Below are positions 1-64,000 of a stretch of 64,000 bases of DNA, piece by piece; within the stretch, counting starts at the first letter, position 1; each line of letters opens with the position of its first letter. The DNA comes from Saturnia japonica (lineage: Eukaryota > Arthropoda > Insecta > Lepidoptera > Saturniidae): positions 2,170,001 to 2,234,000 of the forward strand of contig CM065322.1 of the NCBI GenBank assembly GCA_033032175.1, in the 5' to 3' direction. The position numbers and the translations under genes are program-made. The notes beneath the pieces were generated by a model. It saw only the letters and a list, made by a program, of their open reading frames with translations, was not told the origin of the DNA and did no database searches.

Positions 1-450
1 CTAGTTAATATGAAAACTACATTCAAGTCAGTCAAGTAGTTTTATAAACTAAGGGTTTATATTTTTAGGGTAGCGACCGAACTGCAGCAGCGGCTGGCGA
101 ATGTCAGAAACAATTTTGTTTATTTATCAGATAAAAGCACTAAAATTCAAAATTATTAGTGTCCGCTTAAAATCTAACCACACGACAATTTACAATCTGA
201 TGAAATTGTTTGTGAACTAACGATTCGTACAATTACCCGGTGACATAATATATTATACACCATTTTCAAAATTGGTCTCTTGGCATTAATTCTGCCACAC
301 ACACACTTCAACACATCAAAATGCTTTTCTTTCAATGTCACCGAATAATATTTAAAGGTATTCTCATTTTGAAAAACCTAATATGAATAATTTATTAGTG
401 CGTAGGCAAAGATGGTATTAATGAGATATTTATTTTCTTTTATCTTTCAG

Positions 451-3400
451 ATATCGTGCAAACGACGTGCGTGTTCGAGTCAGATTTCGGTTTCAAAATA
501 AACTGCGCCTTTAAGAAATCCGGTTTGTTCAGGGTGAGAAATCTTGGCGGTCTGAAGGCACATGCCAGTTTAGGTAAGTCAATAGTATGTTTGTTTCAAC
601 ATCGAAACTGCTTAATACGCATCTCTATATGTGTTGGAATTTCATAATAAAACGAAAGACAAATTTTTGGTTGCCTGTCCATTGAAGCGGAGCGGAGCAG
701 ATCTGTGAAAATTTGACCAATAGAATTGCATCTCTAGCAAACTTCGGCCAATAGTATTTAATGTCTAGATTTTCATGCATTTATATTAGACGAAATTTCT
801 ACAGCTCCGCTCTGCTCCGCTTCAGTGGACAAGCAGTCTAACTACGTTATCCGTACTTCTTTTACTATGCTGTAGATTTTGAAGTGTAATAATAGTCGGT
901 TAAATTTTTTTATAGTGTTTTGTTATATCGTATATTGTATAATATATAATAATAAAAATGTGAAATATTTTAGGCATGACATGTTTTTAACGTTTTAGCA
1001 CCCCGTATTTTATTCACTAAATTTACATTTATACTGAATTATTATTGTTTTTTTTAAATACTTTAACATTTTAAATTAATTACTATTACATTATATTAAT
1101 CAATTGAATGCATGCACCTTAAATTATTATGAAATTCAAGAAATAAAAGATTTTTAATTTTTTATTTGTCTGGTAGTAAAAAAACTAAACCCTTAGAGGA
1201 TCACTTTGTTGTCCGTCTCTCTGTTCATCTGTGCATGTACCTTACCTAAATGCACCAAAAAAATTATAAATTCAAAAATGTTTTATAACCTTTCTAGTCT
1301 CTATTAATTGTTCATATTTTAAATGGATATTTAAATATATTACAATGTAACAATGTAACACAAAAAGTGCCTAATAAAACATTAAAGTAACAAAACGGTT
1401 TACATTCCCACGGAACGAAGGCTTCCTCAAACGCTTGAGCGCGACGGTGAAAGTTATTCTCACATGTTAATGAACATTCTTGAACATCTGATTAAAAGCC
1501 ATTCACTATCTCATATGAAAGGTTAAATGAAATTCGATACGACTAAACCTCGAACACCGTCGTCGACGATTAGCGATTTATTAGTAATTGTTCATTGAAG
1601 CGTGTAAATATTTTTAACTATAGAGGGTTAGAAGATCCATATTTTAAGGGGGACAAGTTAAAAAGTATCTAGTTGTAAGTAGAAAATTACAATTAAAAAA
1701 TTGCGCTAGCGTAGGAAGAGGGAATGATAGTATTTCGTGTTTTTTACATATATTTTTTTTCCTGTTGTAAAACTTACAAAGAATATTGAACAATAATAGG
1801 AAAAGTTTGTGGAGTTAAAAATTATCAAAGGAGGTGAAAATTATAAAAAAACAACTTTGACATTATCTTTAATTTGACGCTTTTCGACGGACACTTCTAA
1901 AACATAGAGATGGTACTCCCGGTCTCTACTCTCCACTCTTTAAACCGCGACGCTGAAGTTAAGCGAATAGCACGCCATCTATTGTATACGTACAAGAACT
2001 CACCAAAATGTCATCGCTATCGGATGAATGGTATAGGATGTGACAAGCCTGGGTGTCACGATCGACAGGATTACGACCAACATTCAATAGGTGTAGTACC
2101 CTCTTTAGTGGCAAGGTCGCCTACCTTGTATTCCGGGATCAGATGATATATTAAGCGGATAATTAATGAAGCAGAGTGTTTTTTTTTTTAATCGCAATTT
2201 TATTTAAGGACTTTTGTCACTAAGAACATTCCAGTGCCATCATAACTTATACCTACTACTTACATAAACAAGAACTGTAAACAAAAAAAAAATCAATACG
2301 AGTATACAGATTTCGAAGGATGAAGAGATGATACATTAACACAAGAATTTAAAAGAACCTCACAGCATTCTGGAAGAATCCGATGTCGGTTCTGCCAAAA
2401 TACTGTGATAAACACCCACATCACATAAATTAATTTTATATTTATCCTTTAAGGCTATCCTATAATTATAATTTCTGGAGCACTCCATCAAGAAATGATG
2501 GACATCATTTATCTTACCCCACTGATTACAAAATGGTGAGTCAACTATTTTAAGCGGAGTGATAGGGATATGAATTCTGAACCTGATTGCGTCGCGACTG
2601 ATGACCGCTATTCCCTTGGTGATAAGTCCGTCATAGTACCATTCTTTAGGTTTCTCGAGTTTCGGGATCAGCGAGCTTACATCCCGCTGCCCAGAGATCT
2701 TAGGGGAGAAATAAACATACACTCATTTTTAATATATAAATTTTTCTTTGTTCTTGTGTATTATCAAACTATATCACCTATTTCGAAGAGACCTCCTCTA
2801 GCTGTTATCTATGAGTTCTATAACGCACCACTATTCACTATTTATGATCCACTATAACAGCAAAGTAAAAAGTATTATTTTGGGATAAATAATAATAGTT
2901 AAATAATAAACTGTTCCAGGGTTCAGTCTCGGCGATGAGTTAGGCTTCGAGCAATCATTAACAAACTTGGACCCTAGCAGAAGAAGATCAGTAAGCATCA
3001 AGAATGGTGCACCCCCGAACCTTGTTGCTGGTGCATCCATGGCTAACACTAAACAAGAAGTAAGCAGACTATTAATGAATATAAATTTAATAATTACATC
3101 TGAATGTAATTAAATTAAAAAATTTCAATTGTAACATTTTTTTAGCTTCCAAAATAAATGCAATATTAATAATTACAAATGTAGGTATTAAAACGTAAAA
3201 CCAATTACAGGTTGATGCAGTTATAATCATAATTATATATTCGTTGTAATGAAATGAAGCGAATTTCTGCTAATTATATTTGACACTTAGCAGACATTCG
3301 CTTCATTTTTACCAAATAATACTATTCGATAGAATAAAGGACTGATAGAGTTATCCAAAGAAATTATAGTAGAAAGTAGCATAAATGAGTAAATTACAAG

Positions 3401-6400
3401 AAATATATAATTATGATTATAAGTGCAACAATCTGTAATTGAATGGTTTATGTTTTAATACTTACAAATGTAATTCGTAATGGTCCATTGATTTTAGAAG
3501 CTTAAAGTAAATAAATAAAGAAAGCTGATATTTAAATTAATTACGTAGCTGACCAACAGGCCAACCAACTACTGCGTAATATCATGGAGAAAAATAATAC
3601 AGGAAACTGTGTTGGCACTTCAGTCGTAGAGAAAACAAAGTAAAGCTTTAGATTCTCATGAAGATTGCGAGTAATTCAAATTAGAGTTTCACAGCATCTT
3701 GAACCAACGCATTTTTATGGCATCTTTGATTCCTTTTTAAAGGGAATTCCCAAGTTCTGATTTCGACTAAAAATTTACGCATTTGGCAGTACATACAGAA
3801 GCATTTTTTATTAAAATTATTTCAATTGTATAAATACCAAATATACGCTTCCGGCCTTTTAAGACGTGATTGCGATCACAGATGCCAAATGATCTATGAC
3901 CTTAAGCAAATAGGATATAGACGCAGTTTAGCACAGCTTACCTAATCGACCCACTAAACGTGTGAAATCTTAAAGAAATACTAATAGTAAATTAGTGAAT
4001 GTACCATCTAAAATCCCAACTTATGCTCAATCTTATCATTTGTACAATTAATAGAATTGAAGTATCTGTTTGTAATGTCAAAATAGCAGCTTTTTACTAA
4101 ATGCACATTAAAGCGAATTATTTTTGTGTGGTGAGCATAATAATTTCGAGTTGTATGTCTGAATGTTAAATATCTACTATATCTAATATACATAAAAATA
4201 TTGTGTCACCATGTATGTTCGGGATAAACTCCTAAACTACTAAAACGATTATGATCAAATTTCGTAACTTCCTGTAGTTTAGTTCAACTTAAAAGATAGG
4301 ATAAATTTTATCTGAATTATTGACATATTACGAGATGTAAATAACTACTGCGTAGTAAAAACGCGTGCGGAGCCGCGGACACATGGCTAGTATTTATGTA
4401 TATCTGCTGTTCAGTTGCTTAGTTTGAAATTAAATGACCGTATGTGAAATGGTGCCCCATTTTCTTTTGAAAAAAATTGTCTGTCTGTCTGTTTGTTCCA
4501 CTTAGACTGATTTTGACGGGACTTTCATTGGTATATAGCTGATTTTATAAGGAGTAACTTATGCTACTTTTATTTTAGCAAAAGAATTAGGGTTCTGTGC
4601 AGTAAAAAATCAATTCGAAAAACGACGCCTTTGGGGCGCTTAAATGGCTTACGCTAAGTAAACCATAAGAGGATATATCAATTTAATGTAATACGTAATT
4701 GCAGATCTTAAAAAGCCCTAAAAAACGTCAACGAGATCATTTTATGTGTCTCTGCTAAGTATCATCCACAATAAGCAATTTTGTCTTTATAATAACCGGG
4801 AGCGGAGGCAGCACGATTCGCGCATGTGCCCGATCGACGGCAGCCGCGCCAGCCGGCGTGAACGCAGCCGCGGGCTTAGCTAGTGTGTAAATAAAATAGG
4901 AAATTTATTCTCCTCTTCTTTCGCAGACAATTAGTTTTAGCTTTGTCACTGCAATAATACAATAGTCATAAATAACGTAACACATAAAAATCGAGAATTC
5001 TCATCGAATGGATTTCTTGAATTTACCTAAGTTAGGCCTTAAAACATTTTTCAAGTTCACTGAAAGTATCTTAAGAGAGGTATCTAAAGAGCAAATTTCT
5101 TTCTACTTGGGGCTGTCCGACCGGTGACATACTTTACCCCTACAGAGGACAAGACAAATAACCTTGTAACCTTGTGTTGTGTTCCTGCGGTAAGTAAAGT
5201 TTGCAGAGTCCCTTGGATTCTAGGTCGGCATCATGCTTATGAAACCTATGGTGTTACAAGCCTTCAAATGCTACGGTTCGTCCTTAGTTGTATAAAAAAA
5301 AAAAAATATAATAAATCATCTCAGTTGTGCTATTATGTATTAATTGCGTTTTCTTATTAAATAATAAATTCATATTATAATTTCAGAAACGAGGAAAGCA
5401 AAACAGAATAATGATGCGTCCCATGGTGCCACCACCCTCCCGTCCCAACCAAGCAGCAATGGACAGGTTAACCAGCTTACACCACCGCGTATCCAGCACT
5501 ATGCAACCTATCGTGGTGCCAGGGCCTGCCGAAGTCCAAGTAGCCCGAGTTTCAGGAGTTACCATGGCAAAACCAATGCCGATGGGAGTTCCACCGTTCA
5601 GACCCTTACCACCAAAAGAAGATACATTAAAAGTTCTTCCGATAACATCATCGACAAGGAAACATTACACACCGTTGCAAGTCCCGGAATCGAAAGGACC
5701 AGGATTAGCATACCAAAGTGAGATATTATACCCACAATCACAAAAGCAAATATCAAAAATGGTGTCTCAAATGACTGCGGTGCAATACGCTCAACCTATG
5801 CTCAGAATTACTCCCAATCCCATTATAGTTCACTCACCAATTTATACTGCACCCAATCATGTTAACCAATTCGTTCCTATGCCTATCGCTTCGCCACCCA
5901 CACAAGCACTAACCATAATGCAAGCACCAGCTTTCAAACAAATGCCCAATAGTTACACTCAGTCTACTTCTGCCCAAAAAACCAATCCTATTTCTAACTT
6001 TATAGACCCGGTCCCTCACCAAGTTCACAATATAGCGACCAATTACGTCTACAATACCAAGAAAATAGACGATTATAATACTATAACGGGATACGGAGAT
6101 GATACAACACTTAAATTTACTAAAGAAGATATAAATGCTAAAATAGCAGAGATAGCTAAAGCTGGAAATATATCCATGGAGGCGGTGGAAGCAGCAATAT
6201 CACTGAGACAACAGCAGCTGTTAAACAAGTATGCAAACATACCGCCGCCGCCTACGACGACATCAACGTCGACAAGCACGACTGAGCCGCCGGTCGTTTT
6301 CGAACCGGAGCCAGAGATTTTAGTTACAGCTGTGCCACAAAAATCACAAAGGTACCAATTATACTTTGTTGTTAAATATTTCATAACTATTATAAATTGT

Positions 6401-8737
6401 CGTTACATGTAAAAGTTGACATCCTGTCTGAACTGTGCCCGCACATACTAACAGCATCTCTTATTAATAAACTATAGTTTTCAATAAATTATCATTTTGT
6501 TTGGCATAGAGTAACTCAAAATGGAAAATATTACATATCGTACTTTCGGTAATAAAAGGATATATCTGCACTTTTTGTAACTTTTCATAATAAACATTTT
6601 TTCTGCTAATATTGTTTTGAAGTTATTGTTCTTTGCGTGAAATATATGTACCTTACACTTTTTAAAAGCCTCTTTCATTCTCCAGATAAAAGGATTTATG
6701 GAACTTAGGTGTACTTTTCTCATATGTCATTGGGCCTTTGTCTGACCAAAGGTGCCAATTGTGCCTTTGTTTTTCTGAATGTGCGATATATTTAATTAAA
6801 TTTCACTATAAAGGTTACCAACTTCTGGAAAGGTGATGAACGCTCCTAAAGAGTATTACCCCGTTGGATATGAGAAGAACTTCGATGATCACTTCCAGTC
6901 AAAGGTTGACCTTCCCGACACTACCTTCCATTGCGGTGATCAAAAGTACTTCCCTGGATTATACGGCGATGAAAGCCTTGGATGTATGGTAAGATTTAAG
7001 AAAATAAGCTTAAGTTTAACATCCATTTATTCGGTTCCTTAGTTTTTATTAGCAGTCATTGGACAGTCTAATGCTGGCACTACAAAATCGTCCAATACTC
7101 CCAATGATCACCCAACTATCGATATGAAGAGGGGTTGTTTAAGCACGTTGGCAGAAGTTAGTTTGAGTTGGCCTTCAAAATTGATTTCAATCGTTTTGCG
7201 TTTCGATAAGCGAGCGTTTAAAATTTACATTTTAATAACTTAAGCTCACATTCTTTCATTCCAGGTGTTCCACGTCTGTGCCCTCACAGACGACGGTCTC
7301 GTCATGAAATCCTTCCTTTGTCCAGAGTCCACCCTTTTCGACCAAACTATCTTAAAGTGCAACTGGTGGTTCTACGTTGATTGCAAGAATACCAGAAAAT
7401 TGTACGAAACTAATATTCCTGTCTCAAAGAGCTACCAACTTATGAAGGCTTTGACATTCTTCTCGTCATATAAGAAAGACATGCAAGATGATGGTGAGTT
7501 AAAATCATAATATGAATTCTAAAAATAACAAGTTTTTCATAAAAAAATTCTTAAAATATGAACTTTATTCAAACTAAAATTCAGTATGTCGTATTCTAAA
7601 TCCAAATAGCAAAAAGTATGCCACGTTTTTTATTAGTAATTTACCATTAAATTCCTAATCCAATGAACTGTTAAGTATGTTAATCTTGTTACCTTTATTA
7701 AATCGAGTCCAAAGATCGTATGTTTATAATTGAAAACTATAATCTTAACAATAATGATCAATGTTTTAAAAAGCCTTCCGTTAAATTAATTATCGTCTTC
7801 ATAAAATGTGCTTTATATATTTTTTATTTTTTTTTGTAATAAATAATCTTTTTAAATGTTTGTTTGTAATATTTCAGGTCGTCCCACAAACCCCGATGAT
7901 GTTGAAGGTATTAAAGAAGCCATTTCCATTCTTGAAAATCAAGAACCATCTAAACTCTCTCAATTTAATAGTGGACCTGCCGCCCTACATATTATAACAC
8001 CACAACCTTTGATCGATGAAAGAAACAACCAGAATATTGATTATTCCACAGAACCATCACCTGTTTACAGATCAAATAGAAATATAAACAATTTCACTAC
8101 TGTTGACAATTTTAATAATACTGTATCGAATTCTCAAGCATCTAATTCAGAATATAGACTTGTTACTTTAAATGCCGATCTAAACTTTAACAATAGCGCC
8201 ATATCCAATTCAGCTGAATCTAATAATACTTCTTCTGAGAACGATCGTAAACATAGAAGGAGAATGACTCTGAGATCTAGCAGTAACATCCAAAAATCAA
8301 CTACGACAACAACTACGATTACACCAACTACTAATATTCCTGTAGCAATTACTACACCATCTGTAGAAGTAATAAAACAAGAAATACAACCGATAGAAAA
8401 TTTAAGTGAAGTACGACAAGAGAAATTGACAGATCAACTGGATACTATAAAAGAAATAGAGAATCTATCTCCCGTAAGAAGATTCTACAGATCTAGCGCT
8501 GAGAAAACCATTGAAAAAGACAGCAAAGAAATGGCCATGATTAATAGCGAAAGGGTCCAAATTGTAAGACCCACAGCAACGTCTAGATTGGTGGGACATA
8601 GTCCAACACAAAAAGCAGCTATAGACAGATTAGACGCAGCTGTTTTAGGAAATCCCACTTTTAGAGTTAAAAAAGAAGTTATCACAATTGTAACCCCTCA
8701 GAGATATCATCGGAGTAAATTAAACAACGCTACGTAG
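451..8737 (+). CDS. CPAP1-like protein with one CBM14 chitin-binding domain, 3' six coding exons
   Basis: Coding exons read from splice signals and phase: 451-573, 2920-3059, 5387-6351, 6814-6988, 7265-7493 and 7878-8737, ending in TAG. All phases agree and give 829 codons plus stop; the 5' end lies before the window. Visible residues 449-507 carry six cysteines spaced C-x16-C-x5-C-x13-C-x12-C-x7-C, the CBM14/peritrophin-A pattern, with an intron cutting the domain just after the second Cys. Exon 3 (321 residues) is rich in Pro, Gln and Met and looks disordered. The C-terminal exon is Asn/Ser/Thr-rich with a run of Thr and several basic patches. A single CBM14 in a long protein fits the insect class called cuticular proteins analogous to peritrophin type 1, which bind chitin in cuticle. 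The signal peptide would be in an upstream exon not seen. The domain call is firm; the exact orthologue is not known. Confidence 0.85.
671..838. repeat. MITE-like element with ~30-bp terminal inverted repeats
   Basis: The left end (cctgtccattgaagcggagc onward) and the right end (ctccgcttcagtggacaagcag) are near-perfect reverse complements around an AT-rich core of ~100 bases. It lies in intron 1 of the CBM14 gene. No clear target duplication seen. Confidence 0.75.
1676..1930 (+). repeat. dispersed repeat, partner of 43030-43325
   Basis: Shares ordered blocks with 43030-43325: gcgctagcgta, a ggaaaagtttgtg-like block, taatttgacgcttttcga and gtactcccggtctctac. Too diverged to classify. Confidence 0.6.
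2178..2745 (-). mobile_element. 5'-truncated LINE fragment with C-terminal coding remnant
   Basis: A minus-strand frame at 2360-2722 shows KEWYYDGLITKGIAVISRDA and SPFCNQWGKINDVHHFLMEC, the Cys-x(n)-His-His-x(3)-Glu-Cys tail typical of R1/Jockey-type LINE polymerases. A T-run near 2180 on the plus strand is the likely poly(A) tail. It lies in intron 1 of the CBM14 gene. Fragment only. Confidence 0.7.
3171..3475. repeat. long palindromic MITE, ~75-bp inverted repeats
   Basis: aattacaaatgtaggtatta at the left end pairs with taatacttacaaatgtaatt at the right end. The pairing continues through the agttataatcataattatat core, giving arms of about 75 bases around a ~150-base loop that itself contains a nested gaagcgaat/attcgcttc pair. 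It lies in intron 2 of the CBM14 gene. Confidence 0.8.
4470..4885 (+). repeat. ~420-bp dispersed repeat, copy 1
   Basis: Shares caattcg(a/g)(a/t)aaacgac, gggcgcttaaatggctt, cgatcgacggca and a cagccg(c/t)gg...agctagt end with 27770-28192. 34755-35330 is a reverse-orientation copy. The family resembles non-coding tails of lepidopteran transposons; class not assigned. Confidence 0.65.
5110..5300 (+). repeat. SINE-like dispersed repeat
   Basis: Has the phrases caccttgtgttgtgttcctgcgg-like, aggtcggca and a cttcaaatgctacgg block in the same order as 18720-18880. Inside intron 2 of the CBM14 gene, just upstream of its exon 3. Confidence 0.6.
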
Positions 8738-9013
8738 TACTGAACTGTTGTAGTCAATTAATTAAATATTAGTGTCATAAAGTTCTTTGTTAATTAATTT
8801 ATTAAACAGAAATGTTAAATGGGAGGCTTAATTGCTCAATATTATTATTATTTCTATACCTGTTTTACCACTTCTTTAATGCGTAAGATGAATTTGAAAA
8901 CTCTATTTAAATTTATCTTAATCGATGACAAGGAATGTGTGGGTAAAATAGGTTTTTAGTGTAAGCTATAAGTATGGATTCAGTCAAGTGATATTGTGGT
9001 GTTAGTCGTTTAG

Positions 9014-9019
9014 AATAAA
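9014..9019 (+). terminator. polyadenylation signal of the chitin-binding gene
   Basis: AATAAA lies 277 bases after the stop codon of the CBM14 gene and is followed by a T-rich stretch. It is the first good plus-strand signal downstream, so the 3' UTR is probably 8738 to about 9040. Confidence 0.6.
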
Positions 9020-9731
9020 GATGTTTCCTAATTACAGTTTTTTTTTTATATTCAATACTATCTGGCTCAGTAGATAAATGGCTACAGTCATACTACAATA
9101 ATGACTGTAATGTCAACAATACAATTAGTGCCCTTTTCAATTTTTTCCGATTAAATTTAACAGCGATTTTTTTCTTATACTTTTCCAGGACCTCAACGAA
9201 CACACCAAAATAGAACTACGCATATCCATCGTTGGAATCGTGAATTGTAGCCTCAAGTTCATAAAATCGAATAAAAGAAGCAAATTAAATTTTTCCAGAA
9301 TTTCCAATCTTCTAGTCAACTTTCATATTTTCCTTTTCTTAACATAAATATTAGGGCAATGACACTAACATTTAAAAAAAGATGAACCAAATTGGTCCAA
9401 CCTTTGTGAAGTGATGCGCAACCCAAAAAAGGATTTAATTTTTATTTTAATACTAGCTGTGCCCGCGGCTTCGAATCTAAGAATTAAAACAAAAAAAAAA
9501 ATACAAAATCTATCCAATTGTTTTTGCGTGATGCGCGCACAACGGCAAACCTCAATCATTTTATTTATATAGATAATCAAATATGAGAAATCCTGAAATA
9601 GCATTGAACATTCAGATGCAAATTTTAAGTACAAAGAAACACAACAGTAAAAGACAAATACAATTTGACTCAAATTTTTAATCACAAAAAGACATGCAAG
9701 GCTAACTTACATTAACAACGCACCGTTGTGG

Positions 9732-9842
9732 CTATTTTTTCCCTGACCGTAGAAAACAATGAAAACATTTTTCACACAACATAGGACCTAAGGCAATCAA
9801 ACCAGCCGCCGTTAACGCGGTGGCTAAACTCATACAAATCAT
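9732..9842 (-). CDS. micro-ORF A1: 36-residue hydrophobic Cys/Lys-tailed peptide
   Basis: Complete ATG-to-TAG ORF of 36 codons. It begins MICMSLATAL, continues with small hydrophobic residues to a Gly-Pro at residues 19-20, then has Cys-Glu-Lys-Cys and a short basic tail ending in Lys-Lys. One N-terminal membrane segment with a small basic/Cys tail is the simplest reading. It is clearly paralogous to the neighbouring micro-ORFs at 10884, 11456, 17536 and 22037, which share the opening, the Ala-rich core, the Gly/Val-Pro and the Cys. The start has A at -3. It lies 79 bases downstream of micro-ORF A2 with no AATAAA between them, so both may be on one mRNA. Function unknown; I recognise no named family. 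Confidence 0.65.
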   Translation of the reverse strand: MICMSLATALTAAGLIALGPMLCEKCFHCFLRSGKK

Positions 9843-9921
9843 AATGAAAAACTTTAAAAAGCAATTTAAAATAAATAAAAATTATAGCAATTAATACGAA
9901 TAATTGGTGAAGTTTAATTAT

Positions 9922-10062
9922 TTAGTAAGGCATGCCGCAATCAGGACATAAAGGTACGGGAGGACAGGAGCAATTTTTCTCGCAGAAACCCTTCGTCCAT
10001 AAGGGTAAACATGCCACCAAAACACCGGCAGTTAATAAACTTAGTAGTGATATACAAATCAT
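9922..10062 (-). CDS. micro-ORF A2: 46-residue hydrophobic peptide with Cys-rich tail
   Basis: Complete ATG-to-TAA ORF of 46 codons. Residues 1-20 (opening MICISLLSLL) form one hydrophobic segment ending Leu-Pro. The tail has five cysteines and is proline-rich (Cys-Glu-Lys-Asn-Cys-Ser-Cys-Pro-Pro type, ending Cys-Pro-Asp-Cys). A strong splice acceptor (T-rich then TTTCAG) ends at 10099, leaving a 36-base leader before the ATG, so the ORF sits complete in one exon. The start context is weak (T at -3), whereas the next ORF (A1) has A at -3. This order would allow leaky scanning to A1. Member of the micro-peptide family; function unknown. Confidence 0.65.
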   Translation of the reverse strand: MICISLLSLLTAGVLVACLPLWTKGFCEKNCSCPPVPLCPDCGMPY

Positions 10063-10419
10063 GCACGCAATTGTTGAAAAACTTAAACGGATTTATTTCT
10101 GAAACAATAAATATACTGATTAAGCTACGAAAATAACAAAATAATATAAATTGTAATTTATATAAAGATATACTGTACTTTTTAGGTATTTTAACAATTA
10201 ATTAAGAAGCAAAAATGATGAGAGCGATTTTTTAAGATAAGCACGCACATTGTATCAAAAGTCATGTGCGTACACGCGGAGTAAGTGAAACCTTCAGATA
10301 TTCTCTCGCAGGCTAAAAATCCTATTTATGTTTGTTTCTTTTTAGTGTCGCTTTTTCGTTTCATCGCGTTTCAAATTACAAAGGTACTAAAGTACCAGAG
10401 GTATAAATAACAGTAAATT

Positions 10420-10600
10420 GACGATGCTGTGCCTGATGGTAAGCACAGTACAATCCTAACACAACGGCGACTACCGAGAGATCGTAATCCGTCGACGGTC
10501 GCTGCTGTTATACTGGCCTGCATTCATTTAACTAGACATGCACAGGCTGATCCCAAAACACGACGTGTAAAAACGAGTAACTATGACGAACTTATCAGAA
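10420..10600 (+). repeat. LINE coding remnant between micro-ORFs A2 and B
   Basis: The plus strand contains gatggtaagcacagtacaat and cgaccgtcgacgg-type blocks shared, inverted, with 18440-18610. It is a fragment of the same LINE family as 2360-2722, and the plus-strand frame here is repeat-derived, not a host gene. Confidence 0.6.
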
Positions 10601-10883
10601 CATGCATGCTGTTCGTAACCCTTCACATTAAAGAAGTATACATTCTAACGATCGTATACAATTTGTTTGTTTTATTCAATGTAGAAATATTTCAATATTA
10701 AGACTCAGTAATACTCAAAATTATTATTACCTTTTCATCTTTACTAGTTTAGATAAAATGAAAAAGTATGTATTCCAAAGAAATCTAAATTATTATGTTA
10801 TTTTATTAAATGAAATATACACAAATTATAAAATTATTTTATTTTGATATTAATCTAAATATTAATTATAATTTAACAAATAA

Positions 10884-10988
10884 TCATTTTGATTTCATGA
10901 CACATCTCATTATCTTGTCACACAAAATAGGTCCGCAGCCTATACATCCAACGGCAATTAAAGCGGTTGTGAGACACATGCAAATCAT
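10884..10988 (-). CDS. micro-ORF B: 34-residue hydrophobic peptide
   Basis: Complete ATG-to-TGA ORF of 34 codons, opening MICMCLTTALIAVG and continuing to a Cys-Gly-Pro at residues 18-20, then Cys-Asp-Lys and a short basic tail (Met-Lys-Ser-Lys). It aligns end to end with A1: same opening, same Gly-Pro position, Cys then acidic then Lys. The ATG has A at -3. It follows micro-ORF C by 69 bases with no intervening AATAAA. A possible minor acceptor (ATAG) lies about 16 bases upstream, so separate splicing cannot be excluded. Function unknown. Confidence 0.65.
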   Translation of the reverse strand: MICMCLTTALIAVGCIGCGPILCDKIMRCVMKSK

Positions 10989-11057
10989 TTTCACTATAAC
11001 GAAGCTATCATCCAAACGAAAGTAAACAGCAAAGCTATAATAATAGCTTCGATATTA

Positions 11058-11186
11058 TCATTTCTTACAGTCGTCACACAAGTAGGTGTTAGTATGACAG
11101 TTACACTTTGGTCCGCAAATTAAATTCAAACAAATTGGGACAATTACGATGATAGCGGCCACTGTGACGGTACCCAAGAAAGACAT
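11058..11186 (-). CDS. micro-ORF C: 42-residue hydrophobic peptide with Cys-rich tail
   Basis: Complete ATG-to-TGA ORF of 42 codons. It is the most divergent member: it opens MSFLGTVTVAA, has a long Val/Ile hydrophobic run to about residue 24, then Cys-Gly-Pro-Lys-Cys-Asn-Cys and a tail ending Cys-Asp-Asp-Cys-Lys-Lys. The Cys tail resembles that of A2. A strong acceptor (CTCTTTTGTTTCAG) ends at 11210, giving a 23-base leader. The start has C at -3 (weak) and is followed by ORF B, which has A at -3, the same weak-then-strong order as A2/A1. Function unknown. Confidence 0.6.
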   Translation of the reverse strand: MSFLGTVTVAAIIVIVPICLNLICGPKCNCHTNTYLCDDCKK

Positions 11187-11455
11187 AAGAAGTATATCTA
11201 TTCAAGATTCTGAAACAAAAGAGAATTTTCATAGAATCCAAATAGCAAGTAAAGGAATATGAATATTTCAATTAGCAAAAATGGCATTATGACGAATTAA
11301 GGAAATATTGTATTCTAAACGTTAGATAAATTACTAAGTATGATAATAAAGCTAGAAAAATTGAAACAATTTTTAATCATTTTTTTTTTTATTAACAATA
11401 AAACTTACATTTCACATGTATTGTCCAAACACAAACAAAACAATAAATAAAAAAT

Positions 11456-11566
11456 TTAAGCAGACTTATGAAAACTTTTCCTTCTCAAACAACATGTAAC
11501 TTTTTCGCAAATCAGTGGTCCAAATATTAGGAGACTTAGTACCGTGAAAGCAGTCAAGTAAGTCAT
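11456..11566 (-). CDS. micro-ORF E: 36-residue hydrophobic peptide
   Basis: Complete ATG-to-TAA ORF of 36 codons, opening MTYLTAFTVLSLLIFGP, then Cys-Glu-Lys, a Cys-Cys pair and a basic tail. The Gly-Pro, x-Cys-Glu-Lys and Cys-x-Arg order matches A1. The frame stays open upstream to 11680 but only with GTG, so the family-like ATG at 11566 is chosen. An acceptor (TTATTTCAG) ends at 11736, giving a 169-base leader that contains a 6-codon upstream ORF starting at 11717. A strong donor (GTAAGT at 11408-11403, minus strand) lies 48 bases after the stop, so this block could be an internal exon spliced on to the acceptor of ORF C. Function unknown. Confidence 0.6.
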   Translation of the reverse strand: MTYLTAFTVLSLLIFGPLICEKVTCCLRRKSFHKSA

Positions 11567-13392
11567 AGGGACAGTTTTCGTTAATTTAATTTTTTGACGG
11601 AAGAAGGAAGTAATTTGCTTACAAATTGTTTCTGGCTTAATCAGAAGATACAATTGAGAGTCCTTTACTCTGGCAAACACTTTCTCAGTGATAAACGTTT
11701 AGCAGATAAATGAAAGCATCAACAAATTGTCGGATCTGAAATAAATATTGAAGTGCATTGAGAAAAATATACAACATTATATCAAAATTATAACATAAAA
11801 GTTGAACGAGCTTATCTGTTGTGTAATTATTCTGATAGGTCTGGAAACAATAATCACTTATCACCAGTAACTTATATAGAAAACACTTGGCAAGCTTATT
11901 TATTATATTTACCTTTTAAATATAATTCAAACGACAATTAAATTGGAACCATTGAGGCATATGAAAGTGCTCAGTGAAGTGATTAAAACTAATCCTTTGA
12001 GAATACCAATATCCAAAATTAGTTAAATAAGTACTGAGGTTGAAGGTGAAATTTTTGATATAAGAATTCATTTTCCTATTATTTTTAATACTCAGTTCAA
12101 TACTTACTTTTTTTCTATCCTTTATTACAAAGAAAGAAGTATTTGGATGGTCATTCGTATGAGTTCAAACGCCAAACGATAATCCTGATATCAAGATTAT
12201 CCTGGCAACGTTCCACAATAATTTCACTCGCATATTGTATTAGGTGAAAAGGATATCCACATAAAAATTTATTTTAAATGGTGACGGGAAAAATATGACT
12301 TGTAATTTTCTAAATTTGAAATCTTTCTTAAATATCTGTCGTTGTCGATTTATAAAGAAGAAAGTTAAAGAAGTTTATATTCAAACCTATCTATGGTTTG
12401 TAATAGTAACGTTGATGGAAAAGTAATATATGATTTTTTTTTAATTATTCATCAATAGTTCTTTAATAATTTATACCTCAAACGCTGCAAATTTTGATTT
12501 ATAGGTGTTAAATCTAACTTGATGATTTAGCCATTTATATAATACTATCTGGCCCCGAAGACGTTATTCTGATCTTTCAAGTACTTACTCAGTTACTCAA
12601 TAACAGCACCATTTATCACATTAGGGGATAGCATAAATAACTTCTCCATGAAAAAAAAAGTCTACAATCTTTAGTAGTGATCGGTCAAAATGTTTTGGAG
12701 TTTATCAATCACACGTATCAACATCCATTTTTATAAATTATATAGATTTAGCGTTAATTACTTTATTTGAATTTTATAAATAATTAAGAGTTGAACACAC
12801 AATTCGCTGAGTGATAAAAAAGATGTTTAAAAAATATGCTACACGACCTAATTGACGTTTATTATGCCAAAATTATTATTATCTGTTCATCTATTTGAGC
12901 GCATAATCATAACTAAATACATTTAGTAAATATTAATGTACACTTTAAAACATTGTATTTTGCAAAAATAAATCAGATTTCTTTTAGTCACGATCTACGA
13001 CCTACAGGTCGTTACAGGTCTAAGCACATACGAAAATGATCTCATAATCCTATCTTGTTCTAATACTTATGCTCTTACTCTTTCAAATAGAAACGAATCA
13101 GTAGTTCCATATATCACCACCTACAAACATACTAGAACTTTACTTCTCAACAATAGTAGTATAATTAATGGAATACATTATACTTAGTCCATCGTAAGAA
13201 ATTCTGCATGACGTGTCTATGGAACGTAAATTGTTAGGTCTTTCGAATTATAACCTTACATTTCGACTATCAATCATTAAAAGAGGTTTGATACTGATAA
13301 ATGTTATAAAAATATTTTGCACGACATAATCCTAAATAAGTTCCTCTATACAATGACCACTGTAAATTTTCATCATTTTATTTCTCACTACG
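11567..13392. other. leader and spacer upstream of micro-ORF E, no protein gene seen
   Basis: The part nearest ORF E (11567-11735) is its likely leader exon. Beyond the acceptor the sequence is AT-rich with no credible ORF. A strong minus-strand donor (GTAAGTATT, starting at 12107) could end an upstream non-coding exon spliced to that acceptor. The rest to the LTR element holds nothing I can support. Confidence 0.4.
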
Positions 13393-13544
13393 TGATGTGA
13401 ACTTCTTAGTTTAACCATAGACTTATTTATGAATAACTGACAAACGTTGTCACTAGATTTTATCTGTCATGTTTAGATTTTAATACGTGCCATTTTAATG
13501 TTGAATAAAGCTAAAGTTCTCAGTTATATCGTATTTATTATGCA
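13393..13544 (+). repeat. 5' LTR
   Basis: 152-bp direct repeat identical by eye to 16360-16511. It starts TGATGTGAAC and ends TTATTATGCA. It contains AATAAA near its 3' end (gttgaataaagc), as expected for LTR polyadenylation. It is bounded on the left by the duplicated tcactacg. Confidence 0.9.
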
Positions 13545-13589
13545 ATCAATTTATTCAACATTAAAATTTTTGAAAATAAACATTGCGTC

Positions 13590-13913
13590 ATGTACGAAGA
13601 AGAATCAAAAGTTCCGGCCTCGCCGTCTTCGAGTATATCACGCTATTTACGCCCTGAACGCTTCGATGTGGAGCCTGCTACTGCTGCTTCAGACTTAAAA
13701 TGGACTCATTGGCGGTATTCTTTCGAAAACTTTTTGTCTGAAGAGGCTCCTCATGCAACTGAAATATTTAAATATAAGATTCTCGTAAACCATATATCAC
13801 CAACTATATTTAATCTCATACGTGAGTGTGGTGAATATAATACTGCTATAAAAATACTGGATAATAATTATGAGAAAAGGAGATATATATATAGATACAG
13901 GAAGCTCTATTAG
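13590..13913 (+). pseudogene. gag-like fragment of the LTR element
   Basis: ATG-started ORF of 107 codons directly after the 5' LTR. Its first ~90 residues look like the N-terminal part of a gypsy gag (acidic, with a Trp-x-x-Trp-Arg-Tyr-Ser-Phe-Glu segment). It then runs out of frame into the protease region. The capsid C-terminus and any zinc knuckle are missing, so an internal deletion has fused truncated gag to protease. Confidence 0.6.
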
Positions 13914-14676
13914 TTTCATCGATAACAAATTGGCAATAACCATAAAACTGAAAAGAAAGCCTTGTAACCAAGCTGTAACTCTTGCTTTTCTTAACCATAT
14001 CTCATATGTAAATGGACTATGCTATGCCACTATACAAATCAATCACCACGTTTACAAACACCAACCATTGCTTATCGTAGACGATCTCTGTGCAGACATT
14101 ATTATAGGCCACGACCTTCTCAAGAATCATTCGTCTCTTGAACTCCAGTTTGGTGGTGACAAAGAACCACTGAAAATCTGCAATGTGCTTGAAGCTTCTG
14201 TTCCACCAGCGTCGGATTTTACTAATTTATCGCCTAATATCAAACCAATCGCTATCCGATCTCGACGCCACTCCGAAGAAGATCAGCTTTTTATATCAAA
14301 TGAAATATCTAACCTTTTAAAAGACAATGTCATTGAGCCAAGTGTGTCACCCTGGAGAGCACAAGTTCTGGTTGCTGGAGGAGGCAGTCACAGGAAACGC
14401 CTTGTAATTGATTACTCACGGACCATAAATAAATATACGGAGTTAGATGGCTATCCTTTACCCAGCATCGATTCAATTGTCACTCAAGTCGCCAAATATA
14501 ACTATTTTAGTCAGATAGACCTCAAGAGTGCTTACCATCAAGTGAAAATCCTTCCCAAAGAAAAAATATATACAGCATTTGAAACTTGCGGAAATCTTTA
14601 CCAATTTACTAGAATACCTTTTGGAATAACAAATGGAGTTGCCGCATTTCAAAGAACTCTTCAATTCATCAGATAA
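13870..14676 (+). pseudogene. protease and N-terminal reverse transcriptase of the LTR element, truncated
   Basis: 268-codon ORF. It starts almost at the aspartic protease active site (Asp-Thr-Gly-Ser, about residues 9-12) and has the Ile-Ile-Ile-Gly-His-Asp-Leu-Leu segment of retropepsins. The RT fingers and palm follow, with QIDLKSAYHQV and the FGITNGVAAFQR region. The frame ends at a stop where an inverted piece of integrase sequence begins (14663), so the YxDD catalytic box, the rest of the palm and the thumb are absent. It overlaps the gag-like frame. Not functional as RT. Confidence 0.8.
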
Positions 14677-14752
14677 GAACGATGAGCCTCTATCGGAGTG
14701 TATGTAGGCCGGAATTCCGAATAAGGAGAAAAGTTCTCGAAGACATTTTTTT
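14663..14752 (-). repeat. inverted copy of an integrase segment inserted in the RT region
   Basis: About 90 bases here are the reverse complement of 15640-15727, the integrase core around IHSDRDSSFLSDE. On the minus strand the peptide is near-identical. It replaces the RT catalytic region of the same element. Confidence 0.85.
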
Positions 14753-15461
14753 AAGAGCGCTAGGATTGTCTGCTCACTATTCAAAGTGGATCGTCAATTT
14801 TTCCGTTAAGATCAGACCGTTAGTGGAAGCATCTTTTCCGCTATCAAAAGATTCAATAAACTGCTTCACGAAACTCAAGTCTGACATCGCAGAATCAGCC
14901 CTCGCAGCTATTGATGATAAGCAAGTATTCTCTGTTGAAACTGATGCTTCCGAGTAGGCTATTGCTGCAACTCTGTCACAAGAGGGTCGTCCTGTCGCAT
15001 TCTTTTCACGCTCACTGAATAATTCCGAACGTCGACAGCCCTCCATTGAAAAAGAGGCTAGCGCTATTGTAGAAGCATTGCGAAAATGGCGCCACTATTT
15101 AATCGGAAGACATTTTTTACTTGTTACAGATCAGCAATCGGGCTCATTCATGTTTGATCAGCAACATTCAAGCAAAATTAAAAACGAAAAAATAGAAAGA
15201 TGGCGCTTGGAACTTTCTTGTTATAAATATGACATTATTTATCGCCCAGGAAAACAAAATCAAGCTGCCGATGCACTGTCTAGAATTTGTCTTATAATGG
15301 ATACTACTTCCAACAAACTCACAGAACTTCATAACTCTTTATGTCATCCAGGCGTCACACGGATGATACACTGGATTAGAGCAAAGAACTTACCTTATTC
15401 TGTTGATGAAGTAAAAAGAATGGCTGCGGCATGCCCAGTTTGCGCCGAAATAAAACCATGA
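14753..15461 (+). pseudogene. connection, RNase H and integrase zinc finger of the LTR element
   Basis: The pol frame resumes after the inverted block (ALGLSAHYSKWI). It continues through the RNase H region (Val-Glu-Thr-Asp-Ala-Ser catalytic segment, then KEASAIVEALRKWRHYL and YRPGKQNQAADALSR) and the integrase HHCC finger (His-x5-His, then Cys-Pro-Val-Cys). An in-frame TAG directly after the catalytic Asp-Ala-Ser-Glu (near 14955) and a TGA at 15459-15461 interrupt it. Decayed pol. Confidence 0.8.
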
Positions 15462-15518
15462 TATGTAAAAAACGAAGGGCAACTCGTAAAAGCGACAGCA
15501 CCTTTCGAACGCCTTAAC

Positions 15519-16346
15519 TTGGATTTTAAAGAACCGCTTCCATCCAATACTTCTAACCGATACATTTTGACCATAATTGACGAGTATAGTCGGTTTCCCT
15601 TTGCCTTTGCTTGCAAAGATATGACATCTGAAACTGTGGAAAAATGTCTTCGAGAACTTTTCTCCTTATTCGGAACTCCGGTCTACATACACTCCGATAG
15701 AGACTCATCGTTCTTATCTGATGAATTTAAGAAGTTTTTCACATCTCTAGGCATAGCCTGTAGTCGGACGACTCCTTATAACCCCCGTGGAAATGGCTTA
15801 GTAGAACATCTTAACGGAACATTATGGCGGACTATCCAGCTACATCTCCGCTCTACAAAACGAGATATCGCCGAATGGGAAAAGGCAATACCGATTGCAC
15901 TTCACTCAATAAGATCTCTGTTGTCCACCGGAATAAACGTCACTCCACATGAGAGGATGTTCAACCACCCCCGCCGATCTGGAAACGGCCAATCAATGCC
16001 AACTTGGCTACTATCTCCGGGACCTATATATATGAAGAAAAACGTAAGGAACTCAAAATATGACCCAGCTGTTGAAGAAGTAGAGCTTCTACAAAGCAAC
16101 CCTCATTATTCTTACGTCAGATTACCGGAGGGGCGCGAGACAACCGTCTCTAACAGACGTCTGGCACCAATACCAGTGACTGAAGAGATTCCATCTGATG
16201 ATGAGTACTTAACTCCAGACTCTGAGAGAACTCAGACCGCTGACGAAGATCCATCTCCTAATGTAATTGATGAGAATATTCAAGTACGCCGTTCGACTAG
16301 AGAACGTAGATCTCCTTCATACCTTCAAGACTACGTTACAACTTAG
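15519..16346 (+). pseudogene. integrase core and C-terminus of the LTR element
   Basis: About 275 open codons in the pol frame with the three acidic residues of the DDE core visible: Leu-Asp-Phe near the start, IHSDRDSSF, and GNGLVEHLNGT. A basic/acidic C-terminal tail ends 13 bases before the 3' LTR. It has no ATG at its beginning and depends on a pol frame that is broken upstream. It is the best preserved part of the element and the source of the inverted segment at 14663-14752. Confidence 0.8.
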
Positions 16347-16359
16347 AAGGGAGGGTGAA

Positions 16360-16511
16360 TGATGTGAACTTCTTAGTTTAACCATAGACTTATTTATGAA
16401 TAACTGACAAACGTTGTCACTAGATTTTATCTGTCATGTTTAGATTTTAATACGTGCCATTTTAATGTTGAATAAAGCTAAAGTTCTCAGTTATATCGTA
16501 TTTATTATGCA
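16360..16511 (+). repeat. 3' LTR
   Basis: 152-bp copy identical by eye to the 5' LTR, preceded by a purine-rich tract and followed by the duplicated tcactacg. Confidence 0.9.
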
Positions 16512-17337
16512 TCACTACGTGCCGTGATAACTTGGACTACTATGTTACTAGAGTAGACCAGAGTAATAAAATCATGGAATAGAATAATTAATAGGTATTT
16601 TATAAGTTGATCCAGCTTTGACGCTTACATGCCAACGTGAATGGTGGGCAATTACCATAAATTCACTTTCTACTTTATACCGGTGTGAGCGACAAAAAAT
16701 TGTTATTATTTTTTGACAACAGAGTTTTCCGCCTTACGCTGTGTTTTCCCTTTTTTTGGTTCAAAATGCTAATACTAAAATTTGTAATGATTTCAAATTG
16801 CTTTTAGTGGGAGTAAAACGCGTCTAATCGAACTTATTAGTTTATTTTCTAAGTTAATATAAAAGTTATTTAACTATCTACAATCTTCTACAAAAAAAAA
16901 ACAATAATTTTGAAAGACGACCAATGTCAATGATATTAAATTGGGACCACTTATGAGGTATCCAATTTCCAACGAAGAAATAATTGTCTAAATCGGTTCT
17001 TATTTGGCTCTTTATATTTTGTGCTCGGTGTCTTATGAACAAAAAAAGAAAAACACCTATCTAGGTAAACTTGGAATGTAAAACATTATCTAAATTCAGT
17101 TTCATCGAAATCGTTGGAGCCGTTTCCAAGAAACCAATTATATATATATATATAACAGAAAACTTCCTCCTTTTTTAAACTTGGTTAAAAATATTATCGA
17201 TAATCGTAAAATGAACTTTTAAGTTATGCTACATCTCTAAAATAAAAATGTAACATGTAAGCCTTTATTATAATGAACAAAGTATAAGAATGCGTCAGTC
17301 ATCATGCAATAAAACGAAACTAATCAATATACAAATT
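16512..17337. other. AT-rich spacer with an old dispersed repeat
   Basis: No ORF of interest. About 16915-17130 (gaggtatccaatttcc, aaatcggttc) resembles, in reverse orientation, the dispersed family also seen at 30990, 34188 and 59128. A short TA microsatellite lies at about 17139-17153. Confidence 0.4.
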
Positions 17338-17343
17338 TTATTT
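17338..17343 (-). terminator. polyadenylation signal for micro-ORFs D2/D1
   Basis: Minus-strand AATAAA beginning only 12 bases after the stop codon of micro-ORF D1. It suggests the D2/D1 exon is a terminal exon. Confidence 0.5.
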
Positions 17344-17354
17344 TCAAACTAACA

Positions 17355-17525
17355 TCACTTTATATTCGACCGTTTTGGGCAACACGGGCTCTTGCACGAC
17401 GGCGGCGACTCTTTTTTCGGGCTGGCACACTTTTTACAAGGCCAGTAAGTATCAAGTACTATAGGACCACACGCAATACAGCCCGCTGCGATCAACGCAG
17501 TGAAACATGTCATACAGATTAGCAT
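17355..17525 (-). CDS. micro-ORF D1: 56-residue peptide with hydrophobic segment and Cys/Pro/Lys tail
   Basis: Complete ATG-to-TGA ORF of 56 codons. It opens MLICMTCFTALIAAG, has Ala-Cys-Gly-Pro at residues 18-21, then a tail with six cysteines, many Lys and Pro (Pro-Cys-Lys-Lys-Cys, Ser-Pro-Cys-Cys-Pro-Lys). The core aligns with micro-ORF B (Cys-Gly-Pro-Ile). Its ATG lies 10 bases after the stop codon of D2, with G at -3. An internal Met at residue 5 could also start. It must be translated from a two-ORF message or by a separate start. Function unknown. Confidence 0.7.
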   Translation of the reverse strand: MLICMTCFTALIAAGCIACGPIVLDTYWPCKKCASPKKESPPSCKSPCCPKRSNIK

Positions 17526-17535
17526 ATCCGCGAAT

Positions 17536-17649
17536 CTACTTCTTCAAACACTTGAGGAACTTTTGCATTTCAAACTGCCGGTAGCAGACGGGAACGCACG
17601 CTAAGATCGTGGCGGATGCGATCAATGCGTACAATGAGAGGCAAATCAT
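17536..17649 (-). CDS. micro-ORF D2: 37-residue hydrophobic peptide
   Basis: Complete ATG-to-TAG ORF of 37 codons, opening MICLSLYALIASATILACVP, then Val-Cys-Tyr-Arg and a basic tail ending Leu-Lys-Lys. It is the closest relative of micro-ORF F on the opposite strand (22037-22159): they share MICxSLY, the Cys-Val-Pro-Val-Cys segment, and about 20 bases of leader before the ATG (gccgttgaatt versus gccgtcgaatc). A 74-base leader follows a good acceptor (ACTATTACAG) ending at 17724. The start has A at -3. D1 follows after 10 bases. Confidence 0.7.
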   Translation of the reverse strand: MICLSLYALIASATILACVPVCYRQFEMQKFLKCLKK

Positions 17650-18419
17650 CTTTTAATTCAACGGCGATTGGCCACCTCGCGCACTAGTGGAGTATGATGA
17701 TGCAGCTACGACGTTCCCGGTTTCTGTAATAGTTTTATCTTATAATATAAGAAGATAAGATAATATATCTAAATAATTCTTATATAATAAAATAAAGTGG
17801 AAGAGTTTTTTGTTTGTTTGTTTAAACACGCTAATCACTGGAATAGTATAGGTTATCTAACATCCGGTTACAGCTCTCAGTTAACCAGTTAGCCTTATAT
17901 TTTTGTTAAGTATGTCTGAAATGGAACCATTTCCGAAATTATTTATCCGAGTGCGCTGGCGTAATGGTTAAACATACGTAAATATAATGTTCTACAAAAT
18001 TATTGGTACTTAGTACATTTAAAATAAGCCCGCGATAGCATATGCCTAAACCACAATAAGGTATTTTGCTAACAACATTTTTTGTTGAAAATTAAAAATT
18101 GGTTTATGAGTATTATTTTGAGGCATGGCATGTTAATCCCTACGAACAAAATGTACTTCATCATAAAGACAATTTTATTATCTTAAATTTTAGCAGTGTT
18201 TATTTGTACAAATTCTTTAGAAGATAATCAAAAATTAAAATAATTTGTTCTTGGGGGAATTGAGAACAACAAAACTATAATAGGCTACATGAGCGCGTTG
18301 GCAGCGCGGTGTTTGTCGGTGAAACCTAAGGGCACAGCTAGTATTAAATAAAATCTTGTGTCAATAACTTGACCGATTGAGCGCAAGATTGAATGAAACC
18401 GATTTAATGTGGGTGTAAG

Positions 18420-18620
18420 GGGTGAATCGCGACCACCGCAGTGAAAAGTCCGTCATAGTGACTCGTTTTACGTGTCGCGTTTCGGGCTCAGTCTGTGCAT
18501 ATCCAGTTAAATTAATTCAGCCCGGAATAACAGCAGCGACCATCGATCGATTACGATCTCTCGGTGGTCACCGTTCTATTTGTATTGTACTGTGCTTACC
18601 ATCAGGATCAGTATCAGTCA
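18420..18620 (-). repeat. LINE coding remnant (dispersed family also at 2360, 10420, 44985, 62620)
   Basis: Shares aagtccgtcatagt and gtttcggg(a/c)tcag with 2610-2675, and gatggtaagcacagtacaat (reverse complement) with 10433-10452. The minus strand carries fragments of the same C-terminal LINE peptide as the 2360-2722 fragment, full of stops. Confidence 0.6.
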
Positions 18621-18689
18621 ATATCCTGACCTACGATATAAAAAGAGATGTAGGTAGAACAAAGGATCAATGTTTTTGAAGGTTTTCCT

Positions 18690-18905
18690 TTACTTGGGAC
18701 AACCCGACTCGTGTAATCACAGAAGATCACAGCCCAATTAGCCTTGTGTTGTATTTCTGCGGTGAGTAGGGTTTCAAGTTAGCTCTTTGGAGTAAGGGGG
18801 TTCAAGGTCGGCAACGTGCTAGTGATACCTAAGATATTGCAAGCGTCCATAGGCTACGATAGCCGTTTACCATCAGGCGGGCCGTACGCTTGTATAACAC
18901 TTTGT
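18690..18905 (+). repeat. SINE-like dispersed repeat
   Basis: Contains gcaagcgtccataggctacg and ttaccatcaggcgggccgt, phrases common in lepidopteran dispersed repeats. Related copies lie at 5110-5300 (same strand) and 32270-32460 (opposite strand). Confidence 0.6.
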
Positions 18906-20756
18906 GGTATAAAAAACTCATAATTACATAATATATTTGTTTTATCAATATGGTTTATAGATATCTTAGGATTCGATAGGTGGCGTAATGGTCGAGCCAT
19001 TGTTAATAATGTTATGGTTGATTACAATTGCGCTTAGAATTTTCCAATACTTTAACAGATTGTTCATAGATTTAACCTAAAGGTACTACAATACGACTGC
19101 TATTTTTTGTATTATCTATATAATATTATGAGGAGACAACTTCGAACTTATTTTTAAGCATATTGCGTGCACCGAGGACTGATATTTGGCACGGTCAAAG
19201 TTTATATGGAAAAGGAGTACGAAAAGCCAAAATTTATAATACATAATGTGTTAATAATATATTAAATCGAATAAAATAATACTGCGATTCCTAACACGAA
19301 CTTAGACCCACCAAAATTTTGACACAATGAAAATTGACAGCAAGTTATATAAAATTCATTGCTTACGTTTATACTGCAAATGTCAAAAAGAAAATCGTCT
19401 ATGATCAAAAAGTCGCTGTTTTAATTTCAACTATTAGGACACTGATCTTTATTATTATTATTTATTACACTAACAACTCTTCGAGCTGATGCGCGTATAT
19501 CACAAGTACTAAACATGTGAAGTTTTTAAATGTTTCTCCAGTCTATTTTAAAAACAGTTCACTATTGGTGCAGTAATAACAGTCTCTGGAAGGGTGTTCC
19601 ACGTGGCGACTACTCTATTAAATAAGAAGTGTTTTCAGGGGTTACTATTGCTTGGAATCTTCTTTAATTTCATGGAGTGACCTCTTAAATGTGTACATTG
19701 ACTCATAGTATAGATATATCTTATAAAAAGTAATTATGGCTTAGTGGTTGCTTGTGGATACTGCTTTGATTGATGCGAGTTCGAATAACTACAATGAGCC
19801 TTAATTTTCGGTGAAAGAAATCATCGTGATAAAACCATGGTAGGGCATTTTGTGATGCCCACCTGGCTAGATACAACCCTTAAGTTAAAAATCTTCCGGT
19901 AGCTGCACTTGAGAGCCAGACCCTCACTAGGCTGTGTTACGATCTTGAGCCTCATCGTGAATTACTATCAGGTGAGATAGCGGAAGGATAAAAAAAAAGC
20001 AATTTAGGAAGATAAATATGATGAAAGTTTTATGATATACACAGTACATTACCTTCGTTATTCCTACTAATCTTGTCTTCCTAAAATTATTATTGAACTA
20101 TACCGGTGCATGAGCTAGTATCGCCGAATTATTGTAATAAAGCACACTTCAAACCGATAGATATTCACACACATAATTTCGTTTCTGTTGGTATATTATA
20201 AATATTTTACATGTAATTTACTCCATGGCGTTTTCTGACAGCTCCTTTTGATTTCATTAATTTGAATTTTGTAATAATTCTTTTATTTTTAGCCAGTATT
20301 TATAACCCAGTCTTAGTTCTCTATGTCCTCCTGATTTTCCCTAACTTGAAGTTAAACTATTCTTCTATTTACCTCTTTCTATTTTAACCAATTTAAAGGA
20401 AAATGAGATAAGAATACAGATACACAATTCTAACCATAGAGAGGACCTTATTTTCTGTTTGATTATTTTCTTTATTGTTTACTGTCAACGCTATTATAAT
20501 TTGCATTTAATAGCTATAAGACCTCTACAAACTGGAACACTGAAAGAAGTAAAACTATTTTTCTAAATTTAGAAACGACAGTGTCAATCTGCCAAACGTC
20601 TTGCAAGAGATCGTGATTTGTTTATACAAATTGTGACAGAAAATTTCTTATCCACCATTCTGGGATCCGAAATAAATAACTTATGTAATCGTTTAAGAAT
20701 GATAGGGCATCTCTTATTTGACACATTACACAAGTAAGTTGACAGAGTGTACATAA

Positions 20757-23084
20757 ATGAGACTTTCGTTGTTATTACTATTGACTGCGGCGTCAGTTTG
20801 GGGGTTCCCGCAGAAGAGGGTGGAAAAGGGACTATCGCAGTACCAAGAACGGAAGGAACTAAAAGCGAGAGAGTCACCGAGAGACTGTAAAGGGAAGTGC
20901 GCGACTAACATTGCTCAAAAAGCGGCGGCTGAAGCGAAGGCTGCACAAGCTGCACAGAACGCTGCCGGTGCACAAGCTGCGCACATAGTGAGTTTCCTTA
21001 GAAAAATTATTATCGGTTACTCATATAATTATATAAGTAATTATATATTTATGTGGAGCAAAAATTTAATTATAAACATAATAATTGCTTTTTGGTAATA
21101 ACATAAATATATACATTGAAATAGAAAACAGTGTGGTGTTTAATTATATAGGTGTATTAATTTTGTTCTATGTCTCGATAGTATAGTTATTATGAAGTAT
21201 TCTTGCACTCAGTTCCCTAGATGCATACATAAATGTATCATGCATGTAATGTGCATATACAATGTATTTTAAAATCTATCAGTGAAGATAAGTAGCTATA
21301 ACATTCTAATAATTAATAATTGTGATATTCGCAAAGATAAACTAAAATTAATATATATTATGCAGGTCAAAACACAATTGGCAGAAAAAGCACTTCAAGC
21401 AGCAAAGGCAGCAGAAGCCGCACTAGCCGGTAAACAGGCTGTGGTAGAACAACTACAACAAGAAGTTAAAGAAGCTGAAGCAGTTGTTGCTGAGAATACT
21501 GCCGCAGTACATCAACAACAGGGCACAGTCAACGCAGCTGTTCAAGCTGCTCAACAAGCTACCGCACAAGTAAGAATTTACATCTTAGATTAATATTGAA
21601 CTCCTTTGAAACTATTATTAATAAAGTATATTAATCAAATTATGATCGGTAAAAAAGTAAAGCTAATATTTATGCAATAATGTAATTTCTCAAATTAGAT
21701 TTAAGACATTTTTGTATTTTAAAAGATTTATCTTCAACAATTCCTACCTGATCAGATGAAATAAGAAAACGAGTTTTACGATGTTCACCCTCTCTAGTTG
21801 ATCTTTACTGAGAAATCTGCTGATTAAAGTATCGAGGTTCCTGCGTGACGCTTTACTAAAATTATTATTAATTTTCAAAACATATCGCTGTTTCGGATTT
21901 GGTGGTTATTGTTGAAGACATTTAAACGATACTTCGTAAAACTACCGTTTTCTGTTTGTCCGTAAGGTCTGATCTGGTAACGAGAGTTGAAGATAAAGGA
22001 GAAGCAGTCTCGTGGTCTGCCGTCGAATCGTTCAAAATGATTTGCATGTCGCTGTACAGTTTCATTGCGACAGCAGCAGTGCTCTCGTGTGTGCCCGTTT
22101 GCTTTAGAGCATGTTCAGTGAAATTTCTTTCATGTTTCTGTACCGGCAAGAGGAAGTAAATTTCAATCATCAGAATGGTGGATAAATCGTTGTAATATTT
22201 AACAGTCGTGGTTTTATAATAAATATGTTATGTTTTATTTGTCTATCTTTTATTGAAAATTAATTGGATTATGATCAGAGTCTACGCAATTTAGTTTAAT
22301 ATGGTTAGAGCTTCAAAGGCATCCGATAAAACTACTTAACAATCCGTAATCATTACGATTGCTTATTTAGGAAAGATCTATAGAAGTAAATCCAATTACA
22401 CGAGGATGTATAAATAATCAAATAAGACAATGTATACATGTTTTTGATTTATAATAAACATCAAATGTTTAAAATGATTGTTTACTTATGTACTTAAGGT
22501 GTCATACTTTTTTGGCGTAACAAGACAAAAATAACTCCTAAGAATTTTATCCTGCGTGTCAACAACATGATAAAGTTAACTTTTACTGTCTTTTTGTCTA
22601 AGAAAGTTTAACAGTGTATAAACAACCTTATTTTAATCATTATAGCACTTCCATTGCATGTTGCGCATGCAGCTCTAAATTTTACCTTCTACTAAGTGCG
22701 CCAAAAGATGTATCACTTTAAAAGCAATATTGAATTTAAATTATAATTCTAACATTTTTCTTCGATTTGTTATATGTTTTATAGCACAAGTTATTAATGC
22801 AAGCTACGCAGCTAGCGGCTCAAATGGAAAAGTCGGCGCACTCTGTCCTCGATAAGACAAAGTTTGGGCTACAAGAGAAATGTCACAATTTGTCTGAAGC
22901 CAGAGCTCGTTTAGCACACCTCCAGCACAAGTTGCAATGTGCGTGCGCAGATTGTTCTGCTACTAAGCAGGCAGCGCATTGTGCTTGCGAGGCAGCTCGT
23001 GCAGCGTGTGGAAATGCGAGGAGAAAGAAACACATTATTGACCAAAACGCACTCGCTTTAAGGGAATCCAAGCAAGGACGATGA
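20757..23084 (+). CDS. secreted Ala-rich coiled-coil protein, probable DUF745 family, three exons
   Basis: Exons 20757-20987, 21366-21569 and 22785-23084, all phase 0 with good GT/AG, encode 244 residues. Residues 1-16 (MRLSLLLLLTAASVWG) are a clear signal peptide, then a basic Lys/Arg-rich stretch. Residues ~45-190 are a long Ala/Gln/Glu-rich heptad-like coiled coil (AEKALQAAKAAEAALAGKQ). The layout matches my memory of the insect DUF745 family, secreted proteins of unknown function. The C-terminal quarter is unusual: seven cysteines in about 50 residues (LQCACADC, HCACEAARAAC) and a basic end. Intron 2 contains micro-ORF F on the same strand. Secretion and coiled coil are well supported; the family name rests on memory. 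Confidence 0.82.
22037..22159 (+). CDS. micro-ORF F: 40-residue hydrophobic Cys/Lys-tailed peptide nested in an intron
   Basis: Complete ATG-to-TAA ORF of 40 codons, opening MICMSLYSFIATAAVLSCVP, then Val-Cys-Phe-Arg-Ala-Cys and a Cys-Phe-Cys-Thr-Gly-Lys-Arg-Lys tail. It is a clear paralogue of D2, but on the plus strand, inside intron 2 of the coiled-coil gene. The frame stays open upstream to 21956, but only through TTG. The ATG has A at -3, and leader similarity to D2 extends upstream. A possible acceptor (TTTGTCCGTAAG) ends at 21966. AATAAA at 22218-22223 gives it its own likely 3' end. It may be an independent nested gene or an alternative terminal exon of the host. Function unknown. Confidence 0.68.
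   Translation: MICMSLYSFIATAAVLSCVPVCFRACSVKFLSCFCTGKRK
22218..22223 (+). terminator. polyadenylation signal of micro-ORF F
   Basis: AATAAA 59 bases after the micro-ORF F stop, followed by T-rich sequence (gttatgttttatttgtc). Confidence 0.5.
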
Positions 23085-23158
23085 TGAAAATACCATCAAT
23101 TACAAATATAAGAATTAAGACCTAAACATCAATTTGGAAAGTAATCCGATTCAAATGC

Positions 23159-23202
23159 AATAAATAGATATTCTAAAATATTCGAAATTTGTCCTAAATA
23201 AA
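23159..23202 (+). terminator. two polyadenylation signals of the coiled-coil gene
   Basis: AATAAA at 23159-23164 and again at 23197-23202, 75 and 113 bases after the stop codon. Confidence 0.6.
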
Positions 23203-24682
23203 AATGCATATTAGCGAGTTTTTTGAATTTCTTAAAAACTGATACGTTTACAACAGCTTTCTATGCTAAACGAATGTGTGGGCGTTTTTATGTTCCTACT
23301 TTCCAAAAATCAATTAATTATTAATCAATTTATATTCTTACTAGTTCAGGTTTTGTTGTATGCTCGGGTGTTACAGACAAATTTACATTTTTTTTAATTA
23401 CTTTAAATATAAAATACATTAATTTTATTGAAAAACATGAGCAATTCGATTTTGAAATAGCATGACACAAATATAGAATTTTATTTTATATAATTTTCTC
23501 ACAATAAATTTGTATTGAATTACGGTAGTTCTACAGAAAAAATAGTTTTTCATGATATAATCAAATTTATGCAAAAAGATTTTTGTTGCTCGTATCCATT
23601 TGTTGTATTAAAAAATTGGCATAAATGAAATTTACTATATTTAACATTTTCCTATGATTTATCGACATGTATTTATTTGCTTTAAATGTAGCTTCAAGCT
23701 ATTTTTAAAACTTGAAATGATCTTAAAATAAGAAAAGTCAAACAATACCAATTTTACATTACATTTTCTACCTTATTTATTATTTTATCAAACAATACAA
23801 AGAAGCTCCTTGATTGTACTCAAGAATGTGTGGATAATGAAAAACAGGACAATTAATTTTTAGATTATCTCGCTTTACTGTAGTTTTATATATAAATGTT
23901 AAGACCTTCAGTCATTTAAGCTTTTGATATAAGTCGTTTAAGCTTCTTGTTAATATAGTGATCATTTGTATAATATTGTTTTATTTTACTGCAAATTTCT
24001 GAGATTTTATATGACGCTTAACTTCCATATTTCTCCAGTATATTAATGCCAATTCATCGCATCAGTGCTTATTTGTTCTATCCGCTAATGGTAAGCCTTT
24101 AAAAAGGTTTTATTTTAAAATTTGTTTACCTTGACATAATACATGAGAATCAACAAATTAAATGATTTATATTAATTACTAAAATAACTCGTGTATTAAA
24201 AATTTTTTTTTTTTCAAAATAATCTATCATTTGGACCAGTAAATACTGAGGTTGGAAAACTAAAATTGAAGATTAAAAGGATTCTTGTTATTTCTATTAA
24301 ATAATTTAATTAAAATACTCTTATTTTAAAATAAATAACAGTCTTATATCTAACAACATATAATCAATTTAAATAATTTAATGTTATCTCATTAATTACA
24401 CTTTCAAAGTAAAACTTATTTTCTAATTTTTATTGCGATTTCTTATCTATCATCCTATATTTTTGAATACGTTATTTAATATAAACTCATTTTTCATTAA
24501 ATTTAAAAATGTTATAAATAATAATTTACATAGTGTATGTTTTACTTTGATAAATTTGACTATAGTCTTATCAACATCTCTCATTTTAAAGAAATCATTA
24601 GAAGTATTACTACAGTCTACAAATAAGTTTTTTTTAAAACTGAATTTTACTCATATTGAGGAAAGAATAACAATTGAAATGC
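23203..24682. other. AT-rich intergenic spacer
   Basis: Very AT-rich. The one longer frame (24433-24690) is low-complexity Leu/Asn/Phe translation of AT sequence. I see no gene or repeat I can support. Confidence 0.4.
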
Positions 24683-24688
24683 TTTATT
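24683..24688 (-). terminator. polyadenylation signal of the YGPP gene
   Basis: Minus-strand AATAAA 110 bases past the stop codon at 24798. Confidence 0.5.
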
Positions 24689-24797
24689 AAAGAACGGATT
24701 TTGAAACAAGACACACCAGATGAGATCGCCATTAAAAAAATCATCGAAAATAGCAAAAATAATGTAATAGTATCATTGCACAAATAATATTACTTCC

Positions 24798-26027
24798 TTA
24801 GTCGACTATACTAAACGCATCATTTAAGTTTTGTGGACTAAAGGCTAGATTGCTGTTCTTATAATTGACGTAGGGCGAGTTTGTGGCTGATGATGGAATT
24901 TCTGAGTCGATAAAACTTTGCGGAGGCGCAAACTCGTCGTCGTCGAGCAACGGCGAATTAGTTTGAAACTTAGGTATGTATCTAGCGGGCGGTTCAGCGT
25001 ACTGACCTCCGACTATTATCTCCTCGTTGAGACCTGGCTTCTGCGGCTTCCACAGCCGGTTCACAAGCTTGATGTTTCCCGGTTTCTTCTTCTTCTCTTT
25101 CTGCACTTTCTGTTTTTGTTTCTCGTTGTGAGCATATATATCTGAATAAGAGTTCAAGTTTTCTTCATTACCTTCTGATGGTATTGGAGTTACAAACACA
25201 TCAGGTTCTGGTTTCATGTAAACTGGATGTGTTTTAGAATATTCATTAATATTGTCTATGCTTTGTTCACGTTTCAAATTTTTCCATGATTGATATTCCT
25301 TGTCGAATTCTGCAAAATCATCGTTTTTGAAATGATGCATTGATTTGAAAGCTTGTAATGTTGGATAAAGATCTTTTAAAGTGGTTTTGACAAATGCTCC
25401 GTACGAATCAACTGGTGGTTCGGCGTGATTGAATTTTGGGTAATCGTCGCGATTTGTAGGTGGTTCTGCAAAATCCGTTGAAACCGGTGGATGAAGTGGG
25501 AAATGGGGAGTTCTACTTGGCGAACCATAAGCTGGGTTTGGGTGTTTCGGTGGCCCGTACTTGGGTTTCATTGTGTGTTTTTTATAACTTTGCGGTCTGT
25601 ATTTAGGGCTCGCATTTTTTCCTCTATACTTCTTTCCTGGTTTTCGCATTATTTTTGGAGGTCCATATTTTGGTCTCGGAGGTCCATATTTCGGCTTAGG
25701 TGGTCCATACCTGTGTTTTGATATCCTGGATACTCTTCTATAAATCATTTTTGGCTTTTGGTATGCCGTTTCCATTGGAAAATTATCTATCAGCATTATG
25801 GTATCGCGTTTATTCAAGCGAATGTTTTTCTTTGTTTCTTCTACTTCTTTCTCTTCGGTTTCGGCTGCTGCGCATGTTGCGCATGTTAGAGTTATCTGGA
25901 AGAAGTAGAAATAGATTATGTAAATATGAAATAATTACTATAATTATGCCTGTATTAATTTATTTCATAGTTCAGTTAATTCTGAGTTAAAATTTACAGT
26001 AATGGTAATCTGTAAGCAGACCTCCAT
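24798..26027 (-). CDS. secreted YGPP-repeat protein, two exons
   Basis: Exon 1 25998-26027 (10 codons, donor GTAAAT) and exon 2 24798-25895 (366 codons including TAA) join in phase to give 375 residues. The N-terminus (MEVCLQITITITLTCATCAAA) is a plausible signal peptide split by the intron. An acidic stretch follows, then residues ~50-115 with four Tyr-Gly-Pro-Pro units and one Tyr-Gly-Ser-Pro, spaced by Lys/Arg/Pro, and strongly basic. The remainder has three Ala-Glu-Pro-Pro motifs, a Lys-rich patch (Glu-Lys-Lys-Lys-Lys-Pro) and a C-terminus rich in Ser, Asn and Pro. Tyr/Gly/Pro repeats are typical of insect structural matrix proteins (cuticle, eggshell, silk). I do not recognise the family. 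Confidence 0.8.
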
Positions 26028-27769
26028 GATACTGAATTTAATTTAAATAGTGATAGTGCTTTAAAGCAAACATCTCAAGCTGAAATAATCTAAATAAGTA
26101 AGAACCAGATAGTGAATAAAGTAAATAATGATAACGTACTTCAAATATATCCAATTTTGTAAGAATATTGAAATATAGATATCATAAAATAAATAATTTA
26201 CTGTGAAATATGACAGATAACGCAGTGGTCGAGGATAGTCATGGTGTCAATTGCATAGTTGTGGCTGGCAAAATATCAATTCGATGTCCGCAGATCCCAA
26301 TCCCTGACAGGTACGAACGAATTTTACGGAATACGTGTACCTACATTTACTATTTGAAATTGGTAACACTATCAGCTGAAGGTGAAGGAAAATGTCGTGA
26401 GGAAACCTGAATACCTGGTAATTTTTTTTGCAGTACCCACTATAAGTGAGAAAAATATGAAACTATGTATATGGAAATTTGAAAAGTAGCAACGAAAAAC
26501 TTTGAGCTTCATAATTGATTATAAGCTTAGAACAGTACAAAACACAACAAAATTATACTAATGCACCGAGAAAAATGTACTCCGCTATAAAAAATAAAAC
26601 CGCACACTCGGTGCGAGTTTAAATGTGCTTCTTAATTTCACTTGTGCAAAAGTCCGCTAACTACAGGTTCAAGGGCACACGCAACTACTAAAAACAAAGG
26701 AGGAACAAAAGTCGAGATCCGTATCTGAAAATCAAGACAGCAATATTTTGTATCCATATCGACGGATTTATAGTTTTAAGAATCTGGTACGTCCCTGTTA
26801 TTTAGTATAACTAAACACATCTAATAAAGCTACTAAATTAAATAATAGTAGGTATTTGTTAACAGACAGTAACGTAACACTTTCATTATGTTAATTATAG
26901 TCCTCTAGGGTCATTTTATATTTGCTCGTAGAATATAGAAATATATGAAAGCTTATGTTATGTAATGAATGGTAAGGGAGTACTCAACTATGCAACTTTC
27001 GTAGCTAACCCATGGGATATAAACTTACATAGGCTTTTATTATGACTGACCTCAGGAGTTATTCTTTTGATTTTGCTTATAAAAACTGCCCTGCCATGAG
27101 CAGTTTGTCTGCAGGATCCTCTGCTAGTCTCGTTGACAATATTTTTTAAGTCAGATTTCTATGGTCTGTATATGATAATCTTGTACGCAATTAGATTACA
27201 GTGACTTATTACCATCACCAAAAGTACGTTGCTAGACACTTCATTAAAGTTAATGGCATTTTTCGCTTCGTTAATAATCGTCCTACGAACGAAAAAAATT
27301 CGAAACTTTTATTTTATCTCGGAACATTGCTGTTTCCTCGGTCTAAATCTAAGGCATTTAGAAACTACGTCGCAATCTATAGGTAAGTGGTAAGATATAG
27401 GTACAAGCGAGATTGCTTTGCGGTTCACGGCTGAGGTCATTCCACTCCTATCATAGAGATATTTCCATAAGTGAGAACGACTTCCGGTTGTCTTTACTCA
27501 TCAATATTCAGATATCTCTGCGCTTGTATCAGTTTTGTGTAAGCCATTTTTTTTTAAATCTACATTAATAAATCTTTTTTAGTACATGATTTTTTACAAA
27601 CTTTCTGATTGACATTAGATGCGCATTTGAACAATAAATTTAGCTAGCACTAGAGTTAATCTTTAGACCACAGTTGTTTAAGTGATAAATATATACAAAT
27701 AAATCAAATTGAAGTGTCTGTATGTAATGTCAAAATAACAGCTTTCTACCAAAATATATACGGTACTAA

Positions 27770-28192
27770 TAAAAAAGAAAAAAAAAACAAATTTTTAAAT
27801 TTTTTGTCTACCTCTTTGTTCCGGGTAATCTCCGAAACGGTTGGACCGAATTTGACGAGGCTATCATTGGCAGATAGTTGATGTTGATGAGAAAAAGAGG
27901 GTTGCTTTAAAGTAAAAATCAATTCGGTAAACGACGATTTTAGGGCGCTTAAATGGCTTGAGCTGAGTAAAAAACCGTAAGAGATACTTATATCAAATTA
28001 AAGTAGTGCCTACTTAATTGTAGTTCTTAAAATACCTCTACAAACAGTCAGCAAGAGCATAAATATATGTCTATCTTATAAGGATTACCAAAAATAACCA
28101 CTTTTGTGTTTTAAATAACCAGGATTCGCGCGTGTGCCGATCGACGGCATTCCGTAGTCCACGCGAGCGCAGCCGTGGACACAGCTAGTTAT
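27770..28192 (+). repeat. ~420-bp dispersed repeat, copy 2
   Basis: Same order of blocks as 4470-4885 (gggcgcttaaatggctt, cgatcgacggca, cagccgtggacacagctagt). Confidence 0.65.
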
Positions 28193-30989
28193 AACTAACT
28201 GTTATCGATTTCCTATGATTTCGCAGTTATTCTAAACGTTGTATACCTAATTATCTCAACCTTATGAATCAAAATTAACTAAATAGTTTAAATTGTAGAT
28301 ATCATACTTTAACCCGAGAAATATTGACGCAGGTACAAAGAACACGCTTAGATCGAGAAATGTTTGAGTTCTCAAAGATTATACAATCCAGATGCTATAT
28401 ATTATTGTTGTTTACAATTAATTTGTACCTTATGAATCTTAAATCTTATTACCTATCCTATACTATCTGTAAAGATACTTCATACAGTCCTTAACTTGTG
28501 GTGTATTTGTTATTGTAATATTCTGTGAATGTGTCGTTGATGTGACAATAAATAAATAAATATACCAATTATTGTTAGGTACCGTCTCTAGTGTTTATTA
28601 ACTTATAATAAAGTGATTCTTCTCTCAATCTAATATCACTGTCCTATAAGTAATTAATAAAAATTTCACTATTTTCTCTTACGTGTAATGTTACAAAAAT
28701 GTACAACGATCTAGATTCGTGTATCAAATAACAGATCAGTGTTACGTTCTAACAAGCCAGGTCAAGCGCGTTTGTAAGAAAGTTGCTAATAGAATTTACT
28801 ATTCCTTGTACTAGGATCTAACAGCGGTTTCGCATGCATTGATTGAAAATATTTTCTCTCGTTAGTTGATTGATTTAAATGATTCTTTCAAAATCCTTAA
28901 CGGTATCTCACTTCTGTGTTTAAGTTATCGTGGCTACTCAGTGTATAAACTTCTAGACTAGATACATGGACAGATGTTTAATAAATATATTGTAGCATTG
29001 TGTTTAAGAATGAATTTTTGAAGGGAAATTTCTTTAGCCGCGTTGAGCAATTTTTGATAGGGGAAAACATGGGTTCGCGTCATCGAAGACCTCGACATGC
29101 TCGTGACGTATTGGGCTTGTGTCATACTAGCGACGCGTAGTATAGCGGCATGTATATACGTATACGCATAAATATTATATACGTGCACATGCGTAAATCT
29201 CGTGATTTCGCGTCACCGAAATTAACCGATAATTGATGTAAAAATTCAAAATTGAGTTTTCACATCTGTTAGTAGTCCTTATGACTGCCTCGGCCTTTTT
29301 TTTTAAGTTAGTCGAATTTTGTTTTGAAATTTTTACTTTGCATGTTTCTTTTTCAATTATTATTTTAGTTTTCAAAAGAACAAAATTTTCTGTATCAATT
29401 ATTATTACCTTTAATATATTATTGTAAATTTATTCAATTCGAAAATCTACTTCAGGGAAATCTGAATTTAATTTACGACTATTCTTTTGATAATCATAAC
29501 TTGATAAATAAACACTATAGAACAAAAAATTGTGGGTTCATATTCATACCCCCTGGAAGTAATTGTATGTAGGTTTAATATGAACAAATTTCACAACCTA
29601 CCTTTTATTACGCTATCCGCTTCATAACATATAGATAAAATTTATTTATTTAATGTATAAAGAATTAGGTTCACTTATGAAGTTGCCAAGCCGTAATAAC
29701 AATTGACAAAGTCGAAAACTTTCGATGAGTGAAAACTGTCACAGTTGGATAAACGACCACCCAGCCGGTGCTCAATCTTCCTTGCAATTGCTTATTAGTT
29801 CAGCTAATTACTTCTCGGTTGGATTCCTCAGTAAAGTAAACGTTGAAATCTTTATTTATTTTAGTACGAATGTTAATCGGTTTCACTTAAATTCCCCTGT
29901 TTTTTAGTAATCCGATGTTATTATTACGTTAAGTAAAATTATTGACAGAACAATTTTTAACTAAAGAATAACCCAGCTTTAGTGATTTTCAGGAGTTCCC
30001 TGGTGTTTCTTCGAAATTGAAGGTCCAATGTCAACTAAATTAAAATGCGACCACCTTCGAGGTAAACCCTTTCCAAAATATAATTAAAGGATTTGGTCAC
30101 AAAGCGACCATGCCAACATAATAACATAATAATTATTACAATACACTCATCTTTATCTTTTATCTATACATTTTTACTAGCTAAACTCTGAATACTTTCC
30201 GAAATTTTATATGCCATAGTTATCCTTCGTCTACTAAATGTACAAAGAATTAAATGTTGAAGGGCGCTCATCGAATCGGAATTGAGAACCTCGTTTTTTT
30301 TTAAGGTTGGTTATAAGATATATAAATATAAAGAATAATCTATACTAGCATTAAGTATAAAAATTAGGATATAATTTGTTTGTTTATCGCGCTAATTATA
30401 GTAGGTATATTAATTGTATGTCAAACTTCATGCATATTTGTTCAGTCGTGTTTGCATGATTGAGTAAAAAATATACTACAAATGTTCACATTTATAATAT
30501 TATAACATGATTAAATAGTATTTTTGTGCCAGTATTGTAGAGTAAAAATAGAATCATTAATAGAAATTCCATCTTACACACTTATTATAATAAGTTCCAT
30601 TTATGTACGTGAATTGACTATTTAAAATTCTCAAACAGATATTATAAAAAATACAAAAGATACAATAATTAAAATAATATTTGAGTGTCTGGGAGATAAG
30701 ATAATTACTTAATATCGTGGGAATATCGGCAGTCATCTACGTTTCTTATAGAGAAATCCGTGGTACAATGAAAATAATTGTTTTTTTCTATGTTTGATTT
30801 GCATAACCAATATTCTATAATCGAATTTGTCAAATCGTTTATACTTTGTGAAATTTATAATTGTTCCAATTATGAGTCAAGTTGTAGTAATTTGAACTCT
30901 ATTGTTGTTAAAAATTAAAGAACTTGTACAAAATTCAGATTAAGCAAATTGAATAGTTTTTATTATTAAGTTATCACTATAAAATTGTA

Positions 30990-31165
30990 TTTAACTGACT
31001 TCAAAAAAAGGAGGCGGTTATCAATTAGATTTTTTTTTAGGTCAGCATTAAGTTCTTTGTTTATGAACCGATTTTTTTTTTTGTTGTAAAGGGGATACCT
31101 CAAGGTTGGTCTTTTTTTAATTGCTTTGGCATTGGACCTTCAACTTCGAATATAAGTTTTTTTTT
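30990..31165 (+). repeat. dispersed repeat ('gaaccgattt' family)
   Basis: Contains acttcaaaaaaaggaggcgg, tttatgaaccgattt, ggggatacctcaa and cattggaccttcaacttcg. Further copies at 34188-34370 and 59128-59300, with reversed partial copies near 16915 and 30000. Confidence 0.65.
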
Positions 31166-32269
31166 TCAATTGTCTTAAAAAGTACTTATGCAACTTAAAA
31201 ATTAATCGACTAATTTATCACCGCTACTGCCAACGCACTCGTGTATCCCATGGTATCCTCAAGTTGTATAGACCATATACCTAACCTTCCTCGATAAATA
31301 TACTATAAAATGAAAAAAAAAAAACAATTTTTCTACTCCGAATAATAGTTACAGATATTAACGCGTTTTAATACACAAACAAACGAACAATTAGCTTATA
31401 ATACATATTATTACTATGGATTATATTATATACCAAACATAACCACAATTCGCCATATTGAAGTCAATATTAAGCAAAATCTGTTATCAATTTTCATTTA
31501 CGATATACGTAATAAAACGGCGAATATTGTCGTGTGTGTGGGTGGTACATATCAATGAAACTAATAATCAAATCAGAACAAAAACCATGCACTACAAAGA
31601 AATGTAGTTCTTAGTGAATTTTTTAAAACTCTTCCAACTACTGTATGAACAAAAAAGACATAAATGTAATATTATGTGCGTAGCGTTTTAACACAAATTT
31701 CCTGTAAACGTAAATCACGTATCAAACCAGTTTCCTAAAATTAATGAAAGTTAAAAAAATACACTTTCTTGTATTGTTGTATAAATTCATTTCACTTTTT
31801 TTTATCATAAACCATACGGTCTATATTACTATTATATATTATTTACTAGCTGTTGCCCGCCCACTTCGCTGGGGTATAAAATTGTAGGTAAATATCCTAT
31901 ATCCTATTCTACGGCATTTACTGTCAATAAGACTATAATTATTATACAGTGGATTATTATTCTCGGTGCATTTACTAAATTATTAACATTAAATATTATT
32001 TGTACAGTTGAGATGCTGGTTTGCTTTTTTAGATGGTTTCGAACTGGTAATAGTGTTTATAAAGTTCATAAGAGCCTTAATTCCCTATAGTATTTTTTTA
32101 ATTTGATTTAATCAAATTCTATGCTATTCACTCATTGAGCGTGCTGGGGGGTAAACATTTCCACTTTTTGTTTTACTGGTACTTTACGTAATTAATATAA
32201 CAGTAAATAGTATTTGCACAGACAAAAAAAAATGAAAATGATAAACACGATCGAGTGTGCTACCGTCTT

Positions 32270-32460
32270 TTCTTGATAAGGCTAGGCTGATGGTAAGCGA
32301 TTAACATAGCTTATGGACGTTTGTAATACCATAGGTATCAACTACAGCGTTGCAGACCTTGAACTCTCCTACCCCAAGTAGTTCTGGAAACCGTAATCAT
32401 CTCAAGAACACAACACAAGGTCATTTGGAGTTATTCCACAAGCCGAAGTGCGACAAGTTG
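32270..32460 (-). repeat. SINE-like dispersed repeat, reverse orientation
   Basis: Reverse complement of the 18690-18905 type: ctgatggtaagcgatta, tatggacgtttgtaatacc, and a cacaacacaaggt end. Confidence 0.6.
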
Positions 32461-34187
32461 GGATAAATCTTCAAAGAAATTACTTTTTTTCTTATATTTC
32501 GACCTTAAAGTTACAACATCAATTAAAAGTATCAATCTATTTAAATAAAATGTTTGAGGTTTGCCGTTGTGCGTGCATCACACAAATACTACTCGATAGA
32601 TTTTTATAAAGTTATTTTTGTTTGACTACTTAGCTACTTGACCCTTATCAAAAAAAAAAAAAACACAATATCTTCATTCTCTAAAAAGATATTAAACTTT
32701 TAAGAAATTATGATTTTTATAAGCATTATGCGTTCTTCTGTCGTCCATGCGAACGAAGCTGCGTCTACGTACAGCTAACATATAATATAATTAATCTATA
32801 TTATTATTACATGTTATATTATAATTATCGCGTACGTAGCTGCTTTATGATAACAGTAATAAATGAACACCACTCACCATGAACAGTACATAACAGAAGA
32901 TGTCAGACGGCCGCATTTTTCACAACACTTAAAATTTTTTTAAATTTAAACTATACATAAAAACCCTTTTTAAAAATGTAATAAATAGTTAAATTAATAT
33001 GAAGCCGTGTCGCCCAGTGGAAAGCTCGGCGTGTTGTGCCGTGGGCTCGTTTGTGTACTGTGCGTGAGGCAAGTCGGCAAACAGAGATTACTGGGGACAA
33101 CTCGACTATGACGTCCCTAACTAGCTAGAGCTGTTGTTATATCACTTTCTTTTTTTTGTTATAAAATAAAAATTAGGAAATAAATTTGCATTCCGAACTC
33201 ATAAGTGTGTTATATGGTCGCTAGCTTTGTATTACGGAACTTTCTAATAATCTTTTTTTTTTTAAATTTAATAAACTGTTCTTTGTTATAAGGATTTAAC
33301 GTGATATTAACTATTAATTAACTCTCAGTGACTTTTCAACGTGTCAATGTTAGGCTATTACTAGGTAAAAAGTGTTATGATTTAACTATAGTATTGAGAT
33401 AGTATAGACTATAGTATAGTACTATAGACTATGATATAAAGTATCTATAAAGATTAAGAGATATTTTGTTTGTTTGAACGTGTTAATCTCTGGAACTACC
33501 AATCAGATTTCAAAGAATCTTTGTGAGTTTGATGGAACTTTTATTGGGGAAAGTTTTGGGCTATATATATTCAAGCTGCGACTCTAAGGACTGGAGTAGT
33601 AGTTAGCTATTATTAGGTATTGATACGACTTTCGCTAATTTTTTTATTATGTTATATTGACAAATGTAGATGCTGATGATGTTTAGTAGGCATATTGATT
33701 GGATAAGTAAGAAATAAGCAAAAAAAAAATAGAAAATTATAAGGATTAATTTTAAATTTTTATATGGCTTTTTAATTCATAAACGTCTCTGTGTGATATA
33801 ACGAAATGTTGCCTAATCAGTATCACAGAACGTCATTTGTTCTTACATTCCAATTGTTTATTTATTATCTAGTTGTAAACACACTGTTTTATTCGTATTG
33901 TATTCGAAAGTCCCGCGGATAATAATTTTGTGTGGTTTTTAAACTCTTTTTAATGGACTTCAAAAAAAGGAACCAGCACTTAAGCACCTATGAAATATAA
34001 AAAAAGTCGGTTTCTGTAATATTAACAAAAACGAAATGTCTTATAACTTCGTTTTGTATCGGATATATCGTTTCTATTTTGATTATGTTTTATTTATATA
34101 TTCGACAGTAATAACTACTGGCACCGACCTTAAAAAAACTGTAGGCTGCTAATTTGTTTCGTATGTACTTTCGATTTAGTTTTTTAA

Positions 34188-34370
34188 CCGACTTTAACAA
34201 AAGAAGGGAGATTAGGTACTCAATTCGAATGTAATTTTTTTTTTATGGTTGTTATGTAGCTTCTTTATTTACGAACCGATTTGGATGATTCTTTTTTTGT
34301 TGGATAGGGGATAGATACTTCAGAAAGGCATTGGACCTTCAACTTCGAAAATACACCAGAGAACTTGAGG
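34188..34370 (+). repeat. dispersed repeat ('gaaccgattt' family), copy 2
   Basis: tttacgaaccgatttggatg, ttttgttggataggggata and ggcattggaccttcaacttc match 59128-59300 almost exactly. Confidence 0.65.
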
Positions 34371-34754
34371 GAACAGAGTTGCTTTTCTTTTCGTTAAAAA
34401 TTGTCTTGTGTTGGTTAATTTCGGGTGTATAGAAAAATATTATTTTATAATTTTAAGTAAATTTATTTTTTATTGGTTTTCTTTTTTGTTACTAGTTGTG
34501 TCCCACAGTTTCACGTTATTTTCCACCGTACCGCGCCGCACTGCTGCCAACGCATCAGTGTAAGCTATAAATTATTTATTCTCACTTCTCTTAATTATCT
34601 ACAACTTTCCAGATTGCTAAACGTATATGGTCACTGCTCCGCTCCTTAGGGTTCTAGTATGAAGTTATATAGCCTATAAACTTCTTAAATATATAGGCTA
34701 TAAAATGCAATTTTTTTTTTCAAATCTTGGTGACGGTTCTAGAGATTAGCGGAT

Positions 34755-35330
34755 TGAAACATACAAACCAATAATCTATTGAGCTGTTGCGCTCGCTTGG
34801 TTTACAGAATGCTGACGATTGGGCACACGTGCGATACGTGCTACCCCGCTCCCGGTTATTTTAAAGACAAAAATGCTTATTGTGGGTGATCTTTAGAAGA
34901 TAGATAGAGATAGAGATAGAGTGTTCTTGCTGACTTTTTTGTAGATCTACAAATTCGTACTTAGTACATTAACTTGATATGTCTCTTATGGCTTACTCAG
35001 GGTACTTAAGCCATTTAAGTGTCCCAAAAACGTCGTTTTTCCGAATTATTTTCTATTTGCGAGGAATTCTAATTCTTTTTCTAAAATAAAAGCAGCTTAA
35101 TTTATTCCTTATAACATCGGCTATCTGTCAGTGTAAGTCACGTCAAAATCGGTCCAAAAGTTTCGGAGATTACCCGGAACAATCCTACTGACAGACAAAC
35201 ATTTTAAAAATTGGTTTCTGTTATAAGAAAATTTCTAAGAAGATATACTTTAATAAAATATGTATTTAGTAAAAAGCTGTTGTTTTGACAATACAAACAG
35301 ACATTTAAATTGTATTTATTTGATAGTTTA
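34755..35330 (-). repeat. dispersed repeat, copy 3 (reverse, longer)
   Basis: Reverse-oriented relative of 4470-4885: agccatttaagtgtccc, aacgtcgtttttccgaatt, ccggttattttaaagacaaa. A (GATAGA)-type microsatellite is embedded near 34900. Confidence 0.6.
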
Positions 35331-36130
35331 CTAGCTGTCAACTTTCAGAGAACACGCTAATTAGTTATGGGCTGGGTCATCTCTGCTTAGGGTGCGCATC
35401 CTTGCTCCAAGGCGTGGAGGATGCTCACTGGCAGATTAAGCGCAAATCATCTATCAAATATTGCTCTCAATAGGAGGTCCGAGGCTTTGTATTAAAATAA
35501 AATAAGTGAAATTTAAAGTAAACTGTATACAAGTAAATTAAAGGTCAAAATCAAGAATACACTAGCAATTTTATTAATTAATCAGGTATAATCATTACTG
35601 GTAATAAAAGAAATTAAGTTTTGTTGTCATCATTTTCAATAATTATTAGGTAAGTATCTTAGATATTTCGTATTATCTTACAAAATAACATTTATTGAGA
35701 TATAATAAAATGTCTACCTTACTTACTCTTTTTTCTTTTTTTTTTAATTAAAATGGTGGGTTAATAACCCCCACCCCCGAAATGTCTCTATCACAAATCA
35801 GAGATATAAGGTGCTGTTTAATAATTCTTACAATTTATTTCATCCCACATAACTTTCCTCCGACTTTTGTTAGCTGATTCCCTTTCTTATAACTATTTAC
35901 ATAATATTCAATTCTTAAAAATATTTTCAATAATATATAATGTCAAAAGAATACAAATTTTATAAAATCAATAATAAATAACAAAAAATATAAAAAACAG
36001 TTAATTGTAGAATTTTCAAGCTATACAATAAATAATAATAATAATAATTTTATTAAAAACACTACATACACAAATTTCTTAATTGTATAAATTACGGTAA
36101 AAACAACTTTGTATGTGTCAAGAGATATCA

Positions 36131-37093
36131 CTATTTATTCCGCTTGTTCGCTATCTTTTCGATGAATTCCAAAAAGTGCCCTCTTTTCTGCTCATCCGCC
36201 ACCAAACAATTCAATGTGACCCTATCGATCTTGTGACCAATCCTGGACTCGAGGTCGAATCTGGACGAGCCGAATCTTGGACAATCTACAATCAGGTGGT
36301 AGATTGTTTCCGCAATATCCGGTTCGCATTCACACGCGGGACTGCCCTTGATCTTGAAGCGGTACAGGTACTCCGCAAATCCTCCATGGCCTGTGAAAGC
36401 TTGGACATGGGCAGGTAACATATTGGTCTTCCTCAACACCCGGTGAGCATCTGCCACCTTCGGGAAGAAGACCCGCGTCACCCCACCCGTGTCAGAGGAC
36501 TCGTAGCGCGCCTGCCTCTTAAGGACAGTCTCCTCTCGTATGACATTCTTCGCGTATGACACCGGATACCGATCATAGTCGGCCACGGTCTTCTTGTGGG
36601 CGGCCCTCTTCGCCAACACGTCGGCACGTTCGTTTCCAACCGTACCAACGTGAGCACGCACCCAGTACAAGTGCACCGCACGCCCCTCCGCTCTAATAGC
36701 TCGAATCGCTGTCTGCGCTGCAAGAGCCAGACGGTGAGGCGGGATCGGATTGGCCAGCATCTCCAGCGACGATTTAAAGTCACTGAAAATACTGACCTTC
36801 CCGTCACCAGCCTTATGCACCATCTGTACCGCCCTATGCAACGCATAAAGCTCGGCCTGAAAGACGGAGCAGAAAGGCTCTAGGCGAAACGTGGAGAACC
36901 TGGTTTCACATCCTTCTTTGAACCAAGTCACAGCAGCTCCCACTCCACCGTCGATCTTACTGCCGTCGGTGAAGATCCCGGAGCCGCCGGACTCAGGAAG
37001 GACTTCCAAGCTCTCGTACGGTTCGCCAACACAATACACTGGGTGCGGATAGTCGGTGAATTTTACCGGCCGCTCCAACGCACGGTCGACCAC
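36131..37093 (-). pseudogene. RNase H and C-terminal domain of R1-like LINE copy 1
   Basis: 320-codon frame without a true start. RNase H motifs: Ile-Phe-Thr-Asp-Gly-Ser-Lys, FQAELYALHRAV, Ile-Phe-Ser-Asp-Phe-Lys-Ser-Ser and GNERADVLAKRAA. The R1-type Cys/His tail (ACECEPDIAETIYHLIVDC) follows. A TGA near 37110 separates it from the upstream pol frame. Confidence 0.85.
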
Positions 37094-37379
37094 GATCTCG
37101 TCCAGACCTACTCATTTCTTTGCACAGTACAGCCTGTATACCTCTTGGGCGCGGAGGTCAAGCGAGGTCAAGGTCGAGGTCTGCCAGAACCAATGCTGAT
37201 GTTAAAGAAACCGTACGATAAGCCCTACAGATCTTAATTGCGAAACCCCTCTGCAGGAAGTTTAGTCTATTCCTAATCGAGATCTTCCCTGCAGAGGGGC
37301 CCCACACACTAGCGGCATACAGAACTATCAGTTCTACTACAGCGCTATAAATCGTCCTGATAATCTCTGAGTTCAGGCC

Positions 37380-38489
37380 CTAGCTCACCCTCGCTGCACA
37401 CGCCAGCTGTTTATAGATGTCAGCGGCCTTCTTACAGGCAACAGCGGCGTGTGCCTCGAAAGTGAGCTTATTATCCAAAATCAGGCCCAGCAGGCGGAAC
37501 TTCTTCTCTAAAGGTAACCGGACTCCTCCCATGATCAGGACCGGGGCGTCGAACTTAAGCTTCCTTGTAAGCACCATCGCTTTGGTCTTATGCGGGGCAA
37601 AGGAGAGCTTATTTTCGACGCCCCAGTTCATCACAGTCTGCAGGGTCCGGCATACAAATTCCTGCATGGGCCCGACCTCACTTCCAGAGAAAACCAGGAC
37701 GACATCGTCTGCAAAGGCATGACAGTACACCCCCGCGACCTCAAGCTTCACCAACAGGGAATCGAGTATCAAGTTCCTAAAGGTTGGCCCAGCGATAGAT
37801 CCCTGCACGCAACCCTTCGAAGACTCCCGACTTACCTGACAACCGGCATAACTTAGCTCTATACGTCGATCCTCGAGATACGACAGAACCACGCTGTACA
37901 AATTTCTAGGGCACCCTTTGGCCACGAGCTGCGAATTCAGCGCTGGCCACCACGCGTTATCGAACACGCCCTCTATGTCCAGTGACACCAAGACGACGAT
38001 CTCCTTCCCCTCTAACTTCGATCGTACGTACGCCACCAGATCATAGAGAGCATCTTCCGTGCTGCGTTGTGGCATGAACCCATACTGCCGCACGCTGAGT
38101 TTGGGTAACAAGTGCCAGCGTAAACGTCGAACCAATAGCTTTTCTAGAAGCTTGCCCAACACCGGCAAGAGGCCAATAGGACGGTAGGATTTTGGCGATG
38201 TGTAATCCTCCCTAGCTGGCTTCCGGAGAATGCACACCGTTGCAGTCTTCCAGGGATGAGGGAAATGGCCCAATTCCAGGCACTTATTAACCAGTGATAA
38301 TAATGTCAGCCATGTAAACCATATGTCAGCCGTGAAACCATCCCCCCCAGGAGCTTTTCGCGGATGAATCTCTTTACACACCCGCTCTATCTCCTCCTGG
38401 GTAAAAGGTGGGTCTGCGGCCGACAGTCCTCGTGGCCAACCGGGGAGGCGCCCCTCAGTCGCTGTCCTAATGGCCCTCTGGGCTTCGGT
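37380..38489 (-). pseudogene. reverse transcriptase of R1-like LINE copy 1
   Basis: RT motifs in order: RKAPGGDGF, YRPIGLLPVLGKLLEKL, QYGFMPQRSTEDAL, VSLDIEGVFDNAWW, GCVQGSIAGPTFRNL and the catalytic Phe-Ala-Asp-Asp box. The frame is open from 38489 and stops at 37380-37382. Downstream coding continues in broken frames to the RNase H. The endonuclease half is absent. Confidence 0.85.
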
Positions 38490-38962
38490 TTTTTTTTTTT
38501 TTTTTTTTATTTTTTTTATTATTTGGTTGGGTTAATGAACCCCACCCCCCGAAAAAAAAGTCTCTAACATGATCAGAGAAAGATATCTAATTAATTATTA
38601 CAGTACTCTTATTTTATAAAACCCACACATTCTCTCCTACGACTATTTAAGCTGGTCCCTACTCCTAGTTACCCATTTCTATTTATTAACTATGACCCTT
38701 TTCTTTCTCTACACTAACTTTTATTCCCTAAACCTAATTTCCCTTTTTATTCCTTTATTAAAAACAAAACTTACATCAATATATTACAAAATTAACTCAC
38801 ATGTTTAAAAATAACAATAATAATTAAAATAATAATAAAATTAACATCGTTTGTCTATATAAATAACAATTCCTTACTATCTATTTAATAATTTACATAT
38901 AATCAATTTAATTTAACAGTCATAAATTTTTCAGTAACAAACTTAACAAAAATTTTACCTAT

Positions 38963-39322
38963 CTATTTGTTACGTTTACATGCTATCTTTGTAATTTTTT
39001 CTAAGAATTTTAAAAATATGCCCCTCACATCATCTTCTACCATCATGGTGTGCAGCAAATCCCTCTCAATCCTGCAACCTAGCCTGGACTCAAGGTCAAA
39101 CCTGGACGAGCCGAAACGCGGACAATCTATAATGAGGTGAAAGATTGTCTCGGCCGTATCCGGGTCGCATTCACACGCGGGACTATCCTTGATCTTGAAG
39201 CGGTACAGGTACGCCGCAAATCCTCCATGGCCCGTAAGGGCTTGGACATGGGCGGGTAACAGATCGACCTTCCTCAACACCCGATGGGCGTCTGCCACAT
39301 TGGGGAAGAAGGCCCGCGTCAC
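38963..39322 (-). pseudogene. C-terminal Cys/His domain of LINE copy 2
   Basis: 119 codons closely matching the end of copy 1 (ADAHRVLRK, LPAHVQALTGHGGFAAYLYR, ACECDPDTAETIFHLIIDC), ending with the same Lys-Arg-Asn-Lys. Confidence 0.8.
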
Positions 39323-40158
39323 CTCACCCGTGTCTGAGGACTCGTAGCGCTCCTGCCACTTAAGGACAGTCTCCTCTCGTATGATCCTTCGGTATCAGCG
39401 CCCACATCATCCGCTGGGAACAGCGTACTGGCAAGCAGGTCGGCAGACCCCTGCGGGTTTAAAATGGCTCCGCAAGGGCCTGCCAAAAGGACCTCCTCCC
39501 GCCTCCGCTCAGTCCTCCGCAAGACTCTGTAGACGTCCCACATGCTCTCGTGCTCCTGCGTCGTACAAAACTCCTTCCAACTCCTGGTTTGAGCACTCGC
39601 TACCTCTCTCATGAAATCCTCAAGGGCATCAAGATAGTCGGCGACAACGTAAGGGCTCCAGCGAGGGGCGGCGCAACGGATCCTCCTCTTCCTCCGCGCA
39701 ACCTCCCTTTTGAGGGCATCCATGTCCCCCGTCCACCAGGGGGGGCGAGCCACCCTTTTCACCCCACATACCCTCGGGATCACCTGATCACAGGTGTCCT
39801 TGATGCAGGAGAGGTATTCGGACTCGGCTGACTCCAGATCCCCAATGTCGGCTACACCCTGCACCCTTCCGGCCGTCAGGCCCCTCTTGGACAGTCTCTC
39901 CTGTAGAGTTGACGAAAACTCCGACCAGTCCACCTTCTTAGTATTGTAGATCCGGTTTGTGGACGGTTTAAAGTTTTGAAGCTTCCCATCCACCCGGATC
40001 GAGAAGGTGATTGCATTGTGGTCGGAAGTTATTAAGTTCTCGTCAACTTTCCAATCATTGATCCTGCCAAGAAGGGTGGGGCTGCAGACTGTAACGTCCA
40101 CTATGCTTGTGCACAAGCTGCCCTTCCTGACGACCTGAAAGGTGGGCTTCTCACCCAC
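39319..40158 (-). pseudogene. endonuclease C-terminal part of LINE copy 2 fused out of frame to RNase H tail
   Basis: 279-codon frame. The N-terminal half has SIVDVTVCSP and LITSDHNAITFSI, the end of an apurinic-type endonuclease. A basic linker follows. The last ~25 residues are the RNase H-downstream region read in the wrong frame (ERRLSLSGR), showing the deletion junction near 39384. Confidence 0.8.
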
Positions 40159-40984
40159 ATTAAGTTTCTCCAGCCCCGCCGCTTCTAGAAAAGCCTTACG
40201 TACTCTTAGATATTATTTATTATGTTAGTACAAGTAATACTTATTATACACAGTTGTATTACCCTCTGCACCGCACCAACGCCCAAGGTTAGAGTTGTCA
40301 ATCGTCCCGTAGGCTGTTTTATTGCACGGATAAAATTTCAGGCAAAAATAGAAATTAATGGATGTTTAAACCACCATCTCACGTTTTCCGCTACCGAAAT
40401 ATAGTCCAAAGGTAAATAGTAGCCCGATAAGCAAGACTATTTACCTAAATGTGAAGGTAAATCGGATTAAAACTTATTTTACAACTTCTTTATATTGTCC
40501 CGCAAATTTATTCACTGATATTGACAACCACCCACTCCACCCATAGTCTACATTACAGTTAAACCATTCAAATTTTGTAACACGGTTTTTATTTCAAATT
40601 TGAAACTATTTTATATATAAAAACGTTTTGGATATTATTTTTTATTTCCTAGCTTACGAATGTATTAATAAATCTAGTTTTGAATATTTGAAACACTGCC
40701 ATCTATCAGTTATATGAAACATTAATTTACAAAAATAAATGATTCCTGATATTCATAATTTAATACACAGCTTACTACACTAGATGGCAGGTAATCATAA
40801 AAACTTTTCTGTTGTTTTAATTCCAGGTAGGTAATAATTAAATAAATTTAAAGATCGGTACTTCTTCTTCTTGTTTTGGCGCCGCAAAAGCACTTGCCAG
40901 TGTCAATGTTTTTAAGCCTTCATAACATTTTCCAATATAAAGTGAGGTTTTCAATGTCAATGTTTTCAATCTTTCGTAGTACAT

Positions 40985-41150
40985 ACAAAGTGGCTTTCAA
41001 CAAGATGGTGGCCGACTTGTTAGAACGATCTAGGGAATTTTCGTGGGATCCCAGAATGCATGCTCTTGGTTTATACCTATAATCCACTTCACTTATGCAG
41101 AAAAACCAAACTATATCACGCAAAACGCCATCAATATTACATAATGTGGG
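40985..41150 (+). repeat. dispersed repeat, partner of 42735-42890
   Basis: Shares aatgcatgct, tataatccac, aaaccaaactat-type and aatattacataat-type blocks with 42735-42890 in the same order and orientation. Confidence 0.55.
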
Positions 41151-41449
41151 GTCAAAAACCTAAATAAATGAATTAAAAATAAAAACAACAACATGTCACT
41201 TCAGGATCCCGCCAAAAACTCCAGATCGGTACTTATATACTGTACTAGTAAATCTCGTATTTAGGTCGATCGGTATTACTTAAATTAAAATCCAGCGATG
41301 TGCAAAATCAGGACTTAATTTATGTGACTTTGAAAATGATTAGGTACTTAATAAGATAATGGATGAAGGACGATTCAATATCAGAATCATAAATGATAAT
41401 GTTAAACCATTACTAAAAATTGAGGCTACGAGGACCAGAGTGGCCTATT

Positions 41450-41649
41450 TATTTTTTTGAATAAATTCACCTATTATAATTAACATAATATTTATAACAT
41501 GAAAATGTACTTTAACAAAACCACAATGGCCTAAAGTTATTTACGTGATACTTACATAGCAGCTTCAATTTAATAAGTTTAGGCCATTGTGGTTTTGGCA
41601 ATGCACATTTTTAGAATATGAATATTATAGGTGAATTTATAGAAAAAAT
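41450..41649. repeat. palindromic MITE
   Basis: ataaattcacctattata on the left pairs with tattataggtgaatttat on the right, and the inner aaccacaatggccta pairs with taggccattgtggtt. The arms are ~80 bases with a short loop. Confidence 0.8.
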
Positions 41650-42734
41650 CAGGTAGGTTATTCTGCTTCCCATGGGTTCAATTATCTTCTTTAATATAAT
41701 GTATAATAAAACAGAAGGTACATAAATAATAAATGTCATCAGTGGCATGAAAAATTTATTTGACTTTCTTCTTAAATTACATTTTTAGGTATAAATTATA
41801 TGCTAAAATAAATACAGATAATATTCGGATATTAATCATAATAATTTTTACGTTATTTTTATTTTATTATCATTTAACTATGAAAAATGTATAATAATAA
41901 TAGAATGTAATAATACACAAGCTCTTATGACCTAGTTATTTATTTACAATATAATAAATTAAGTAAAACTTTTTATCATAAATTCATAAAGGACTTGGAC
42001 GATTTTTGGAAAAATTACATATGTATATTATTTTTTAAATTGCAAATAACATTAATTCCAGTGTTTTGAAGTATTGTTATTTAGAAAAGATGCATTTTTT
42101 TTTCAAATTTCAAATCGTAATCGATTTTAATAATTACTCGACTTACAATTAAAACGTTAATAAAGTCGTGAATCAAATTAACGAATGTTTTATTGGATAT
42201 GTTTTTTAGATTTTTTTTCAATGTTAAACATCACAAAAACTAGATAGAAAGAGTAGGTATTTATTATTTTAATGTGATATGTGAAATATATCTATGAAGA
42301 ATTATGTCGTTTTCAATTGTTTGTTAATAAAATTATTTAATTATTAAAATGTATCAATCCTTGTATCATTAACATACGAATAACACTGATTTACTAAAGG
42401 GACTATGGGTATAAAAACACTACAAAATCATATCAAAGAGGTAACTAGAGACTTTAATGAACTATGTGAAGAATCCATAAGAGGTACCTACCCGTTGGTG
42501 GAAATAGGTACTACCTAACTGGGTTTTGTAGATTCAACAATAACAAACAAATCAAACATTGGTGTTCGATGTCTTTGACTGATAAAAAAGTGTATCTTTA
42601 AGCATTACAAAAAACAAGTTTATTTTAATAGCATAAATATATATTCTTCTTTTAATTCAACTGTGTCTATCAATAATTCTGCCAATGTCATGTAAATAAA
42701 ATGTATTTCTAAATATTCTGATAATTTTAAAACA

Positions 42735-42890
42735 TATCTCCATAACGGCGCTGGTCGCGGCCCCTTGTTGAAAATTTCCAAGGAGTTTTTGTGGCAACTT
42801 AAAATGCATGCTACTATTTATTATTTATAATCCACAATAACCAAACTATTTAACGTAAAATGTCGTCAAAATTATATAATATATTGCCAA
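42735..42890 (+). repeat. dispersed repeat, partner of 40985-41150
   Basis: See the partner copy; diverged but collinear. Confidence 0.5.
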
Positions 42891-43029
42891 AAAACATGAC
42901 AATTTCAGCTTAAAGGTTGAGCAAATAACGGCTGATATAATTATGGAGAATAGAAGTAAGAGGAATTATCTTAAATATGGGGGGGGGGGGGGAACAAGTT
43001 TAAGTGTCCCAGTTGGACACTTACAAGCA

Positions 43030-43325
43030 GCTAATTACAATTAAAAAAACACACCTGAGTGGCGCTAGCGTAACAAGAGGATTATACACTTTTTTGTGAT
43101 TCTACAGTTTTTACTGTTGGAAAACTAAATAAAATAATATTAAAACAACAACAGAAAAAGTTTGTGTAGTGTAAAATTTGTTCAAGTGGGCAAATTGAAT
43201 AACTTTTGATGCTATTTAAAATTTACACAATTGATACCATGGCGCAACCCTAATTTGACGCTTTTCGATTGAAACTTCTTTTCTACGTATGCTAAAGATA
43301 AGTACCCCTGGTCTCTACCCTTAAT
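43030..43325 (+). repeat. dispersed repeat, partner of 1676-1930
   Basis: Collinear blocks ggcgctagcgtaa, agaaaaagtttgtgtagtg, taatttgacgcttttcga and tacccctggtctctac. Confidence 0.6.
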
Positions 43326-43455
43326 AGGCTTAATAAAAAGGCTAGAAAACTATATACAGCCTTTTTAAATATATAAAAAAAATCAATGTTATTCGTATAA
43401 CAGCTTTTAAACTATGTAATCTTTTATCACTATGGCGTGGAAGATTTCTTATTAA

Positions 43456-43620
43456 CTCGACGAGCGATGCCGTGCCAACGTCCTTGTTCACTGTAGCACA
43501 ATGAAATTATTTATATTAGATATTATTTTAAATGAAAATGTCGGAAGTTGATAGTTTAGAAAGGCACTAAATGTGTATTTACAATGAGTACTACTGTATG
43601 AACGTTGGCATGGCGGTGCT
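43456..43620. repeat. inverted-repeat unit next to the hAT MITE
   Basis: gatgccgtgccaacgt at the left end pairs with acgttggcatggcggt at the right end, with an AT-rich core between. Confidence 0.55.
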
Positions 43621-43627
43621 TTGCTAT

Positions 43628-43784
43628 TAGGGTTGCCACTTTTTATTTAAGATATTTTATAATCAACTTCTTAGAACTTTTAATTAATTACGTAAAAGTA
43701 TTTAAGTACTTTATTGTTTACAGAGACTGTAATTACTAGTAATAACGAAAAGTATTTTATTATAAAACACAGGTGGCAACCCTA
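43628..43784. mobile_element. hAT-type MITE with 8-bp target duplication
   Basis: 157-bp element with TAGGGTTGCCAC at the left end and GTGGCAACCCTA at the right end. It is flanked on both sides by the direct repeat tttgctat (43620-43627 and 43785-43792). An 8-bp duplication with a (T/C)AGGG terminus is the hallmark of hAT transposons. Confidence 0.85.
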
Positions 43785-44749
43785 TTTGCTATCGCCCTCA
43801 TAAGTTGAGTAAGTTTTTGTTCTATAGTTTAATTTGCCAATTGGCAATAACTGAAATATCTGTTACGATTAATTTAATTTGTGAATAAAAATGTACGTAG
43901 GTAATGGTAGCAAAAACATTTATTTTATTTTATGAGTTTATTTAATCGAATAACAAACTCAGATGAAATTATTTAACATTTTTTGTAAATTCAAAAGTAT
44001 ATATCATTAAAGATTAATGTGATTGGAAAAGACGATGAGATTATGAATTTGTTGCTAACAATGAACAATTAATATCATGATTTAAAGTTAGCCTTTTTGC
44101 ATAAAACATGAGTTTCTTAACTGCAAAAGCGTGTATTCTTTTACATAAATATTTTTACATATTTATTTAGATTAGGTACAATATCTTATGAGGACGAGTG
44201 AAAGTGAGCAGAAAAAATTGCGTGCTCTTCGAATTTATTGTATTTTAGAAATTAACAAAATGATATGTATTTATTCTTAAGAATATTAAATATACATTTG
44301 TATAATAATATAATACACAAGGCTGGGAATGATTTTTATTATTAATTTAAAATACATAATTTTGGTTCGAGTCTCAATTACGTTTTGTTATATGCATTTT
44401 TTGAAATGTCTTATCGAATTTTAACAAGTCAGTGATACACTTATACCATACTCATCAACGATAAGTGTGATTGCATAAAGCACACGGAATTTTACATAAA
44501 GCGGAAGCATTCAATCTTTTATAGATAAATGTAGATATTTACAATGATTGAGACCTTATCCACAGATAAGCGAGACCATTAAATACTTCAAATATTTCTA
44601 AATTCCAAAACGATATTCATCTAGTAACTGTGTAGATTTGCCCTAAAATTCCTTCTGATGGAGTATTACGTCGGCCCACAAAGCTTGTTGTGGTCTTTCG
44701 ACGATGCTTTCCATGACAGTGTTGCTAATTGTTGGGTCAAAATGAAATC

Positions 44750-45095
44750 AAAATCAAAATAATATATATTTAGGCCCTAAGGAGGCACTTATGAACGTCA
44801 AAACACTACTGCCGGTTCGGACAAACATCCCAGTCATCGAGAAGAACCGATAAGAAACTCGATACTAATTTAACGGATTTACAGAGAGAGAGTCACATCC
44901 AGACATTACTGTCATTCACATAATGATCTACCCTATAACCTTTTAAACAGTAAAACCTTTTGGCAGTAGGACACAACAATGCTCCCGACTGGTTTGCGAC
45001 CACCATATATCAGGCGTCGTCTCTCGATGGTCACCGCTGTTTTTGGGTTGTACTGTGTTTACCATCACGGACAGTGACGTCACTCTGCTATAGTA
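44750..45095. repeat. two adjacent lepidopteran dispersed repeats
   Basis: 44750-44930 has atgaacgtcaaaacactac, ccggttcgga and gagaagaaccg, a widespread moth/butterfly repeat. 44985-45095 (gcgaccacca, tctctcgatggtcaccgctg, tactgtgtttaccatca) is the LINE remnant family of 18420-18620, minus strand. Confidence 0.55.
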
Positions 45096-45894
45096 CTAGA
45101 AAAAAAAACCAGTGAATACACGGGAATTCTAGACAAAAAAAAATGGTTTGAAACATTGTACATAATAGAATATCGCATCGATGTGGTTTACAACCACTTT
45201 TTCCCATTCTATTATTACACGAGTTTAATTTATGTAGCGTTATTCATTTGTGTAAACTTTTCCGCTGGTTCCCATTTTCTGTGGATTGGGTCTCATATAG
45301 CAATTTACCATCTGACAACTTTTTTCCACGTCTCTATTTAGTCACGATAGCGTAAAGTCAGTGAAATCAGATCAGATCGACTAACCCAACAACGACGATA
45401 TGCTTGTTTAGGTTTTGGATAAAGTTGTATTTAACATTTATTAGTAATTAAGTAAAAATTAAGTAGAAATAAGTAGTAACGATTTTGGTTGTCATTTTTT
45501 CTCACAAAATTAATTAATGGTTATTCAGAACAGAAAGCAGATTTCAATTTACTAGTTTTACTAGTAGTTCTTCTTCAACAATAACTGATTCCAAAAGTTA
45601 AGCAAAACTGGACAAGCTTCATAACACAGTTTAAAAAGTTGTCAGATATTGTAAAATGCATCACATATTTTGAGTGTCATATCTATCATACTTATTACAA
45701 AGACTTTAATAACCATAAAAATTGACTATAATATAATTTAAAATATTATTTGGAATAGATTTTTCTTCTATAAATATACATTAGAAACATTATCTACAAT
45801 GATATTGGAAAGACCCTGTTTAGTCTATCAAAACGATGAACTAAATACCATCGAGCGAGGTACCTTATTTAGGATAATTAAAATTGGTAACAAG

Positions 45895-45900
45895 TTTATT
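45895..45900 (-). terminator. candidate polyadenylation signal of spineless
   Basis: Minus-strand AATAAA, about 190 bases after the spineless stop codon. It is the nearest good candidate, but a longer 3' UTR is possible. Confidence 0.35.
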
Positions 45901-46088
45901 TACACATGAAAGACTTAGTGTAACTTTTCTAGAAACATCTTAAAATCGAGAATCATCTTCGGAAAACGAAATGTTTGCATGTGTTTATATTATCTTCGTT
46001 GTTGCCTTAAAAATTGTTATTATCAAAAAAAATTACAGAGAAATAATCGATTTAACATATTCAATATTGCACAAAAGCAGGTGGTGAT

Positions 46089-46866
46089 TCACTGAGTCGC
46101 TTCAGCGGTGTGATAGTGAGATGGATGGTATCGCCAAACCTGTGGAGGGGAATATTCCACGGGCACCTCCTGGGCTGTTCCACCAGCACCCCACATCAGT
46201 ACAGTCTGCCGCGGCATCTCAGACGGTTGGGTTTGCTGCATCCTGTCTTGTTCAGCAGAACCACTCGAACCGGCAGGACTTGGCCCAGGAACTACGCTCG
46301 GTGACCGCCTCTCTTGTCCAGTCACCGGACTCATATACCTTCCAGTACTGTCAATATACGTGTACTCTCTGGAAGGCGGTCTGTGGTAAGTCGTGGTCAC
46401 ATCGTAACCGGGAGGGGGAGCTGGTTCTAAGAAACCATTGGGAGCATAAGGAGTATAATGGTAGGACAGAGGTTTATATTGATGGAAGAGATTGTCTGCC
46501 GTCAGGAATCTATCGTCTAAGGGTGGTGGAGCATAATGTATTGGTGCTGGCGGGTATTCTCCGTAAGGTGCTGTATATGCTCCATTCAGGTTGGTGTACG
46601 CTGCTGCTACAGCATCAGCTGCGAGATATTCTACTGGTGGAGGAGCGGGAGTCGTTGGCACGCGTCGTTTATTCCTACAAGTTGAGAGGAAATCTCTCAG
46701 TTGAGTTTTGTATCGCCTTGCCGCTCGTGGTGGTGTGGTGACGTTGGTTTCGCAACCGGACAGCTGTTCGTTTTCAGAGAAATAGAGGCTCGTGAGACCC
46801 GTGTCGAGGTAGCTTACTTTGAAGTCCATAGTTCTTTTTCCTAGGAGATCGCGACCCTCTTCTTCC
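46089..46866 (-). CDS. ss: spineless terminal coding exon (C-terminal activation region)
   Basis: Acceptor CCTATTTCAG ends at 46867. The first base completes the Met codon from the preceding exon; EEEGRDLLGKRTMDFKVSYL, the conserved block after PAS-B, follows. The tail is rich in Pro, Tyr, Ser and Thr with few charged residues. Stop TGA at 46089-46091. A plus-strand frame of 206 codons across this exon is only its mirror. Confidence 0.93.
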
Positions 46867-49800
46867 CTGAAATAGGTATTTTTTTATTTATTGTAAATGT
46901 CTTTGAAATGTCTTTCAATTATTTCCTTTGTATTATTCAATCCAGAATCAGATTTCCCTAAACTAGTATAATACTTGACAAATTAGTGACCAAGATTGCT
47001 GAAGTAAACTAGAGAATCTCTCCAAAATATAGTCAGCAAATCATCAGAACGTTTATAATAATATCATCAAATTACTTCAGCGTTACGATGCACAATGAAG
47101 TGAAAAATTCTGTGGTATGGTAGAAAGGGTGACTAAATTCAAAGTACGAGATATTACTTATTTAAATTCAGACATTGCATCAGTTACTGAATCAAAACAG
47201 GCATTGTCCGGTACTTAAATTTTTATTTTTGATTTATGGGTTTGAATCCGTTCTTTATGTTTCACCGATTTTTATAATACAGAATTATTCTGATTTCTAA
47301 TTATGGGGTAATCAATGTTATCTAATCTTAACTTACATGAGAGGTCGATGCGTACTTATAACAAAGTCAGGTTTTGAATTCTTGTATACAAGACGTGATG
47401 AGGTTTGTAGCCATTGCCACTGACCGTCCTTCGTTTGGAAGCGATATGCGATCATTCCGGAAGCACCTGTTTTTAGTACTAGAAAAAGAAAATTATTTTG
47501 ATCAACTTATCAAGGAAATCTTACGAGGAGGATACTTTGTAGATTGTATTTTTTTAATTATCTATTCAATATATTCTAATTTAGTCAAAACTACTTTCAC
47601 ATATAATTTTAATTCAAGCTCACTTTCCATATTAAGGTCAGCATGAATATGAAACATCCAGCACCGGAGATGAAAATAATTTTGGTGTAAACTCACCTGA
47701 TATGACACCAATAATTGTTTTTTTTTTTTTTATATACTTTAAGAGATTTAGCGTTTGAATCACAATTTCACGTTATGTTAAGTGACAATATAGACTATTG
47801 ATAAAATGCTAAGACTAATTCTCAAGTGTAGCTCCCGGAAAACGCCTATAGGTGCTTAGCGACAGATTTTTATCTTGAGGTTAGTAGCTAGCAAGGACTA
47901 ACGTTTTAATGTTTCTAATGAAAAAGCACTACCTCCATTAATATATATATATATATTAAATGTGCCATCATACCATCACGCCTGTATTCCCCGAAGGGTT
48001 AGGCAGAGGTGTACTAATGTACACCCACAGTTCGCCGAGTATGTTTTTAGGTCCCATGTAATAGGGGGCGAGTCTATTGCAATTAATCGGGCACGAAACC
48101 AAACTCCAAGCTGCTACTAAGAATTTCCTAGGAAAAACCCAATAACACTTTGCTCGACCTGGGATTCGAACCCAGAACCTCGCTCATAGCAGTCGCGCTT
48201 ACGGCCTCTAGGCTATCGAGGCAGTTATTTATAGCTCAAGTATAAATATTTTACTTACATTCTTGATGCGCACTCGCAACATAAGCTAAATCATCGTAAT
48301 GTACTAAGTCGTAGCCGCCCATGTTCGCCAGCTCGGCATCCGTATAACCTAGTAGCATTTTGCCCCTGAAAATGAAAGCAATCTTTCTTAGCATAAATAT
48401 CAATCTTCTTCAGCAACCTTTATAAATAATTCTCTAAAACTATATAAATATGCATGAGTTTGCTTGAATTCATTAAGGACTAAGGAAATAAAAGATCAGA
48501 CAATGTGAGAAATATAAAAAAATAAAGCTTCAGATTGACCATAAATGATTCTCAAATGATAAAATATATCTACGTTATAAAAACAGTTCTATGGCGCAAA
48601 ATTGATTGAAGCATCATTCTTGTGTTTCGAGAAACATTCATCCGTGTTTCCGGAAATAAATCAGTTGATCATAATAGAATTTTCCCGATATTGGAAAATA
48701 CATCGATTTCGTCAACTTTATAATCTATACAGATTAAAGAAGAAATCGTGAAAATGGTAGCAAATACGCATTTATGGATAGAGTTGAAATCGGCACTAAT
48801 TGTGACTATATAGAATATAGCGATTTATTTTATATCATTCTATTTTGAGGAGTTTATCTGTTTCTTCGATAAAAAAAACATCAAAAAATCTATTTGTAAC
48901 CGTAAAACGTGGAATTCCCATAGGTTGACCATAACATTTGTTCCGCAATGCTTAACTCTCTCAATTATCAATTTCATATGGATTTTAACTTAGTCCATTA
49001 CGGTCCGTTTTATTACCGGATAGTTTTTTATTACTACAAATATTATAACAATAGTTACCACGTGTGGATCTTTGTCCAAATGTTCGATACTGATTTGAAA
49101 AATTTTAAGATCTTACAAATATAATATGACCGCGTGCTATCATTGTTCGAATTTTTCCTATATCGTTCAATTGCGCTTCCTTTATTACAGACTTTATTAT
49201 ATTCGATTTGAATATTTTTTATTTGGCATCACTTTGCGTATTAGTAACATTTTGAATATATGTAAAATTGATCAGAGGTTGTAAAATAACGTTTGATATG
49301 GTTCTTTGTAATAAAGAATATCCGTTCAACTAAAACGCACAGAGTAACAAATTTGACTTAACTTGAAATATATACGACCTTCGATTTCCTTAGTAACTGA
49401 TGAAAATAGTCTAGAAGCAGCTATTTCATAATAAATTTACAGGTGAAGCTAGTTTTCGACAAAAGATTGAAATATTTTTTATGTTGATATTACAATAATA
49501 GGCATTATTGTAGATTTCGAATTTCCCTATTTTCTTATAGTCTCCAGAACAAAGGTACTTTTTGAATTATTTACCGTTGATCCATAGAGACTAGAGAGAG
49601 ATCGAGTTTGTGTTTACTCTTGAACATGACTTCTTTCTGTGGTATTTCCAACAAACTTGGTGGTCCGAAAGGTGCACATATTGCAAATAGCGCTAGTGGT
49701 GGTTCCTCAGTTTTCTTATTTTGTCCGTGTAAGACTTTGATTCGACCTCGAATGTCTAGCCTCTGAAAATATATAAATGAACTGTGTCTTTAATATTGTA

Positions 49801-52800
49801 GATATTTTCGAGGTCTTTTATCAATAATTTCTGTTATGCGTATAATAGAAATATATCAAAAAAGGAATTAGATATATATATTTTTAAAACTTTAAATCTA
49901 TTTAATCAAAAATTCATAATTAACATTTTAATCGTTATTTCAAGTTGAATACCTAAATAGTTAATTATTAGTTTATTAGCCAATGTTTCAAACTTACCAA
50001 GAATCCTGATGTATTATCCAATAAGCATCTAAATCTAACGGTGAAACTTCTTTCTAATAAGTGAGCTCGATCATGCCTTAATACATCTTGAAGTGTTAAA
50101 TTGTTAACTTCAGGTGGAAGAAAGGAGTTCCATAGAATTTGCCTCTGCAGTTCTTCTCGGTCCTCGGAATGGACTAGCTCGTAAACCGATTGATGCACTA
50201 TATCTGACTGGAAGGAAAATATATTAGTTATTAACAATGATGAAAACGAAATTATTTTTTGATTAATAATTATAGTCAATTTTAATATCAAAGCATTTTA
50301 GATATAAATTTCCGTCATTTAACCACAATTGTATAACAAGATGACAATTTTATAAATAAATATTTTATAACCACAAAAAAGCAAGTCACAATCCTATCGT
50401 AAATCAATAAACCACAGAAAAGCCTAAAATTGATTTGCGCACGATCATTAAACGATCATCTGTAACGAAGATAGACGTGTTAATTTGTTACTTTTGTGAA
50501 AGCAATCGGCAACTTTACCCTTATCAAAATAAAGTTCAATATAGTTATAATTCGGAAAGATATTTATTTTTACAACGTCATTATAAAACATCGTGTAAAT
50601 ACTGTGGATAATGCGGCGAAAACATATGATGCAAGCGCAAGACAAATTGAAAACCAATGGGGTCGAACAGGGTTCAACCTTAGGTCCCCTCTGTTAGAAA
50701 CATTTAAATAATAAACAACAGTACCCCAAATACAAGGTGCACGAGGTTGAAATGTGAGCACGAACATATTGCGATGGCACTAAACGTCAGAAGATGATTT
50801 GTTAGGTAATTGGTTTTTGTTCTGTATTTAGGGGCAGGGTCTCGTTGCCGCGTTACGGCAGAATGTTTTGTTGATAAACCATTTCTTTTAGCAAGTCCCT
50901 AGCGCTTCAGGATTTGATTAATTACCAAACTTTATTGTGGTGTTTATAATTATTGTCTTTTTTATTTCTTTCTAAATATAATTGGCGTACTAGTCAATTA
51001 TAGAATAATAGACTGGTATCTAGATATCTGTGATGTATCAATATCTAATAGGCTATTTTTGTAATAAATTAGAGAAAACTGTCGAAATGGTTTTTAAAAT
51101 GATAAATAATTTAATATCATACACAATAAAGATAGAATTAGCTATCAGTAGACGACTCGTTTCCTTAAAATAACCTAAAAAATTATTATCGACATACAAT
51201 GATGTAGTAGCAGGCATTGATTTTATTTATTTAATAATATCACTTAAGGTCCATTACAAAATATCTGTAATAATATATAATTGTCTTCGAATCAGTATTA
51301 CGATTAAGGAAGACTTGTTTGTAATGGTAATTATCCAGCCTATAAACAAATTCTACTAGTTGACACTGACTTGGTTTATAAAGTAAATACGCTTGGAGCA
51401 TATGAAATATCCTAAGTATGAATATAATTTATGATATTTAAAATAAATATTTAATTCTATTAATTTTATTTAGATTCAATCCATGTACTCACAACTATTT
51501 GTAATAGCAACACTAGTACTATATAATTTAAACCAACGGAAAACTAAGTGGCTTTTGTTTAATATATCTGATATGCAGAGCTTAATTTCGAGGCATCCCC
51601 TAAACGAAACAAGTCGTTAAGGTTGTAATGCGTATCGGATCGATACAGTTGCCCACCTGGTGAGTAAGCTTCAACTCAATCTATAACAATCGTTCGCTGA
51701 CTAACTTTTATTATTACAAATACTAGGGTGTTTGTAAGACAGGATATCAATAATGGGATTTTGTGAAATGTAAATATTTCTTTTTGCCATTAGTCCTATG
51801 ATGTCTTATCCGTAGTAGGTAAATTGTCCTATACCCTAAATGTACTACATTATCCAGTGATTTTTTTTTAAATATCCTGAGGAATAGGAGAATTATCTTA
51901 CTCATCAAATTTAACGATTTTAATTTAAGTTATGCATTGACCTGTGACTGCCAAAGTCACCAAGTTTTAAGTTTTGTTTTTCTGTCTTTTATTAGCTTAC
52001 ATCTGGTTTCTAAAGAAATAACATTTATTATTATTTCAAAGTAACTTCAAACTAATTTCCTTACAAAAGTATAAGATAATGATAGTATTCTAATAATAAA
52101 TTATATATTGCGATCTGTCTAGCGAATAAAGTCATGGTCATCAGGTTGTTTAAATTGATATCCCTTCTTATACCATTACTAGTAGTTTCCTGTGACTTCT
52201 TTCGCGTATTTGCAATATAATGTCATGAAATGCCGCTAAACTATATGTAACACATTAATTTGTTGAAACAACTCACGCGCCATCTATTATGCAACGATTG
52301 TACTAATTCCGAATCCTTTACGGAACTCATAGAGGACGAACAAAGGGACATTCATTTATATATAAAAGTTTATCGAAATTACGATTGATTTCCTTATAGG
52401 TAAATGTATGTGAAAAGTTTTTTTGCAATTTCTGACATTTTTCTGACTCTAAAATCAGTTAGTCTGTTAGAGTTTTGTAATCCATAAATTAAACTGGATC
52501 GATTGGCATAAAACAAGTTATATGTAAATTTGCAATATTCTTGTAGCCTATAAACATTTTTTTTAAATTATGAATGCATGTCAAAATGCCTAAGAATGTT
52601 AAGGACAGTGTTCTAAGAAATTTTCCTGTAGCCATAACGGTTAAGGTAACTGCCCTTACTGCCCCATCTGAACCAAAACTTTGAGTAAAGTTGATAACTC
52701 CTGCTAAGACAAATTAAATTTATATACTAGATTAGTTATGATTTGGCAAAGCAATATTTAGCAGTACGCGGTCGGTCCGCAAATGAATGCAATGAAAACA

Positions 52801-55800
52801 ACACACATGTAAATAATTAACTATTGAATTCGGGATTGTCTCGTATTTATTTCGATAGTGGACCATGGTGACAGGGCGGCACGTGTCACAAGCAGGAAGC
52901 ATTAAGTACCCTGGCCGATTTAATGATTTCAAAATCGATTCAGTTTAATCGCAAACCACCCTCGCAGCTCACACCCTTTGACTTACCATAGAATAATTAT
53001 AAACAGACTTGTTAATAGGTAAAAATATGTATAGATAGAATACAGACCTTAAATGGAGTTTGCTACATTTAACATAAACATTGCTATGTTCAGTTTATTG
53101 GGTTCTTATAGGCATCAAAATTCCAAATTGGCTTTTTGGAGAGTTTGACTTTGAATTAAGGTTATTTCTGTTGCCATTATGTTCTTTCACATTTCCATTC
53201 CTGAATTTTGTTTAATCTTATTTGCAGATATTTGTACAGTTAAATAAAAACAATGTTTTTTTTTAAACGTACTTTGTTATTTTAATATATCTAAAGAAAT
53301 ATACAAGAGTAATTTTATTGTACGAATCATTGGTTTATAATCAAACTAGTTAGATTGTAAACCATCGGGTAGATTACATTCGGACACTAATTATTCTTAA
53401 ATTTTTAGATTATGTCTGTTAAATAAATAAAATCATAATACGAGGACTTCAAAAATGTGCGTTTTCAACGGCTAATTTGTTTCTGGTAATAAATAACAGT
53501 TTCAACAGAACCTAAGCCAAGCGCATGTGGTCCTGTTGTGGAAGGGAGAGGAGGGTATTAGATTGAACAGCTCTTCAGAACATTCACCAAGATACAGATG
53601 ATAGAACATTTATAATCTAACGGTTCGTACAATTATCCCAACAGTCTAATTGCTCAGTTTTCAATAATTCTCGTAAAACAATTATTCATTTCTGTAATAC
53701 CTATCTAATCTTTGACAACAAAATGTTACTCAGGTAACCGCATTACTCGCTCACTTAAATCGTAAACAAAACAAAGGCGATGGGGGATTCGGGTGGTGGG
53801 GTAAAGAAATAAAATTTATGCTCTCCTCGACTGAAAGTTTTATGGTTGAAGGGGGAGAGGATTGGAAGCAAAAATTGGGGTTTTTACATTTGATAGTAAT
53901 ATTTCATCGGGGACTTTATTATTTTGGTTGTGCGTTTATTAACTAGCCGCTTCTGTGATAAGTTTTAACAACTGGCGATTATTTTTTTTAATGGTTTTTA
54001 GAAATATTGTTCACCAACTAAAATCGGCGCGCTGACATCACCTGCTTCACGGATTACATTTATTAAAATACTAGCTGCACACGTGACTTCGTCTGCGTGG
54101 ACTTCAGAAATGAGTATTAGCCGGGATAAAAAGTATACCATGACTTAATGCAGATTATAAGAGACTTGTGTGTCAAATTTTATGCAAATCCGTTCAGTCG
54201 TTAATACTTAATAAACTCAGTTTCGCATTATAATATCAATTAAGATCTTAGGATAGATCATACATTTCTTTGGTAATTATTTTCCCGTACACTTTTTATT
54301 AATTAAATTTTGCCCGAGATTTCGTCCCCATTATCTTATAGTTGAAGCGACTTGGGCGCCATCTGTTTTAAAATGGCTGTACTAATACAGAACCTCCGCG
54401 AGTGTGTGAGTAACAACAGAAACTTTCATTGCAATCGCATGGGTGGTTTAAGATTGCATAAGAAAACAAGAACATAGAAATATTCATTTACAGATTTAGC
54501 AGTTAAAAGGAAAAACGTAATGATTCATAGGCAATTTTACTCAAGTATTCATAGGTTGTTAGTTAATTTATGAGTCTAATAGAATTTCTTAAACAGTTTT
54601 ACTTGAAGTGCGTCCAAAATTGCAACTAGAATTGCCTAATTAGTCAGAAATTTATTACAAAAACTATATTACCTACTTGTTTATTATTTATTTACAAATA
54701 AATATTTTAGTTTTTAAGATAACAAAAATCTATATTTTTTTTAGATTTTTAGTTTTCAACCTAAAAGTGCTATTTACATGCTAACATATTTTATATTGAA
54801 CCAAGGTTCGAACTAAATAACTAAAACAAAAAAAAAATACGGTTAGTACTAATCTTGTTAAAGGACTCAAAAATTAAATCTACTAACTATTTCCACAATC
54901 TAAATGTCTAGAAATCCAGTAGTATCGAAGTTCAAATCTTATACATGTTTTATATTACAATTTATTAACTAAACATAACTAAATCAAAAACAACAGCAAC
55001 TTTAACTATTAATTTCAATGATTACATTGTATATAAATACTAGCTGCGCCTTGCAGTTTCACCCGTGTAATATTTATTTGACGTACTCTCCACCGCGTCG
55101 CGCCCGTAAAGCCTATCCTTTTTCTCACTCCCGTACTTGCCTACACTTTTCTAGCTAGCTTGATGTTCTTATTTACTACTCCGCTCCTAAGGGTCATACC
55201 GTGATGTTATTTAGCATATAACTTTTCTCAATAAACTGACTATGAAATGCCAATTTTTTTACACGTGACTGGTATTTTATGAGATTAGAGCGTTCAAACA
55301 AAAAAAAAACAATACAATCAATCTCTTGATCTGTACAATAAACGTATAGGTATAAATAAATATATGAATCTGAGTGCTGGGCAACAAAAGAACTAGATGA
55401 AAGAAGATTACACGTGGCAGAGATGCGAATGTTAAGATGGATGTGTGAAGTAAATAGAACGGGTAAGATCTTGAATGAGTTTATTAGAGGAACTCTTAAA
55501 ATAGCATCAGTTACTTCTTTTTCTACCCTTTTTTTTTAGAACTGACTACACTGTTAGCCTTAGGGGCCCCGAAGCCACTGCGGTTTTTACAGCTTCACCG
55601 AACTTGGGGGCGAGCGCTTAGGGCACTCAGCCGCGAAAGTTTTGGACGACTCGCACGCACGCATGCGAATAGGTCGCGATCTGGCTAATTTCTCTACTCC
55701 TGCAAATTCGAGCTAACTAATATATACTCATATGCATGTTCCCCTCCTCCTGGGAGGAAGGAGGGAAACATGCGTATGTATATTTAGTGATCGGCATCAG

Positions 55801-58800
55801 TTACAGAAAAGTTTAGGGGTTATAAGCTATCATGGTATGGGCATGTCATGAGGAGGGATGAAAGTCATATAACTAGAAGAATGTGAAGTATGATGGTGGA
55901 TGGATATAGAAGTAGAGAAAGACCGAAGAAAGTATGGATGGATTGTGTGAAGAATGATACGCGTATATAAGGTGTGAATACTGAGATGATATCTGATAGA
56001 GTAGAGTGGAAAAAAGATAACATGTTGTGCCGACCCTACTTAACTAGGATAAGGGGTAAGAAGATGAAGTGTAAATAAATATATTGATGTTTTCTTTCAG
56101 AAAAACACAGACAGAATCGTCTGTAAAAACTAGTTAATATTTAAACAATAACATTATTTTTACTAGCATAATTAATTTTTACCCTTATCTCGTTTCCACA
56201 TAAATGATTAAATAAGGTTAATTTTTATTAAAGAAAACTGGGGCCCGTTTTTTATAGACATTAATTTAATTAATGCGAATGGACGATGACCCAATTATTT
56301 ACAAGCTTCCCTTTTTGTGAGGGTAAGCAGAGAGGTTAATTAACCATGGTTATTGTAAAATTATTACCAACCATAAAAATGTGAAAGGTAACTCAAAGAT
56401 TTATATTTCACAAGCAACCCGCCCGGGTTCGCATGGGTACCAGGAGTATTACAAATAATTTTATTAGCTTACGCGGTGCACACCAGTAAAGCCTCCAGTT
56501 GGAATGATTTTTTCTTACATCTTCAAGGCTCATCGTCATATTTCAGCCATTTTACACAAAGCCTAAACCTTCCTCATAAATCAATCGGTTGATTGATGAA
56601 AACGATATAAAAATCCGTTCGGTTTATCGCATTCAGACAGACACGACGACGGACTTTTTGTTTTATAATATGGCATGATAAATTTTCTTCACACAACCAG
56701 AAAATTACCTTTGGCTTATTACGTCACTGATTGGGAGGTAGGCTACTTTTTAATTTAATTTAATATATTAACGTGAAAAAGGTCATGGACTGTCGATAGT
56801 ATATAAAAGTTTCTTTTTACCTGAATGCGAAAAATGAGGGCTGTGTTTTTCGAGTGTATACATGTATGTATGTCTATTTCTTTGGCACGCGTAAAAGGCT
56901 TCATAGATTTTAGCATACAAGGTGTCGTTAGAACCGTCTTAATTGTGGGAGTGACATGGGCTATATAATATTTAAGTACGACGTCTGAGAAGCAAATAAA
57001 AAGCAAGAATAGATTTAAAAAAATTTGTAGTCCACTGTTTTTGTTGCAGTCGGGTTTTTTGTTTCCTTTTTAATAATTTAGCGTGTTATTTATGGATATC
57101 AAAATGTTGTCATCTCTGAAATGTGTTTTACAATAAAGTTTTTTCCACGCGCTATATCCAGGTATTCATATTATGCTTATGCAAGAAGTACAAAATTTTT
57201 CTTTACCTGGTGGAAGCCTAGGTAACTCTCGATGGAATGCGTCGCGAAGAATACTTCGCCTTCACAGGTCAGGATCATGAGGAAGCCGTTGAGTGCCTGA
57301 AAAACGAACCAATTTTAATAGTTACATTTATTTCACATACCGCCTGCTAAGGTTATACAAATTTTATTATTAGGTCCGTTCCTCGGTGTGAAACTCTTGA
57401 TTCTGGCAGCCACCCGCGTGATACAGGTGACACTGTACTTGCAATCACTTAGCTACCCACATACATCATTACACATAATATGTACATACATAAGTGCACA
57501 CCACACAAGTACATAGGTTCTGGAAGGATCCTTTTTTCCTTTTTTTACTATTTAGTGTAAACCATATTTGAGATCACTAAATATATATACACATATTCCC
57601 TTCCTTCCTTCCAGGAGGCAGGGACATGTATATATGTATATGTTAGTTTAGCCCGATTTTTACGGTTAAGGAATTAGTCAGATCGCGACTTCTTTGCAAC
57701 CGCGGCAACAACCCAAGCTGAGGTCCAGCCACTTTGGCACCCTTGCGCGCTTGTTGCCCAATCTTTCGCGGCTGAGTGCCTTAAGCATTCGCTCCCAAGC
57801 TCGATAAAGCTGTAAAAGCCATCAGCGGCCCTGTTTTTGGATAACAGTAAGGTCAGATCTAAAAAAAGGCAATTGCTTCCCGATTCCAGATTATTGCAGA
57901 ATTATGCAGAATTTGCATACATTAACTAATTTTATTGTAATTGGTAGTATCGTGGGCTGACAGTAAAAGAACACATCGTAAGGAAACCGGAACGCTTGAG
58001 AAATGTTCTTGCAGTACCAATGTATGTGGGGAAAAAATAGAACTGTGTATTTCTCTGCGATTGAAATTATCAATACGTTGGGGAAGTTGGGGAATCTTTA
58101 CTCAACAGTGATACATTTACAGGATGCTATTATTATCATCATTATATTAATACGTGAGAAGAAAACTTCGGACACCTTTTAAAACGTATTCCGTGTACGG
58201 AAGTCTGTAAGATTTGGCATGGTTAAAGTTTATATGGAGAAAGAGTGCAGAAAGCTAAAATTTATCTATAATATCTGTTACTAATATATTAAATAAAATA
58301 AATTAATACTGCGAATTCTAACCTGACCAGTGCCATTGAACTTAGACCTCCCAAAATATTGACATTGTCACTCAATGAAAAGTGACAGCAAGTGATATAA
58401 TTAATATTCATTGTTTAGGTTCATACTGCAAATGTTAAATAGAAAATAATCTATGATTAAAAAGTTGCTGGTCGAATTTCGATCATTGGGCGACCGCTAG
58501 TTACTATTATATTTCAATTTTGGTAGCATGCTAAGTAAAGCTGGTAGAAACTCGATGTATATGTTCGCACTTTGCTACGCTGTGCTAACGGTTGCTAAAC
58601 TCGTATAGCACGAGCCTTAACGTCATTCACCCGAGGAAATTACTTGAGAACTTTTACAGAAAACTTTGTATTTTTATTACCCTACGACAAGGTTATATGA
58701 CAGAGAAAATTATTACTGCCAGCTATTCCGATGGATTTCAAAATAAAAGTTTGTGAAAGGTTTTTCGTTTCGTATATCCGATAGCGAATTATGTCTTCAG

Positions 58801-61800
58801 AATTGATCAGGCTTCGGTTACAATTTAAACGTTTTTATTTGTGCCTTATTTAATACCTAGATAGTTCGTTACAAGTACAATAACAATGCTGATGACGATA
58901 AAATCAGAAATCTAAATCTATGATTTTATTCAGCCATCTTATAATTAGAACTAGAGGTCGTCCAATGGTCGAAATATGAGCAGCAACTTTTTTATTATAT
59001 ACTATTAATTATTGTCTGTTGTGGCGTACGTATGCACTTGCCGTCACTTTTAACTGAGTGTCAGTATTGATGTATTGGAGGTCTAAGCTCAATGGCACTG
59101 GTCAGGTTAAATTCGCAGTATTTTTTTTAACCATCTTCAACAAAACACGGGAGGTTACACAATTCGAATGTATTTTTTATGGATGTTCAGCCATTACTTC
59201 TTTGTTTATGAACCGATTTGGATGATTCTTTTTTTGTTGGATAGGGGATACCTCAAAATGGGACCATATATAAATTACATTGGCATTAGACTTTGAACAA
59301 GGAAACTCTTCAAATTTATTGAAGTTTGTTTTCTTTTTTGTTAAAAATTAATTGTCCTATAATGTATTTGTAACACATAGAATATAACATGGAAAAAGTA
59401 TTGGGGATTAAGGGAAATAATAAAGAACAAAGAAATAAAATTAGATGTAAAGAAAAAATTATTTGAAATAGCAATATTAATTACCTTGCCTAACTTAATA
59501 TGTTTGTCAAACATGATCAAAAAACTTACTCGGAAGAGAATGAATAAAATTTATAAAATGGAAATGGGTGGGACATATTTATAGACTACATGATAAACGG
59601 TGGACTAGAAAAGTGACAGTATAGACACCATGGGGAGATAAAAGGAAAAAGGAAGACCAAAGAAGAAATGGCGCGATATTTTTAAGGAAAGTTGTGGTTG
59701 AAAATGGACTACAATAGCGAAAGGAAACTACCACTGGAGAAATTTCGGGGAGTCCCACGCTGCAGAGGCGAGGACTACAATACAAGTGATTGATACGTTG
59801 CAATTAGTTAAGTAAATTATTTATAGTATAGTAGCAAAATTATTGCTTTATATAGTTTAGTAAAAAAGAAAGAAAAAGTTTATTTATTCGTCGCACAGCA
59901 CATCAAAAACTAAATTTATAAAAAGATAAAATCAACACAACTAAAATTACCAATATTAACAATAATAATTAGTAAGGTGCCGTGTGGGAAATAAACAGGT
60001 TCCAGTCTCAGCATAATTGCTACACTGAATCCGTGCAGCGCTAGTATTCTGACTGGGACACATTAAGATGCATCACGGACATCAATAAAATAAAAATAAT
60101 AACATAAAAAAACAAGTAATATAAGTATTGTAGTAAATAAAAGACTTTCTTTATTTATTATATATACTTTGTAGCTTTCTCCACTACTTCATCATATAAA
60201 CTTTAACCATGCCAAACTAACACTTCTCCGTGTGCGCAATATGATTAAAAAGGAGTCGAAAGTTTTCTGTTCACATATTAATATATAGATTATTTGTATT
60301 AAAGATATTATGAAAGTTTAATGGTGATTAAAAAAATCGTTTGTTTTCAACTGAAATTATTTTTCCCATTTTAGCAGTAAATTTCTAAACTCTGCGCCGC
60401 GTCGAGCTCAGCGATAGTAGTTGCAAGTTACGGATTGCTTCGAGCGCTTTTTGGTGCTGTTTTGGTTACTGTGTCCATTAATAAGCGTTATTATTCAACT
60501 GATTAAAAAAAAATTATTAATCTTATTTATATTATTAGCGAATAAAATCTTCATCCATTGAACAAATTAATTAATTATTATAATAGATGTAAAAAGAGTG
60601 CTTCTTGTTTTAGTTATTTTATGTTGGATTTTCATATTTTGAAATAATAAAGTTTTTATGAATTGTAACTACTATTTTTTTTATTCTTGTTTAAGAAAAA
60701 AACTGCTCATCACCGCTACCTCATGAAGGATTTTTTTTGGCATCTATAGCAGACTACCTGAGATAATAACTCATTGAAGAGCCTTATTTATCATACGAAG
60801 GAGGGAATAAGATAACCGTGGATCCGTGAGGCGATTTTACAACTTTACGGTTTAGTGTTTAAATAATTTGCGAACTTATTTATCACGCTTCAAAATGAAA
60901 GTTGTTTGCGTACTAAAACTTAATTAATACAACTTCTACAAACCACGTCTAATAGTTTTTTTAATAATCATCAGAAGTCACGCGTGTGCGCATCGGTTTT
61001 CGATATCTACCAGTATACCAGTACCACAGGATACTTTCATTATGGTATTTGAAAATCTGCTCTTAGGCAACAACTTTCGTATAATCATCTGTAAGCTATC
61101 TCAGTTATTTATAATACGTAATATACTGAAGCTCGTGTGCACCCAGTATCAAATATCAGATTTAAAAAAAAATGTTATCTATATTAACTTTTGTTTACGT
61201 TGGTAATCCTACGATGATGTATTGGCGCGATTCAAACAACGAGTAAATCATAGAGGATATCATCAATCTTTAAATTTTTCCACTTTTCGTTGATATTACG
61301 ATAACATTAATCAGATATTTAAGTTTCCTCGTCATGTTTTCATTCACTATCAACATATTTACTAATAAAATTAAAATTAGCAAAAGCATAGGGATGCTAA
61401 ACATGCCGAGACTTCGAACCTTGATTATACTTTTGTCGGTCTATACCACTTGACGATCGCAATTGGAAGGATGTTTTTTTTAATACTTTATAGGTTTTCT
61501 TTTGACCATAATCTCCAATTATAGAAAATACCCTATCACTATACTACTATGGTTTCATTATTGTTTTTCTTCACCGAAAGCTTAGGCTCATTGCAGGAAA
61601 CATGAACTCACGTCGATCGACGCGGTATCGTACACACTACCATGAAGTCATTTAGACTTTTATTTTTGAAGTGAAATAATTTTTTTATCGTTAAAAATAA
61701 TTACATTATCGTTAGAGATAATGGAAACGCGCAATACGCAGCCGATAGCGAACGCGATTACAGACGGCAGACGGTAGGCTTTTATTTATAGCTCGACTTG

Positions 61801-62852
61801 TTAATATTGATTTATTATCGTATAACTCATAACTTCACAAGTTCACTATAAGTATATATGTACTCGGTTATAGATCACTATTGTTCGGTTCATTATTATT
61901 ACAATAATTCACAGCTTTGTTGGAAACCCACTGTTGGGCATACAATCTTCTAATTTTCTGAACAGTGAATTATTTTTATTCTTGCCTATCATTGCCCAGT
62001 AGATTCGGTTCTTGAAATCCGAAACAGTCATAGTAAGGCTGTAAGGGTCTTCGCCCACGAGGCTATTTACAAGCGACTCGCGTTTGATACGAATATCCTA
62101 CTAGTTTCTTGTAAGTTGGACTGGTCGCGCGCTACGCGAGTACTTGAAGCACACGTTGCATAAAATGCCTGTTTACACATAAGATTTGTACTTTATTTTA
62201 TGAATTTTGGGAGTGAACAACTGCACGAAATATATAAGATTCTTTAGACCTTGTATAAAAAGTATGATACTTTTTATCGTCATTCTCATGAAGTTCTCTG
62301 GTAGCAACGAATGCTGTACATTTAATATTTCTTTTGATGTATGGGTACACCCAGAATCTCCATATTCTTCTATTCTTATTCTTGTAGTAAATATAAAGAA
62401 GCCGGTCTTCGTCTCTAGAGTCACTTATCATCGTACTTGATGTCTCAAGGATGAACGAATATAGTTGAATTTGGGTGACCCCGTGTGCGGAAACCGACTT
62501 CATGGAGTAGCGAACCAATAGGCGACATATAGCTCGCTTTTCAGTCGCATAGTTTATAAATAATCTCGTGGGAGAAGGGCCTAACTCTTCTTTAGTTTTT
62601 TGTGTTTTAGAGTCATATATCCAGCTGCTGACAGGCTTGCTTGATCTCTCGGTGGTCACCACTGTTTCGAATCGCACTTTACCTATAATGAGGTTTAGTG
62701 CCGTAACTTGGCCGTGCTAAGTTATAAAAATGAATAATAATAAAGAGAGCTATTTACTTGAAGAAACATTTCTCCATCAGGCATGACGTGGTCGTAAGGT
62801 GAATGCTCCCTCCTGTGTCCGTGGATATCTTCTTTATCTTTGTGCATGACCA
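46089..62852 (-). CDS. ss: spineless (aryl hydrocarbon receptor homologue), last seven coding exons
   Basis: bHLH-PAS transcription factor, partner of Tango/ARNT, acting in the nucleus in antennal, distal leg, bristle and photoreceptor fate. Exons in transcript order, all phase-consistent with GT/AG: 62758-62852, 57207-57296, 49998-50207, 49575-49762, 48259-48365, 47337-47478 and 46089-46866 (TGA). They give about 535 residues. PAS-A: MFLQ/ALNGFLMILTCEGEVFF, HSIESYLGFHQ and IVHQSVYELVHSEDREELQR. PAS-B: LFAICAPFGPPSLLEI, FKSKHKLDLSLVSMDQRGK, LGYTDAELANMGGYDLVHYD, then KDGQWQWLQTSSRLVYKNSK. The tail is Pro/Tyr-rich (about 250 residues, PAPPPVEYLAAD, ending His-Thr-Ala-Glu-Ala-Thr-Gln), a likely transactivation region. 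The bHLH exon and promoter are beyond 64000. Two introns here exceed 5 kb. Confidence 0.95.
47337..47478 (-). CDS. ss: spineless exon encoding the end of PAS-B
   Basis: Acceptor TTTTTCTAG and donor GTAAGT. It encodes LLKTGASGMIAYRFQTKDGQ then WQWLQTSSRLVYKNSKPDFV, the most conserved end of PAS-B. It is short and interrupts no long ORF, so it is easy to miss. Confidence 0.92.
47953..48224 (-). repeat. tRNA-derived SINE in a spineless intron
   Basis: On the minus strand the unit begins actgcctcgatagcctagag, with a perfect RNA polymerase III B box (GGTTCGAATCC) about 60 bases in, then a non-tRNA body. It ends in a short (TA)n tail at 47940-47955. It lies about 35 bases from the spineless exon at 48259-48365. 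Confidence 0.8.
55377..56085 (+). mobile_element. RTE-type LINE 3' end, split by a SINE
   Basis: The plus-strand frame has RRLHVAEMRMLRWMCEV and, after the insertion, KLSWYGHVMRRDESH, the C-terminal signature of lepidopteran RTE-like endonuclease/reverse-transcriptase elements. Stops interrupt it. The insertion at 55515-55793 splits the coding region. Confidence 0.75.
55515..55793 (+). mobile_element. short element inserted in the LINE with 11-bp target duplication
   Basis: 279 bases flanked by direct repeats gcatcagttac (55504-55514 and 55794-55804). It contains ggcactcagccgcgaaag, a T-run near its left end and a pyrimidine/purine mirror (cccctcctcctgggaggaagg). A second copy, reversed, lies at 57535-57865. 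It behaves as a non-autonomous, SINE-like element. Confidence 0.8.
57535..57865 (-). mobile_element. second copy of the SINE-like element, reversed
   Basis: The reverse complement contains ggcactcagccgcgaaaga, gcttttacagcttta and the ctttcaggaagg-type mirror, collinear with 55515-55793. Confidence 0.7.
58160..58495 (+). repeat. ~330-bp dispersed repeat (copies at 19140-19445 and reversed at 58920-59125)
   Basis: gttaaagtttatatgga, ttaatactgcga, aaaatattgaca and tgacagcaagt are collinear with 19185-19400. The 3' half is repeated inverted at 58920-59125 (ggtctaagctcaatggcact). Confidence 0.7.
59128..59300 (+). repeat. dispersed repeat ('gaaccgattt' family), copy 3
   Basis: Nearly identical in its core to 34188-34370 (tatgaaccgatttggatgat, tttgttggataggggata). 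Confidence 0.65.
59390..59815 (+). mobile_element. LINE C-terminal fragment
   Basis: The plus-strand frame near 59640-59815 reads KGRPKKKWRDIFKES, then a Trp-Thr-x-Ile-Ala-Lys segment ending in the His-Ala-Ala-Glu-type tail of lepidopteran endonuclease/RT elements, with an in-frame stop. Fragment. Confidence 0.6.
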
Positions 62853-64000
62853 CTGAAACAAAGAATACAACAATTACGTCAATAAAATAGTTTCTGAACC
62901 TTTAAGCTGATTTATTTGTTTTTTTTCGGGCATTCTCATATATTATAAACTAAGCATACATGTAAAGCTTAACTCAGCGGCTTCCAGCTTCAAAAGCGTG
63001 ACGCCCAGGAGAGGTGTAGACGATTCCCAGGGAATACATATCCTAATTATAGTTTTCAATAATTTTGTGTAAGTAAAAAAATTATTACCTATTATATAAT
63101 TTTGCTGTGAATTAAAATTGTACTAAATAATCGACCTTATCGATATCGATGTCGAAAATTTCGTAATAAAATAAATAATTAAATTTGTAAGCTCGTAAAC
63201 GTTTTTAGCCGACTGGCGGAAGGTAAAGTTTTTCAGGTTATTGTATGTGTCTATGTTATGCACAAAACTAGCGATAATTTTTTTAATGACAAGTAGATAT
63301 TTGATATTAAACCGGCGCACAATAATACAACGCTCAATAAAGATGGCCTTGTCACCGGTACCCCCGTGAAGGAAAATATCGTCACTTCTGGCACTTTTCA
63401 AGTTCTTTGATAACTGTCGATAAATAATTATCGACGATCCCGATATACTTATCGTATCTTTATCGGTACCATTACATATCTTAATTAAACGTGTCTATTT
63501 TTAATGAGGCGTACCTACTGACATAGAATTACAATCATTATAACTAAATATTTGTTAAATATACAAGGGGCTTTGTACTGTAACGAAACGCACGACCTTC
63601 CGTTTCCTAAGTTCACCCTGAACTCAACACCGTGGTGTACTCGAAAAAAAGAATACCTGATATTAAAATACTTGCACATATGAATACCATATAAGGGTCT
63701 AATTGTGCGGCACTTCATTGTAAATGCGCAGCGGTGTTTTACTTGTCATACATTATGTATTCAAAATACAAAAATAATAAATTTATTTCGTTTGTTAATT
63801 AAAAATAATGATATAGTCCATTTATAGTAATACTGTGACGTTCATTTAAATAGGTAGTTAAAATGATAAGAAATAATAAAACTAAATACAAAATAGCGTA
63901 AACTAAAATTGCACCTGCTAGGTTACATGTAAATAGTTACATTCGAGAACTCAAAATACAATATAAAATAACTCACAAAAGCTATTATCATTTCTGTGTT
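62853..64000. other. intron upstream of the first visible spineless exon
   Basis: AT-rich. It contains TATCGATATCGATG at about 63137-63150 and the small palindrome gtcgataaataattatcgac near 63417-63436. No exon or repeat I can support. The previous spineless exon must lie beyond 64000. Confidence 0.4.

Follow-up and report, generated by a model that had tools for sequence, protein, structure and literature searches.

This locus of Saturnia japonica raises the question of whether a group of very short ORFs encodes a genuine peptide family and, if so, what kind of peptides these are and how they are expressed. In the analysed window (the whole stretch of DNA, 64,000 nt), all eight ORFs reported in a preliminary description opened from ATG to stop at the positions given there, encoding 34 to 56 amino acids. 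By sequence, the members sorted into class A, marked by Val/Leu-Pro, and class B, marked by Gly-Pro. Of the 35 ways to split the eight 4/4, this one ranked first, with the class column and the Pro excluded from the comparison. Six members made up three same-strand pairs, with A first in all three, and the remaining two were a lone A and a lone B. Members, referred to below by their lowest coordinate, were assigned by translation, profile, and class split.

17536 to 17649, minus strand: A-type, 37 aa, putative first cistron of unit 1
17355 to 17525, minus strand: B-type, 56 aa, putative second cistron of unit 1, 10 nt past the A stop
17337 to 17342, minus strand: AATAAA polyadenylation-type signal, 12 nt past the B stop of unit 1
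11456 to 11566, minus strand: lone B-type, 36 aa, separate AATAAA at 11393-11388
11058 to 11186, minus strand: A-type, 42 aa, putative first cistron of unit 3, C-x-C-x6-C-x2-C tail
10884 to 10988, minus strand: B-type, 34 aa, putative second cistron of unit 3, 69 nt past the A stop
10838 to 10843, minus strand: AATAAA after unit 3
9922 to 10062, minus strand: A-type, 46 aa, putative first cistron of unit 2, C-x-C-x5-C-x2-C-G tail
9732 to 9842, minus strand: B-type, 36 aa, putative second cistron of unit 2, 79 nt past the A stop
9677 to 9682, minus strand: ATTAAA downstream of unit 2, with GT-rich DNA beyond it
22037 to 22159, plus strand (opposite to the other seven): lone A-type, 40 aa, with its own AATAAA at 22218
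20757 to 23084, plus strand: DUF745 gene, putative host of the nested copy, from PF05335 on three ORFs
24798 to 25934, minus strand: secreted/cuticle-like neighbour gene, which served as a synteny marker and as the yardstick for constraint

Most of the surrounding DNA is non-coding, and a Gypsy-type element sits between units. Each peptide consisted of an uncharged N-terminal hydrophobic stretch of ~18 residues, then a Pro, and then a short Cys/Lys tail. The conserved Pro near position 20 noted previously was present in all eight (at residue 20 in five members, residue 21 in one, and residue 17 in the other two). The reported MIC start held literally in five members but not in 17355 (MLIC), nor in 11058 and 11456, which begin three residues later relative to the other members (MSF and MTY). 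None of the other 179 ATG ORFs of 30 to 60 amino acids in the window, our controls, started with MIC.

Leave-one-out profiles, each built from the other seven members, recovered every member above all non-members in the window. Aligned scores of the left-out members were 52.8, 27.8, 45.7, 21.8, 18.8, 45.8, 37.2, and 39.5 bits, and in the whole-window scan the top non-member across all eight left-out profiles reached ≤12.7 bits. The weakest members in that scan were 11058 (18.5 bits versus 9.3 for the best non-member) and 11456 (14.0 versus 11.8 bits), and the full profile peaked at 4.6 to 9.4 on five triplet-shuffled windows. We found no further members in the 40-kb flanks on each side of the window, all eight lying inside it, and genome-wide searches (580 Mb) with four of the eight peptides gave matches confined to the cluster.

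Identity among members at codon positions 1, 2, and 3 was 337/605, 372/605, and 170/605 (56, 61, and 28%), compared with a baseline of 0.267 (27%) for upstream DNA. Where a residue was in common, the codon differed in 133 of 185 comparisons (Met and Trp excluded), and the same codon recurred in 52 cases, below the random expectation of 64.3. Because the first two codon positions far exceeded the third, which resembled upstream DNA, and because common residues differed in codon, selection at the peptide level, and with it coding status, is well supported by these comparisons. The left-out profile, codon-position, and codon-choice tests thus bear out the earlier view that the similarity is hard to explain by chance, and at the level of sequence the eight ORFs constitute one family that arose by duplication.

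The expected conservation in related Lepidoptera was confirmed by relatives in Iphiclides, Pararge, Danaus, and S. exigua. Relatives in the protein database consisted of just four unnamed gene models, and this scarcity plausibly reflects short ORFs arranged two per transcript. The Danaus and S. exigua models each fuse two members, a possible hint that units are spliced to each other. The 17536 peptide was identical to Iphiclides P0002 (a record labelled 'partial') at 34 of 37 residues, against 38% for the neighbouring protein as yardstick, with one change in the 20 residues up to the Pro and two in the 17 beyond. It matched Pararge P0004 at 29 of 35 residues and the N-terminal part of Danaus P0001 at 25 of 33, and 9922 matched the C-terminal parts of Danaus P0001 and S. 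exigua P0003 at 26 and 27 of 46 residues, respectively. Wherever a peptide could be seen in full, its length was kept, at 46 aa for the Danaus and S. exigua copies and 37 aa for the Iphiclides one. In S. exigua P0003, the first half has no Pro, and its hydrophobic part contains an Arg. In three of the four species, the contig with the neighbour-gene relative was equal in length to the contig with the micropeptide, and in two species the tags of the two loci were HW555_008249/008250 and jg23308/jg23310. A B-weighted protein search returned the same four proteins and no B-type relative outside this genome, though length limits, the candidate step, and fused models may hide some; B types seen by these searches in one genome only weaken the case for conserved A-B pairing. 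Searches of viral and prokaryotic contigs with four A-type queries gave 31 and 39 pattern matches, respectively, and no confirmed relative.

The 22037 copy appears to sit within an intron of the DUF745 gene, whose coding pieces we placed at ~20757-20987, 21366-21569, and 22785-23084 (exon ends by eye). PF05335 covers three ORFs at consecutive profile positions, two of which are alone below the curated cut-off.

The same-strand A-then-B order and short spacers point to three dicistronic mRNAs, one for each pair, as the most likely arrangement. All three spacers fall within the range of -34 to 319 nt for ORF spacing in exclusively polycistronic fly loci (PMC4528330, excerpt). We detected no AATAAA or ATTAAA between the paired ORFs in two of the three units, including unit 3. 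The unit 2 spacer holds a second ATTAAA at 9918-9913, three nucleotides past the A stop, which would permit an A-only mRNA and counts against a unit 2 dicistron. Three out-of-frame ATGs within the A ORF of unit 2 argue against simple leaky scanning. No relic B after 22037 or relic A before 11456 stood out among the best 14 hits in each list from the A, B, and combined stop-tolerant profiles. The preliminary description is upheld as to the family but, in treating the ORFs as eight independent ones, overlooked the A/B classes, the three probable dicistronic pairs, the copy nested in a putative intron, and the paired-Cys tails of two members.

The splice acceptors said to flank the ORFs did not hold up, as a crude pyrimidine score failed to separate first from second cistrons. 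This score gave candidate acceptors upstream of 9922 (at distances of 36 and 62 nt), 11058 (23 nt), and 11456 (169 nt). Like-scoring candidates preceded 10884 (by 16 nt) and 17355 (by 49 nt), and the minus strand has 841 candidate sites of all scores. Those upstream of 10884 and 17355 leave room for separate B transcripts, and the candidate in the unit 3 spacer slightly lowers the odds of a dicistron for unit 3 and overall.

With regard to membrane character, five of the eight members, versus 3 of 179 controls, combined a 19-residue hydropathy above 2.0 within residues 1 to 25 with an absence of charge up to residue 19, and all eight, versus 29 of 179 controls, exceeded 1.6 anywhere. Maxima ranged from 1.89 to 2.59, and the first 19 residues were uncharged in every member. 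Tail net charge was 0 to +6, the 9922 tail being without net positive charge, and an AlphaFold model of 9922 placed a helix at residues 2 to 30 (mean pLDDT of 73; pTM of 0.32). Overall, we favour, with reasonable though not high confidence, the view that these are single-pass membrane micropeptides of a family found in Lepidoptera, mostly co-translated as A/B pairs and probably associating mutually or with a common partner.

Alternatively, the ORFs might encode secreted Cys-rich precursors, with the hydrophobic part serving as a signal peptide that is cut off to leave the tail as the mature product. A conserved leader with a variable mature tail is the usual pattern in defence and venom peptide families, and the conserved hydrophobic N-terminal part, the variable Cys-rich C-terminal part, and a Cys content of 13.8% of residues versus 3.3% in control ORFs are consistent with it. 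We nevertheless regard this as unlikely: no member has a basic residue ahead of the hydrophobic core, and all eight have the Pro at the would-be cleavage point, and a Pro immediately past the cut is known to block signal peptidase. Mature tails would be just ~14 to 35 amino acids long, with two to five Cys and an odd number in four of eight, and the 17536 tail is almost as constrained as its core relative to Iphiclides.

The earlier view that no named family is recognisable was supported, no Pfam match exceeding the curated cut-off. For the eight window peptides, Pfam matches were limited to EGF2_RECK (E 0.036) and YiaAB (E 0.12), both below cut-off; 14 sequences gave nothing above cut-off in NCBIfam (single members hit two families, with a best E of 0.02); a profile of these 14 found only 5ktf (E 0.43) in the PDB by sequence at E up to 1, nothing credible; and Rfam gave no match at gathering score over 9000-23200. 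Among the literature matches listed, titles and abstract openings contained no description of the family; a paper on silkworm smORFs (PMC9841908) may include silkworm members. These results bear on a reading of the peptides as mitochondrial inner-membrane micropeptides that assemble or stabilise a respiratory complex, as Sloth1 and Sloth2 do. Paralogous single-TM micropeptides with a short spacer and dicistronic logic (PMC9681215, excerpt) fit this idea, as do the N-terminal helix and basic tail expected of a small inner-membrane subunit. With no credible Pfam or solved-structure likeness, and with eight copies in a single genome being atypical of a conserved respiratory subunit, we consider it quite improbable.

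It is very unlikely that the ORFs are alternative first exons or parts of larger spliced genes whose stop-ended tails are intron read-through, given that other species retain both the tails and the points where they end (17536 in Iphiclides, the partial record; 9922 in Danaus and S. exigua). Paralogues do share a core while differing in their tails, some gene models elsewhere fuse members, and donor-like AATGTAAGT motifs occur shortly 3' of two members. Against these points, the tails of 9922 and 11058 have the motif C-x-C-x5/6-C-x2-C in common, inspection by eye revealed no consensus donor placed alike past the core in the members, and polyadenylation signals follow close behind the ORFs. Chance ORFs or transposon fragments, despite the Gypsy-type element and mostly non-coding DNA, have a negligible probability and were rejected on left-out profile separation, codon-position identities, codon-choice counts, and cross-species relatives, with genome-wide matches limited to the cluster, unlike a repeat.

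In the membrane micropeptide model that we favour, duplication would have generated membrane-anchored peptides of 34 to 56 amino acids in classes A and B, with the Pro at the membrane exit of a ~18-residue helix. Each A-B pair would be transcribed as a single dicistronic mRNA, with the B peptide translated via reinitiation or leaky scanning. Charge suggests that the uncleaved helix inserts N terminus out and C terminus in, in the endomembrane system or plasma membrane. A and B would then probably work jointly on a larger membrane protein, either as its small subunits or as its regulators, and the paired-Cys tail of two A members could bind a metal ion. More tentatively, an original A+B dicistron, coding for an obligate pair of membrane micropeptides, might have duplicated into a small array that provides Lepidoptera with a combinatorial set of co-translated A/B heteromers with differing cytosolic tails, some metal binding; an animal would then have paralogous dicistronic micropeptide operons in tandem. 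In a bolder version, the units would in addition be spliced to one another, into mRNAs of at least three cistrons. Should the pairs be dicistronic, the locus would be a tandem array of paralogous micropeptide pairs, the natural spacers would make second-cistron translation by insect ribosomes testable, and one could ask whether co-encoded membrane micropeptides assemble together.

Several known systems resemble this arrangement in part. The pri/tarsal-less/mille-pattes peptides have 11 to 32 amino acids, LDPTGQY in common, and no predicted structure, and Drosophila Sarcolamban comes from a multicistronic locus yielding paralogous smORFs (PMC11475943, excerpt). A likeness to pri would lie in several related smORFs per insect mRNA, suggested here by three A-B pairs in the DNA layout, and its LDPTG motif was absent from all eight peptides. 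Sarcolamban likewise has paralogous smORFs at one locus, and we found no phospholamban or sarcolipin likeness in Pfam (eight peptides) or the PDB (14-sequence profile) at E up to 1, a comparison covering the vertebrate relatives only. To our knowledge, Sarcolamban, phospholamban, and sarcolipin have neither Cys/Lys tails nor an A/B split, and Sloth peptides have no Cys-rich tails. Hemotin/stannin has an N-terminal membrane helix and a potential polycistronic RNA, and the product of its second ORF was detected only with the first left out of the transcript (PMC4807881, excerpt). Our peptides are likewise small with a predicted N-terminal membrane helix, unlike hemotin in its length of 88 amino acids. 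Drosophila sloth1 and sloth2 encode two paralogous single-TM micropeptides of 79 and 61 amino acids on one dicistronic transcript with a 5-nt spacer; they are mitochondrial, with a complex III role, and conserved to humans as SMIM4 and C12orf73 (PMC9681215, excerpt). In Pfam, the one comparison made, the eight window peptides matched neither Sloth1/SMIM4 nor Sloth2/C12orf73 at E up to 1. The peptides here differ in being 34 to 56 amino acids long and Cys rich, with eight copies in a single cluster and relatives found in these searches in Lepidoptera only. They resemble sloth1/sloth2 in their paralogous pairs, hydrophobic helix, and short spacers (10, 69, and 79 nt), with a single transcript suggested here by the DNA layout.

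The preliminary description had set out eight micro-ORFs encoding similar peptides, and all eight were present. A 23-residue core profile recovered each of them and no other window sequence. With leave-one-out profiles, the left-out members aligned at 52.8, 27.8, 45.7, 21.8, 18.8, 45.8, 37.2, and 39.5 bits, the top non-member in the window reached at most 12.7 bits, and the full profile on five shuffles gave maxima of 4.6 to 9.4. Members 11058 and 11456 (named, like all members, by first coordinate) were weakest, with left-out scans of 18.5 and 14.0 versus top non-members of 9.3 and 11.8; the margin of 11456 is modest. These scores separate members from the rest, and chance similarity is rejected, as had been proposed.

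Codon comparisons across the 28 member pairs revealed identities of 337/605, 372/605, and 170/605 at positions 1, 2, and 3, respectively, and identity over the 69 nt preceding the start codons was at about the third-position level (0.267). By hand count, position 2 exceeded position 3 in every pair and position 1 exceeded position 3 in 27 of 28. The sole exception, 11058 versus 11456, matched at 12/20 third positions, reflecting later duplication, gene conversion, or chance. Where a residue was common to two members (Met and Trp excluded), the codon differed in 133 of 185 comparisons, and the 52 identical codons were fewer than the 64.3 expected at random. Synonymous sites between copies look saturated; the copies are old and have retained their amino acids. 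The eight ORFs almost certainly constitute a coding family.

No further members were found in 40 kb fetched on each side of the window (top profile score, 3.1). Genome-wide searches (580 Mb), with results covering four of the eight peptides as queries, matched 22037 and 17536 (E up to 1e-3), 9922 alone, 9732 and 10884 together with 17355 at E 1.1, and 10884 with 17355, respectively. No copy outside the cluster was matched with these four queries, and distant copies elsewhere are possible because the searches miss some known members.

The peptides divide into an A class with Val/Leu-Pro (9922, 11058, 17536, and 22037) and a B class with Gly-Pro (9732, 10884, 11456, and 17355). Scored without the Pro and its preceding residue, this split had the highest within-minus-between similarity of all 35 four/four splits. 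Six members form three minus-strand pairs, A first and then B:

17536/17355, minus strand: unit 1, stop-to-start spacer of 10 nt
9922/9732, minus strand: unit 2, stop-to-start spacer of 79 nt
11058/10884, minus strand: unit 3, stop-to-start spacer of 69 nt

Other elements lie within and beyond the cluster:

13870-16346, plus strand: Gypsy-type element pieces (aspartyl protease, reverse transcriptase, integrase)
36131-40212, minus strand: non-LTR retrotransposon pieces (reverse transcriptase, RNase H, endonuclease match below cut-off)

Since the Gypsy-type pieces separate unit 1 from the other units, their insertion probably spread out a once tighter cluster. A stretch repeated in two ORFs, noted by eye, suggests at least two copies of the non-LTR element. 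Exons at 46089-50297 (minus strand) resemble by eye what we take to be a bHLH-PAS (AHR/spineless-type) protein; the two pieces scanned gave no Pfam match.

Conservation in related Lepidoptera was borne out by a protein database search, which returned gene models without a functional name from Danaus chrysippus (P0001), Iphiclides podalirius (P0002, labeled partial), Spodoptera exigua (P0003), and Pararge aegeria (P0004). Member 17536 was identical at 34/37 residues to Iphiclides, at 29/35 to Pararge (counted before that model leaves the ORF), and at 25/33 to the N-terminal part of Danaus, whose final residues are a model join. Member 9922 matched the C-terminal parts of Danaus (26/46) and S. 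exigua (27/46; 59%). P0001 fuses a peptide resembling 17536 with one resembling 9922 in one protein, and P0003 joins a 9922-like peptide to a second member lacking the Pro and carrying an Arg within its hydrophobic part, with no clear window counterpart (best, 13/34). This second member aside, best matches of the relatives are specific to 17536 or 9922. Two protein database searches found no B-type relative outside this genome. The fused models P0001 and P0003 represent an annotation problem that other lepidopteran genomes may repeat.

The protein of the neighboring secreted/cuticle-like gene (24798-25934, minus strand) matched 87 database entries at E values of 1e-10 or better (top overall, 64%; top named, 53% in Ostrinia furnacalis) under names as varied as early nodulin-75-like, extensin, and adhesive plaque matrix protein-like. 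Its matches to named Lepidoptera place the source genome in that order. Its C terminus was strongly conserved among four relatives. Its identities were 38% in Iphiclides, 48% in Pararge, and 47% in S. exigua. Member 17536 therefore evolves much more slowly than this neighbor; 9922 (59% in S. exigua) is only moderately slower. The synteny comparison, which covered these three species, placed neighbor and micropeptide on same-length contigs, with tags HW555_008249/008250 and jg23308/jg23310 in two. We take synteny as conserved, Iphiclides showing the same 12.8-Mb sequence only.

Unit 1 is the strongest dicistron candidate because a separate B promoter would need to sit inside A. It has AATAAA 12 nt past the B stop, and no AATAAA or ATTAAA lies between the ORFs of units 1 and 3. 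Unit 2 has ATTAAA past B and another just past the A stop. Putative splice acceptors lie 16 nt upstream of 10884 and 49 nt upstream of 17355; they score like those before first cistrons and make separate B transcripts possible. Dicistronic expression is very probable for unit 1 and fairly probable for units 2 and 3. In flies, PMC4528330 describes exclusively polycistronic loci with -34 to 319 nt between ORFs, similar genes in about 18% of polycistronic loci, and over-representation of small-peptide genes among them. Donor-like AATGTAAGT motifs at 9705-9713 and 11403-11411 (minus strand) lie shortly downstream of 9732 and the lone B member 11456, respectively, and could allow splicing into the next unit, yielding mRNAs of three or more cistrons.

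At -3 of the first and second ATGs, the bases were A and G in unit 1, C and A in unit 3, and T and A in unit 2, so that in units 2 and 3 the context of the second start seems stronger than that of the first. These units thereby resemble sloth1/2, where suboptimal first-ORF translation is described as permitting the second product (PMC9681215). The A ORF of unit 2 contains three out-of-frame ATGs and that of unit 1 only one, in frame; the mechanism of second-cistron translation may therefore differ between units. By eye, GAAGCTAT ... ATAGCTTC form an inverted repeat in the unit 3 spacer (10989-11057, minus strand), with a possible influence on reinitiation.

The members are probably membrane peptides. 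Their best 19-residue hydropathy was 1.89 to 2.59, residues 1-19 are uncharged in every member, and tail net charge ranged from 0 to +6. Cys made up 13.8% of residues versus 3.3% in 179 control ORFs. AlphaFold, given the eight window sequences, modeled 9922 as a single helix over residues 2-30 (mean pLDDT, 73; pTM, 0.32), which fits a single-pass helix but says little beyond that. The tail motifs C-x-C-x5-C-x2-C-G, shared by 9922 with its relatives in Danaus and S. exigua, and C-x-C-x6-C-x2-C, in 11058, are possible metal sites.

With no basic n-region and a Pro at the exit in all eight members, we infer that the N-terminal anchor stays uncleaved, the basic tail probably being cytosolic. Peptides this short would escape ordinary co-translational targeting, and insertion would for that reason be post-translational. 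Production from one putative mRNA suggests joint action of A and B, for which we see an even chance. Such action would resemble that of Sloth1/2 and Wurmchen1/2, co-encoded peptides described as acting together; the pri and sarcolamban peptides are instead described as redundant (PMC11475943).
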